The notes below the pieces were generated by a model. It worked only from the letters and a program-made list of their open reading frames with translations. It searched no databases and had not been told where the DNA came from. Made by a program: the position numbers and the translations under genes. Of a DNA stretch of 46,410 bases, positions 1-46,410 are shown piece by piece (position 1 is the stretch's first letter; every line of letters starts with the position of its first letter). Location: contig DWYI01000031.1 of assembly GCA_019118765.1 (NCBI GenBank), positions 1 through 46,410 of the forward strand, given 5' to 3'. Source of the DNA: Candidatus Allofournierella merdavium (GTDB lineage: Bacteria > Bacillota > Clostridia > Oscillospirales > Ruminococcaceae).

Positions 1-75
1 ACGGACATAAAAGCCCAAGGAGGGATTGGTCAGCCAGTTGCTCCCCTTATTGTAGCTTAGGCACGAGATGGAGAG

Positions 76-100
76 AAAGCCGGACTGGCTGCCCGGCTTT
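76..100. other. Hairpin upstream of the transporter gene
   Basis: Arms AAAGCCGG (76-83) and CCGGCTTT (93-100) enclose a 9-nt loop. No long T-run follows, so it is either a weak terminator of a gene left of the window or a leader structure. The first 75 bases hold no gene that can be supported. Confidence 0.35.
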
Positions 101-136
101 CCTGTCCAAATTTATTGTAATAGGAGGGAAATCGTT

Positions 137-1321
137 TTGGAAAAGCAAACTCGCAGCGGTTGGGACACCTTTAAAGCCTGGTTCGGCATCGGCGCGCTGA
201 TGTTCGGTACATACTGCGGCGCCAACATGGCCTCCGGCGTGTACGCCTCGGCCTACATCGTCACCCTGGGCGGCGGCTGGGCCTTCCTGTGGCTGGCCAT
301 CTTCTGCTTCGCCATGTCCTTCTTCTGCGCCATCGGCCTGGACTTCATCCGCGCTTACAAAACCAGCAACTACAACGCCTACTATCTGGCGCTGTACGGC
401 GTTGACAAGCCCAATTCCAATCCGGTTCTGAAGGGCATCGTCACCATCTTCTTCGACATCTACACCATCCTGATGGGCGTGGTAACGGTGGCCGCCACCG
501 TGGCGCTTTTTGCCGAGTTGTTCAACTCGCTGCTGGGCGTGCCGGTGTTCCTGGGCAGCGTGATCGCCGTGCTGCTGTTCACGGTGCTCACCATCTACGG
601 CGCTTCCTTCCTGCGCAAGTTCAACACCGTGATGACCATCTCGCTGATCCTGTCGCTGGTGGCCATTCTGATCGCGGTGATCGTTGTGAGGGGCGACGTG
701 CTGGCCGAGCGCATCGGCAACTTCAGCATCGGGCCGGACTGGGGCCTCACCACGGTGAGCGCGCACATGTCCATGTTTATCTCCTACTGCTTCACCACCT
801 CCAACTGGGGCTCCTCGCTGAGCAACTACGCCGACCAGATCCACACCAAGAAGGACGCCATCGGCTCCGGTATCACCATCGGCGTGCTGGTCACCCTGCT
901 CTTTGTCATGACCGGCGCCATCGTGCTGCCCTTCATGCCGGAAGTTTACGAAGGCACCCCCATCCTGATGATCTGCCAGCAGTACCTCAGCCCCGTGCTG
1001 ACCATCGTCTACTGGATCGTGGTCATCTTCTCGGTGGTGTCCACCGCCCCCACCTTCACCTTCAATGTGGCGAACCGCTGGTCTATCGTCTGGAAGAGCG
1101 AAAAGGTTCCGCAGAGGGTCAAGTTCTTTGTCATCGCCCTGGCCTTCCTGCTGGCCTGCTGGTTCATCTCCGGCGTGGGCCTGATGGCCATCGTCCAGAA
1201 GGGCTATGTGCTGCTGGGCAACCTGGCGCTGTTCGCCATCGCCATCCCGCTGCTCATTTCCATCGTGCGGGTCGCCAAACTGGATAAGGCAAACAAGAAG
1301 CAGGCCGCCAACAACGGGTAA
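137..1321 (+). CDS. YkvI-like integral membrane transporter (394 aa)
   Basis: This is a polytopic membrane protein with roughly ten to eleven hydrophobic helices spread over its whole length and a short basic tail (KLDKANKKQAANNG). It resembles the YkvI family (COG3949), which is related to amino-acid transporters. I choose the TTG start at 137 because AGGAGG lies at 122-127 with good spacing; the in-frame ATG at 68 would add 23 polar residues and has no ribosome binding site. The next gene encodes an L-cysteine desulfidase. In E. coli the desulfidase CyuA is paired with a dedicated permease, although of a different family, so uptake of cysteine or a related amino acid is the likeliest role. 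That substrate is inferred from context only; no substrate-specific motif was recognised. Confidence 0.8.
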   Translation: MEKQTRSGWDTFKAWFGIGALMFGTYCGANMASGVYASAYIVTLGGGWAFLWLAIFCFAMSFFCAIGLDFIRAYKTSNYNAYYLALYGVDKPNSNPVLKGIVTIFFDIYTILMGVVTVAATVALFAELFNSLLGVPVFLGSVIAVLLFTVLTIYGASFLRKFNTVMTISLILSLVAILIAVIVVRGDVLAERIGNFSIGPDWGLTTVSAHMSMFISYCFTTSNWGSSLSNYADQIHTKKDAIGSGITIGVLVTLLFVMTGAIVLPFMPEVYEGTPILMICQQYLSPVLTIVYWIVVIFSVVSTAPTFTFNVANRWSIVWKSEKVPQRVKFFVIALAFLLACWFISGVGLMAIVQKGYVLLGNLALFAIAIPLLISIVRVAKLDKANKKQAANNG

Positions 1322-1330
1322 CACCGCTTC

Positions 1331-1408
1331 ACGCCCCGGTGGGGCGTTCGGGCTTTGCTGCTGACCCGATGCCCGGCGATACAGGCTTGTATTGTCGGGC
1401 ATCGTTTT
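1331..1408 (+). terminator. Two hairpins between transporter and cyuA; the second is terminator-like
   Basis: The first hairpin is ACGCCCC/GGGGCGT (1331-1347). The second has 17-nt arms at 1367-1383 and 1388-1404, fully paired if two G-U pairs are allowed, with a 4-nt loop, followed by TTTT at 1405-1408. The strong stem lies inside a gene pair that probably works together, so partial termination, attenuation or mRNA processing between the two genes is possible. Confidence 0.6.
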
Positions 1409-1459
1409 GTGTGTGTGTGGTTCATCGGGCCCGAGCGGCCCTCTGAAAGGAGAAACGTC

Positions 1460-2725
1460 ATGGATTCCAAATGCTACCAGAACTATCTGAAGATCCTGCA
1501 CAAGGAGCTGATCCCCGCCATGGGCTGTACCGAGCCCATTGCCATCGCCTTTGCCGCGGCAAAGGCGCGGCAGGTGCTGGGTGCCATGCCCGAGGAGATG
1601 GTGGCCCTGTGCAGCGGCAACATCATCAAGAACGTGAAGGGCGTGAACGTGCCCAACGCCGGCGGGCAGAAGGGCATCGAGGTGGCCGCCGTGCTGGGCG
1701 CGCTGGCCGGCGACGCCGACCTGGAACTGGAGGTCATCAGCCGGGTGCCCCCCGAGGCCGCCGACCAGGTGCGCCGGCTGGTGGCGCAGGGCGTGTGCCG
1801 CTGCGAACTGGCGGAGGGCGTGGAAAACCTGTACATCCGCATTGAGGCCAAAGCCGGCGCCGACACCGCCGTGGTGGAGGTAAAGACCAAGCACAACCAC
1901 ATCGCCCGCATCGAGAAAAACGGCCAGGTGCTGCTGGAGGCGGACGACATCCCCACCGAGGACGCCGGCGACAAGAGCCAGCTGAACCTGCGGGACATCC
2001 TGGAATTTGCCGACACAGTGGAGATCGGGGATGTGAAGGAACTGCTGGATCAGCAGATCAACTGCAACAGCGCCATCGCCCGGGAGGGCCTGGGGGGCAA
2101 CTGGGGCGCCGGCGTGGGCCGCACCCTGCTGGAGGTGAACGGCGACGGGGTGCGCACCCGTGCCATGGCCAACGCCGCCGCCGGTTCCGACGCCCGGATG
2201 AACGGCTGCGCCTTGCCGGTGGTGATCAACGCGGGCAGCGGCAACCAGGGCATCACCTGCACCATGCCGGTGGTGACCTACGCCCGGGAGATGGGCGTCA
2301 GCGACGAAAAGCTCTACCGCGCCCTGACCCTGACCAACCTCATCGCCCTGCACCAGAAGCGGTACATCGGCAACCTGTCCGCCTACTGCGGCGCGGTGTC
2401 CGCCGGCACCGCCGCGGCCTGCGGCGTTGCCTACCTCCACGGCGAGGGCTACGATGTGATCGGTCGCACCATCATCAATTCCCTGGGCAACGTGGGCGGC
2501 ATCGTGTGCGACGGCGCCAAAGCCTCCTGCGCGGCCAAGATCGCCAGCGCGGTGAACAGCGGTCTGCTGGGCTATGAGATGGCAAAGCGCGGCCGGGTGT
2601 TCCCCTTCGGCGAGGGCCTGGTGGAAGAGGACTACGAGCACACCATCCGCAACTTCGGCCGCCTGGGCAAGGACGGCATGAAGGCCACCGATGTGGAGAT
2701 CCTGAACATGATGATCGGCAAATAA
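1460..2725 (+). CDS. cyuA: L-cysteine desulfidase, CyuA/UPF0597 family (421 aa)
   Basis: The protein belongs to the serine dehydratase alpha-like UPF0597 (CyuA, formerly YhaM) family, cytosolic Fe-S enzymes that break L-cysteine into pyruvate, ammonia and sulfide. Family motifs are visible: MGCTEPIAIAFAAAK with Cys23, SGNIIKNVKGVNVPNAGG, GSGNQGITCTMPVV, CGAVSAGTAAACG and GNVGGIVCDGAKASCAAK. The conserved cysteines in these motifs are the expected [4Fe-4S] ligands. The length is normal for the family. The ATG at 1460 is preceded by AAAGGAGA at 1446-1453; an in-frame TTG further upstream falls inside a hairpin and is not credible. It follows the YkvI-like transporter and precedes a MalY/PatB C-S lyase gene, so the three genes probably form a sulfur amino acid catabolic set. 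The family assignment is secure; the exact substrate is inferred. Confidence 0.9.
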   Translation: MDSKCYQNYLKILHKELIPAMGCTEPIAIAFAAAKARQVLGAMPEEMVALCSGNIIKNVKGVNVPNAGGQKGIEVAAVLGALAGDADLELEVISRVPPEAADQVRRLVAQGVCRCELAEGVENLYIRIEAKAGADTAVVEVKTKHNHIARIEKNGQVLLEADDIPTEDAGDKSQLNLRDILEFADTVEIGDVKELLDQQINCNSAIAREGLGGNWGAGVGRTLLEVNGDGVRTRAMANAAAGSDARMNGCALPVVINAGSGNQGITCTMPVVTYAREMGVSDEKLYRALTLTNLIALHQKRYIGNLSAYCGAVSAGTAAACGVAYLHGEGYDVIGRTIINSLGNVGGIVCDGAKASCAAKIASAVNSGLLGYEMAKRGRVFPFGEGLVEEDYEHTIRNFGRLGKDGMKATDVEILNMMIGK

Positions 2726-2760
2726 CGCCGCTGCCGCCAGCCGGCGCGGCGGGCATTGCC

Positions 2761-2836
2761 TGTCCTCTCTCCCGGCGCTGCCCCCCCTGCCGGGAGGACA
2801 GGAGCGGGGCCGTCTTCGGACGGCCCCGCCTTTTTT
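2761..2836 (+). terminator. Rho-independent terminator after cyuA
   Basis: An 11-bp GC-rich stem (2804-2814 with 2819-2829) closed by a TTCG loop is followed by T6 at 2831-2836. A separate hairpin lies just upstream (TGTCCT/AGGACA and CCCGGC/GCCGGG, 2761-2800). Together they end cyuA transcription, so the following gene probably has its own promoter. Confidence 0.9.
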
Positions 2837-2928
2837 CATTTCGGCGGGTCTTACCGTTGAACCGGCTGCCCCGATGGAGTAAAATAAAGGGAGCATCTGC
2901 TACTCACAAACGAAAGGTCGCAAGCGAT

Positions 2929-4137
2929 ATGAACTACGATTTCACCTCCATTCTGGACCGCCGCGGCAGGGACGCCGTGGCCGTGGACGGCCTGGGCGCG
3001 GGGCCCTTTGCCCCCGCGGCCCCCAAAGAGGGGTTTGACGCCATCCCCATGTGGATCGCGGACATGAATTTCCCCACCGTGCCCACGGTGCCCGCGGCGC
3101 TGGCGGAGCGGGCGCGGCACCCCGCCTATGGCTACTTCTCCCCCACCGACGAATATTTCAACGGGATCAGGGGATGGCAGGAAACCCGCAACGGCGTGAC
3201 CGGCCTGACCCGGGAGTGCATCGGCTACGAGAACGGCGTGCTGGGCGGTGTGATCAGCGCGCTGAACGTGGTGTGCTCCCGGGGAGGCAAGGTGCTGCTT
3301 CACTCCCCCACCTATGTGGGTTTCACCTCGGCGCTCTCCAACAACGGCTACGACATGGTGCTCAGCCCCATGACCCGGGACGAAAAGGGCGTTTGGCGGA
3401 TGGACTTTGCGGACATGGAGGAGAAGCTGCGCACCCAGAACATCCACGCCGCCGTCTTCTGCTCGCCCCACAACCCCTGCGGCCGGGTGTGGGAACGGTG
3501 GGAACTGGAACAGGCCATGGCCCTGTTTGAAAAATACGATGTGACCGTGATCTCCGACGAGATCTGGAGCGACCTGATCCTGCCCGGGCACAAGCACATC
3601 CCCACCCAGATGGTGAGCGAGTGGGCCCGGCAGAACACGGTGGCGATGTACGCCCCCAGCAAGACCTTCAACCTGGCGGGGCTGGTGGGCAGCTACCACA
3701 TCATCTACAACAAGCGCCTGCGGGACCGGGTGCTGAAGGAATCCAGCCTGTGCCACTACAACGAGATGAACGTGCTGAGCATGCACGCGCTGATCGCCGC
3801 CTATAAGCCGGAGGGCCGCGCGTGGCTGGAGGAACTGCTGGAAGTGCTGGGCGGCAATGTGGACTACGCCTGCGACTACATCCGGCAGCACTTCAAGGGT
3901 GTGGAGACCTTCCATCCCCAGGGCACCTACATGCTGTTCGTGGACTGCACCGAATGGTGCGCCGCCCACGGCAGGACCATCGACCAGCTGGAGAAGGCCT
4001 GCTGGGACGTGGGGGTGGCGGTGCAGGACGGCCGGGCCTTCCACGGCCCCTGCCATCTGCGGATGAACCTGGCGCTGCCCCTTTCCCGGGTGCGGGAGGC
4101 ATTCCGCCGGCTGGACAGATACGTCTTCAACGCCTGA
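2929..4137 (+). CDS. MalY/PatB-type PLP-dependent C-S lyase or aminotransferase (402 aa)
   Basis: This is a fold-type I PLP enzyme of the MalY/PatB group, cytosolic cystathionine/cysteine beta-lyases. The features that place it are the N-terminal FTSILDRRGRDAV segment, the early MWIADMNFPTVP motif (family form W.ADMDF), a CSPHNPCGRVW motif, ISDEIWSDL, and the PLP lysine in APSKTFNLAGL (about Lys245). The length is typical. The start is placed at ATG 2929, just before the conserved N-terminus; the only ribosome binding site is a weak GAAAGGTC. An upstream in-frame ATG at 2857 would add 24 atypical residues. It follows cyuA after a strong terminator, so it is probably transcribed separately but works on related sulfur substrates. 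An aminotransferase role cannot be excluded from sequence. Confidence 0.85.
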   Translation: MNYDFTSILDRRGRDAVAVDGLGAGPFAPAAPKEGFDAIPMWIADMNFPTVPTVPAALAERARHPAYGYFSPTDEYFNGIRGWQETRNGVTGLTRECIGYENGVLGGVISALNVVCSRGGKVLLHSPTYVGFTSALSNNGYDMVLSPMTRDEKGVWRMDFADMEEKLRTQNIHAAVFCSPHNPCGRVWERWELEQAMALFEKYDVTVISDEIWSDLILPGHKHIPTQMVSEWARQNTVAMYAPSKTFNLAGLVGSYHIIYNKRLRDRVLKESSLCHYNEMNVLSMHALIAAYKPEGRAWLEELLEVLGGNVDYACDYIRQHFKGVETFHPQGTYMLFVDCTEWCAAHGRTIDQLEKACWDVGVAVQDGRAFHGPCHLRMNLALPLSRVREAFRRLDRYVFNA

Positions 4138-4172
4138 CGCGGGGCCCGGCCATCCTGTTTATTTGCAGCAAA

Positions 4173-4215
4173 GCGCCCCCGGGGCGGCACAACGGCCGCC
4201 CCGGGGGCGCTGTTT
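4173..4215. terminator. Bidirectional terminator between convergent genes
   Basis: A 16-bp perfect stem, GCGCCCCCGGGGCGGC at 4173-4188 and its complement at 4195-4210, has a 6-nt loop and is followed by TGTTT on the plus strand. It separates the plus-strand C-S lyase from the minus-strand M15 peptidase and can serve both. Confidence 0.85.
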
Positions 4216-4224
4216 GTGTGGGAT

Positions 4225-4911
4225 TCAGTCGATGACGGTGCGGGTGCGCCCGATGCCCACCACGCTGGCGGTGAGCTTTTTCCAGGTGTTGCAGCCGCAG
4301 ACGCCGTCCGCCGACAGGCCCACCGCCCGCTGGTAGGCCCGCAGGGCGCTCTCGGTGTTGGCGCCGAACTTGCCGTCCAGGGTGCGGGTGGAGTAGCCCA
4401 GGGCGTTCAGCGCGTCCTGCAGGATGAGCACATAGGTGTTCACACAGCCCCGGCGCAGGGTGGGGTAGCCGGAGGTGGTGCCGGAGCAGGCGGGGGTGCC
4501 GTAGCGCCGGTCGAAGTGCACCCAGGTGGGGGTCATGCTCTGGGGCTCCACATAGCCCCAGGCGCCGGTGTTCTTGGCCGCCCGCCAGATGGCGTTGCGG
4601 GCGGTGGAACCCTGGCCCTGGCCCACGTCAAAGGCCACCCCGGCGTAGTGCTGGCTGGCGGTGCCGTGGCCGCCCTCCCAGATGCGCTTGAAGGCGTAGC
4701 CCACATGGATGCCGCTGCCGTAGCTGCGGCGGGTGAGGTTCCAGGCCTCCATGGCGGCGGTGGTGGTCCAGAGGGTAGGGCTGGAGGAGCTGCCCCGGAA
4801 CTCCCGCACCCGCAGGGTGGTGCCGGTGGAGTAGGGCATGGGGTCGCTCTCGTTGAGGTTGTAGGTCATCATTCGGTTGGTGTAGGAATCGTAGACGAAC
4901 ACTTTTGCCAT
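4225..4911 (-). CDS. M15-type zinc peptidase with C-terminal peptidoglycan-binding domain (228 aa)
   Basis: The N-terminal 140 residues carry the metal-binding signature of M15 (VanY/D-Ala-D-Ala carboxypeptidase-like) peptidases: SQHYAGVAFDVG with His88 and Asp95, then WVHFD with His132. The C-terminal 70 residues form one peptidoglycan-binding domain 1 (DALNALGY...LDGKFGANTESALRAYQRAVGL...DG). Such proteins cut the stem peptide of peptidoglycan. No signal peptide is visible, as in many spore-deposited or phage-type cell wall enzymes. The start ATG has AAGGAGAG 8 nt upstream (4920-4927). The gene begins only 16 nt after the stop of the sleC C-terminal part on the same strand. No promoter is seen between them, so its transcription probably depends on read-through from sleC, and thus possibly on excision of the element at 7-19 kb. 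A role in spore cortex handling is inferred from this linkage. Confidence 0.8.
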   Translation of the reverse strand: MAKVFVYDSYTNRMMTYNLNESDPMPYSTGTTLRVREFRGSSSSPTLWTTTAAMEAWNLTRRSYGSGIHVGYAFKRIWEGGHGTASQHYAGVAFDVGQGQGSTARNAIWRAAKNTGAWGYVEPQSMTPTWVHFDRRYGTPACSGTTSGYPTLRRGCVNTYVLILQDALNALGYSTRTLDGKFGANTESALRAYQRAVGLSADGVCGCNTWKKLTASVVGIGRTRTVID

Positions 4912-4927
4912 AAGACATTCTCTCCTT

Positions 4928-7011
4928 TCAGTTCTGGCCGCAGGGGCAACTGCCGGGTACGGGATCGTTCAGCAGCTGGTAGATGCGCTGCCAGGTCTGG
5001 CGGTCCACCACACCGGTGACCGGCAGGCCCAGCCCCTCCTGGAACAGCCGCACCGCCTGCTCGGTGGCTGTGCCGTAGACGCCGTCCACCGGCACGAACT
5101 CCGCCGCGCAGTAGAGCACCGCCACCTGGTTCATCAGCGTCTGCAGCTGCATCACCGCGTTGCCCGCGCTGCCCAGGGCCATCACATAACCGGGGTACTC
5201 CGGCCCCGCCGCCGCCGCGGCCTCCTCGCTGCCCGAGGCCGCCAGGCTGATGAAGGTGGCGGACAGGGCGTTCCAGACCGTCTCATCGGCCACGCCGGTG
5301 ACCGGCAGGCCGAACTCCTGCTGGAAGGACTCCAGCGAGGCCCTGGTCAGCGGGCCGAACTCGCCGTCGATGCCGCCGGGAGACTGGACCTCGTCGTAGA
5401 AGTAGCCGATGTACTCCAGCAAAAACTGCAGCCAGGCCACATTGTCCCCTTGGGCGCCCTCGACCAGATCGACCCCCGGCCAGGGCTGGAGGTTGTAGGC
5501 CAGCAGCAGGCCGTCCTGGCCGCGGAGCACCTGGCTCTGCTGGTAGAGCTTTGCCCAGGTGGCGGGGCCGATGACCCCATCCTGGGTGAGGCCGAACAGC
5601 TTCTGGAAGGCTTTCACCGCGGTCTGGGTGGCGGTGCCGAACTCGCCGTCGATGGCGATGCGGGGGATGGAGGAGTAGTAGGCGCTCATCAGCACCAGAT
5701 AATACTGGGCCTCCCGCACGGCGCGGCCGCTGCTGCCCAGCCGCAGGGGGCTGCCGGGGTAGGTGCCGGGGCGCTGGTCAGGGGCCAGCAGCTGGTTGGT
5801 GACGTCGGCGTAGACCTGGTAGAGTTTGCGCCAGGTGGCGGGGCCCACCACGCCGTCCGCCGTGAGGCCGAACTCCCGCTGGAAGGCTTTCACCGCCGCC
5901 TCGGTGCCGGAACCGAAGATGCCGTCCACCGCCGGGGCGGGGATGGAGGAATAGTTGCTGGCGGCGATGCGCAGCCAGAACTGCACCTTGCGCACGTCGT
6001 CGCCCCGGCTGCCCACCCGCAGCGCGGTGCCGGGATAGCCGTCGTCCGAGGAGTTGATGTCGTTTTCCAGGCTCTGATACTCGGCCCAGATGGCGTCCCA
6101 GGTCATGCGGCCCACCACGCCGTCCACCGTGAGGCCGTACTTTTGCTGGAAGGCTTTCACCGCCGCCTCGGTGCCGGCGCCGAAGATACCGTCCACCGCG
6201 AGGTCCGGCAGGCCGGTCTCGAACTCCGACAGCTGCTGCAGCCAGAACTGCACCTGCTCCACGCTGTTGCCGGTGTCGCCCCGGCGCAGGGCGGTGCCGG
6301 GGTAGCCGCTGCCGGTGATGGTGTCCTGGCTGCCGGTGGGTTTTTCGCCCTCGCTGGTCAGTTCCGCCAGCTTCTTCACGCTGACGTAGATGTAGCTGAT
6401 CTTGTACCAGGTGGAGCGGCCCACCACCCCGTCGGCGGTGAGGTTGAACTGCTTCTGGAAGGCCTTCACCGACGCCTCGGTGGCCGCGCCGAACACCCCG
6501 TCGGTGCCGGGATCGCCGAAGGCGGGGTAGTTCTTGGCGATGCGGGTGAGCTGGCGCTGGATGGTGCGCACCGCCTCGCCGGAATCGCCCCGGCGCAGCG
6601 CCGTGCCGGGGTAGCTCTGGGGGATGCCCTGGATGTTGTTTGTGCGCACGATCTCGATGTTGTTGCCGTAGTAGTAGCGCAGGATCTGCAGGGCGTTCAG
6701 CCCCTCGCCCGCCCGGTCCACCGTGCCCCACTGCTTCATGCCCGGGCAGGTGACGGATTTGCCGTCGCAGTACTCGGTGTAGTAGGGCTCGATGGTGCCG
6801 GTGCGGCGCACGTAGGTGTTGAAGATGTCGTCGGTGATACGCTCCATCGGCTCGAAGATGTCCCGTCCGTGGACGTAGTACTGGTCGTAGCTGGTGGAGT
6901 TGGTGATGTTGAAGTTGTAGCCCTTGCTGGGGTACCACTCGGTGAAGATGCGGTTGAGGGCCAGGCTGATCTGGGCGTGGATGTTGGCCCGCAGGGCCTG
7001 CTCCGGCCAGG
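4928..7011 (-). CDS. sleC: C-terminal part of an interrupted sleC-type spore cortex-lytic gene (no start codon)
   Basis: The frame begins at the left junction of the inserted element (TGG at 7007-7009) and runs 692 codons beyond it to the stop at 4928. First comes a SpoIID-like region typical of SleC proteins (PEQALRANI, ALNRIFTEWY, FNITNSTSYDQ, EYCDGKSVTCPGMKQWG, LQILRYYYG). Six tandem peptidoglycan-binding repeats follow, each opening with YPG or WPG and containing DG.(F/Y)G..T, LFG/EFGL and TW. There is no usable start: the nearest in-frame GTG (7018-7020) has no ribosome binding site, and a strong terminator lies just upstream. Across the whole stretch there is no stop or frameshift, unlike a decaying pseudogene. 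The missing N-terminus is at 19053-19628 in the same orientation, and joining at the shared CCTGG restores an 884-residue protein. C. perfringens SleC has about 440 residues; the extra length here is the additional repeats. Confidence 0.88.
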
Positions 7012-7015
7012 CGGG
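7002..7015. other. Left attachment-like junction of the element (att core)
   Basis: TCCGGCCAGGCGGG on the plus strand matches TCCGCCCAGGTGGG at 19048-19061 in 12 of 14 positions, with CCAGG (7007-7011) identical. To the left, the sequence codes for the SleC family motif PEQALRAN; to the right it no longer resembles SleC. The exact crossover inside the 5-bp core cannot be fixed by reading alone. Confidence 0.7.
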
Positions 7016-7045
7016 GCGCACCCATGCCCGCGGCCCCGCGCACAG

Positions 7046-7085
7046 AAAGCCCCCGGGGCCGAACGTGAACGGCCCCGGGGGCTTT
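7046..7085 (-). terminator. Strong terminator between DUF4091 gene A and the sleC C-terminal part
   Basis: A perfect 16-bp stem (AAAGCCCCCGGGGCCG at 7046-7061, complement at 7070-7085) has an 8-nt loop; on the minus strand it ends in CTTT. It stops minus-strand transcription from the element before it reaches the sleC remnant, which should therefore be silent while the element is in place. Confidence 0.85.
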
Positions 7086-7109
7086 GGCTCCTCTTTTGTT
7101 CTTCGCGCC

Positions 7110-8663
7110 TCAGCCCAGGCGCTCCAGCAGGCGGCGGCGGGCGGCCAGCAGCACTTCGCCGCTGGCCGTGTAGCGGGTGGAGGAGGCGCAGACCTCCTGT
7201 GCCAGGGCGTCGGCCGCCGCCGCGTCGCTCCTTTGCAGCTGATACAGCAGCTCGCAGTCCTCCGCGCCGCCCCGCTGGGCCTCGTACCGGGCGCTGCGCA
7301 GGGGGCCGTCGGGGCCGGGGTAGACGATGTGGGCGTCGCCGGCGGGCAGCAGCGCCCCCTTGTGGGGGCAGCAGGCGCTGTGCCAGATGTCCCCGCCGAT
7401 GTAGTAGTTGAAACCCCAGTGCAGGTAGCCGGAAAACCGCTCGCCGGCGGCCAGCCAGAGCAGCCCCCGGCTGACGGTGAGGGGCAGATCCATGCTGCGG
7501 TTGGCCGCCCGCCCGGCGGGGAAGGCGCAGGTGTAGAACCACACCTCCTCCCCCGCCGCCTGCAAACGGCGGAAGGCCTGTTTGTTCTTTTCCCAGGTGT
7601 CCAGCTTGGGCACCCACACGTCCACCCCGCCGCCCAGATTGGTGGCCTCCACCGCGTCCACGATGGGCGCCCCCGGCAGGAATTTGCGGCAGACGGCCGC
7701 CAGGATGCGGTAGGCGGCGGTGTTGTGCACCTGGGGCTCGTCCGCCAGGGCCTGCGCCACCCGCCCCTGCCAGCCGTTTTTCCGGACGACCTCGGCCCAC
7801 CGGGAAAAATACAGCCGCAGCTGGAAGTACCCCTCCTCGCCGGTGACGGGGAGGGTCTCGTCCCAGAAGGGGTAATACTCGGCGCCGGTCCACTCGCTCC
7901 AGTGGGCCACATGGCCGCCGCAGAGCCACCGCGCGCCCTCCTCCAGGGCGATGCGGCCCACCTCCTCGGCCAGGGAGAAGTCGAAGCCGGCGAGTTTTCC
8001 CTCCCGCCGCACCGGCCGGCCGGCGGGCAGCAGGATGTGGGTGCAGCGCATTTCCAGCTGGGCGCGGATGTAGCGGCGCATCAGCCGCCGCCACGCCTCT
8101 GTGCCCTCGGCGGCCCCGTGCTGGGCGGCGATGTTCTCGTAGCAGAAGAAGTTGAGCATCCCCAGCCTGCCCGCGCCGGCGGCGGGCACCTGCGCGGCGT
8201 ACACCCGGCACTCCACCGGGCACACCGCCCGCTGGCCGCCCCGCTCCAGCGTCAGCGCGCCGCAATAGCGGCCGGGGGCCTGGTCGGGCGGGACCTCCAC
8301 GCTGATCCAGAAGGCCCTTCCCTCCGCCGGCCGCCCCGGCTCGCAGGGGAGCAGGGCGTCGTACACCGCAAAGGGGGCCCGCCGGGTGACGTAGTCCCGG
8401 CAGGCGCCGTAGTCGGTGGTGGTCATCAGGGTGGGGGCGGTGTTCTCGTTCACCCCCACCTCCCGCAGGCGGTAAAGGCGCGCCGGCGGGCCGCCGGCTT
8501 CCCGCCAGGCGAAGGAGAGCCGGCACGCCCCCTCCCCCGCCGAAAGCAGCAGCTGAAAGGCGGCATGGCCGCCCCGGGGCGCGTCCAGCCGGGCCGCCCG
8601 CGCCCCGGCGAGGGGGCTGTCCGGGTACAGCCAGGTGCAGTCGTCGCGCACGCAGAAGTCCAT
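7110..8663 (-). CDS. DUF4091/GH123-like glycoside hydrolase candidate A (517 aa)
   Basis: The protein resembles the DUF4091 group, whose catalytic domain is related to glycoside hydrolase family 123 (beta-N-acetylgalactosaminidases with substrate-assisted catalysis). An N-terminal beta-rich region (about 1-165) precedes a barrel-like region. A paired acidic motif, LADEP (Asp308/Glu309), sits where GH123 enzymes have their Asp-Glu pair, and YLHWGFNYY is a recognisable C-terminal family motif. No signal peptide is seen, so it probably acts inside the cell on imported material. The ATG at 8663 follows the histidine kinase stop by 5 nt and has GAGAGGTG upstream. It is the last gene of a regulator-kinase-hydrolase run on the minus strand, and a paralogue ends the divergent importer run. 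The substrate is unknown; an amino-sugar glycan is a guess from the family. Confidence 0.75.
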   Translation of the reverse strand: MDFCVRDDCTWLYPDSPLAGARAARLDAPRGGHAAFQLLLSAGEGACRLSFAWREAGGPPARLYRLREVGVNENTAPTLMTTTDYGACRDYVTRRAPFAVYDALLPCEPGRPAEGRAFWISVEVPPDQAPGRYCGALTLERGGQRAVCPVECRVYAAQVPAAGAGRLGMLNFFCYENIAAQHGAAEGTEAWRRLMRRYIRAQLEMRCTHILLPAGRPVRREGKLAGFDFSLAEEVGRIALEEGARWLCGGHVAHWSEWTGAEYYPFWDETLPVTGEEGYFQLRLYFSRWAEVVRKNGWQGRVAQALADEPQVHNTAAYRILAAVCRKFLPGAPIVDAVEATNLGGGVDVWVPKLDTWEKNKQAFRRLQAAGEEVWFYTCAFPAGRAANRSMDLPLTVSRGLLWLAAGERFSGYLHWGFNYYIGGDIWHSACCPHKGALLPAGDAHIVYPGPDGPLRSARYEAQRGGAEDCELLYQLQRSDAAAADALAQEVCASSTRYTASGEVLLAARRRLLERLG

Positions 8664-8668
8664 GGCGT

Positions 8669-10465
8669 TCACCTCTCGTCGTCGGAGGGGGCCGTGTCCG
8701 CCGCCGGCACACGGATCGTCACCCGCGTGCCCCGGCCCGGCTCGCTCTCGCAGAAAAGGCCGTAGCCCGGCCCGTAGGCCAGGTGCAGCCGCTCGTTGAT
8801 GTTGCGCACCCCGTAGCCGCCCTTGGTGTTGGCGCTGGAGGCGTCGGCGGAAAAGTTGGCCCGCAGAGTCTCGGCGTCCATGCCCACACCGTCGTCCTCC
8901 ACCGTGATGACCAGGTCCGCCCCCCGCCGGAAGGCGGCGATGCGCAGGCGGCCGGTCTTGTCCGGCCTTTCGAAGATGCCGTGGATGATGGCGTTCTCGA
9001 TGATGGGCTGGAGCACGATCTTGATGATGGGGCACGCTTCCACCCCCGGCTCCACCTCCCACTCCACCTGCACCCGGTCCTCAAAGCGCATATTCTGGAT
9101 CTCCACATAGAGCCGGGCGTGCCGCAGCTCGTCCGCCAGGGGGATGACCTCCCGCCCCCGGCTGAGGGACAGCCGGTAGAACCGGGCCAGGGCGTTGACC
9201 ATCTGGCTGATCTCGGGCACGTTGCGGGTGATGGCGGTGCAGTTGATGAGGTCCAGGGAGTTGTAGAGGAAGTGGGGGTTGATCTGGGCCTGAAGGGCTT
9301 TCAGCTCCAGGGCCTTGATCTGCTGGCCCTGCTCCAGCTTTTCGTCCATCAGGGTGTCGATGCGCCCCATCATGTTGCTGAAGCTGCGCATCAGCTGGCC
9401 GATCTCGTCCCGGCCCTGGGGCTCCACCCGGGCGGACACGTCCCCCCGCTCCACCGCGTGCATGGTGTCGTTGAGCAGATAGAGCCGCCGGGTGATGGAC
9501 TGGCTGAGCCGGTAGGCCAGAAAACAGGCCGCCGCCGCCAGCAGCGCCACCACCGCCAGCATCTCCAGCCGCAGCTCCCGGCTGGTGCGGAAGATGTCGT
9601 CCCGGGGCAGGGCGGCGGCCAGCGTCCAGCCGCAGTTTTCCAGCGCGACCGCCTGGGCGCGGCAGGGGCCCTGGGGGGTGTCCACCTCGGCCCAGCCCGG
9701 CGCGCCCGCCACCGGCAGCGAGCCGCTCAGCTGCTGCGCCCGGTCAGGGTCGGAGGCGGTGAGCACCCGGCCGCCGTCCAGCAGCAGCACGGTGCCGTTC
9801 CGGGTGATGGTGCTGCGGCTCACCGCGGCGCTCACCCGGTCGGCGGCGATGTCCACCCGCAGGATGGCCAGCGGCTGCTGCACATGGCTGGGGTCGTAGA
9901 GCAGGCGCATCAAAGAATACCACTCCCGCTCGCCCTCCGGCTCATCGGCAAAGTCGGCGGGGCCGAACCAGCAGGCCACGCCCCCGTCCCGGAAGGCATC
10001 CATCCAGGCGCTGCCCTCCACCGAGGCGAGGGAGACGATGTCGGCGGAGTTGGTGTAGAGATAATCGTTGCTCACATACAGCCGGATGCGGTCCACCCCG
10101 GACATGGAGCGCAGATAGTCGAAGGTGGTGGAGATGCGGTCCCGGTCGTTGAGGCGCTGGATGTAGGTGGTGCTTTCCGGGTCGCTGGCCGCCAGGGTGT
10201 AGAGGGCGGGGTCCATGGTGAGGATGTCCGTCACCTGGGGCAGGCGGGCCAGCAGGTCCTCCACGGCGGTGTGGGTGTCCTCAAAGGCCTTCTCGGCGGC
10301 GGAGAAGGTCTGCTCCTCGATGACGGTGTTGATGCGGTGGAAGGCGTAGAGGGTGAAGGCCCCCAGGGGCAGCACCAGCAACAGGAAAAAGATGCACAGC
10401 AGCTTGCCCCGCAGCCCCACGTCCAGCAGCAGGGTGCGCCCGGCGGCGCGCAGTTTATTCTTCAT
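8669..10465 (-). CDS. YesM-like sensor histidine kinase (598 aa)
   Basis: This is a membrane sensor kinase of the LytS/YesM type that responds to extracellular carbohydrates. One N-terminal membrane helix (about 20-45) is followed by an extracellular sensor region of about 250 residues, a second helix (about 305-325), a HAMP segment (DTMHAVERGDVSARVEPQGRD..), the phospho-acceptor box LQAQINPHFLYNSLD, and a HATPase domain with PIIENAIIHG, EDDGVGM and GYGVRNINERL. The length is normal. Its start overlaps the 3' end of the response regulator gene by 11 nt, so the two are translationally coupled. It probably phosphorylates that regulator, which faces the sugar importer genes across a divergent promoter region. 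The ligand is not evident; it is presumably the sugar bound by the lipoprotein at 13700-15289. Confidence 0.9.
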   Translation of the reverse strand: MKNKLRAAGRTLLLDVGLRGKLLCIFFLLLVLPLGAFTLYAFHRINTVIEEQTFSAAEKAFEDTHTAVEDLLARLPQVTDILTMDPALYTLAASDPESTTYIQRLNDRDRISTTFDYLRSMSGVDRIRLYVSNDYLYTNSADIVSLASVEGSAWMDAFRDGGVACWFGPADFADEPEGEREWYSLMRLLYDPSHVQQPLAILRVDIAADRVSAAVSRSTITRNGTVLLLDGGRVLTASDPDRAQQLSGSLPVAGAPGWAEVDTPQGPCRAQAVALENCGWTLAAALPRDDIFRTSRELRLEMLAVVALLAAAACFLAYRLSQSITRRLYLLNDTMHAVERGDVSARVEPQGRDEIGQLMRSFSNMMGRIDTLMDEKLEQGQQIKALELKALQAQINPHFLYNSLDLINCTAITRNVPEISQMVNALARFYRLSLSRGREVIPLADELRHARLYVEIQNMRFEDRVQVEWEVEPGVEACPIIKIVLQPIIENAIIHGIFERPDKTGRLRIAAFRRGADLVITVEDDGVGMDAETLRANFSADASSANTKGGYGVRNINERLHLAYGPGYGLFCESEPGRGTRVTIRVPAADTAPSDDER

Positions 10466-11564
10466 GGCAGCAAAGATTCTCCCGGTAGAGTTTGGGCGGG
10501 ATGCCCACTTCCTTGGTGAACAGTTTTACAAAATACTTGCCGTCGGCGTAGCCCACCGCGTGAGCCACCTGGTAGAGTTTGAGGCCGGGGTCGGCCAGCA
10601 GGGCCTTGGCCCGCTCCATCCGCAGTTCGGTGAGTTTGCCGTTGATGGTGCGCCCGCTGTTCTTTTTGTAGGCGCTGCACAGATAGGTGTGCACAAAGCC
10701 CAGGTCCCCCGCCACCGCCTGCACCGTGAGGGTGCTGTCCGACAGGTGGGCCGCCAGATATGTATCCACCCGTGTGACCAGGTCCTGCGCGTTGCTCTCC
10801 ACCGCCTGAAAATAGGTCTGCATGGCATCGGTGAGGGCCTGCCACAGCAGCCGCAGGGTGGGCTGCCTGGCCGCGGTGTAGAGCAGGTAATCCCCCTGCT
10901 GGGTGACGGCGCTGATGCCCCGGCTCTCCGCCGCCGCCAGCAGCGCGAAGACGATCTGGCAGTAGAGGTTGCGCACCACCTCCGGCGGGGTGCCCTCGCA
11001 GCGGCGGATGTCCCGGTAGAGGCGGGCGGTGAGTTCCATCGCCTCGGCTTTGCGCTTGTGGCGGATCAGGTTGCCCAGGGCGGTGAAGGTGGCCTTCTCG
11101 TAGGCGTACACCTGCCCGTTGTTCGGCGCCGTCAGCTCGCCCTCCTCCCCCCGATAGAACACCAGATTCGGGTCGGGCCGGGCGCGCTGCTCCAGCTCCG
11201 CCGTGACCTGGCGCAGCACCGCGGCGATCTCCTCCAGGTCGATGGGCTTTTCCACATAGCTGGCGGCCCGTAGCTTGATGGCCCCCTTCAGGTACTCCTT
11301 GTCGGTGTAGCCGCTGAGAAAGATGAACTGGCAGTCGGGGTACATCTCCCGCACCGCCCCCGCCAGTTCCAGGCCGTTCATTCGGGGCATCTTCACGTCG
11401 CTGATGATGATGTCCGGCCGGTGGGCCCGGGCCATCTCCAGCGCCTGGGCCCCGTCCTCGGCGGCGTCCACCCGGTCCACCCGCAGTTCTTCCCAGGGCA
11501 GGCGGTCCCGCAGGATCTCCCGGGGCATCTTCTCATCGTCCGCCACAAGCACGGAAAAGCGCAC
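10455..11564 (-). CDS. YesN-like response regulator, receiver plus AraC-type HTH (369 aa)
   Basis: The N-terminal receiver domain (about 1-120) has the acidic pocket (VADDEKMP), the phosphorylation site in DIIISDVKMPRMNGLE, and the conserved Lys in SYVEKPIDLEE. A middle region follows, then a C-terminal AraC/XylS double helix-turn-helix (VQAVAGDLGFVHTYLCSAYKKNSGRTINGKL...YQVAHAVGYADGKYFVKLFTKEVGIPP). It uses a GTG start at 11564 with AGGGGGAGA just upstream. Partner of the kinase that follows it; together they probably activate the divergent importer operon, whose promoter lies within about 170 bp. Regulators of this kind normally act on the adjacent sugar uptake genes. Confidence 0.9.
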   Translation of the reverse strand: MRFSVLVADDEKMPREILRDRLPWEELRVDRVDAAEDGAQALEMARAHRPDIIISDVKMPRMNGLELAGAVREMYPDCQFIFLSGYTDKEYLKGAIKLRAASYVEKPIDLEEIAAVLRQVTAELEQRARPDPNLVFYRGEEGELTAPNNGQVYAYEKATFTALGNLIRHKRKAEAMELTARLYRDIRRCEGTPPEVVRNLYCQIVFALLAAAESRGISAVTQQGDYLLYTAARQPTLRLLWQALTDAMQTYFQAVESNAQDLVTRVDTYLAAHLSDSTLTVQAVAGDLGFVHTYLCSAYKKNSGRTINGKLTELRMERAKALLADPGLKLYQVAHAVGYADGKYFVKLFTKEVGIPPKLYRENLCCHEE

Positions 11565-11611
11565 GGCGGTCTCCCCCTCTCTCGGTCACTGGGTTTGTAT
11601 ATTCTACCTAT

Positions 11612-11640
11612 AATATAGACTGAAATTTCCGACGCTTCAA
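11612..11640 (-). promoter_or_regulatory. Sigma-A promoter of the regulator-kinase operon
   Basis: On the minus strand, TTGAAG (11640-11635), a 17-bp spacer and TATATT (11617-11612). It lies about 48 bp before the GTG start of the response regulator. Confidence 0.65.
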
Positions 11641-11712
11641 TGGATTTTCGTACAAAAAATAAATTTTTCCCAAAACAGCATAATCTTTCCCTCCTATCAT
11701 AATCCGCTCCCG

Positions 11713-11741
11713 TTGTTTTGCGCCGGCGGGTCTGCTACGAT
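11713..11741 (+). promoter_or_regulatory. Sigma-A-like promoter of the sugar importer operon
   Basis: TTGTTT (11713-11718), a 17-bp spacer and TACGAT (11736-11741). The -10 is weak, which fits a promoter that needs the neighbouring AraC-type regulator. The AT-rich stretch 11621-11700 upstream is the likely operator zone, but I could not define a repeat with confidence. Confidence 0.5.
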
Positions 11742-11780
11742 GGTGGTGGACGAAAAAGACTTGCGAAGGAGGCCGGACCG

Positions 11781-12707
11781 ATGAAACATGGCAAACATCC
11801 CTTCCTCCGGGATCTGAAAGAGAACCGGGTCAAGTGGCTGATGCTGCTGCCGGCGGCCATTGTGGTGATCCTGATGTGCTACATCCCCATGGGCGGCATC
11901 GTGCTGGCCTTCAAGGAGTACAACTATCACGACGGCATCTTCGGCAGCCCGTGGGTGGCCTTCAAGAACTTTGAATACTTCTTCCAGTCGGGCAAGGCGT
12001 TCAGCGTCACCCGCAACACCATCCTGTACAACATCGCCTTTCTGCTGGTGAACACCTTTTTGCAGATCACCTGCGCCATCCTTTTGTCGGAGCTGGCGGG
12101 CAAGTGGTTCAAGCGCATCACCCAGTCGGTGATGTTCTTCCCCTACTTCATCTCCTGGGTGGTGGTGGGGGCCTTCATCTACAACATGTTCAACTTCGAG
12201 TTCGGCGCGGTGAACACCTTTTTGCGCTCGGTGGGCCTGGACCCGGTGGACATCTACTCCAACAAGGTGGTCTGGCCCTTCATCCTCATCGGGGTGAGCG
12301 CCTTCAAGAACGTGGGCTACGGCACGGTGATGTACCTGGCCAGCATCATGAACATCGACGGCCAGCTGTACGAGGCCGCCGACCTGGACGGCGCGAACAT
12401 GTGGCAGAAGATCCGCCACATCACCCTGCCGGGCATCCGGCCCACGGTGGTGATCCTGTTCCTTCTGGCCATCGGCACCATCATGAAGGGCGACTTCCAG
12501 ATGTTCTGGCAGGTCACCGGCAACAACCCCATGGTGCTGGACGTGACCGACGTGATCGACACCTATGTGACCCGCTCGCTGCTGCAGCTGCAGGAGTTCG
12601 GCATGACCAGCGCGGCGGGGCTGTACCAGTCCGTCTTCTCCTTTTTGCTGGTGCTGCTGGCCAACAAGCTGGTGAAGAAGGTGGAACCCGACTACGCGCT
12701 GTTCTGA
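11781..12707 (+). CDS. LplB-type sugar ABC transporter permease (308 aa)
   Basis: This is an integral membrane permease of the MetI-like superfamily, carbohydrate uptake group 1. It has six predicted membrane helices and the cytoplasmic EAA loop YEAADLDGANMWQKIRHITLPGIRP, through which it contacts the ATPase. The start is ATG 11781 with AGGAGG at 11768-11773. It pairs with the next gene, a YtcP-type permease, and the solute-binding lipoprotein. No ATPase gene is in the cluster, which is usual for this family because a shared MsmX-type ATPase encoded elsewhere energises several importers. Substrates of LplB/YtcP systems are typically complex or uronic acid-containing oligosaccharides; the specific substrate here is not known. 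Confidence 0.9.
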   Translation: MKHGKHPFLRDLKENRVKWLMLLPAAIVVILMCYIPMGGIVLAFKEYNYHDGIFGSPWVAFKNFEYFFQSGKAFSVTRNTILYNIAFLLVNTFLQITCAILLSELAGKWFKRITQSVMFFPYFISWVVVGAFIYNMFNFEFGAVNTFLRSVGLDPVDIYSNKVVWPFILIGVSAFKNVGYGTVMYLASIMNIDGQLYEAADLDGANMWQKIRHITLPGIRPTVVILFLLAIGTIMKGDFQMFWQVTGNNPMVLDVTDVIDTYVTRSLLQLQEFGMTSAAGLYQSVFSFLLVLLANKLVKKVEPDYALF

Positions 12708-12721
12708 AAGGAGGCGGCCTC

Positions 12722-13636
12722 ATGGCAAGCAAGACCAAAACCGGCAAAAAGCCCGTGGGGCGGGACCGGGTCATCTTTGACGCCGTCTCCGCGGTGGTGC
12801 TGACGCTGCTCTCGGCGTTCTGCCTGCTGCCCTTCCTGCTGGTGCTCAGCGGCTCCTTTTCCGACCAGACCTCCATTTTGACCCACGGCTACCAGCTCAT
12901 CCCCGAGACCTTCTCGCTGGACGCCTACAAGACCCTGTTCAAGATCCCCGGCGATCTGCTGCGGGCCTACGGCGTGACCATCTTCGTCACCGTCACCGGC
13001 ACCTTCCTGGGGCTTTTCTTCACCAGCATGGCGGCCTATGTGCTGGCCAGCCACACCTTCCGCTACCGGTACCAGGTGTCCTTCTTCTTCTACTTCACCT
13101 CCATCTTCGGCGGCGGCCTGGTGCCCTGGTACATCTTCAACACCAAATACCTGCACTTCCACAACAGCATCATCGCGCTGATCCTGCCCATCCTCATCAA
13201 CGTGACCTACCTGCTCATCCTGAAAAGCTACATGGCGGGCATCCCCGAGGCGCTGTATGAATCCGCCCGGCTGGACGGCGCCGGCGACTTCACCATCTAC
13301 CTGCGGGTGGCCATGCCCCTGTGCAAGGCGGGCCTTGCCACGGTGGGCCTGTTCATCGCCCTGAACTACTGGAACGACTGGTACGACGCCATGCTGTTTC
13401 TGGACGAGGGGCGCAGCGATCTGTACCCACTGCAATACTTTTTGAACAACATCCTCACCAAGGCCCAGGCCATCGCCCAGGCGGCCGCCCGCAGCGGCCT
13501 GCCCATGAGCGAGGTGCCCAGCGAACCCATGAAGCTGGCCATGACGGTGGTGGCCACCGGCCCCATCATCCTGCTCTATCCCTTCCTGCAGAAGTATTTC
13601 GTCAAGGGCGTCACCATCGGCGCCGTGAAAGGCTAA
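12722..13636 (+). CDS. YtcP-type sugar ABC transporter permease (304 aa)
   Basis: The second MetI-like permease subunit. Six membrane helices are visible, with the EAA loop YESARLDGAGDFTIYLRVAMPLCKAGL near residue 190 and a C-terminal YPFLQKYFVKGVTIGAVKG tail that is highly typical of this group. The start is ATG 12722 with AAAGGAGG at 12707-12714, 14 nt after the stop of the first permease. The two permeases would form the membrane channel of one importer. Length and arrangement are normal. Confidence 0.9.
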   Translation: MASKTKTGKKPVGRDRVIFDAVSAVVLTLLSAFCLLPFLLVLSGSFSDQTSILTHGYQLIPETFSLDAYKTLFKIPGDLLRAYGVTIFVTVTGTFLGLFFTSMAAYVLASHTFRYRYQVSFFFYFTSIFGGGLVPWYIFNTKYLHFHNSIIALILPILINVTYLLILKSYMAGIPEALYESARLDGAGDFTIYLRVAMPLCKAGLATVGLFIALNYWNDWYDAMLFLDEGRSDLYPLQYFLNNILTKAQAIAQAAARSGLPMSEVPSEPMKLAMTVVATGPIILLYPFLQKYFVKGVTIGAVKG

Positions 13637-13699
13637 CGGTAAGAAGCCGCGCACCGAGGTGCACGGCAGTGTATAATTCACTTATAAGGAGGAAAAACC

Positions 13700-15289
13700 A
13701 TGAAAAAATCAGCGAAACTGCTGGCGCTCGTTCTGGCCCTGGTGCTGGTGCTGACCGCCTTCGCCGGCTGCGGAAGCTCACCCAGTTCCGCGGCCACCCC
13801 GTCCGGCACGTCCGGCGCGTCCGGCTCCACCGCGGCCGCCGGCCCGGACATCTCCGAGGAAGTCACCCTCACCATGTACCTGATCGGCGACCGCCCGGTG
13901 GACAACGACATGGTGTTCGAGAAGATCAACGAGCGGCTGAAAGAGGCCATCAACGCCACCATCGACGTGAAGTTCATGAGCTGGAGCGAGTATGAACAGA
14001 AATACCCGCTGATCTTCGCCTCCGGCGAGGACTGGGACATCATCTTCACCGCCGACTGGTGCTTCTACAACGCCCAAGCCACCAAGCAGGGCTTCTGGGA
14101 GATCACCCCCGAGGCGCTGGAGACCTACGCCCCCATGACCGCCGAGACCATGTACCCCGAGGCCTGGGAGCAGGCCAAGGTGGACGGCAAGGTCTATATG
14201 CTGCCCATGAACTACCAGGAACTCACCGCCTACGTCTGGATGGCCCGGGGCGATCTGATGGACAAATACAACATCGAATCGCTGGACACCTTTGACGGTG
14301 CCGAGCAGTATATGCAGGCCATCGTGGACAACGAGCCCTCCATGATCCCGCTGGACGTGGGCTCCGACTACGACCGCCAGTTCGTGTTCGATCTGATCTG
14401 GAACGTGGAATCCAACGCCAAGGGCGACGACCGCTACGCCGTGCTGCCCCCCACCAACCTCATCACCTGCGTGGGCGAGAACGACCCCGAAGCCAACGTG
14501 ATGAGCACCCTGGACGCGGACATCTTCATGAACACCCTGAACAAGGTGAAGGACTGGCGTGACCGGGGCTTCTGGAGCCGCAACGCCGTGGTCAACGCCC
14601 AGAACAACACCGAGAGCTTCCAGGCGGGCAAGTCCGCCCTGGCCGTGATGAACATCAACACCGCCAAGAGCCTCTACGCCACCCTGCAGGCCGAGCACCC
14701 CGAGTGGGACGTGCGGGTGTTCGACGCCATGAACGGCGCGCCGGCCACCATCCAGTCCTATCTTGCCAACGGCATGAGCATCTTCTCCAAGTCCAAGAAT
14801 CCCGAGCGGGCGCTGATGGCCCTGGACTACCTGCGCAACGACGAGACCTGCCACAACCTGTTCTGCTACGGCATCGAGGGCGTGCACTGGGAGGCCGTGG
14901 GCGACACCGGCCTGAAGTCCCTGCCCGAGAGCACCAACTACGCCTATGACAGCAACTGCAACTGGGGCGTTCGCAACGACAAGTTCTGGCGCACGGTTGA
15001 GGGCGGCATCCCCAACGCCGAGGAGCTGACCGAGAACTGGAAGGCCACCGCCCGCAGCGGCCGGTACCTGACCTTCGTCTTCGACGACTCCGCCGTGAAG
15101 AACGAGGTGGCCGCCGTGAGCGAGATCTACAACTCCGACTACAAGCTGCTGCAGCTGGGCTTCACCGATGACCCCGAGGGCGACGTGGCCAAGCTGAAGA
15201 CCAAGCTGGAAGCCGCGGGCTCCGCAACGCTGCAGGACGCCTTCCACACCCAGGCCCTCGCGTTTCTGGAGACCCATCCCGTAGAATGA
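13700..15289 (+). CDS. Extracellular sugar-binding lipoprotein of the ABC importer (529 aa)
   Basis: The N-terminus is a lipoprotein signal peptide (MKKSAKLLALVLALVLVLTAFAG, then the lipobox Cys), followed by a Ser/Ala/Thr/Gly linker and a large substrate-binding fold (VTLTMYLIGDRPVDNDMV..., FASGEDWDIIFTADWCFYNAQATKQGF). It resembles the DUF3502/LipO-type binding proteins that go with LplB and YtcP permeases. It is anchored in the outer leaflet of the membrane and captures the sugar for import. The start at 13700 has AAGGAGG at 13686-13692. Two hairpins follow the stop codon, so this mRNA segment may be stabilised relative to the downstream hydrolase. Confidence 0.9.
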   Translation: MKKSAKLLALVLALVLVLTAFAGCGSSPSSAATPSGTSGASGSTAAAGPDISEEVTLTMYLIGDRPVDNDMVFEKINERLKEAINATIDVKFMSWSEYEQKYPLIFASGEDWDIIFTADWCFYNAQATKQGFWEITPEALETYAPMTAETMYPEAWEQAKVDGKVYMLPMNYQELTAYVWMARGDLMDKYNIESLDTFDGAEQYMQAIVDNEPSMIPLDVGSDYDRQFVFDLIWNVESNAKGDDRYAVLPPTNLITCVGENDPEANVMSTLDADIFMNTLNKVKDWRDRGFWSRNAVVNAQNNTESFQAGKSALAVMNINTAKSLYATLQAEHPEWDVRVFDAMNGAPATIQSYLANGMSIFSKSKNPERALMALDYLRNDETCHNLFCYGIEGVHWEAVGDTGLKSLPESTNYAYDSNCNWGVRNDKFWRTVEGGIPNAEELTENWKATARSGRYLTFVFDDSAVKNEVAAVSEIYNSDYKLLQLGFTDDPEGDVAKLKTKLEAAGSATLQDAFHTQALAFLETHPVE

Positions 15290-15300
15290 CCACACCCATC

Positions 15301-15389
15301 GCGGGGGAGGCGGGCGCGTCCCGCCTCCCCCGCTGCCTTTCCTCCCCTGATGCGCAGCGGGGCGGGCCCGTCCTCCCGGCCCGCCCCGC
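15301..15389 (+). other. Two strong intercistronic hairpins after the lipoprotein gene
   Basis: Hairpin one: 14-bp arms at 15301-15314 and 15320-15333. Hairpin two: 11-bp arms GCGGGGCGGGC (15357-15367) and complement (15379-15389). Neither has a T-run, so they look like mRNA-stabilising structures that raise the binding protein over the downstream gene rather than full terminators. Confidence 0.55.
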
Positions 15390-15434
15390 CGCGCGTTCGG
15401 GGGCCCGCCATCCGACCCAACGGGGGATCTTTTT

Positions 15435-17102
15435 ATGACGAACTATGAATTTCTTTTGACCGACAGCCTGGAAAAGGTGCTGCCCGACCGGCGGCCCGCC
15501 GCCGCCTACCCGGGACCGGTGCGGCTTTTGCGCAACCAGCGGTGGGCCTTCCAGCTGGCCTGCACCTGCCGCAACGACGACTTCGGCGAGACCTCCACCC
15601 TTTTTTCTCTGAAGTGCGGCGGTACGGCGAAAAAGGCGGCGGAGCTGTTCCGGGTGGAGCTGGTGCCCTGCGACTATCCCTGCCATGGCACCTGGGACGA
15701 AAACTACCTCACCACCCGCCCCGGCCTGCTGCCGGACCTGCTGCGCCCCGCCGGGTGGGAGGAGGCCTTCAAGGCGGTGCCCGCCCAGTGGCGCAGCCTG
15801 CGTTTTGTGCTGGACGCGGCGAAACTTGAACCCGGCCCCTTTGACCTGACGCTGGAGGTCATCGGCCCGGAGGGCGAGCCGCTGGCGGCCTTTGCCCTGG
15901 AGGGAGAGGTGCTGGACCAGGCGCTGCCGCCCCCGACCCTGCTGCAGACCCAGTGGTTCCACGCCGACTGCCTGGCGGACTACTACCATCTGCCGGTGTT
16001 CAGCGAGGAGCACTGGCGCGTCCTGGACAACTTCATGGCCAGCGCCGCCGCCCACGGCGTGAACATGCTGCTGACCCCGGTGTTCACCCCGCCGCTGGAC
16101 ACGGCGAAGGGCGGCGAGCGCACCACGGTGCAGCTGGTGGACGTGGCCCTGGAGCAGGGGGAATGGCGCTTCGGCTTTGACAAGCTGCGCCGCTGGGTGG
16201 CCATGGCCCGCCGCCACGGCATCACCGAGATCGAGGTGGCCCACCTGTTCACCCAGTGGGGGGCGGAATTTGCCCCCAAAGTCATGGTGCACACTCCCCG
16301 GGGCCCCGAAAAATACTTCGGCTGGCACACCCCGGCGGTGGGCGGCGAGTACACCGCCTTTCTGCGGGCTTTCCTGCCCGCGCTGAAGGCCGAACTGGAC
16401 GGCCTGGTGGGGCTGGAGCATGTGTGGTTCCACATCTCCGACGAGCCCCACGACCACGAAAAGGAGACCTACGCCGCCGCCAAGGCCACGGTGGCCGACC
16501 TGCTGGCGGGCTGCCACGTCATCGACGCCCTCAGCAGCTACGACATCTACCGCCAGGGCATCGTGGAAAAGCCGGTGGTCTGCTGCGACCAGATCCAGCC
16601 CTTCGTGGACCATGGGGTGAACGGGCTGTGGACCTACTACTGCGAGGTGCAGGCCCTGGCGGTGCCCAACCGGTTCATGGCCATGCCCAGCGCCCGCTGC
16701 CGCGTGATGGGGGCGCTGCTCTATCAATACGACCTGGAAGGGTTTTTGCACTGGGGCTTCAACTTCTACAACGCCCAGCGCTCGGTGCGGCCCATCGACC
16801 CCTTCCGGGTGACCGACGCCGGGGAGGCCTTCCCCTCGGGGGACGCCTTCCTGGTCTACCCCGCCCCGGACGGCACCGCCTGGGGCTCGCTGCGGGGGGA
16901 GGCGCACCGGGAGGCCCTGCAGGACCTGCGGCTGCTGCGGCTGTGCGAGGCGCGGGCCGGACGGCAGCGCACCCTGGCCCTGCTGGAGGAGGCCGCCGGC
17001 GTGCCGGGCCCCCTCACCTTCACCCGCTACCCCACCGACAAGGCCTTCTTTGATCGCCTGTGGGCGGGGGCGCTGGCCCTGCTGGAGGCCCCGTCCCGGT
17101 GA
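15435..17102 (+). CDS. DUF4091/GH123-like glycoside hydrolase candidate B (555 aa)
   Basis: A paralogue of the protein at 7110-8663, with the same order: beta-rich N-terminal part, barrel-like catalytic part, and the C-terminal motif FLHWGFNFYN. The candidate catalytic pair lies in HISDEPHDHE (about Asp336/Glu337), the place of the Asp-Glu pair in GH123. No signal peptide is visible, so a cytosolic role on imported glycans is likely. The start is ATG 15435 with only a modest GGGGGAT ribosome binding site. It is the last gene of the importer run and ends before a clear terminator. The presence of two divergent paralogues, one in each operon of the element, suggests that the imported glycan needs two related cleavage steps. 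Substrate and activity are unproven. Confidence 0.75.
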   Translation: MTNYEFLLTDSLEKVLPDRRPAAAYPGPVRLLRNQRWAFQLACTCRNDDFGETSTLFSLKCGGTAKKAAELFRVELVPCDYPCHGTWDENYLTTRPGLLPDLLRPAGWEEAFKAVPAQWRSLRFVLDAAKLEPGPFDLTLEVIGPEGEPLAAFALEGEVLDQALPPPTLLQTQWFHADCLADYYHLPVFSEEHWRVLDNFMASAAAHGVNMLLTPVFTPPLDTAKGGERTTVQLVDVALEQGEWRFGFDKLRRWVAMARRHGITEIEVAHLFTQWGAEFAPKVMVHTPRGPEKYFGWHTPAVGGEYTAFLRAFLPALKAELDGLVGLEHVWFHISDEPHDHEKETYAAAKATVADLLAGCHVIDALSSYDIYRQGIVEKPVVCCDQIQPFVDHGVNGLWTYYCEVQALAVPNRFMAMPSARCRVMGALLYQYDLEGFLHWGFNFYNAQRSVRPIDPFRVTDAGEAFPSGDAFLVYPAPDGTAWGSLRGEAHREALQDLRLLRLCEARAGRQRTLALLEEAAGVPGPLTFTRYPTDKAFFDRLWAGALALLEAPSR

Positions 17103-17182
17103 GACCGGGCCGGGGGAAAGAGTCCCCGCCCCATGGCGCTGCCCCCCGGCGCCATAGGCCCCGTGCCCCTGCCTGCCCTTTG

Positions 17183-17213
17183 CCGCCGCCCCTTTGCCGG
17201 GGCGGCGGTTTTT
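17183..17213 (+). terminator. Terminator of the importer operon
   Basis: Stem CCGCCGCCCC (17183-17192) with GGGGCGGCGG (17199-17208), 6-nt loop, then T5 (17209-17213). It insulates the recombinase operon from the sugar operon. Confidence 0.9.
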
Positions 17214-17225
17214 CCGTTTGCGGGG

Positions 17226-17255
17226 GGCATGGCCCGGGTCTCTTTTTCATACCAT
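17226..17255 (+). promoter_or_regulatory. Possible sigma-E/sigma-K-type promoter of the recombinase operon
   Basis: CATACCAT at 17248-17255 matches the B. subtilis sigma-E -10 consensus (CATACAAT) at 7 of 8 positions and is one base from the sigma-K -10 (CATANNNTA). The -35 candidate 14 bp upstream (GGCATGGC, 17226-17233) is weak, sharing only four bases with the sigma-E consensus. No sigma-A promoter was seen between the terminator and the small gene. This is suggestive only. Confidence 0.3.
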
Positions 17256-17302
17256 TGCAGAAAGGGGCGAAACACCCCGCTGCGATGAGAGGGGGGCGCG
17301 CC

Positions 17303-17476
17303 ATGGCCGCCGATGTGCGCTACGAGGTGCGGGAGGTCTTTCGGTCGGACGACCCGCAGGCGCGGGCCGCCGCGCTGGAACGGCTGGCCGGGGAGTACCG
17401 CCGGCTGCTGCTGGCCCGGTGGCGGGAGACGGGCCCCGCCCGGGAAGAGGAGGACGAAGGGGGGCGCGCGCCATGA
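17303..17476 (+). CDS. Small charged protein overlapping the recombinase start (57 aa)
   Basis: The frame runs from ATG 17303, preceded by GAGGGGGG at 17288-17296, to a TGA that overlaps the recombinase start as ATGA. The product is short, Arg/Glu-rich and likely helical (EVFRSDDPQARAAALERLAGEY then RRLLLARW), ending in an acidic tail. I recognise no family. Tight translational coupling to a large serine recombinase makes it a candidate accessory factor, for example a recombination directionality factor. The SPbeta factor SprB, which drives excision during sporulation, is also a very small protein encoded near its integrase. That comparison concerns size and position only; no sequence similarity is claimed. 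Confidence 0.6.
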   Translation: MAADVRYEVREVFRSDDPQARAAALERLAGEYRRLLLARWRETGPAREEEDEGGRAP

Positions 17477-19026
17477 GAGCGGCGATCTACTGCCGGCTGA
17501 GCAAGGAGGACGAGGGGGCGGAGGGCGCCGAGTCCGAGAGCATCCAGAACCAGCGGTCCATGCTGCTGCAATACGCCGCCGCCCACGGCTACGAGGTGCA
17601 GGGGGTCTATGTGGACGAGGACTACTCCGGCGCGGACCGGGAGCGCCCGGCCTTCAACCGGATGCTGGCGGCGGCGGAACAGGGGGCCTTTGAGGTCATC
17701 CTGGCCAAGACCCAGTCCCGCTTCACCCGGGACATGGAACTGGTGGAAAAATACCTCCACGGGGCGTTCCCCCGGTGGGGGGTGCGGTTCATCGCCGTGG
17801 TGGACCAGGTGGACACGGCGGACGCGGCGGGCAAAAAGAGCCGCCAGATCAACGGGCTGGTGAACGAGTGGTATCTGGAGGACCTGTCCAACAACGTGCG
17901 CTCGGTGCTGACCCACAAGCGCCGGGCCGGGCGCTACATCGCCGCCTTCGCCCTGTTCGGCTACCAAAAGGACCCGGCGGACAGCGGCCATCTGGTGATC
18001 GACCCCGCGGCCGCGGCGGTGGTGCGGCGGGTGTTCGCCCTCTATCTGGCGGGCAGCGGGGCGGCGCGGATCGCCCGCCTGCTGAACCAGGAGGGGGTGC
18101 CCGCGCCGTCGGAATACCGGCGGCGGCAGGCCGCCGGGCCGGCGGGCGATTCCCGGCCCGGCGGGGCGGTGTGGGGCAAGGCCGCCGTCTACCGGATGCT
18201 CACCAACCGCACCTACGCGGGCGATCTGGAGCAGGGCCGCCACCAGCGGGTGAGCTACAAATCCAAGCAGACGGTGTGGCTGCCCCGGGACCAGTGGATC
18301 GTGGTCCCCCACACCCACGAGCCCATCATCGACCCGGAGCAGTTCGCCCAGGTGCAGCGGCTGCTGGCCCGGCGCGCCCGCAGCGGCGGCGGCGGGCAGG
18401 TGAACCCGCTGGCGGGCCGGGTGGTCTGCGGGCTGTGCGGCGGCGGCATGGAGCAGACCTGCTCCGGCTCTGCGCCCCGGGGCGGCCAGGGCCCCCGCCG
18501 GTATTTCCGGTGCCGGATGTCCCAGCGGGACCCGCGGCGCTGCCCCGGCCAGCCCTACATCCCGGCGGAGGACCTGCAGCGGCTGGTGCTGGAGCGGGTG
18601 CGGGCGCGGATGGCCGCGCCGCTGCAAGCGGCGCTGGCGGGCGGGGACGCGCCAGACGCCGCCGACGGGCGGGAGCAGGCGGCGCGCCGGGAACAGCAGC
18701 GGCTGGACCGGGAGATCGCCCGCCGCCGCCGCGCCCTGGAGGAGCTCTATCTGGACAAGTGCGCCGGCGCGGTGAGCGCCGAGCGGTACGCCGCGCTGGA
18801 CCGGGCCTTTTCCGAACAGCTGGAGGGGCTGACGGCCCGGCGGGCGGCGCTGGAGGGGCAATGCGCCCCCGCCGGGGCGGGGCAGGCGCTGGCGCGGTGG
18901 CTGGAGCGGGCGGCGGCGCTGGAGGCGCCGGACCGGGCGCTGGTGAGCCTGCTGGTGGAGCGGGTGGTGGTGTACCCGCCCGACTCCGCCGGGGCGCGGA
19001 CGGTGGAGATCCACTGGACGTTTTAG
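17473..19026 (+). CDS. Large serine recombinase (517 aa)
   Basis: Domains in order: resolvase catalytic domain (about 1-150) with nucleophile Ser10 in IYCRLSKEDEG, the Q.R motif in IQNQRSMLLQY, and SRFTRDMEL; recombinase DNA-binding domain (about 165-290, including FGYQKDPADSGHLVIDP); a zinc ribbon with Cys319, Cys322, Cys347 and Cys357; then a coiled-coil region (about 395-460) as in large serine integrases. The length is normal and the frame is intact. The start is ATG 17473, coupled by ATGA to the small gene upstream; an upstream in-frame extension has no support. The stop codon overlaps the stop of the truncated sleC frame on the other strand, about 27 bp from the right att core. Enzymes of this family cut and rejoin short att sites and need a partner factor for excision. 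The skin (SpoIVCA) and SPbeta (SprA) recombinases are of this type. Confidence 0.92.
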   Translation: MRAAIYCRLSKEDEGAEGAESESIQNQRSMLLQYAAAHGYEVQGVYVDEDYSGADRERPAFNRMLAAAEQGAFEVILAKTQSRFTRDMELVEKYLHGAFPRWGVRFIAVVDQVDTADAAGKKSRQINGLVNEWYLEDLSNNVRSVLTHKRRAGRYIAAFALFGYQKDPADSGHLVIDPAAAAVVRRVFALYLAGSGAARIARLLNQEGVPAPSEYRRRQAAGPAGDSRPGGAVWGKAAVYRMLTNRTYAGDLEQGRHQRVSYKSKQTVWLPRDQWIVVPHTHEPIIDPEQFAQVQRLLARRARSGGGGQVNPLAGRVVCGLCGGGMEQTCSGSAPRGGQGPRRYFRCRMSQRDPRRCPGQPYIPAEDLQRLVLERVRARMAAPLQAALAGGDAPDAADGREQAARREQQRLDREIARRRRALEELYLDKCAGAVSAERYAALDRAFSEQLEGLTARRAALEGQCAPAGAGQALARWLERAAALEAPDRALVSLLVERVVVYPPDSAGARTVEIHWTF

Positions 19027-19628
19027 CCCTTTGCGGGTTTGGTCGCGTCCGCCCAGGTGGGATATACCTCGCTGGAGGCCACGTTGGCGATGTACTTGCG
19101 GAAGCTCACCGTCACGTTCTGGGCGCTGGCCGCGGGCCGGCCCAGATGCACCGTGATGGTCTCGGGGATGATGGGCGCGGTAAGCACCGCCGGCACCGGC
19201 TCGCACAGCTGCACCGGCGCGGTGCTGGGCACCCCTTCGGGGCGGTAGAGGGCATGGGGCGGCACCTCGAAGGTGTCCGGCAGGGGGGCGGGCGCGCCCA
19301 GCCGCTGCATGGGCCGCATCTCCAGCTGGGCCAGCGACACCTGCCCCGCGAACACCTGCAGGCCGTCCAGCGTCACCGTCTGGTAGCCCTCCTTGTCCGC
19401 CGTCAGGTTCCACACGCTGTAGGGCCGCTGCACCGCGTCCTCGTCCAGCGAGAGGGCCGCCGGCGGGGCGGACAGTTCAATGTCCCGGGCGTTGCCCTCG
19501 TCGTCGGTGTACACTTCCACGACCTGTGCCGACGTATCGTCGGCGTTCTGTATCCGGATGCGGACGTTCGGCACCGGCGCGCTCTGGCGCGCCGCGTAGG
19601 TCTGCACCCGCAGGATCCCGTTGCTCAT
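19023..19628 (-). CDS. sleC: N-terminal part of the interrupted sleC-type spore cortex-lytic gene (201 aa as it stands)
   Basis: The first 192 codons are typical SleC N-terminus: an opening NGILRVQTYAARQSAPVP with a carboxypeptidase-regulatory-like beta domain, DDEGNARDIELSAPP, NLTADKEGY, then IPETITVHLGRP and YIANVASSEVYPTW. The similarity stops abruptly at TGG (19053-19055). The last nine codons, ADATKPAKG, come from the element and end at a TAA that overlaps the recombinase stop. The continuation (PEQALRAN...) lies 12 kb away at 7006-4928 in the same orientation. The start ATG 19628 has AAAGGAG upstream. I saw no convincing sigma-specific promoter before it. SleC-type enzymes are exported precursors deposited at the cortex and activated at germination to degrade cortex peptidoglycan; the truncated product made before excision should lack that activity. 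Confidence 0.9.
   Translation of the reverse strand: MSNGILRVQTYAARQSAPVPNVRIRIQNADDTSAQVVEVYTDDEGNARDIELSAPPAALSLDEDAVQRPYSVWNLTADKEGYQTVTLDGLQVFAGQVSLAQLEMRPMQRLGAPAPLPDTFEVPPHALYRPEGVPSTAPVQLCEPVPAVLTAPIIPETITVHLGRPAASAQNVTVSFRKYIANVASSEVYPTWADATKPAKG
19048..19061. other. Right attachment-like junction of the element (att core)
   Basis: TCCGCCCAGGTGGG matches 7002-7015 in 12 of 14 positions, with the CCAGG core at 19053-19057. To the right is sleC N-terminal coding sequence; to the left is element sequence containing the end of the recombinase gene. In a predicted excised circle the minus strand would read CCGCC-TG-GGCGG across the core, an inverted repeat around a non-palindromic TG, which suits a serine recombinase site. 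Confidence 0.65.
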
Positions 19629-19705
19629 AGGCTGATGCTCCTTTTCTGTCAGGATGATAAAGGCGGCTGACCCACCTTATTCACCGGCGGGGCGGGTGGT
19701 TCCTC

Positions 19706-19734
19706 TTGGATTTTGGGGCAAACTGTATTATACT
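19706..19734 (+). promoter_or_regulatory. Sigma-A promoter of the aldose epimerase gene
   Basis: TTGGAT (19706-19711), 17-bp spacer, TATACT (19729-19734). Start codon at 19775. Confidence 0.6.
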
Positions 19735-19774
19735 GAGAAAAGTGAAAACGCCACTGTGAAAGGGGACGAAAACA

Positions 19775-20656
19775 ATGCGATATACTGTGGAAAATGAATT
19801 TTTGCGCGTGGAGGTGGACAGCCTGGGCGCCGAACTGGCCAGCGTGGTGGACAAGACCTCCGGCGCCGAGATGCTCTGGCAGGGGGATCCGGCGGTGTGG
19901 CCCCGGCGGGCGCCCGTCCTGTTTCCCTACTGCGGCAAGCTGGTGAACGGCGGCTACACCGCGAAGGGCCGGCGATACGACGGCGGGCAGCACGGCTTCG
20001 CCCGGGACATGGAGCACGAGTTCCTGGGCTGCGAGGGCGCATCCCTGCGCTTTCGCCTGGCCAGCAGCGACAAGACCCGGGCGCTGTTCCCCTTCGACTT
20101 TGTGCTGGAAAGCACCTACACCCTGGACGGCCGCACCCTGCATCACACCCTGGCGGTGACCAATCCCGGCGAGGAGGTGCTGCGCTTCGGCATCGGCTAC
20201 CATCCCGGCTTCAACCTGCCCTTTGACGAAAAGCACACCACCGCCGACTACGAACTGCGCTTCGATACCCCCCAGACTCCCGTGGTGCAGGAGACCGAGG
20301 GCGGCTATCTCAACGGGCATACCCATCCGATGATGGAGAACAGCGCCGTCATTCCCATGAACGACCGGATGTTCGACAACGACTCCATCTGCATGGGGAA
20401 CCTCTCCGCCAAGACCCTGTGCCTGGTGGAGAAGGACACCGGCCGGCGCATCAGCTTTGGCATCGAGGGCTATCCCTACACCCTGATCTGGAGCGCGGTG
20501 GGCGACCCCACCCTCCGCTTCCTCTGCGTGGAGCCCTGGTGCAGCCTGCAGGATCGGGCGGACGCCTCCAGCAACTGGGAGGAGAAGCCCTGCGCCGCGG
20601 CCCTGGCCCCCGGCGAGCACTGGAGCACCGACCTGGCCATCACCTTCCAGCGCTGA
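19775..20656 (+). CDS. Aldose 1-epimerase family protein, LacX/GalM-like (293 aa)
   Basis: The product is a cytosolic beta-sandwich enzyme of the aldose 1-epimerase (mutarotase) superfamily that interconverts sugar anomers. Visible family features are the N-terminal LRVEVDSLGAELASVVDK, WPRRAPVLFPYCGKL, GGQHGFARDMEHEF with the conserved His, GIGYHPGFNLPF with the second His, and a late Glu-rich WSAVGDPTLRFLCVEPW segment. The length fits the LacX-like subgroup. The ATG at 19775 has GAAAGGGGA upstream. It is divergent from the sleC N-terminal part and outside the inserted element, and forms a single-gene unit bounded by its own promoter and terminator. The sugar specificity cannot be read from sequence. 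Confidence 0.88.
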   Translation: MRYTVENEFLRVEVDSLGAELASVVDKTSGAEMLWQGDPAVWPRRAPVLFPYCGKLVNGGYTAKGRRYDGGQHGFARDMEHEFLGCEGASLRFRLASSDKTRALFPFDFVLESTYTLDGRTLHHTLAVTNPGEEVLRFGIGYHPGFNLPFDEKHTTADYELRFDTPQTPVVQETEGGYLNGHTHPMMENSAVIPMNDRMFDNDSICMGNLSAKTLCLVEKDTGRRISFGIEGYPYTLIWSAVGDPTLRFLCVEPWCSLQDRADASSNWEEKPCAAALAPGEHWSTDLAITFQR

Positions 20657-20669
20657 GCGAAACAAACGG

Positions 20670-20702
20670 CGCCGCGGGCGGCAGCACCGCCCGCGGCGTT
20701 TT
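20670..20702 (+). terminator. Terminator after the aldose epimerase gene
   Basis: 12-bp stem CGCCGCGGGCGG (20670-20681) with CCGCCCGCGGCG (20687-20698), 5-nt loop, then TTTT (20699-20702). Confidence 0.85.
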
Positions 20703-20729
20703 GATGTCACACAAAAAGGAGGACCTGAC

Positions 20730-21470
20730 ATGTCCACTGCTTTTGAGAGCCGCACCGCCATGCTGCTGGGGGAGGACGGGGTGGAAAAGCTGCGCCGCGC
20801 CCATGTGATCCTGTTCGGCGTGGGGGGCGTGGGCGGCTATGTGGCCGAGGCGCTGGCCCGGGCCGGGGTGGGCGCGCTGACCCTGGTGGACGACGACCGG
20901 GTGGCCGAGAGCAACCTGAACCGCCAGATCATCGCCCTCACCACCACCCTGGGCCGCCCCAAGACCGCCGTGGCCGCCGAGCGGGTGCGGGCCATCAACC
21001 CCGCCTGCCGGGTGGTGGAAAAGCAGCTGTTCTACACCCCCGAGACGGCGGATCAGGTGCCGCTGGACGGGGCGGACTATGTGGTGGACGCGGTGGACAC
21101 CGTGACCGCCAAGCTGGAGATCATCGCCCGGGCCCGGGCGGCGGGGGTGCCGGTGATCAGCTGCATGGGCACCGGCAACAAGCTGCACCCGGAACTGCTG
21201 CGCCTGGCGGTGCTGGAAAAGACCGCTGGCTGCCCCCTGGCCCGGGTGATGCGGCGGGAGTGCCGGGCCCGGGGCCTGAAAAACGTGCCGGTGGTCTTTT
21301 CCCCCGAGCCGCCCCGCGCCCCGGTGCAGCCGGCGGCCCAGGAGGGTCCCGGCCCCGACCGGGGCGGCGCGCCCCGCCGCCAGACCCCCGGCAGCGTGAG
21401 TTTTGTGCCGGGGGCCGCCGGGCTCATCCTGGCGGGCAAGGTGGTGCGGGACATCACCGGCGCGGAGTGA
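20730..21470 (+). CDS. tcdA: tRNA threonylcarbamoyladenosine dehydratase, TcdA/ThiF family (246 aa)
   Basis: This E1-like (ThiF/MoeB/HesA) ATP-dependent enzyme closes t6A at tRNA position 37 into its cyclic form in the cytosol. It shows the nucleotide-binding motif GVGGVGGYVAEALARAGVG (from Gly30), the Asp of LVDDDRV, the arginine motif SNLNRQI, VVDAVDTVTAKLEII, and ISCMGTGNKLHP, which separates TcdA from MoeB/ThiF. The length and N-terminus (FESRTAMLLGEDGVEKL) agree with TcdA. The segment PPRAPVQPAAQEGPGPDRGG is the usual variable loop. The start at 20730 has AAAAAGGAGG upstream. Monocistronic between two terminators. Confidence 0.92.
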   Translation: MSTAFESRTAMLLGEDGVEKLRRAHVILFGVGGVGGYVAEALARAGVGALTLVDDDRVAESNLNRQIIALTTTLGRPKTAVAAERVRAINPACRVVEKQLFYTPETADQVPLDGADYVVDAVDTVTAKLEIIARARAAGVPVISCMGTGNKLHPELLRLAVLEKTAGCPLARVMRRECRARGLKNVPVVFSPEPPRAPVQPAAQEGPGPDRGGAPRRQTPGSVSFVPGAAGLILAGKVVRDITGAE

Positions 21471-21481
21471 CGCAAAAAAAC

Positions 21482-21520
21482 GGCCCGGGGCCTGCGTTTT
21501 CGCAGGCCCCGGGCCTTGTT
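21482..21520. terminator. Bidirectional terminator between tcdA and the lipoprotein gene
   Basis: Perfect 15-bp stem (21482-21496 with 21501-21515), TTTT loop, T-rich tract TTGTT on the right, and A7 at 21474-21480 that becomes a T-run on the minus strand. Suits both convergent genes. Confidence 0.9.
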
Positions 21521-21542
21521 GTGTGTTCGGGCACGGCCGCCG

Positions 21543-22097
21543 TCAGGCCGCCGCCGAGGTATCCTCGTCGTCCAGCGCGTCCGCCTGGGCCAGCCCGGCG
21601 ATGGTCAGCCCGCCGCTGAGGTAGTGGCTGCCGCCGTCGTAGGCCAGGCCGATCTTGTAGCGGGCGCCCGCCTCCAGCCCGGTGAAGGTGCCGGTGCGGT
21701 ACTCGCCGTCGGCGGTGAAGTACATGGTGCCGCCGTCCACATATTCCCGGCCGCCGTAGGTCTCCTTCCACAGGGTCACCCGGTAGGAAAAGCGCGCCTC
21801 GCTGGTGGTGGTGGCGCTGCTGGTGATGGTGATGGTGTCGCCCGCGGGCACAAAGTAGCCGCTGGTGCGGGCCTGCACCCCGTTGAACACCATGTAGAGG
21901 GTATCCCCCACAATGGTGGTGGCCAGGGTGGCGGAGGTATCCAGCCCCTCCTCCGGCCAGGTGATGCTGCCGCCCGGCTGGGCCTCGTTCTTGTTGGTGA
22001 CCTCCGGCTCCTCCTCGCTGGAGCCGCAGCCCACCAGCAGGCTCAGCGCCAGCATCAGCGCCAGCGCCAGCGCCCACAAACGGTTGTTGCGTGTCAT
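21543..22097 (-). CDS. Putative lipoprotein of unknown function (184 aa)
   Basis: The N-terminus (MTRNNRLWALALALMLALSLL, then VGC) is a clear lipoprotein signal with lipobox Cys24, followed by an acidic linker SSEEEPEVTNKNEAQPGG. The rest is predicted beta-rich, with Ser/Thr/Gly-rich strands (TITITSSATTTSEARFSYRVTLW, GTMYFTADGEYRTGTFTGL), resembling a small extracellular beta-sandwich. The end, DALDDEDTSAAA, is acidic. I recognise no family. The start ATG 22097 has GGAGGG upstream. It is divergent from the MBL-fold gene, whose promoter begins only 27 bp away. Anchored at the outer face of the membrane; function unknown. Confidence 0.75.
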   Translation of the reverse strand: MTRNNRLWALALALMLALSLLVGCGSSEEEPEVTNKNEAQPGGSITWPEEGLDTSATLATTIVGDTLYMVFNGVQARTSGYFVPAGDTITITSSATTTSEARFSYRVTLWKETYGGREYVDGGTMYFTADGEYRTGTFTGLEAGARYKIGLAYDGGSHYLSGGLTIAGLAQADALDDEDTSAAA

Positions 22098-22123
22098 AAT
22101 TTCCCTCCGTACAGCGGCCGGCT

Positions 22124-22151
22124 TTGACAAACCCGCCCGCTGTGCTACAAT
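22124..22151 (+). promoter_or_regulatory. Strong sigma-A promoter of the MBL-fold gene
   Basis: Consensus TTGACA (22124-22129), 16-bp spacer, TACAAT (22146-22151). The leader to the ATG at 22269 is about 110 nt and shows no riboswitch I could recognise. Confidence 0.75.
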
Positions 22152-22268
22152 AAAGTCAAGCGGAACACCCGCCCCGGCAGGCCGCCGGGCCATGGGTGGA
22201 TACCTTTTTATTATAATCCAAAACGGCCCGGCTTACAAGGCCAACCGTTCCCGAAAGGAGTTTTTACA

Positions 22269-22922
22269 ATGGATGCCCTTGATTTTGTGGATCTGGTCCG
22301 GCACGGCATGGTGCGCTTTCGCCTGCCCGACGGGCCGGTGGTCTATGTGGACCCCTTCCAGCTGGAGAAGGCGCACCACGACGCCGACCTGATCGTGGTG
22401 ACCCACAGCCATTCCGACCATTTTTCCCCGGAGGACCTGCGCCGGGCCGCCGGGCCGGACACCTGCTTCGCGGTGACCGCGCCGGTGGCCGACTGGCTGA
22501 GCCGCGAGATGGGGGTGGCCACCCCCTACATCAGCCTGCTGAGCCCCGCCGCGCCGGAACTGGTGTTCGAGTGCGGCGCGACGCTGACGCCGCTGCCCGC
22601 CCAGAACAAGAATCATCCCCTGGGCTTCGGCTTCGGCGCGCTGCTGACCATGGGCGGCTTCACCTACTATGTGGCGGGAGACACCGACGTGCTCAGCGAT
22701 GTGGCCTGCGACGTGCTGTTCGTGCCCTGCGACGGGCTGTACAACATGCTGAACTTCATGGAACAGGTGCCCGCCCAGCTGGCGGCCATGAGCCGCAAGC
22801 CCGGCGTGGTGGTGCCCTACCACTATTCCGGCTATATGGAGGGCACCGACAAAAACGGCCCCCGGCTGGCGGAAAAGCTGGAGGGCCTGGGCTACAACGT
22901 GCGGCTGCTCTGCCGGCCCTGA
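22269..22922 (+). CDS. MBL-fold metal-dependent hydrolase, UlaG-like (217 aa)
   Basis: A small metallo-beta-lactamase fold protein. The metal-binding motif VTHSHSDHFS (His46, His48, Asp50, His51) is intact, the following DTD in YYVAGDTDVLSD supplies the next ligand, and a final His is in VVPYHYSGY. It matches the UlaG/L-ascorbate-6-phosphate lactonase-like branch that is common and mostly uncharacterised in bacteria. Cytosolic; no signal or membrane segment. The start at 22269 has AAAGGAG upstream. The substrate is unknown. Confidence 0.85.
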   Translation: MDALDFVDLVRHGMVRFRLPDGPVVYVDPFQLEKAHHDADLIVVTHSHSDHFSPEDLRRAAGPDTCFAVTAPVADWLSREMGVATPYISLLSPAAPELVFECGATLTPLPAQNKNHPLGFGFGALLTMGGFTYYVAGDTDVLSDVACDVLFVPCDGLYNMLNFMEQVPAQLAAMSRKPGVVVPYHYSGYMEGTDKNGPRLAEKLEGLGYNVRLLCRP

Positions 22923-22945
22923 GCGCGGAAAACATCACAGACGAA

Positions 22946-22992
22946 CCGGGCGGCGGCCCCCCGCAAAAAGGGGGGCCGCCGCCCGGCTTTTT
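22946..22992. terminator. Terminator between the MBL-fold gene and the convergent araC-type gene
   Basis: 17-bp stem CCGGGCGGCGGCCCCCC (22946-22962) with complement (22970-22986), loop containing A5, then T5 (22988-22992). Confidence 0.9.
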
Positions 22993-22993
22993 G

Positions 22994-23845
22994 TCACTCG
23001 GTGAGGGGGATGGAGGTGGCCAGGGTGGGGTCGAAGGTGCTGCCCTCGCTCTGCAGTACCCGCCGGTCCAGGGAATAATGGGCGGGCAGCCGGCTGGGTG
23101 CGTAGCCGGTGACCTCCTTGAACACCCGGTTGAAGTTGCGCAGGGTGTTGAAGCCGCACCGGGCCATCAGTTCCGCCATGGTGATCTGCGGCTCCGCCGC
23201 CAGGATCTGCACCGCCTTGTCCACCCGCAGCACATTCAGATAACCGGAAAAGGTCAGCCCGGTCATCCGCTTGAAGTAGCGGGAAAAATAGGCCTCGGAC
23301 ATGTGCATGAACTCCGCCGCCTGCGCAAAGGTACAGTCGTCCTCCTGCTGCTCCAGCAGGGTGAGCAGCTGCTTGTACCGGGCCAAAGTGGGGTGGGCCG
23401 CCTCCGTCCGCTCGGCCAGCGGCTCGCCCCGGAAGATGTCCACCAGCAGCGAGGTGATGACGGCGTTCATCTTTCCGGCGTAGAAGGGACGCTTTTCCCG
23501 GCTCTCCCGGCACAGCTCGTTCAGCCGCTCGCCGGCGCGGTAGCGGTCGGCAAACACCGGCTCCCGCAGGCAGCAGTCGGCGTCGATCAGCCCCGTGAAC
23601 TGGGCCACCGCCACCCGGCTGCCCGGGGCACCGTTGATGCTGTGCACGCTCTCCCGGCTCACAAAGGCGCAGCCGCCCGCCTGCAGGTCATACACCTGCC
23701 CGCCCAGCAGCAGCCGCGCCTCGCCCTGCTGGCACACCACCAGCTCGTCCTCAAAATGCCAATGGGCCAGATTGCGCAGGTTCTCATAGCGCTGCACCCA
23801 CACCTTGGCGCCCGCCTCAAAATTTCGCCGCTCCTGCCGGATCAT
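22994..23845 (-). CDS. AraC-family transcriptional regulator with cupin sensor domain (283 aa)
   Basis: An N-terminal cupin-like sensor part (HWHFEDELVVCQQGEARLLLGGQVYDLQAGG) is followed by a C-terminal AraC/XylS DNA-binding domain with two helix-turn-helix motifs (FAQAAEFMHMSEAYFSRYFKRMTGLTFSGYL and MAELMARCGFNTLRNFNRVFKEVTGYAPS). ATG 23845 is preferred because GGGAGG precedes it and it matches the family N-terminus; longer in-frame starts lie in the promoter region. It is transcribed divergently from the membrane alpha/beta hydrolase at 24115, the most likely target. A small sugar ligand is usual for this domain pair, and the FGGY kinase and araA genes lie downstream of that hydrolase. Confidence 0.88.
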   Translation of the reverse strand: MIRQERRNFEAGAKVWVQRYENLRNLAHWHFEDELVVCQQGEARLLLGGQVYDLQAGGCAFVSRESVHSINGAPGSRVAVAQFTGLIDADCCLREPVFADRYRAGERLNELCRESREKRPFYAGKMNAVITSLLVDIFRGEPLAERTEAAHPTLARYKQLLTLLEQQEDDCTFAQAAEFMHMSEAYFSRYFKRMTGLTFSGYLNVLRVDKAVQILAAEPQITMAELMARCGFNTLRNFNRVFKEVTGYAPSRLPAHYSLDRRVLQSEGSTFDPTLATSIPLTE

Positions 23846-23893
23846 CCGCTTCTGCCTCCCCTTTGCGCCCGGGACCATTCTGTTCTCATTCTC

Positions 23894-23922
23894 ATTATGG
23901 AACAGCGGACGAAATATGTCAA
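23894..23922 (-). promoter_or_regulatory. Strong sigma-A promoter of the araC-type gene
   Basis: Minus strand: consensus TTGACA (23922-23917), 17-bp spacer, CATAAT (23899-23894), about 50 bp before the chosen start. Confidence 0.8.
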
Positions 23923-23961
23923 TAAATGTCCATATCGTGACAAGGGACTGCTTTTCTTTTT

Positions 23962-23990
23962 TTGACAATTGAAATATATTTATTCTACAG
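23962..23990 (+). promoter_or_regulatory. Possible promoter of the membrane hydrolase gene
   Basis: A consensus TTGACA at 23962-23967 on the plus strand lacks a good -10: CTACAG or TCTACA occurs at about 17 or 16 bp and TATTCT at 13 bp. This fits a promoter that depends on the divergent AraC-type activator. The region 23930-24000 is strongly AT-rich compared with its surroundings. Confidence 0.4.
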
Positions 23991-24114
23991 AAAGAAATTA
24001 TTTTGTGCATATCTTTCCCGCGTGCCGGCAAGCGGCCCGCTGCCGCGGGGGCGGACCGGTCCGGCGGCGCCCGACGCGCGGGAACGCATGCACGCCAAAA
24101 GAGGAGGCATCACC

Positions 24115-26094
24115 ATGCAAAAGGCAAAAAAACGAACGCTGATCTTTTTTGCGATCGCTCTTGTCCTCTGCCTGCTGGGCAGCCTGGGCGCAAGCCTGGT
24201 GCAATCCGGGTTCGGGGCGGTGGACGTGAAGAACTACAACAACCGCACCCTTTCCGAGATCGCCGCCACCATCGACGCGAACAACGCCGCGTCCGGCAAG
24301 AACATCACCGCCACTTTCACCGCCAGCACCGCCGACAAGATGACCTATAAGGTGCTGGTGCCCGACACTGCAACAGCGGAAAACCCCGCGCCCGCCGTTG
24401 TAATTATGCACGGCGGCCTTTCCAACAAGGACACCACCGCCCCCATCTTTATTGAGCTCGTCCGCCGGGGCTTTGTGGTGATCGCCTTTGACGCAATGGG
24501 CCACGGCAAGACCGACAAGAGCGTGGACGCCCAGACCCACAACACCATGGGCATGGAGGCCATGGTGGAGTTGGCGATGAGCATGCCCTGCGTGGACGAG
24601 ACGCAGGTGGGCGTGACCGGCCACAGCTGGGGCAACAACGGTTCCGCCGCCGTGATCAACGTCATCAATCTGGACGGCATCAACCCAAAGATCAGTGCCT
24701 GGCTCTGCGCCCAGGGCACCATGGGCATCTATGACCTGAAACCCGGCGCCATCGACGGCGTGACCTTTGGCCTGAGCGTGGGCAAATACGACGAGATCGA
24801 CGCCACCTATGTGGGTTCCTACACCTTCTATTCCTCCCCCATCGCCATCGGCTGGATCCAGGAAGTTTATCCTGCTTTCAACGAAGCGGAAGTGCCTCTG
24901 GGCGTGTGGTTCGACGCAGAAGGCCCCCACGAAGTCGAGGAAGGCACCAAATTTGACGGCGTGGGCGGCCGGGTGCTCTACCAGCCGGCGAACACCCATC
25001 CCGGCGCGCTGTTCTCCACCACTGCCACCGCCGTCAACATCAACTTCTTCTACGGCGCCTTCGGTGTTCCCTCCGGCGCCCAGTACATCAGCTCCAGCAA
25101 CCAGATCTGGTTCGTGTACATCGCGTTCCTGGCGATCGGCCTCGCCGGGTGGTTCGCGCTGGCCCTGGCCATCTGCGACCTGCTGCTGTTCACCCCGATG
25201 TTCCAGCGTCTGCGGGGCAGCCGCGACACTCTGATCCTGGACGACCGCAGCACCCTGCCCTCCTTCCGCAACCCGAAGGAATCGGTGCCGCTGCTGTGCA
25301 TGTTCATCCTGCTCACCGTCTTCTCCTATGTGACGATGGTGCCCTGCACCACCGCCGGCGCAAAGCTCATCCCTTCCAGCAACTTCTTCCCCAATGCGGC
25401 CCACACCTCCGGCGCGCTGGGCTACTGGTCCTTCATGACCGCCCTGGCCGCGCTGCTGGGCATCTACATCGTCTCCCAGGTCAAGGTGCTGCTGAACCGC
25501 AAGGACAAGAGCTACCACTGGAAGAGCCCGCTGGACCCCGCCAAGCTCTCCATGGACAAGGTGGTGCAGTCCGCCCTGATGGCCTTCACCGTGTTCTGCG
25601 CGATCCACCTGATCCTCTGGTGCATCGACGCCGTATTCAATGTGGACTTCGTCATCGCCACCATTGATTTCACCACCTTCCGCCCGGTGAAGATCTTCGT
25701 AATGTTCCGCTATCTGCTGCTTTGCGCTCCGTTCTACATCGTGAACGCCATCCTGAGCGCCAATGCCCGGTTCCGCGATCTGCCGGAGTGGGTCTCCACC
25801 GCCATCGTCTGCGCGGGCAACGTGCTGGGTCTCGCGCTGCTGCTGTTCCGCGAGTACTCCGCGCTGTTCGCCACCGGTTCTCTGCTGACCGGCGAGGCCT
25901 GCTCCACCTTCACCGTGGTCTGGTCCATGCTGGTGCCGCTGGTGGTCTCGCCCATCATCGCCCGCTACACCTACCGCCGCACCGGCAACATCTGGGTGGG
26001 CGCGCTGCTCAATTCCTTCATCTTCATCATGATGCAGGTCGGCACCGGCCAGTACATGATCGAGGGCATCGAAATCACCATGTTTGGTCTGTAA
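24115..26094 (+). CDS. Membrane-anchored alpha/beta hydrolase with polytopic C-terminal domain (659 aa)
   Basis: A single N-terminal membrane helix (about 8-30) precedes an extracytoplasmic alpha/beta hydrolase domain (about 60-330). The nucleophile elbow is GHSWG with Ser171, the oxyanion region is IMHGGLSNKD, and FDAMGHGKTD is the usual strand-turn. The second half (about 345-659) has eight or so hydrophobic helices and no motif I recognise. The fusion of a serine hydrolase to a large membrane domain suggests an acyl- or ester-hydrolysing enzyme acting at the outer face of the membrane, or a hydrolase coupled to transport. ATG 24115 has GAGGAGG at 24101-24107. Divergent from the AraC-type regulator and followed by a terminator, then araA-type sugar genes. 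GC and codon choice look slightly less extreme than in neighbouring genes. Substrate unknown. Confidence 0.8.
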   Translation: MQKAKKRTLIFFAIALVLCLLGSLGASLVQSGFGAVDVKNYNNRTLSEIAATIDANNAASGKNITATFTASTADKMTYKVLVPDTATAENPAPAVVIMHGGLSNKDTTAPIFIELVRRGFVVIAFDAMGHGKTDKSVDAQTHNTMGMEAMVELAMSMPCVDETQVGVTGHSWGNNGSAAVINVINLDGINPKISAWLCAQGTMGIYDLKPGAIDGVTFGLSVGKYDEIDATYVGSYTFYSSPIAIGWIQEVYPAFNEAEVPLGVWFDAEGPHEVEEGTKFDGVGGRVLYQPANTHPGALFSTTATAVNINFFYGAFGVPSGAQYISSSNQIWFVYIAFLAIGLAGWFALALAICDLLLFTPMFQRLRGSRDTLILDDRSTLPSFRNPKESVPLLCMFILLTVFSYVTMVPCTTAGAKLIPSSNFFPNAAHTSGALGYWSFMTALAALLGIYIVSQVKVLLNRKDKSYHWKSPLDPAKLSMDKVVQSALMAFTVFCAIHLILWCIDAVFNVDFVIATIDFTTFRPVKIFVMFRYLLLCAPFYIVNAILSANARFRDLPEWVSTAIVCAGNVLGLALLLFREYSALFATGSLLTGEACSTFTVVWSMLVPLVVSPIIARYTYRRTGNIWVGALLNSFIFIMMQVGTGQYMIEGIEITMFGL

Positions 26095-26149
26095 CACTCC
26101 ATCCGGGCGGATAACGCCCTGCGGGCAGGGGCGCTGTGACCTGCCTGAA

Positions 26150-26188
26150 AACTGCGGCAAGCGCCCGTGCGTTTGCCGCAGTTCTTTT
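26150..26188 (+). terminator. Terminator after the membrane hydrolase gene
   Basis: Stem AACTGCGGCAA (26150-26160) with TTGCCGCAGTT (26173-26183), 12-nt loop, then TTTT (26185-26188). No clear promoter is seen in the 30 bases before the kinase gene, so some read-through is likely. Confidence 0.75.
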
Positions 26189-26217
26189 AAAACGCTATTT
26201 TGAGAGGACGATGTGAT

Positions 26218-27810
26218 ATGAATGTCCCATTGACAGTAAACGTCCCCATCCTGGGCCTGGAGCTGGGCTCCACCCGTATCAAGGCGGTGCTGACGGACGA
26301 GGCGGGGCGGGTGCTGGCCGGCGGCGCCTGCGACTGGGAGAACCGCCTGGAGGGCGGCTTCTGGACCTACTCGCTGGAGGATGTGCGGGCGGGGGTGCGG
26401 GCGGCCTGGGCCGCCCTGGCGGCGGACTGGCAGGCAAAGACCGGCGCGCCCCTCACCCGGGTGGGGGCGGCGGGGGTATCCGCCATGATGCACGGCTACC
26501 TGCCCTTTGACGGCGCGGGCCGCCAGCTGGCGGCCTTCCGCACCTGGCGCAACACCACCACCGAAAAGGCCGCCGCGGCCCTCACCGCCCGCTTTGGCTT
26601 CAACATCCCCCAGCGGTGGAGCGTCGCCCATCTCTATCAGGCGATGCTGAACGGCGAGAACCATATAAAAGGCATCGCCTTCCTCACCACCCTGGCGGGC
26701 TATGTACACTGGCAGCTCACCGGTGAGAAGGTGCTGGGGGTGGGGGACGTTTCGGGCATGTTCCCCATCGACAGCGGCACCTGCGACTACGACGCCGGGA
26801 TGCTGGCCTCCTTCGACCAGCTTCTGGCCGAGGCGGGCCATGCTTTCCGGCTGCGGGACATCCTGCCCCGGGTGCTGCCCGCCGGGGCGGACGCGGGCCG
26901 GCTGACCGAGGCCGGCGCGCGATGGCTGGACCCCACCGGCACGCTGCAGCCCGGTGCTGTGATGGCCCCGCCGGAGGGGGACGCGGGCACCGGCATGGCC
27001 GCCACCAACGCGGTGGCCGCCCGCACCGGCAACGTGTCCGCGGGCACGTCGGTGTTCGCCATGGCGGTGCTGGAACAGCCTCTCTCCCGGGTCTACCCCG
27101 AAATAGACCTGGTCACCACCCCCACCGGGCGGCCGGTGGCCATGGTGCACTGCAACACCTGCACCTCCGACCTGGACGCCTGGGTACGCCTGCTGGGCCA
27201 GATGGCCGAGGCGGCGGGGGCGAAGCTTGCAAAGCCCGCCCTCTACGACCTGTTCTATCAAAAGGCGCTGGAGGGTGCGCCGGACTGCGGCGGTCTCGTA
27301 AACTTCAACTGCTATTCCGGCGAGCCGGTGGCCGGCCTTTCCGACGGGCGGCCATTGTTGACCCGCCGGCCAAACGGGCACCTCACCCTGGAAAACTTCG
27401 CCCGGGTCCAGCTGTACTCCGCCATGGCCACGTTAAAGCTGGGCATGGACATCCTGCTGGAAAAAGAGCAGGTGAAGCTCGACCGGCTGCTGGGCCACGG
27501 CGGGCTGTTCAAGACCCCGGTGGTGGGCCAGCGGCTGCTGGCGGGCGCGCTGGGGGTGCCGGTGTCGGTGATGGATACGGCGGGCGAGGGCGGCCCCTGG
27601 GGCATGGCCCTGCTGGCCCTCTACCGGCTGCGCTGCGCAGCGGGGGAGGCCCCCGCCCTGGAGGACTGGCTGGATTCCGCCATCTTCGCGGACGCGGCAG
27701 GCAGCACCATCGCCCCCGACGAGGCCGACCGGGCGGGCTTTGACGCCTTTATGAAGGATTACGCCGCCTGCATCCCGGTGGAAAAGGCCGCCGGGCAGGC
27801 GCTGCGCTGA
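26218..27810 (+). CDS. FGGY-family carbohydrate kinase, probable L-ribulokinase (530 aa)
   Basis: A cytosolic FGGY sugar kinase with the N-terminal phosphate-binding motif LGLELGSTRIKAVLTDEAG, the middle TWRNTTTEKAA and LTTLAGYVHWQLTGEK, GTGMAATNAVAARTGNVSAGTSVFA, and the C-terminal ATP-site GHGGLFKTPVVGQRLLAGAL with MDTAGEGGPWGMALLALY. The length suits Firmicute ribulokinase-like kinases. It sits 17 nt before araA, so the likely substrate is L-ribulose made by that isomerase, giving L-ribulose 5-phosphate; the epimerase gene araD is not in the window. The start is ATG 26218 with GAGAGGACG upstream. A different ketose or pentulose substrate is possible, since FGGY kinases are hard to assign by sequence. 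Confidence 0.85.
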   Translation: MNVPLTVNVPILGLELGSTRIKAVLTDEAGRVLAGGACDWENRLEGGFWTYSLEDVRAGVRAAWAALAADWQAKTGAPLTRVGAAGVSAMMHGYLPFDGAGRQLAAFRTWRNTTTEKAAAALTARFGFNIPQRWSVAHLYQAMLNGENHIKGIAFLTTLAGYVHWQLTGEKVLGVGDVSGMFPIDSGTCDYDAGMLASFDQLLAEAGHAFRLRDILPRVLPAGADAGRLTEAGARWLDPTGTLQPGAVMAPPEGDAGTGMAATNAVAARTGNVSAGTSVFAMAVLEQPLSRVYPEIDLVTTPTGRPVAMVHCNTCTSDLDAWVRLLGQMAEAAGAKLAKPALYDLFYQKALEGAPDCGGLVNFNCYSGEPVAGLSDGRPLLTRRPNGHLTLENFARVQLYSAMATLKLGMDILLEKEQVKLDRLLGHGGLFKTPVVGQRLLAGALGVPVSVMDTAGEGGPWGMALLALYRLRCAAGEAPALEDWLDSAIFADAAGSTIAPDEADRAGFDAFMKDYAACIPVEKAAGQALR

Positions 27811-27827
27811 CAGGAGGAGAACGCAAG

Positions 27828-29303
27828 ATGAGCATGAAACAGTATGAATTCTGGTTCGTGGTGGGCAGCCAGTTTCTCTACGGCCCCGAGGTGCTGGAGA
27901 CGGTGGCCGCCCGGGCCGCCGAGATGACCGAGGCGCTGAACGCCTGCGGCCGGCTGCCCTGCAAGCTGGTGTACAAGGTCACCGCCAAGACCAACCGTGA
28001 AATTACCGACGTGGTGCGCCAGGCAAATCACGACCCGGCCTGTGCCGGCCTTGTGACCTGGTGCCACACCTTCAGCCCCTCGAAAATGTGGATCAACGGC
28101 CTGGCGGCCCTGCAAAAGCCCTGGTGCCACTTCGCCACCCAGTATAACCGCACCATCCCGAGCGAAGAGATCGACATGGACTTCATGAACCTGAACCAGG
28201 CCGCCCACGGCGACCGGGAGCACGGCTTCATCGGGGCCCGGCTGCGCGCGCCCCGCAAGGTCATCGCCGGCTACTGGCAGGACGAGGCGGTGCAGGACCG
28301 CCTGGGCAGCTGGATGCGCGCCGCCGTGGGCGCGGCGGTGAGCAAAGAACTCAAGGTGATGCGCTTCGGCGACAACATGCGGGAGGTGGCCGTCACCGAG
28401 GGGGACAAGGTGGAGGTGCAGGCGAAGCTGGGCTGGCAGGTGAACACCTGGCCGGTGGGGCAGCTGGTGGAGACGATGAACACCGTCACCGACGCCGAGA
28501 TCGACGCCCTGATGGAAGAATACCGCGCCGCCTACGACTTCGCCACCGACGACCTTGCCACCGTGCGCTACCAGGCCCGGGAGGAGATCGCCATGAAGAA
28601 GATGCTGGACGCGGAGGGGTGTCTGGCCTTCTCCAACAACTTCCAGGACCTCTACGGCATGGACCAGCTGCCCGGCCTTGCCAGCCAGCACCTGATGGCC
28701 CAGGGCTACGGCTACGGCGGCGAGGGCGACTGGAAGGTGGCCGCCATGACCGCCATCCTCAAGGCCATGAGCGAGGGCAAGACCGGCGGCACCGCCTTTA
28801 TGGAGGACTACACCTACCACCTGGAGCCGGGCAACGAGTACAGCCTGGGGGCTCACATGCTGGAGGTGTGCCCCAGCGTGGCGGCGGCCCGGCCCCGCAT
28901 CGAGGTGCACCCCCTGGGCATCGGCGACCGGCAGCCCCCTGCCCGCCTGGTGTTCGAGGGCCACGAGGGGGACGCCATCGTGGTGAGCCTCATCGACATG
29001 GGGGGCCGGCTGCGGCTGGTCTGCCAGGACATCCACTGTGTCAAACCCATCCTGCCCATGCCCAACCTGCCGGTGGCCCGGGTGATGTGGCAGCCGCAGC
29101 CTTCTCTCACCACCGGTCTCGAGTGCTGGATCACCGCCGGCGGGGCCCACCACACGGTGCTGAGCTACGACGTGACCGCCGACCAGATGCGGGACTGGGC
29201 CCGGATGATGGACATCGAGTTCGTGCACATCGGCAAAGGCACCACCGTGGAGGAACTGGAGCACGACCTGTTCCTCTCCGACCTTGCCTGGAAACTGAAA
29301 TAA
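27828..29303 (+). CDS. araA: L-arabinose isomerase (491 aa)
   Basis: A cytosolic Mn-dependent isomerase that converts L-arabinose to L-ribulose. The length and the entire N-terminus (YEFWFVVGSQFLYGPEVL) are typical. Other family motifs are TWCHTFSPSKMWINGL, FATQYNRTIP, MDFMNLNQAAHGDREHGF, GRFGDNMR-like MRFGDNMREVAVTEGDKV, the metal-binding glutamates in FSNNFQDLYGMDQLPG...YGYGGEGDWK and FMEDYTYHLEPG, and the His in GAHMLEVCPS and TAGGAHHTVLSYDV. The start at 27828 has AGGAGGAG upstream. Co-transcribed with the kinase before it, and followed by two hairpins. Confidence 0.95.
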   Translation: MSMKQYEFWFVVGSQFLYGPEVLETVAARAAEMTEALNACGRLPCKLVYKVTAKTNREITDVVRQANHDPACAGLVTWCHTFSPSKMWINGLAALQKPWCHFATQYNRTIPSEEIDMDFMNLNQAAHGDREHGFIGARLRAPRKVIAGYWQDEAVQDRLGSWMRAAVGAAVSKELKVMRFGDNMREVAVTEGDKVEVQAKLGWQVNTWPVGQLVETMNTVTDAEIDALMEEYRAAYDFATDDLATVRYQAREEIAMKKMLDAEGCLAFSNNFQDLYGMDQLPGLASQHLMAQGYGYGGEGDWKVAAMTAILKAMSEGKTGGTAFMEDYTYHLEPGNEYSLGAHMLEVCPSVAAARPRIEVHPLGIGDRQPPARLVFEGHEGDAIVVSLIDMGGRLRLVCQDIHCVKPILPMPNLPVARVMWQPQPSLTTGLECWITAGGAHHTVLSYDVTADQMRDWARMMDIEFVHIGKGTTVEELEHDLFLSDLAWKLK

Positions 29304-29307
29304 GCCA

Positions 29308-29383
29308 CCGGGGCGCGGCTGCGCCGCGCCCCGGACAGCGGCGGGCGGCGGCTCCCTTTCGGGAGCCGCCGCCCGCGTTTTTT
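29308..29383 (+). terminator. Double hairpin with terminator after araA
   Basis: First hairpin CCGGGGCGCGGC/GCCGCGCCCCGG (29308-29334). The second is a perfect 16-bp stem (29341-29356 with 29361-29376), TTTC loop, then T6 (29378-29383). It lies against the convergent spoIIP gene. Confidence 0.9.
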
Positions 29384-29386
29384 CTG

Positions 29387-30568
29387 TCACGCCCCGGTGG
29401 TGAACAGGCCCGCCAAAGCCTCCCCCACCAGCTCGCCGGAATAGACCGCCTCCGCCAGCGTGTTGCCGTGGCTGCCGATCTCGATGAGCAGGCTGCCGGT
29501 GGTCAGGTCCTGGTTGTAGTAGCGGTAGTCGAAGAGCACCGGCCGCGTCAGGCCGGGAAAGCGGCTCTCCATGGCGCTCTCCCACCGGGCGGCAAAGGCC
29601 AGGTTCTGCTTGAAGTTGGGCAGGTTTCCGTTTTTGTCCGCCCCGCAGATGATCATCACCTGGGCCGCCGTCCTGCCGTTCACATCCGCCACCGCCTTCA
29701 CCCGGGCGCCGTCGGTCTCGATGGCGTCCCGGTGGACGTCCAGCACCACCTTGATGCTGGGGTATTTTTCCAGATACTCCCGCACGGTGGCGTTGCTGCG
29801 CTCGTAGCTGCCGTTGTAGCTGGGGTAGTCGTGGAGGGTGGCGTCCTGCAGGGTCACGATGCCCGCCGCGTTCAGCTTTTCGGCGATGGCCGCCCCCACC
29901 GCCACCATGTTCAGGCTGGTGTCGGTGAGGCGGCAGGTGTACTCCGGGTCGAACCAGCCCAGGTCCTCCAGTTCATAGCTCTCGGTGGCGTGGGTGTGCA
30001 TGATGAGCACCTGGGGCTCGGCGGAGCCCACCTCAACGGAAAAGGGCAGCAGCCCCGCCGCCGCCGCGGCCACCTCCTCGGCGGGCAGGCTGGTGCAGTT
30101 CTTGATGGTGCCCGCCGCGCAGGGGATGTAGGCCGCGCCGCTGCCCTGCTCATAGTGGGCGCTCACGATGGAGCCCATCCCCTCCGGCGGCGGGCCGGGG
30201 GTGGGAGCGGGGGTGGCCTGCGGGCCCTCCGCCGCCCCGCTGTCCGCCTGCGGAGCGGGCGCGGGGGTGGGGCTGGGCAGGATCTCCTCCGGGGTGGGGG
30301 CGATGTACTCCGGCGGGCTCTCGGCGTCCTCCACCTGGGTCTGGGCGACGGGCAGCGCCTCCTGGCGGAAGATGCGGTCCGCCGCGCCGATGGCCGCCGC
30401 CGGGTTGGCCAGCAGGCTGCCCGCCACCGCCAGGCTGCCCGCCAGGTCCGGCACGCCGGCGTACCGGCCCGCGCCCATGGCGGCCGCGCCCACCACCGCC
30501 GCCAGCGCCAGCGTGCCCAGCCGCCGCAGCGTTTTGGAATGTCCCACCGGCCTCTTCCCCCTTTGCAT
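29387..30568 (-). CDS. spoIIP: Stage II sporulation protein P (393 aa)
   Basis: SpoIIP is a membrane-anchored peptidoglycan amidase and endopeptidase that works with SpoIID and SpoIIM in engulfment of the forespore. After a basic N-terminus and one membrane helix (about 17-35) there is a long Pro/Ala/Thr-rich linker (about 90-130). The catalytic domain follows with the zinc-binding motifs LIMHTHATESYE and VLDVHRDAI and the C-terminal LLIEIGSHGNTLAEA. The length is as expected. It lies 44 nt downstream of gpr on the same strand, the arrangement known from Bacillus, and is probably co-transcribed with it. The only ribosome binding site before the ATG at 30568 is a weak AGCAGGA. Confidence 0.92.
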   Translation of the reverse strand: MQRGKRPVGHSKTLRRLGTLALAAVVGAAAMGAGRYAGVPDLAGSLAVAGSLLANPAAAIGAADRIFRQEALPVAQTQVEDAESPPEYIAPTPEEILPSPTPAPAPQADSGAAEGPQATPAPTPGPPPEGMGSIVSAHYEQGSGAAYIPCAAGTIKNCTSLPAEEVAAAAAGLLPFSVEVGSAEPQVLIMHTHATESYELEDLGWFDPEYTCRLTDTSLNMVAVGAAIAEKLNAAGIVTLQDATLHDYPSYNGSYERSNATVREYLEKYPSIKVVLDVHRDAIETDGARVKAVADVNGRTAAQVMIICGADKNGNLPNFKQNLAFAARWESAMESRFPGLTRPVLFDYRYYNQDLTTGSLLIEIGSHGNTLAEAVYSGELVGEALAGLFTTGA

Positions 30569-30612
30569 GGTCCTGCTGAAAGGATATGCGGCGAAGGGGG
30601 CCTTTCATGCCC

Positions 30613-31416
30613 TCAGTTGGCCAGATAGCACAGTTCCGCGATGGACAGCCGCTGCTGCAGCGCCTTGTTCACCGCCAGGGCCAGCAGCTCGGCCCCCTTC
30701 TTCACCACCGTGTCCAGCTGGCGGGGGGTGATCACACAGCCGGGGCGGCCGAGGAACTCGTCCGCCTCCATCATGGTGGGGATGCCCACCGCCAGCACCG
30801 GCACCCCCAGCATGGCCCGGGTCAGGCACTTGCCGCTCTCGGGGCGGGCGGGGCACAGGCCGGTGTCGCTGATCTGCACCGTGCGGCCCATGCGGGCCGG
30901 GTCGGAGGTGCACAGGCTGTCGATGCAGAGGATAGCGGAGGGCTTTACCGCCCGCACCAGCCCCGCCAACATCTGTACCAGCGGGATGCCGGTGGCGCCC
31001 GACGCGCCGGGGGCCACGCAGCACACCTCCCGCAGGCCCAGCTCGGCGGTGCGGCTGTCCGGCGCGATGCCCCGGGTCACCAGCACGCCCCCCGCCGCCC
31101 GGGGGCCCAGGGCGTCGGCGGTGACCCGGCGGTTGCCCACCCCCACCACCAGCACCCCGCCCGCTTCGGGCAGCATGGCCCGCAACTCCCCCGCCACGGC
31201 GCTGACGTAGCGCTCGTCCTTGTTGTCCACCACGGCCAGGCTGGGGATCTCCAGGGTGGAATAGCGCCCCGCCGGCCGTTCCAGCCCGGGGCGGGTGATC
31301 TGCACCCGGGTGAGGGTGATGGGCCCGGAACGGGCGGTGTAAAGCTTGACCCCGCCGGGCACCTGCCCCCTGGACGGGCCGTAGATCTCGTCGGCGATGT
31401 CGGTGTAAACGGACAT
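30613..31416 (-). CDS. gpr: Germination protease GPR (267 aa)
   Basis: GPR is the forespore aspartic-like protease that degrades small acid-soluble spore proteins at germination. Family features are the N-terminal TDIADEIYG, the segment VVGVGNRRVTADALGPRA with a conserved Asp, LVTRGIAPDSRTAELG, PGASGATGIPLVQMLAGLV, ILCIDSLCTSDPARMGRTVQISDTGL, and GVPVLAVGIPTMMEAD. The normal length of about 300 residues in Bacillus is slightly shortened, with a short pro-segment and a compressed IDALAARS-type motif (here IDSLCTSD). ATG 31416 has AGGTG upstream. It is divergent from rpsT and followed by spoIIP. Expression in the forespore is expected, but I could not identify a clear sigma-F/G promoter. Confidence 0.92.
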   Translation of the reverse strand: MSVYTDIADEIYGPSRGQVPGGVKLYTARSGPITLTRVQITRPGLERPAGRYSTLEIPSLAVVDNKDERYVSAVAGELRAMLPEAGGVLVVGVGNRRVTADALGPRAAGGVLVTRGIAPDSRTAELGLREVCCVAPGASGATGIPLVQMLAGLVRAVKPSAILCIDSLCTSDPARMGRTVQISDTGLCPARPESGKCLTRAMLGVPVLAVGIPTMMEADEFLGRPGCVITPRQLDTVVKKGAELLALAVNKALQQRLSIAELCYLAN

Positions 31417-31539
31417 ACAAAACACCTCGCAGCGATGAAAAAGTGGCCGCCGCCCGCCGCAAACGCCGCGCCGGGGCCCCATGAAAGTGTGGGCCGGCGC
31501 GCACCGGCCCATACCGCCCGAAAAAAGTTTAAAAAACGC

Positions 31540-31568
31540 TTGCAAGCGCCGCTCAAATGTGGTATTAT
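31540..31568 (+). promoter_or_regulatory. Sigma-A promoter of rpsT
   Basis: TTGCAA (31540-31545), 17-bp spacer, TATTAT (31563-31568). The leader to the ATG is short (about 30 nt). Confidence 0.75.
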
Positions 31569-31605
31569 AAATTGCACTGTTATGGGTAGTAAGGAGGTGG
31601 TACGA

Positions 31606-31869
31606 ATGCCTAACATCAAATCCCAGAAGGATCGCGTGGTCCAGTCCAAGAAGGAAGCCCTTCACAACAAGGCGATCAAGTCCAACCTGAAAACAGTTGT
31701 CAAGAAGGCAAACGCTGCCATCGCCGCGAATGCCGCTGACAAGGACGCCGTCGTCAAGGTGGCTGTTTCCACCATCGCCAAGGCGCAGAGCAAAGGTGTG
31801 GTCCACAAGAACACCGCTGCCCGCAAGATCAGCCGCATGGCGAAGCGCGCGAACAAGGCCAACGCCTGA
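31606..31869 (+). CDS. rpsT: 30S ribosomal protein S20 (87 aa)
   Basis: A small, very basic, helical protein that binds 16S rRNA in the body of the 30S subunit. The N-terminus MPNIKSQKDRVVQSKKEALHNK, the internal KSNLKTVVKKANAAI, and the closing HKNTAARKISRMAKRANKA are diagnostic. A strong AAGGAGGTGG (31591-31600) precedes ATG 31606. AT-richer codons than its neighbours, as expected of a highly expressed gene. Placed divergently from gpr and spoIIP, as in other endospore formers. Confidence 0.97.
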   Translation: MPNIKSQKDRVVQSKKEALHNKAIKSNLKTVVKKANAAIAANAADKDAVVKVAVSTIAKAQSKGVVHKNTAARKISRMAKRANKANA

Positions 31870-31882
31870 TTTTCAGCAAAAC

Positions 31883-31916
31883 AAAGACCTGCCGGTTCCG
31901 GCGGGTCTTTTGTTTT
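31883..31916 (+). terminator. Terminator of rpsT
   Basis: AAAGACCTGCCGG (31883-31895) pairs with CCGGCGGGTCTTT (31898-31910) with one G-U pair; the T-rich tail runs through TTTTGTTTT. Confidence 0.85.
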
Positions 31917-31970
31917 GCCCGGCGGACAAAGGACGCGCCCTTCCTTTCGTCGCCGGCGAACAGCTCCGCC

Positions 31971-32058
31971 CGGCACTTCCCAATGCCGCCTGGCATCCCC
32001 AGCGTCGCACGACACTGTCCAATGCCGCCCGCCGCGCCCGACACCGCCCGATGCCTCA
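31971..32058. repeat. Three imperfect 20-bp direct repeats
   Basis: CGGCACTTCCCAATGCCGCC (31971-31990), CGACACTGTCCAATGCCGCC (32010-32029) and CGACACCGCCCGATGCCTCA (32039-32058), spaced 39 and 29 bp apart. Role unknown; they may be remnants of a repeat family. Confidence 0.5.
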
Positions 32059-32097
32059 AATCCCCCCTGTGCCGGCCAGCGGCACAGGGGGGATTTG
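32057..32097. other. Perfect 18-bp hairpin without T-run
   Basis: CAAATCCCCCCTGTGCCG (32057-32074) and its exact complement (32080-32097) around a 5-nt loop. The arm start resembles that of the terminator at 33576-33616 (AAATCCCCCC). It could be a mobile small repeat or an RNA structure. Confidence 0.55.
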
Positions 32098-32183
32098 CGT
32101 GCTCTGTGGTGTTCTTGCGGGGGGCACGGGCCCGCCGGCCGCTTTCCGGGCCTCCGGGCTCTTTGCCCGCCTTTGGGCACAAA

Positions 32184-32216
32184 AACGCCGGCCCCGTTTT
32201 TTGAGGGGCCGGCGTT
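32184..32216 (-). terminator. Terminator of the LCP gene
   Basis: Stem AACGCCGGCCCC (32184-32195) with GGGGCCGGCGTT (32205-32216); on the minus strand it runs into TTTTTG. Located 15 bases after the LCP stop codon. Confidence 0.8.
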
Positions 32217-32230
32217 CGTCGGTTTTGGCT

Positions 32231-33379
32231 TCAATCCGCCGCGGAGGCGGAAGATCCGGAGGAGGTGGAGGAGGCGGCGTTCAACTCCTGCTGTCCCTCC
32301 TCGGCGGCGCTCATCACGCTGCCCATGGTGCGGCCCTCGTCCACGTTCATGCCGGAGATGTACTCATAGCCGGTGGCGAGGCCCAGGTCCTCGGCGGCCA
32401 CGGGTTTATCCGGGCTGCGGAAGTGCTCGTTGAGGATGCGGGCGCAGTTCTCCCGGTCGATGTAGTACACCCATTTGTGGCCGTTGATGTGGGCCGCGCC
32501 GCCGGGGGCGCGCACGATGTAGATGTTTTCCGGCTTCACCTTGAGCATGGTGCCGTAGAGGCCCCAGATGTCGGTGATATCCAGGCTGGTGTTGATGTAG
32601 TGGGCGATCACCTTGCAGGTGCTGTAATAGTCCGCCAGGGTGTAGTCCTCCAGCAGGCTCTTGACCAGCGCCGCATAGAAATACTGCTGGGTCTCCAGCC
32701 GCTGATAATCGGCGGTGGCGTAGTTGCGGTTGCGCAGGATCAGCTCGGCGGTGTCGCCGCTGATGAGATGGGTGCCCTGCTTGGCCACCACGTCCTCCTT
32801 GCCGGTGTTCTTGTCCACGGTGACGATGTCCCAGGGGACGTACATCTCGATGCCGCCCATGTTGTTCAGCATGGTCTTGAAGGCGGCCATGTCGATGGTG
32901 ACGTAGTCGTCCACCGGCAGCTTGAACAGCTCATACATCATGTTGGCGATGTTGTTGATCAGGTTCTCCTGGTCGGGGCCGTTGGCGTAGACCTCGTTGA
33001 TCTTGCCCTCGATGGCCTTGCGCCCCTCGCCCATGTCCTCACCGTAGTAGGTGTCCCGGGGGATCTGGAAGGCGTTCACCGTGCCGGCGTCCCGGTCGAT
33101 CTGCAGATAGAGGATCACGTCGGTGTTGCCCTTGCCCTCGGCGTAGTCCCGGTCGGTGTCGTAGTCGATGCCCAGCAGCAGCAGGTTGTAGGTGCGGTCG
33201 CCCTCGGCCTCCAGGTCCGGGTCCTTCACCTGGTTCAGCTGGCCGGCCTCGCCCTCGTCCAGGGCGGGCGCCACCTGGCTGTAAAGATACCACATAGTGC
33301 CGCAGGCAGCCAACAGCAGCACTGCCAGCACCGCCAGCGCCAATTTGAGCGCGCTGGCCTTTTTCGTCGGTTTGCTCAA
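32231..33379 (-). CDS. LCP (LytR-CpsA-Psr) family wall polymer ligase (382 aa)
   Basis: Membrane-anchored, extracytoplasmic enzyme that transfers undecaprenyl-linked glycopolymers to peptidoglycan. One N-terminal membrane helix (about 10-32) is followed by the LCP domain with LLLLGIDYDTDRD, GNTDVILYLQIDRDAGTVNAFQIPRDTYY, KINEVYANG, and the late arginine motif LILRNRNYATADYQRLETQQYF. The C-terminal tail is Ser/Ala-rich (AASSTSSGSSASAAD). The frame opens with TTG at 33379, with GAGGGA about 10 nt upstream; no ATG fits the conserved start MSKPTKKASALK. Transcribed alone between two terminators. A TATAAT at 33453-33458 (minus strand) about 75 bp upstream is the likely -10, with a poor -35. Confidence 0.9.
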   Translation of the reverse strand: MSKPTKKASALKLALAVLAVLLLAACGTMWYLYSQVAPALDEGEAGQLNQVKDPDLEAEGDRTYNLLLLGIDYDTDRDYAEGKGNTDVILYLQIDRDAGTVNAFQIPRDTYYGEDMGEGRKAIEGKINEVYANGPDQENLINNIANMMYELFKLPVDDYVTIDMAAFKTMLNNMGGIEMYVPWDIVTVDKNTGKEDVVAKQGTHLISGDTAELILRNRNYATADYQRLETQQYFYAALVKSLLEDYTLADYYSTCKVIAHYINTSLDITDIWGLYGTMLKVKPENIYIVRAPGGAAHINGHKWVYYIDRENCARILNEHFRSPDKPVAAEDLGLATGYEYISGMNVDEGRTMGSVMSAAEEGQQELNAASSTSSGSSASAAD

Positions 33380-33559
33380 AGGGTCGTTCCCTCGCTTTCG
33401 TTGTTTGCGGCCCGGGTCGGCGGGCCAAAAATGTCAAAAGAGTTACAGGGGAATTATACCCTATCTTGACCCAAAAAAGGAGATGTTTTGACGATTTTCG
33501 CTCATTAACACAAAACAGATTCCCGTTTTTGTGCCATTTTACTATATTTTACCGTGGGT

Positions 33560-33578
33560 TTTGTCCACGATGGACAAA
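33560..33578. promoter_or_regulatory. 19-bp palindrome upstream of the LCP gene, possible operator
   Basis: TTTGTCCA-CGA-TGGACAAA, perfect 8-bp arms. On the minus strand its right half supplies a TGGACA that could act as a -35 with TATAGT 15 bp on. It touches the terminator of the SpoIID-like gene. No binding factor is known from the sequence. Confidence 0.4.
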
Positions 33579-33616
33579 CAAATCCCCCCCGCGCCGCGGC
33601 GCGGGGGGATTTGTTT
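33576..33616 (-). terminator. Terminator of the SpoIID-like gene
   Basis: Arms at 33576-33595 and 33598-33616 pair over about 19 bp with one bulged C; on the minus strand the tail is TTTGTT. Confidence 0.8.
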
Positions 33617-33623
33617 GGTTCTG

Positions 33624-36599
33624 TCACTGGGTGACCAGGGTGGTACCGGGATAGTAATGGGCCAGGATGTCGGCGTAGCCCCAGCCGTTGGCGGCGTAGC
33701 CCCAGGCGCCCATCTGGCTCATGCCGCAGCCGTGGCCGTAGCCGTAGGTGGTGATGCTGAAGGCGTCGGTGCCGGCGTCGTAGACGATGTCGAAGGCGGC
33801 GGAGCGCAGGGTCTTGCCGTTGACGTTATTCAGCACGTTCTCCCGCAGGTCGCGGCCGCTGATGGTGGCGGTGCCCAGCCGCATACTGGTGACGTAGCCG
33901 CTGGAGTTTTTGACGATGTCGCCGAACCAGGTATTCGGGTCGCTGTTGTAGGCGTAGAGGTCCACTCCCAGGCGCTCCTGGGCGCGGGCGGCCACCTCGC
34001 TGGCGTAGTACACCCGGGTGCTCTGCCAGTTGGAGGCGTAGTCCTTGTCGTAGGGGCTGTCCACGTTGACCAGGTAGGGCCGGGCGCCGCCCCACACCTC
34101 CTGGCTGGAGTTGGTGCCAAAGGCCGCGGAGGCGAAGTAGGGGGTGAAGGCCACGCTGCCGTTGTAGGTGAGGATCTGGTTCGCCACCTCCCGGGCGGCG
34201 GCCCGGATGGTCTCGCTGGGCTCCAGGCCCGACACGCTGGGCGCGCCGCCCTGGCTGAGGATCCAGCTGTGGGCCGCCACCATCTGCGCCTTGTAGGCCT
34301 CAATGGGGGCGTTGGCGCCCATCTCATTGCGGGCGATCATGGCCAGGCACTCCGCCAGGTCCATCTCCTGCCGCACACCGTTCATGGTGACGGTGATGGT
34401 GCCCGAGGAGGGCGCGGGCGTGGGGGTGGGTTCCGGGGTGGGCGCGGGGGTGGGCGCGGGGGTGGGGGTGGGCGCGGCGCTGGCCGAGGGCGCGGGGGTG
34501 GCGGAGGGCCCGGGCGTGGCCGAAGCCGAGGGGCTGGCCGACGGGGACGGGCTGGGCGAAGGCTCCGGGCTTGCCGAAGCGTCCGGCGCGGGGGATGCGG
34601 AGGGCTCCACCGCCTCGCCGCCGCCCACCTCGCTCAGGGGGCGGTCCTCGGTGGGCATGCCGGCCTGCTCCTGCACGTCGCTGGAGGTGGCGCCGCCGGT
34701 GATGTACCAGTTCAGCCAGTACTGGCTGAGGGTGGTGAGGCTGGGGGCGGAGAGGCCCTCGCTCTCATAGACGGCCATGGGCATCAGGGGCTGCTCGGCG
34801 GGCTGCACCTGATTGCCGAACAGGATGGCGGCCTCGTTGGCCCGCAGCTGGCGGCCGGTGATCACCAGCATCCGTCCGCCGGAGGCGGGGCTGTCCGCCA
34901 CCAGGGTGACGAAGGCGTCGCCGTCTTGCACGTCGGCGGGCATCTCGTAGAGGCTGCGGGCCTTGGCCCCCAGCACAAAGGTCAGATAATCCTCATAATT
35001 GGACAGGTCCTGCAGGCCATAGAGGTCAAAGGCGGACTCCCCCGTCTCGGCGGGGTCCCACTCGTAGACCGCCAGCACCTTGTAGCGGTAGTCGCCGCCG
35101 GCGGTGTAGAGGGTGAAGCCGCTGTTGGCCTTCAGCACATCCTCCTGGGCCAGCTGGCTGAGCTGCTCCATGGAGGAGGCCGGGCAGCGCACGATCACGT
35201 TGCTCTGGCTCTGGCCCAGCGTGTCGGACCCGGTAAAGCGGGGCAGTTCGTCCTCGGCGGCGCTCACGGTGCCCGGCTCGCCGCCGCCGGCCGCCCCGTC
35301 GGCGGACCAGACCAGCGCGCCGTCCAGCGAGGGGAGGGCCAGATAGGCCGCCACCCCCGCATTTTTGGCCTGCTGGGCCAGCAGGTAATCCCGGGCGGCG
35401 GTGTCGTAGTCGGCGGTGCCGTAGCCCACGTCGCCCAGCACGCTGCCGCCGCCGGGCAGCTTGCCGCCCTGCCACAGCCACAGCGCCACCCCGCCGGCGA
35501 TGGCCGCCACCAGCAGGATGCAGCCGATGAGCCGCCCCCAGTGGGGCCCGGCGGGCCGGCGGGCGGGTTCTTCGGTGGGCAGAGGGGCGTCGTCGTCAAA
35601 GAGCAGCTGGGCCGCGCTGGTGAGCTGTTCGTCGGGGCCCAGCCGGTCGGCAGCCCCGCTCCCGGCCCGGGGCGCCTTGCCGGTGAAGGCCGGCGCAGGG
35701 GCCGTTTTGGCGGAGGCAGCCACTTTTTCCGGGGCAGCCGCTTTTTCCGGGGGTATCGTGTTCACCGGGGCGGCCGCGGGCGCCGGTTCCCGCGGCACGG
35801 GGGGCGCCGCTTTTGCCGCGGGCGCGGGGGCGGCCAGGCCCGCCAGCGCCTGCCCGGGCAGTTCCAGTTTCGGGGCGGGGCCGCCCAGGCGGAACCGCTC
35901 CACAAAGGGCTCCATCCCCTTGCCCCGGGCCATGCGCCGCAGCATATCCAGCAGCCAGCCCACGGCCAGGGCCTGCTCCTCGCCCTCCGGGGGCAGCGGG
36001 CACACCCAGGCGTATTTTTCGCCGCACACCAGCACAAAGGCGGGATGGGTGTCGTTGGAAGGGCTGTAGGCCACCGCCCAGTCCGCGCCGGACACCCGCA
36101 GCGCCGCGTGGGCGCGGGTGGCCGCCGGCTGCACCGGGCAGTTGGGGTATTTTTTCACCAGCCGCCGGTTGGGCGTCACCTTCGCCCCCCGCCTGGGATG
36201 GGCGTAGCTCTGGGTGCCGAAGTCGTAGACGCTGCCCGCCATCTCGCAGCCGGCGAGGGCGGCGTCCAGCAGCCGGCCGGTGGCAGCGTCGGCGGCCACG
36301 AACAGCCGCCCGGCCTCCACCAGTTCCGTCACCGCCACCTCGGCGAGGCTCTCCTCGCCCACGCAGAACACAGCGTCGCCGAAACGGCCCTCAAAATAAT
36401 CCCGCCAGCGGCGGCAGATGGCGGCCGCCTCCTCGGCGGTGTTCGCCCGGGCGGTGACACAGACGGCGTACTCCCCGTTTTTCATCAGCAGGTTCAACCC
36501 GGGGCAGCCCTGGTCCGCCGCGGCGCGCAGCACCTGGGTCACCTGGTCCCGCCGGGGGCCGAACAGCCGCAGCACCAGCCTGGAGGATTTCTGTTCCAT
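33624..36599 (-). CDS. Membrane SpoIID/LytB-domain protein with CinA-like N-terminal region (991 aa)
   Basis: Order of parts: residues 1-115, a region resembling the KH-like and early C-terminal parts of CinA (SRLVLRLFGPRRDQV, YAVCVTARANTAEEAAAICRRW, VAVTELVEAGRLFVAADAATGRLL); a second cytosolic region to about 260; an Ala/Pro-rich stretch; one membrane helix (about 355-377); an extracytoplasmic region; a Ser/Pro/Ala-rich linker (about 660-733); and a C-terminal SpoIID/LytB domain (about 735-991) with MDLAECLAMIARNEMGANAPIEA, KAQMVAAHSWIL and YGYGHGCGMSQMGAWGYA. SpoIID is a lytic transglycosylase for engulfment. This protein is far longer than SpoIID (about 340 aa), so it is a related spore or cell wall enzyme rather than plainly SpoIID. 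Start ATG 36599 with AGAGGTG; the frame also allows GTG 36608. It follows cinA by 12 nt. Confidence 0.8.
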   Translation of the reverse strand: MEQKSSRLVLRLFGPRRDQVTQVLRAAADQGCPGLNLLMKNGEYAVCVTARANTAEEAAAICRRWRDYFEGRFGDAVFCVGEESLAEVAVTELVEAGRLFVAADAATGRLLDAALAGCEMAGSVYDFGTQSYAHPRRGAKVTPNRRLVKKYPNCPVQPAATRAHAALRVSGADWAVAYSPSNDTHPAFVLVCGEKYAWVCPLPPEGEEQALAVGWLLDMLRRMARGKGMEPFVERFRLGGPAPKLELPGQALAGLAAPAPAAKAAPPVPREPAPAAAPVNTIPPEKAAAPEKVAASAKTAPAPAFTGKAPRAGSGAADRLGPDEQLTSAAQLLFDDDAPLPTEEPARRPAGPHWGRLIGCILLVAAIAGGVALWLWQGGKLPGGGSVLGDVGYGTADYDTAARDYLLAQQAKNAGVAAYLALPSLDGALVWSADGAAGGGEPGTVSAAEDELPRFTGSDTLGQSQSNVIVRCPASSMEQLSQLAQEDVLKANSGFTLYTAGGDYRYKVLAVYEWDPAETGESAFDLYGLQDLSNYEDYLTFVLGAKARSLYEMPADVQDGDAFVTLVADSPASGGRMLVITGRQLRANEAAILFGNQVQPAEQPLMPMAVYESEGLSAPSLTTLSQYWLNWYITGGATSSDVQEQAGMPTEDRPLSEVGGGEAVEPSASPAPDASASPEPSPSPSPSASPSASATPGPSATPAPSASAAPTPTPAPTPAPTPEPTPTPAPSSGTITVTMNGVRQEMDLAECLAMIARNEMGANAPIEAYKAQMVAAHSWILSQGGAPSVSGLEPSETIRAAAREVANQILTYNGSVAFTPYFASAAFGTNSSQEVWGGARPYLVNVDSPYDKDYASNWQSTRVYYASEVAARAQERLGVDLYAYNSDPNTWFGDIVKNSSGYVTSMRLGTATISGRDLRENVLNNVNGKTLRSAAFDIVYDAGTDAFSITTYGYGHGCGMSQMGAWGYAANGWGYADILAHYYPGTTLVTQ

Positions 36600-36611
36600 T
36601 GTGTTCACCTC

Positions 36612-37886
36612 TTATTCCGGGATGTCCTCGGCGCGCACCGCGCCGGGCAGGGGCAGGCCCAGGGCCAGCCGCCTCGCGGCGTCCAGCGCGTTTTTGGCGG
36701 CGGCCAGGCGGACGGTGGCCCGGTCGCGTTTGCCCAGGTCCAGCCGCTTGACAAACACCTCGCCGCCTCGGGCCGCGCCCAGATACACAAGGCCCACCGG
36801 TTTTTCGGGGGTGCCGCCCCCCGGCCCGGCGATGCCGGTGAGGGCCACGGCCACGTCCGCGCCGGCGGCACGGGCGGCCCCCGCCGCCATGGCGGCGGCC
36901 ACCTGGTGGCTCACCGCGCCGTGCTGTTCCAGCGCGGCGGCGCTCACCCCCAGCAGCTTCTGTTTTGCTTCATTCGCGTAGGTCACAAAGCCGAAACCGA
37001 AGACTTCGCTTGCGCCGGGCACGTTGGTGACCAGCTGGCTCACAAGGCCGCCGGTGCAGCTTTCGGCGGTGGCCAGGGTCAGGCCCTTCTGCCGCAGCGC
37101 GTCCACCAGGGCGTATTCCAGGCCCTCTTCCCCCTCGGCATAGATGTACTCCCCCGCCAGCCGGTAGAAGTTTTGGGCGTACTCCCGGCACATGGCCCGG
37201 GCCCTTTCCTCGTCGGGGGCGGCGGCGGTGATGCGGATGGTCAGTTCCGCCGTTTTTGCGTAGACGGCGGCAGTGGGGTTCTCGTTCCCGAAGAGATGGC
37301 CCAGCAGCTCCTCGGCGTGGCTCTCGCCGATGCCGCACAGGCGCAGCACAAGGCTTTGCAGCACCCGCGTCTGTCCCTTTTGCAAAAAGGGGCGCACCGC
37401 GCTCTTCCACAGGGGTTCCAGTTCCGAGGGCGGGCCGGGCAGCAGCACCGCCCGCTTGCCGCCCGCCTCAAACCACACCGCCGGGGCGGTGCCGTTGGGG
37501 TTTTCGAACCAGCCGCCCTTTTGGGGCACCAGGGCCTGCTTTTCGTTGTTGGCGGGGGTGGTGCGGCCGGTGGAGGTGAAGAAGGCGCGGATGTCCTCCA
37601 GCACCTTGGGCTCAAAGCGCATCTCGTCGTCAAAGCAGCGGGCCACCGTCTCCTTGGTCAAATCGTCCGCCGTGGGGCCAAGGCCTCCGGAGAACACCAG
37701 CAGGTCGCTGCGGGCCATGGCGGCGCGCACCGTTTCCTCCAGGCGGGCGGCGTTGTCCCCCACCACCTGCTGATGCAGCACGTCAAAGCCCAGCGCCGCC
37801 AGTTCCCGGGCCAGGAACCGGGCGTTGGTGTTCAGGATGTCCCCCAGCAGCAGCTCGGTGCCCACACAGATGATCTCAGCGGTCAC
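36612..37886 (-). CDS. cinA: CinA family protein, nicotinamide-nucleotide amidase type (424 aa)
   Basis: A complete two-domain CinA: an N-terminal MoaB/MogA-like domain (AEIICVGTELLLGDILNTNARFLARELAALGFDV, VFSGGLGPTADDLTKE), a KH-like middle (about 175-255), and the C-terminal amidase domain with ATAESCTGGLVSQLVTNVPGAS, GFVTYANEAK and VALTGIAGPGGGTPEKPVGLVY. It removes the amide from nicotinamide mononucleotide in pyridine nucleotide recycling. The length is normal. It lies 47 nt after thiI and just before the SpoIID-like gene, all on the minus strand. The neighbour's N-terminus looks like a copy of this protein's middle region. Confidence 0.95.
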   Translation of the reverse strand: MTAEIICVGTELLLGDILNTNARFLARELAALGFDVLHQQVVGDNAARLEETVRAAMARSDLLVFSGGLGPTADDLTKETVARCFDDEMRFEPKVLEDIRAFFTSTGRTTPANNEKQALVPQKGGWFENPNGTAPAVWFEAGGKRAVLLPGPPSELEPLWKSAVRPFLQKGQTRVLQSLVLRLCGIGESHAEELLGHLFGNENPTAAVYAKTAELTIRITAAAPDEERARAMCREYAQNFYRLAGEYIYAEGEEGLEYALVDALRQKGLTLATAESCTGGLVSQLVTNVPGASEVFGFGFVTYANEAKQKLLGVSAAALEQHGAVSHQVAAAMAAGAARAAGADVAVALTGIAGPGGGTPEKPVGLVYLGAARGGEVFVKRLDLGKRDRATVRLAAAKNALDAARRLALGLPLPGAVRAEDIPE

Positions 37887-37933
37887 GTTTCACTCCCCCT
37901 TTGGGCGGGCCAGGGGCCCGCCGGTCCGGCGCG

Positions 37934-39151
37934 TCAGGCGAGAAGGTCGTCCTCGTCTTCCTGCGCTTTGCGCATGTCGATGCGGATGCGCTCCACCCCG
38001 TCGGCGGCCTGCTTTTCCAGCCAGAGCAGTTCCGGCATGGCGGCCTCCGCCGCCTCCACCTCGGCCAGGGTGGGCTTGGTCTTGGGGTGGGGCGGGGTGA
38101 AGATGGTGCAGCAATCCTCGTAGGGCAGGATGCTGGTGTCGAAGGTGCCGATGCGGCGGGCCGTCTCGATGATCTCGGTCTTGTCCATGCCGATCAGCGG
38201 GCGCAGCACCGGCAGGTCCTGGGCCGCGTCGGTGCAGGCCAGGGCCATCAGGGTCTGGCTGGCCACCTGGGCCAGGCTCTCGCCGGTGATGAGAGCCTTG
38301 GCGTCGATGTCCTTGGCGATGCGGTTCGCGATGCGCATCATGCTGCGGCGCATGAGCACGGTGAACAGCACGTCGGGCGCGTGGTCCCGGATGTACTCCT
38401 GGGGGGTGGTGTAGGGCACCACATACAAAACGCAGCTGCCGGTGTAGCCGCTGATGATCCGGGCCAGGGTGGCCACCTTGCGCTTGGCCGCCTCGCTGGT
38501 GTAGGGCGGGCTGGCGAAGTGGATGTGGTGGATGGCCAGGCCCCGCCGGGCCATGTACCAGGCGGCCACCGGGCTGTCGATGCCGCCGGAGAGCATGTTC
38601 ACCGCCCGGCCGCTGGTGCCCACCGGCAGGCCGCCCGCCCCCGGCACCTTGGGGCCGTGGATGTAGGCGCCGTAGTCCCGCACCTCCACCATGACCACGA
38701 TGTCCGGGTGATGCACGTCCACCTTCAGGCGAGGGTGTTTGGAGAGCAGGAAGCCCCCCAGCTCCCGGCTGATCTCGGGGCTCTTCATGGGAAAGGACTT
38801 GTCCGACCGCTTGGCCTCCACCTTGAAGGTGCGCACGCCGCGCAGCGCCTCGCCCAGATAGGCTTCCGCCGTGGCCTGGATGGCCGCAAAATCCTTTTCG
38901 CACACCGCCGCCCGGCTGAGGGCCGCCAGGCCGAACACCTGGCTCACCCGGTGAAAGGCCTCGTCGAAATTCGATGCGGCCTCCTCGTCCCGGGGCTCCA
39001 CATACATGGTGCTCTGGGCCTTGTACACCTGGAATTTGCCCAGCTCCCGCACCCGAAAGCGCAGGGCCTTGGCCAGCGCCGCCTCAAAGGTGGCCTTGTT
39101 CAGGCCCTTCAGGGCCATCTCGCCCTGGTAGCACAGAATGACTTCCTTCAT
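37934..39151 (-). CDS. thiI: tRNA 4-thiouridine synthetase ThiI (405 aa)
   Basis: Cytosolic ATP-dependent enzyme that makes 4-thiouridine at tRNA position 8 and can pass sulfur to thiamine synthesis. Order: N-terminal ferredoxin-like segment, THUMP domain (about 60-165), then PP-loop AANH domain with SGGIDSP (188-194), HFASPPYTSEAAKRKV, ALITGESLAQVASQTL and IGMDKTEIIETARRIGT. It lacks the C-terminal rhodanese domain of enteric ThiI, as in Bacillus, where a dedicated cysteine desulfurase supplies sulfur. That partner is the gene 39 nt upstream. The start at 39151 has AAGGAGAG. The frame is intact. Confidence 0.95.
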   Translation of the reverse strand: MKEVILCYQGEMALKGLNKATFEAALAKALRFRVRELGKFQVYKAQSTMYVEPRDEEAASNFDEAFHRVSQVFGLAALSRAAVCEKDFAAIQATAEAYLGEALRGVRTFKVEAKRSDKSFPMKSPEISRELGGFLLSKHPRLKVDVHHPDIVVMVEVRDYGAYIHGPKVPGAGGLPVGTSGRAVNMLSGGIDSPVAAWYMARRGLAIHHIHFASPPYTSEAAKRKVATLARIISGYTGSCVLYVVPYTTPQEYIRDHAPDVLFTVLMRRSMMRIANRIAKDIDAKALITGESLAQVASQTLMALACTDAAQDLPVLRPLIGMDKTEIIETARRIGTFDTSILPYEDCCTIFTPPHPKTKPTLAEVEAAEAAMPELLWLEKQAADGVERIRIDMRKAQEDEDDLLA

Positions 39152-39190
39152 CTCGTCTCTCCTTGTCGCCCCTGAGCGGGGCGGTGTTTC

Positions 39191-40357
39191 TCAGCGCAGC
39201 TGCGCCAGCGTTTTGAGGCCCTGCTCCAGGCCGTTCAGCAGCGCATCCACGTCGGCTTCGGTGTTCTCGGCGCAGAAGCTCACCCGCAGCGCCGTGTCGA
39301 TGCGCCGCGGCTCCAGGCCCATGGCCGCGAGGGTGTGGCTGGCGGCGCCCCTTGAGCAGGCCGACCCGCTGGACACATACACCTTGGTCTGTTCAAGATA
39401 GTGGAGCATGGTCTCGCTCTTCACCCGCATGGTGCTGAAGTTGAGCACCTCGCTCACCGCGTCCGCGGGGCTGTTGAGCACCACGTCCAGGCCGGCAAGG
39501 CCCGCCCGCAGCCGGGCGTTCAGCGCCGCCACATGGGCCGCGCGCGCGTCAAAGGTCTTTTCCATCCGCCTCGCGGCGGTAGCAAGGCCCACCGCGTAGG
39601 GCAGGTTCTCGGTGCCGGGGCGCACCCCCTGCTCCTGGCCGCCGCCGTGGCCCTTCTCCTGCCCGCCGCCCAGGTACGGCGGATGGATGTTATAGCCCCG
39701 GCGCAGGTAGAGCGCGCCCACGCCCTTGGGGGCGTGGATCTTGTGGCCGCTGACGGTGTAGCTGTCGATGTTTTCCAGGCTTACCGGCAGACGCATCCAT
39801 GCCTGCACCCCGTCCACATGGACGGCGGTGCGGCTGTTCGCCTCTTTCACCCGGGCGGCCAGCTTCTTTACGTCCTGCCTTGCGCCCGTCTCGTTGTTCA
39901 CCTGCATGCAGGTGACTAAAATGGTGCCCTTGTCCACCCGGTCGGCGATGGCGTCCACATCCAGACGGCCGTCCGCGCCGGGGGCCACAAAGTCCACCTC
40001 AAAGCCCTCTTCGGCCAGACGGGCCAGGGGCAGCGCCGCGCTGGGGTGTTCGAAGCCGCTGGCCACGATCTTTTTGCCCCAGCTGCGCCGGGCCAGCGCC
40101 GCGCCCAGAATGGCGATGTTGTTGCTCTCGCTGCCGCAGCCGGTGAAGAATACCTGCCCCGGCTCGGCCCCCAGGGTGCGGCCCACGATGTTCCGGGCCT
40201 TGTCCAGCAGTTCCCTGGATTCCACGCCGGGGGTGTAGAGGCTGGAGGGATTGCCCCAGTGGTTCACCATGGTCTTGTAAATGGCGTCGGCCACCTCGGG
40301 GGCCACCCGGGTGGTGGCGGCGTTGTCCAGATAGTGAAGGGCCTCGTTGTCGATCAT
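39191..40357 (-). CDS. Cysteine desulfurase, IscS/NifS/NifZ type (388 aa)
   Basis: A PLP enzyme that takes sulfur from L-cysteine as an enzyme-bound persulfide. Diagnostic parts: YLDNAATTRVAPEV, GSESNNIAILGAA, ASGFEHPSAALPL, VNNETGARQDV, the PLP lysine in SGHKIHAPKG (Lys206), RPGTENLPYAVGLA, and the catalytic cysteine in SSGSACSRGAASHTL (Cys334). Placed directly before thiI on the same strand, like nifZ-thiI of Bacillus, so it most likely feeds ThiI rather than general Fe-S assembly. No scaffold gene (iscU) is nearby. The start at 40357 has GGGAGAG upstream. Confidence 0.93.
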   Translation of the reverse strand: MIDNEALHYLDNAATTRVAPEVADAIYKTMVNHWGNPSSLYTPGVESRELLDKARNIVGRTLGAEPGQVFFTGCGSESNNIAILGAALARRSWGKKIVASGFEHPSAALPLARLAEEGFEVDFVAPGADGRLDVDAIADRVDKGTILVTCMQVNNETGARQDVKKLAARVKEANSRTAVHVDGVQAWMRLPVSLENIDSYTVSGHKIHAPKGVGALYLRRGYNIHPPYLGGGQEKGHGGGQEQGVRPGTENLPYAVGLATAARRMEKTFDARAAHVAALNARLRAGLAGLDVVLNSPADAVSEVLNFSTMRVKSETMLHYLEQTKVYVSSGSACSRGAASHTLAAMGLEPRRIDTALRVSFCAENTEADVDALLNGLEQGLKTLAQLR

Positions 40358-40403
40358 TGCGCTCTCCCGCCTTTTACCATAAGTATAAGTTTGCTCATAT
40401 TCG

Positions 40404-40429
40404 CCGAAGAGTGTTATATCTCCGGCGGG
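40404..40429. other. Leader hairpin of the desulfurase-thiI operon
   Basis: CGCCGAAGA (plus strand) pairs with TCTCCGGCG with one mismatch around an 8-nt loop, between promoter and start codon. Could influence expression; no known riboswitch was recognised. Confidence 0.3.
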
Positions 40430-40448
40430 TCATAAAAATACAGAATAT

Positions 40449-40478
40449 ATTATAGCACAACCCCGCCCGGCGGCACAA
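40449..40478 (-). promoter_or_regulatory. Promoter of the desulfurase-thiI-cinA-SpoIID-like run
   Basis: Minus strand: TTGTGC (40478-40473), 18-bp spacer, consensus TATAAT (40454-40449). Transcription would start about 85 bp before the ATG at 40357. Confidence 0.6.
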
Positions 40479-40800
40479 GGGCGCGGGGCGGGGCCAAATG
40501 CAGGGAAACGGCCGTCGAAGCGCGGAACGCGGGCGGGAAAAGGCGGGCGACGGGCAGCAGCCACAAGCGGAGCGCGGACAGGGGCGGGCAACAGCTGCCC
40601 CAACACAGAGCGGGCGACGGCAGGCCCGGCGGCCCATCGCGGCGCGGCGGCGGGCATGGGCGCAGAGCGGCGGGAAAAGGCGGCGGCGGGGCGGCGGGCG
40701 CAGGTGCGTCCGGGACAAGGGCATGCGGAACGGGAAGGCGCAGAGAGCAAAGAGGGCATGCCGCGGCCGCCCGCCGGGAAAGTGTTACTTTTGCGGCGGG
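40479..40800. other. Non-coding GC-rich stretch with degenerate short repeats
   Basis: No gene is supported. The plus strand is rich in G and A, with recurring elements such as GCGGGAAAAGGCGG (near 40530 and 40669) and GCGGGCGACGG (near 40545 and 40610). An open frame here codes for a low-complexity Arg/Gly-rich chain with no plausible start and is probably spurious. Confidence 0.5.
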
Positions 40801-40802
40801 CC

Positions 40803-40831
40803 TTGTAACCGGCGGCCGGTTCTGCTACCAT
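40803..40831 (+). promoter_or_regulatory. Sigma-A-like promoter of fhs
   Basis: TTGTAA (40803-40808), 17-bp spacer, TACCAT (40826-40831). About 60 bp before the start codon. Confidence 0.55.
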
Positions 40832-40892
40832 GGTATTGTAAGAGAAAGCGGGGCTTGTTTCGCCCCGGGATGTGACAGAAAGGGTGGCGCGC

Positions 40893-42554
40893 ATGAAAAC
40901 GGATATCCAGATCGCCCAGGAGGCGACCTTAAAGCCCATCACCGAGATCGCCGGGCAGCTGGGCCTCTCGGAGGAGGACATCAGCCTGTACGGCAGGTAC
41001 AAAGCCAAGATCGATCACCGGCTGGCTAAAAAGGCGGCCAAGCAGGGCAAGCTGATCCTGGTGACGGCCATCAGCCCCACCCCGGCGGGGGAGGGCAAGA
41101 CCACCATCAGCTGCGGCCTGGCGGACGCGCTGAACGCCCTGGGCAAAAAAACCATGCTCTGCCTGCGGGAGCCCAGCCTCGGGCCGGTGTTCGGCATCAA
41201 GGGCGGCGCGGCCGGCGGCGGCTACGCCCAGGTGGTGCCCATGGAGGACATCAACCTCCACTTCACCGGCGACATTCACGCCATCGGCGCGGCCAACAAC
41301 CTGCTGGCCGCCATGGTGGACAACAGCATCTACCAGGGCAACCCCCTGAACATCGACCCCCGCCAGGTGACCTGGAAGCGCTGTGTGGACATGAACGACC
41401 GGCAGCTGCGCTATGTGACCGACGGCCTGGGCGGCAAGGTGAACGGCACCCCCCGGGAGGACGGCTTTGACATCACGGTGGCCAGCGAGGTGATGGCCAT
41501 CTTCTGCCTGGCCACCGACCTCGCGGACCTGAAGGAGCGCCTTTCCCGCATCGTGGTGGGCTACACCTACGCCGGCGAGCCGGTGACCGCCGGCCAGATC
41601 GGCGCGGCGGGGGCGATGGCCGCCCTTTTGAAGGACGCCTTCGACCCCAACCTGGTGCAGACGCTGGAGAACAATCCCGCCATCATCCACGGCGGCCCCT
41701 TCGCCAACATCGCCCACGGCTGCAACAGCGTGATGGCCACCCGGCTGAGCCTGTCGCTGGCGGACTATGTGGTCACCGAGGCGGGCTTCGGCGCGGACCT
41801 GGGCGCGGAGAAGTTTCTGGACATCAAGTGCCGGATGACCGGCCTTGCCCCGAACGCGGTGGTGCTGGTGGCCACCGTGCGGGCGCTGAAGCACCACGGC
41901 GGCTGCCCCAAGGACCAGCTGGGTGTGCCCAACCTGGACTACCTGAAGGCGGGCGCGGCGAACCTGGCCCGCCATGTGGAGAACATGCGGGGCTTCGGCG
42001 TGCCGGTGTGCGTGGCCATCAACGCCTTCCCCACCGACAGCGCCGAGGAGCACGACTGCCTGCGGGACATCTGCGCCGAGCTGGGCGTGCCCTGCGAGCT
42101 GGCCACCGTGTTCGCCGAGGGCGGCAAGGGAGGCCTGGAACTGGGCCGGGCGGTGCTGAGCGTGATGCAGCCCGAGACGAAACTCAACTTCACCTACCCG
42201 GACGAGATGCCCCTGGCGGACAAGGTGGACGCGGTGGCGAAGAAGATCTACCGGGCGGCGGCGGTGAGCTGGAGCGCCCCCGCCAAAAAGGCGCTGGCGC
42301 GCATCGAGGCCATGGGCTACGGCAAACTGCCGGTGTGCATCGCCAAGACCCAGTACTCCTTCAGCGACGACGCCACCCTGCTGGCCGCGCCGGAGGGTTT
42401 CACCATGACCGTGCGGGACGTGCGCCTCTCCGCCGGGGCGGGGTTCGTGGTGGTGATTATGGGCAGCATCATGACCATGCCCGGCCTGCCCAAAAAGCCC
42501 GCCGCCGAGAACATCGACGTGGACGAGAACGGCCGCATCACCGGCCTGTTCTGA
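40893..42554 (+). CDS. fhs: Formate-tetrahydrofolate ligase (553 aa)
   Basis: A cytosolic enzyme that makes 10-formyl-tetrahydrofolate from formate, ATP and tetrahydrofolate for purine and one-carbon metabolism. The P-loop [11 protein letters not shown] is at residues 61-71. Family motifs [74 protein letters not shown] and the closing [12 protein letters not shown] are present. The length is normal. ATG 40893 has GAAAGGGTGG upstream; a GTG at 40872 in frame is less likely. Single-gene unit with its own promoter and terminator. Confidence 0.96.
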
Positions 42555-42566
42555 GAAGAACGCAGC

Positions 42567-42601
42567 AAAAGGCACCCCTTCGGGCGAAGGGGTGCCTTTT
42601 T
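42567..42601 (+). terminator. Terminator of fhs
   Basis: AAAAGGCACCCCTTC (42567-42581) with GAAGGGGTGCCTTTT (42586-42600), 4-nt loop, T5 tail. The A-run also allows function on the minus strand. The following 190 bases up to spoVAE show only GC-rich sequence and no gene. Confidence 0.92.
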
Positions 42602-42794
42602 GTATGTCCGGGCGTGCAGCCCGCGCCGGGGGGCGGCGGAGGCCGGCCGCACTCGCGCCCGCCCCGCAGGGCAGGCGGCCCGGAGCGCCGGACCCAAGGC
42701 CGGGCGTCGGAAACGTCCCTTCGCCCGCGGGCGGACCGCCTTTTTTAGCGCGGCTCTCCTTTGTGCAGCGGCCATTTTTTCTGCGGGGCTGCCG

Positions 42795-43151
42795 TCAGTT
42801 CTGGTCTTTGGAGTGGCTGAAGGCGGCGGCCAGCACCCCGCAGGCGAGGCTGGCAGTGATGCCGGCGGCCGCAGCGGAAAAGCCGCCGCAGAGGGCCCCC
42901 AGCAGGCCCATCTTGTCCACCGTGTCCATCACGCCCTGGGCCAGCAGGTGCCCGAAGCCCAGCAGCGGCACGCTGGCCCCCGCGCCGGCAAACTCCGCCA
43001 GCGGGTCGTAGAGGCCCAGGGCGCTGAGCACAACGCCCGCCACCACATAGATCACCAGCACCCGGGCGGGGGTGATGCTGGTGAGATCGATGAGCAGCTG
43101 CCCCGCCACGCAGATGAGGCCGCCCACCACGAACGCCCAAAGGTACGTCAT
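42795..43151 (-). CDS. spoVAE: Stage V sporulation protein AE (118 aa)
   Basis: A small integral membrane protein with about four helices (LWAFVVGGLICVAGQLLIDLT, VLVIYVVAGVVLSALGLY, a middle SVPLLGFGHLLAQGVMDTV segment, and a Gly/Ala-rich last helix). It is part of the SpoVA channel that takes dipicolinic acid into the forespore and releases it at germination. The length and the motif GASVPLLGFGHLLAQG are typical. Its ATG overlaps the spoVAD stop codon (ATGA), showing translational coupling. Last gene of the spoVAC-AD-AE run. Confidence 0.95.
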   Translation of the reverse strand: MTYLWAFVVGGLICVAGQLLIDLTSITPARVLVIYVVAGVVLSALGLYDPLAEFAGAGASVPLLGFGHLLAQGVMDTVDKMGLLGALCGGFSAAAAGITASLACGVLAAAFSHSKDQN

Positions 43152-44158
43152 AATTGCTCCTCCTCGCTCACAAGTTCCACCAGGTGCGCCACGCCGGGGA
43201 TGCTCATTCCCTGCTGGCTGGTGATCTGGCTCATCAGCGCCCCGGTGGAGAGGAACAGCACCCGGCGCAGCCGCCCTTTTCGCAGCGCGGGCAGCACCCG
43301 GGCGCAGAGCACCGCCGCCGAGCAGCCCGCCCCGCTGCCGCCGGCCTGCACATCCTGCTTGTGCACGTCGTAAAGTTCCAGCCCGCAGTCGGTGTGGTTT
43401 TTTATCTCCAGGCCCTCCGCCTTCAAAAGCTGCGCCAGCAGCCGGCTGCCCACCAACCCCAGATCGCCGGTGTAGACGGCGTCATAGTCCGCGGGGGTGC
43501 GGTGGGTGTCGGCACAGTGGCGCAGGATGGTCTCGGCGGCGGCGGGGGCCATGGCCGCCCCCATGTTGGTCAGGTCGGTGACGCCGTAGTCCCGCACCCG
43601 GCCGAAGGTGGCCGAGGCCACCCGGGGCCCCGTACCATCGGGGGCCACCAGGCAGCAGCCGGCAGCGGTGGCCGTCCACTGGGCGGTGGGGGTGCGCTTG
43701 CCGCCGTAACTCAAAGGGGTGCGGTACTGCCGTTCCGCCGCGCAGAAGTGGCTGCTGACCAGGGCCGCCGCCACCTCCACACAGCCCCCCGCCGCCAGGC
43801 AGGCTGCCAGCGCCAGCGCCTCGGTCATGGTGCTGCAGGCCCCGTACAGCCCGGCAAAGGGCACGTCGGTGCGGCTCATGTGGTAGGCGGTGGCGGTACA
43901 CTGGTTCTGCAGGTCGCCCCCCAGCACCAGGCTCAGCCGCTCCAGCGGCAGCCGGGCCTTTTGCAGCGTCAGTTCCAGGCAGTGCTGCTGCAGCCGGCTC
44001 TCCGCCTGCTCCCAGGTGGCCTCGCCCAGGCTGTTCTCGGGGAAGAGCAGGTCAAATTGGGCCGCCAGCGGGCCCTCCCCCTCCTTCTTGCCGCCCACGG
44101 CCCCCTGGGCCAGGATGACCGGCGGCGCTTCAAACAGGATGGTATCGCCCTTGCGCAT
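43148..44158 (-). CDS. spoVAD: Stage V sporulation protein AD (336 aa)
   Basis: A thiolase-fold protein without thiolase activity that binds dipicolinic acid on the outer face of the spore inner membrane as part of the SpoVA complex. Visible family parts: PPVILAQGAVGGKKEGEGPL, FAGLYGACSTMTEALALAA, SSHFCAAERQYRTPLSYGGKRTPTAQWT, GVTDLTNMGAAMAPAAAETI, AVYTGDLGLVGSRLL, and AGGSGAGCSAAVL. I prefer ATG 44158, with GAGGG upstream; a GTG three codons earlier is also in frame. Sixteen nt after spoVAC and overlapping spoVAE by 4 nt. Confidence 0.95.
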   Translation of the reverse strand: MRKGDTILFEAPPVILAQGAVGGKKEGEGPLAAQFDLLFPENSLGEATWEQAESRLQQHCLELTLQKARLPLERLSLVLGGDLQNQCTATAYHMSRTDVPFAGLYGACSTMTEALALAACLAAGGCVEVAAALVSSHFCAAERQYRTPLSYGGKRTPTAQWTATAAGCCLVAPDGTGPRVASATFGRVRDYGVTDLTNMGAAMAPAAAETILRHCADTHRTPADYDAVYTGDLGLVGSRLLAQLLKAEGLEIKNHTDCGLELYDVHKQDVQAGGSGAGCSAAVLCARVLPALRKGRLRRVLFLSTGALMSQITSQQGMSIPGVAHLVELVSEEEQL

Positions 44159-44174
44159 GGCGTTCACCGCCCTC

Positions 44175-44621
44175 TCAGATCCAGGGGCGCAGGAAATAGT
44201 ACAGCGCCCCCCAGGCGGTGCTGGCCAGCACCCCGTAGACGATCACCGGGCCGGCGATCTGGAACATCTTGGCCCCCACGCCGGTGACATAGCCCTCGCT
44301 GCGGGCTTCGATGGCCTGGCTGACCACCGCGTTGGCAAAGCCGGTGATGGGCACCAGCGTGCCCGCCCCGGCCTTTGCCGCCAGCTTGTGATACCAGCCC
44401 AGGGCGGTGGTGACGGCGGACAGCGCGATGAGGGTGACGCTGGTCATGCAGCCCGCGTCGCTGCGCACAAAGCCCGCCGCCATATAGGCCTTGCGCAGCG
44501 CCTCGCCCGCAAGGCAGATGCCGCCGCCCACCAAAAAGGCCCACAGGCAGTCACGCAGCAGCTTGGAGTGGGGGCTGGCCTTTCCCACCAGCCGGCCGTA
44601 TTCTTCCACCGTGATCTTCAA
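44175..44621 (-). CDS. spoVAC: Stage V sporulation protein AC (148 aa)
   Basis: A membrane protein of the SpoVA dipicolinate channel, thought to form a mechanosensitive pore. It has about four helices: LWAFLVGGGICLAGEALRKA, MTSVTLIALSAVTTALGWY, the conserved segment GAGTLVPITGFANAVVSQAIEARSEG, and VIVYGVLASTAWGALYYFL. It uses a TTG start at 44621 with GGGAGGAG at 44630-44637; the frame is open further upstream, but those residues are unlike the family. First gene of the three-gene run. Forespore-specific expression is expected, though no clean sigma-G promoter was found by eye. Confidence 0.93.
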   Translation of the reverse strand: MKITVEEYGRLVGKASPHSKLLRDCLWAFLVGGGICLAGEALRKAYMAAGFVRSDAGCMTSVTLIALSAVTTALGWYHKLAAKAGAGTLVPITGFANAVVSQAIEARSEGYVTGVGAKMFQIAGPVIVYGVLASTAWGALYYFLRPWI

Positions 44622-44702
44622 ACAGGGTCTCCTCCCGTCTCGCAAAAAGTTCTGTTTGCAGTTTCTCCCGCGGCGGCAAAATTTATGTATCGGGCGCAAA
44701 AA

Positions 44703-44731
44703 GCGGGCGCCGGCATTTTGCCGGCGCCCGC
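44703..44731. terminator. Terminator between secA and spoVAC, active toward the minus strand
   Basis: 12-bp perfect stem GCGGGCGCCGGC (44703-44714) with complement (44720-44731). On the minus strand T5 follows; on the plus strand T6. It ends secA and separates it from spoVAC. Confidence 0.85.
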
Positions 44732-44742
44732 CCTTTTTTGTT

Positions 44743-46410
<1,668 letters not shown>

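Follow-up and report, generated by a model that had tools for sequence, protein, structure and literature searches.

Why does sleC, a gene for a spore cortex-lytic enzyme, lie in two pieces 12 kb apart in Candidatus Allofournierella merdavium, and is it lost or can it be put together again? The locus is in contig DWYI01000031.1 (assembly GCA_019118765.1), of which positions 1 to 46,410 on the forward strand were analysed; this whole stretch of 46,410 nucleotides is called the window below. A sequence-only reading had proposed that sleC is split in two by an element of 12,046 bp whose deletion would restore the frame, and this holds. The gene is interrupted after codon 192, its parts keep their order, orientation and frame, and both are free of stops:

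7007 to 19052, no strand assigned: sleC-intervening element, 12,046 bp, delimited by comparison with congeners
19053 to 19628, minus strand: 5' part of sleC, codons 1-192, ending SSEVYPTW; a stop-free open reading frame of 192 codons
4928 to 7006, minus strand: 3' part of sleC, 692 codons and the stop, starting PEQALRAN, with PG-binding repeats; a stop-free open reading frame, domain scan
19053 to 19057, minus strand: CCTGG core of the 5' junction
7007 to 7011, minus strand: CCTGG core of the 3' junction, the same five bases at both junctions

The frame of the N half continues for 9 codons into the element and stops at 19023, and removal of the element in silico gives one frame of 192 + 692 = 884 codons. 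The same reading had expected the SleC of relatives to run uninterrupted through the break. In 4 of 4 congeneric genomes (G001-G004) sleC is indeed continuous and joins at exactly this codon, with the window's N half aligning with the first part of SleC and its C half picking up at the following codon. The halves are 75-86% identical to these four proteins, and the gene is flanked there, as in the window, by galM and a homologue of the gene at 4225-4911. With a direct CCTGG repeat at its ends and an exact empty site in all four congeners, the 12-kb element interrupting sleC is confirmed as a real, site-specific insertion. The first 357 residues of a congener SleC match a solved chain, 9h68_A ('Spore cortex-lytic enzyme pre-pro-form'), at an E value of 5.7e-75. 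The closest named proteins to the sleC product, among the matches listed, are from Candidatus Allofournierella and Fournierella. An intact second sleC, which the sequence-only reading had counted as evidence against itself if the junction also never occurred in sporulating cells, was not found in the organism's own assembly (92 contigs, 91.9% complete), where two other places gave partial matches. SpoIVA was present in 21 of the 23 genomes tested, and the window's genome gave a partial match.

The content of the element, read from its sleC 5' end, is as follows:

19034 to 19043, minus strand: att arm ACCAAACCCG, one mismatch to ACCAAACCCA, from alignment of element ends
17473 to 19026, plus strand: large serine recombinase with the domains Resolvase (E 1.8e-23), Recombinase (E 1.2e-24) and Zn_ribbon_recom (E 1.2e-11), domain scan
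17303 to 17476, plus strand: 57-aa frame, a conserved small protein just upstream of the recombinase and overlapping its start; candidate recombination directionality factor
17248 to 17255, plus strand: CATACCAT, like a mother-cell sigma -10 box, with no -35 match, motif search
15435 to 17102, plus strand: cargo, GH123 protein, domain scan
13700 to 15289, plus strand: cargo, extracellular solute-binding protein, domain scan
12713 to 13636, plus strand: cargo, second ABC transporter permease, sugar-type, a match below curated cut-offs
11718 to 12707, plus strand: cargo, ABC transporter permease, domain scan
10455 to 11564, minus strand: cargo, AraC-type response regulator, domain scan
8669 to 10465, minus strand: cargo, sensor histidine kinase, domain scan
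7110 to 8717, minus strand: cargo, GH123-type protein, domain scan
7020 to 7030, minus strand: opposite att arm, degenerate, 4 mismatches to TGGGTTTGGT, from alignment of element ends

The stop of the recombinase gene is 26 bases from the sleC 5' junction. The cargo is a sugar-transport, two-component and GH123 set. Among the recombinase and the seven cargo frames scanned there was no phage structural or replication gene and no conjugation gene, and we rejected both a prophage and an integrative conjugative element as descriptions of the window's element.

How would a gene split in this way serve its host? We favour, at a probability of about 0.68, a site-specific mobile element that interrupts sleC behind codon 192 and that its own recombinase would, on our prediction, remove from the chromosome of the sporulating mother cell, giving the 884-codon sleC. 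The recombinase would join the two CCTGG cores and delete the element, the small protein just upstream may help as the directionality factor, and expression of the recombinase would be tied to mother-cell sigma factors. The doomed mother cell would thus lose the element and make SleC for the spore, and the spore chromosome would retain the element with its cargo. We conclude that these insertions form a new family of sporulation-gene-intervening elements, kin in kind to skin, SPbeta, gin and yin, with developmental excision as the likely property that we infer for them.

The element is not confined to the window. We searched for its recombinase in 297 genomes of the taxonomic family, drawn from a larger group; 30 of the 297 gave a match at E 1e-100 or better. 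A full-length recombinase of at least 54% identity was present in 12 family genomes, the window included, and sleC was split in 12 of 12; by tblastn the recombinases of the 11 carriers besides the window are 52-63% identical. In G207, 2.2 kb separate the recombinase from the sleC part, and G051 has a second, partial recombinase match on a contig that ends before any target. Overall, 13 genomes besides the window's have a member of this recombinase clade at the identical sleC codon, which excludes chance. Carrier isolates named in the records include S. variabile TSDC17.2-1.1, Gemmiger formicilis An812 and Faecalibacterium sp. An121. Both junctions could be read in 14 elements, those of the 12 family genomes, of L058 (a Subdoligranulum MAG) and of Subdoligranulum variabile TSDC17.2-1.1. 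The insertion codon was identical in 14 of these 14, with the two sides on different contigs in 6. CCTGG was at the element end in 14 of 15 right junctions; L060 (a Gemmiger MAG), with one side visible, has GGTGG where the others have CCTGG. The arms ACCAAACCCA and TGGGTTTGGT point inward to the core at the element ends; this consensus was picked after inspecting the ends, and at most one mismatch to it was found at 9 of 14 left ends (the window's included) and 6 of 15 right ends. Among the matches listed there were 183 SleC homologues, of which 129 have an intact junction, 28 are C parts behind a short foreign leader and 26 lack the junction motif searched for.

Size and cargo vary widely. 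The eight elements bounded on one contig measure 12.0, 7.9, 7.9, 9.9, 3.0, 3.0, 3.9 and 32.0 kb. The 3-kb form (G113, G191) consists of the recombinase, the small protein and one FMN-dependent dehydrogenase. A choloylglycine-hydrolase-family protein and an MCRA protein are carried in G029, a GH3 protein in L058 and, also, an AAA_21 ATPase in G140. In the S. variabile element the kinase, the regulator, both permeases, the solute-binding protein and one of the GH123 proteins of the window have homologues of 55-84% identity, so this sugar-uptake cargo travels with the element. A T4SS coupling protein adjoins the split sleC of G287, a genome in which the element is not bounded.

The foremost alternative is an ordinary integrative island that uses a conserved stretch of sleC as attB and leaves the gene inactivated in its carriers, with no developmental excision. 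We consider it unlikely. The 6 split sleC genes checked had no stop codon in either part, a further 6 had none in their C part, and the split gene is under purifying selection in two genera while the element is inherited. In the pair G113/G191 the dS of the recombinase is 0.098 and that of flanking genes 0.07-0.13; in G029/G209 the values are 0.137 and 0.16-0.17. Since the recombinase dS is close to that of the flanking genes, the element was inherited from a common ancestor in each pair. The omega values of the two parts of sleC are 0.099 and 0.068 in G113/G191, and 0.160 and 0.041 in G029/G209, where the C part compared is 206 codons only and is broken a second time in G209. The halves of the split gene are under purifying selection in both species pairs, at an omega of 0.04-0.16. 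Two comparisons with G140 gave a sleC omega of 0.13-0.19 and a recombinase dS of 0.30-0.34 against 0.15-0.16 for the flank; the G140 element may be a later arrival, its recombinase having diverged roughly twice as far as the flank.

The window's own copy supplies points on the side of the island. In its C half the changes found in this lineage only are 17 nonsynonymous to 12 synonymous, compared with 43 to 113 in the four congeners (Fisher p 0.002). All 17 nonsynonymous changes are beyond residue 147 of the C half, and the excess is absent from the N part and from both flanking genes. These changes fit a loosening of constraint on the wall-binding repeats in the window's lineage, or the onset of decay there. 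The degenerate right att arm favours the island as well. So does the fact that no excised junction or circle of the window's element was seen in the sequence listings; among the matches listed, the sleC of this species occurs in the split form only (P0121). A degenerate joined-end pattern gave 0 matches to joined-end copies of the elements in viral contigs, a result that tests the relatives only, because the window's degenerate right arm would not fit the pattern. Furthermore, each interrupted genus (g19, g26, g32, g55, g81, g110) also has a genome with an intact junction, as expected of any mobile element.

The choice of target, on the other hand, argues against an island indifferent to its site. 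Distant relatives of the recombinase, 36-49% identical, reside in cotJC and in the gene of a PRK06851-type (CD3298-type) dwNTPase, which are spore genes too; Flavonifractor plautii ATCC 29863 is among the carriers of a dwNTPase element. Both parts of cotJC are in the same orientation, 2.9-7.9 kb apart, in 8 of 8 loci that were chosen for containing both parts; L109 and L124, outside the 8 loci read, contain both parts too. A recombinase tree of 44 selected rows resolved one clade per target, with support of 94/95 for sleC, 97/96 for dwNTPase, where some rows were assigned by mutual similarity of the junction sides and by reading two rows, and 99/97 for cotJC. This tree took in 12 of 26 dwNTPase rows and 12 of 48 cotJC rows, and it included L195 and L196 and omitted L059, in which no target was recognised before the contig end. 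In an earlier tree 21 of 110 rows were without a target, and L026 was labelled sleC by an N half 2.2 kb away. Such use of spore genes by sister recombinases is not expected if sites are chosen regardless of function. Four other recombinases of the window's genome fall outside the target clades in the 44-row tree. When 7 other recombinase relatives of this genome (of 10 matched) were read by eye on the downstream side, none was in sleC, cotJC or dwNTPase, which again speaks against the island.

Do the three targets have anything in common? We take C. difficile cotCB and cotD, neighbours of cotJB-type genes, to be the counterparts of cotJC. In C. difficile, expression of sleC and of the catalase operons cotCB and cotD depends on sigmaK, CD3298 is listed with the sigmaE genes, and a third manganese catalase gene, cotG, is under sigmaG (PMC3789822, PMC3738446). 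Loss of CD3298 leaves spores empty of CaDPA (PMC10449524; PMC10949312). By analogy with C. difficile, sleC, cotJC and the dwNTPase gene would all be mother-cell genes.

Mother-cell control of excision is the point at which developmental excision parts from a reversible population switch, that is, random excision and re-insertion in growing cells that leaves a fraction with a working sleC and needs no mother-cell control. One S. variabile sleC allele does exist both with the 32-kb element and without it: a continuous public protein of 933 aa, P0142, which represents a 90% cluster of 863 sequences, shares 249 of 250 residues with the split N part and is 99.9% identical over 676 to the split C part. 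This belongs to the case for excision in the mother cell and also suits a switch; the report that the yin element is excised at all culture time points (PMC10747680) suits the switch. The promoters of the sister elements point the other way. In C. difficile the mapped sigmaE promoter of spoIIID is ATA-N16-CATATATA and a mother-cell -10 box is CATATTAT (PMC3789822, PMC3738446). We counted similar upstream regions once (8-mer overlap below 10%), which does not fully remove common descent, and found ATA-N15-17-CATA...T upstream of the recombinase in 17 of 23 dwNTPase elements (0.4 expected) and 17 of 30 cotJC elements (0.9 expected). The total is 34 of 53 representative sister elements with a mother-cell-type motif, and the maximum in 200 random sets was 3.

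Control patterns were mostly at background. With wrong spacing, N4-8 and N24-28 each gave 3/23 in dwNTPase elements, both background; in cotJC elements N4-8 gave 3/30, background, and N24-28 gave 10/30, equal to the random maximum. TAT-N14-18-CATA, which overlaps a CATAT -35, occurred in 12/23 dwNTPase elements, above the random maximum of 6, and in 5/30 cotJC elements. ATA-N14-18-ATAC was slightly raised in the former (7/23, maximum 5) and at its maximum of 8 in the latter (8/30). ATA-N14-18-TATC (3/23 and 6/30) and AAT-N14-18-CTAA (0/23 and 3/30) stayed within background for dwNTPase and cotJC, respectively.

The sleC clade itself is without a full sigmaE-type promoter, which is a further point for the switch. 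The full ATA...CATA pattern was found upstream of 0/14 and 0/11 sleC-clade recombinases, and a looser pattern upstream of 1/11, which is background. CATA..AT, on the other hand, precedes 8 of 14 (0.9 expected, maximum 5 in 60 sets), three rows being close relatives; the eight include the window's box at position 17248, and it occurs again in S. variabile. Upstream of sleC, scanned at the 32 of 40 loci with the start visible, ATA-N-CATA and CATA..AT were each found in 0/32 and CATA...T in 6/32 (2.6 expected), so that no mother-cell box is prominent there. On balance, the mother-cell-type motifs of the sister recombinases and the spore genes used as targets point to developmental control, and we regard a population switch as very improbable. 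A mis-join or other assembly artefact is a negligible prospect: several carriers are fragmented assemblies and the halves lie on different contigs in 6 family genomes, but eight elements are bounded on one contig, one of them within a circular record of 386 kb from a named strain, and recurrence of the same codon and core in 14 genomes refutes it.

Elements of this class are also expected to encode a directionality factor. By eye, a small protein similar to the 57-aa frame is encoded ahead of the recombinase in all 15 sleC elements and all 5 sister elements read, and not in G028. Six of these small upstream proteins, scanned against Pfam and PHROG, had no family match; their position and size make them the best candidates for the factor.

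The sporulation-intervening elements known from the literature surveyed are few, with sigK, spsM, spoVFB, gerE and yabG as targets (PMC10747680). One of them is gin in gerE of Bacillus cereus ATCC10987, which is likewise a non-phage element that splits a sporulation gene, with a short repeat at the break and an internal serine recombinase, and whose excision rebuilds gerE during sporulation (PMC5595907). It differs in its target, its size of 28.6 kb and its three recombinase genes (PMC5595907), whereas the window's element has sleC as target, one such recombinase, sugar-uptake cargo, a host among gut Oscillospiraceae, a clade with three targets and an excision that is predicted. Like skin in sigK of Clostridioides difficile, it belongs to the large serine recombinase elements and interrupts a mother-cell gene; skin, however, is prophage-like, and its excision needs the small RDF CD1234, under sigmaE/SpoIIID, where the sleC element has a candidate RDF only (PMC5025042). 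The yin element in yabG of Clostridium botulinum V73 has the same three recombinase Pfam domains and also sits in a clostridial spore gene, one whose product processes pre-pro-SleC in C. difficile, but it is prophage-like, has another target and is described as unique to one strain, whereas sleC elements are in 14 genomes and the window's has no phage gene (PMC10747680). SPbeta in spsM of Bacillus subtilis also splits a gene that is rebuilt by excision at sporulation, but it is an active phage in a different host group (PMC4191935).

The sequence-only reading had placed the element in the class of skin and SPbeta. The assignment is supported in part. It gains from the recurrence in 13 other genomes, the purifying selection on the split halves and the sisters in two spore genes; it has to be amended in that no phage gene was found in the scanned frames of the window's element, which by its cargo is nearer gin than skin or SPbeta. 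The same reading knew of no described sleC-intervening element, and within titles and abstract starts of the open-licence literature, among the matches listed, we found no description of an intervening element in sleC, cotJC or dwNTPase, the last looked up as PRK06851 alone. The literature surveyed likewise gave no description of this host range, cargo, minimal size or multi-target recombinase clade.

The sleC elements add a germination enzyme to the targets of sporulation-intervening elements, and the recombinase clade, spread over many gut genera, adds two further spore genes; elements as small as 3 kb and cargo of a metabolic kind are additions too. We lean, if only somewhat, towards a broader reading, in which one lineage of large serine recombinases has specialised across gut Clostridia in genes that only the dying mother cell uses (sleC, cotJC and dwNTPase) as parking sites. 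Cassettes of recombinase, directionality factor and metabolic cargo would be excised in the mother cell and kept in the spore, and host development would pay for their upkeep with no need of phage or conjugation genes. It becomes testable whether genes used in the mother cell alone offer mobile DNA a general refuge, and the intervening elements could account for broken-looking sleC, cotJC or dwNTPase genes in the genomes of gut bacteria that may well be able to form spores and germinate all the same.

The sleC gene, which encodes the spore cortex-lytic enzyme, has a further insertion site at about residue 394. The element found there in genome G028 encodes a recombinase of 41% identity and also a putative manganese efflux pump, and in genome G209 both insertion sites of sleC are occupied.

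L195 (G028) 4137-7787, 3.6-kb element at about residue 394 of sleC
G209:C1:250508-258742, doubly interrupted sleC

In a 6.9-kb clone from human faeces labelled 'Bacteriophage sp.' (MT837840.1), a sleC-type recombinase adjoins a sleC N part.

L197 (MT837840.1) 891-2716, sleC-type recombinase beside a sleC N part

The sleC halves of G137 and G287 (loci L183, L188, L149 and L152) were found on separate long contigs, which implies either large elements or a rearrangement of this region; in G287 a T4SS coupling protein adjoins the C part. The SleC matches in several genomes of the family, for example G095, G138 and G157, are of near-normal length and read through at least one stop codon, the picture that would result if the N-terminal part and the catalytic part each had its own frame or had decayed.

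Sister recombinase clades occupy other genes. In many Lachnospiraceae and Oscillospiraceae, elements of one such clade occupy a single conserved split site in cotJC, which encodes a spore-coat manganese catalase, and another clade splits the PRK06851-type dwNTPase gene (a CD3298 homologue) close to its conserved VDGTAPH motif.

L045-L053, L063, L066, L081, L086, L103, L107, L130, L131 and others, split cotJC
L039, L040, L061, L062, L064, L067, L079, L092, L099, L114 and others, split dwNTPase gene
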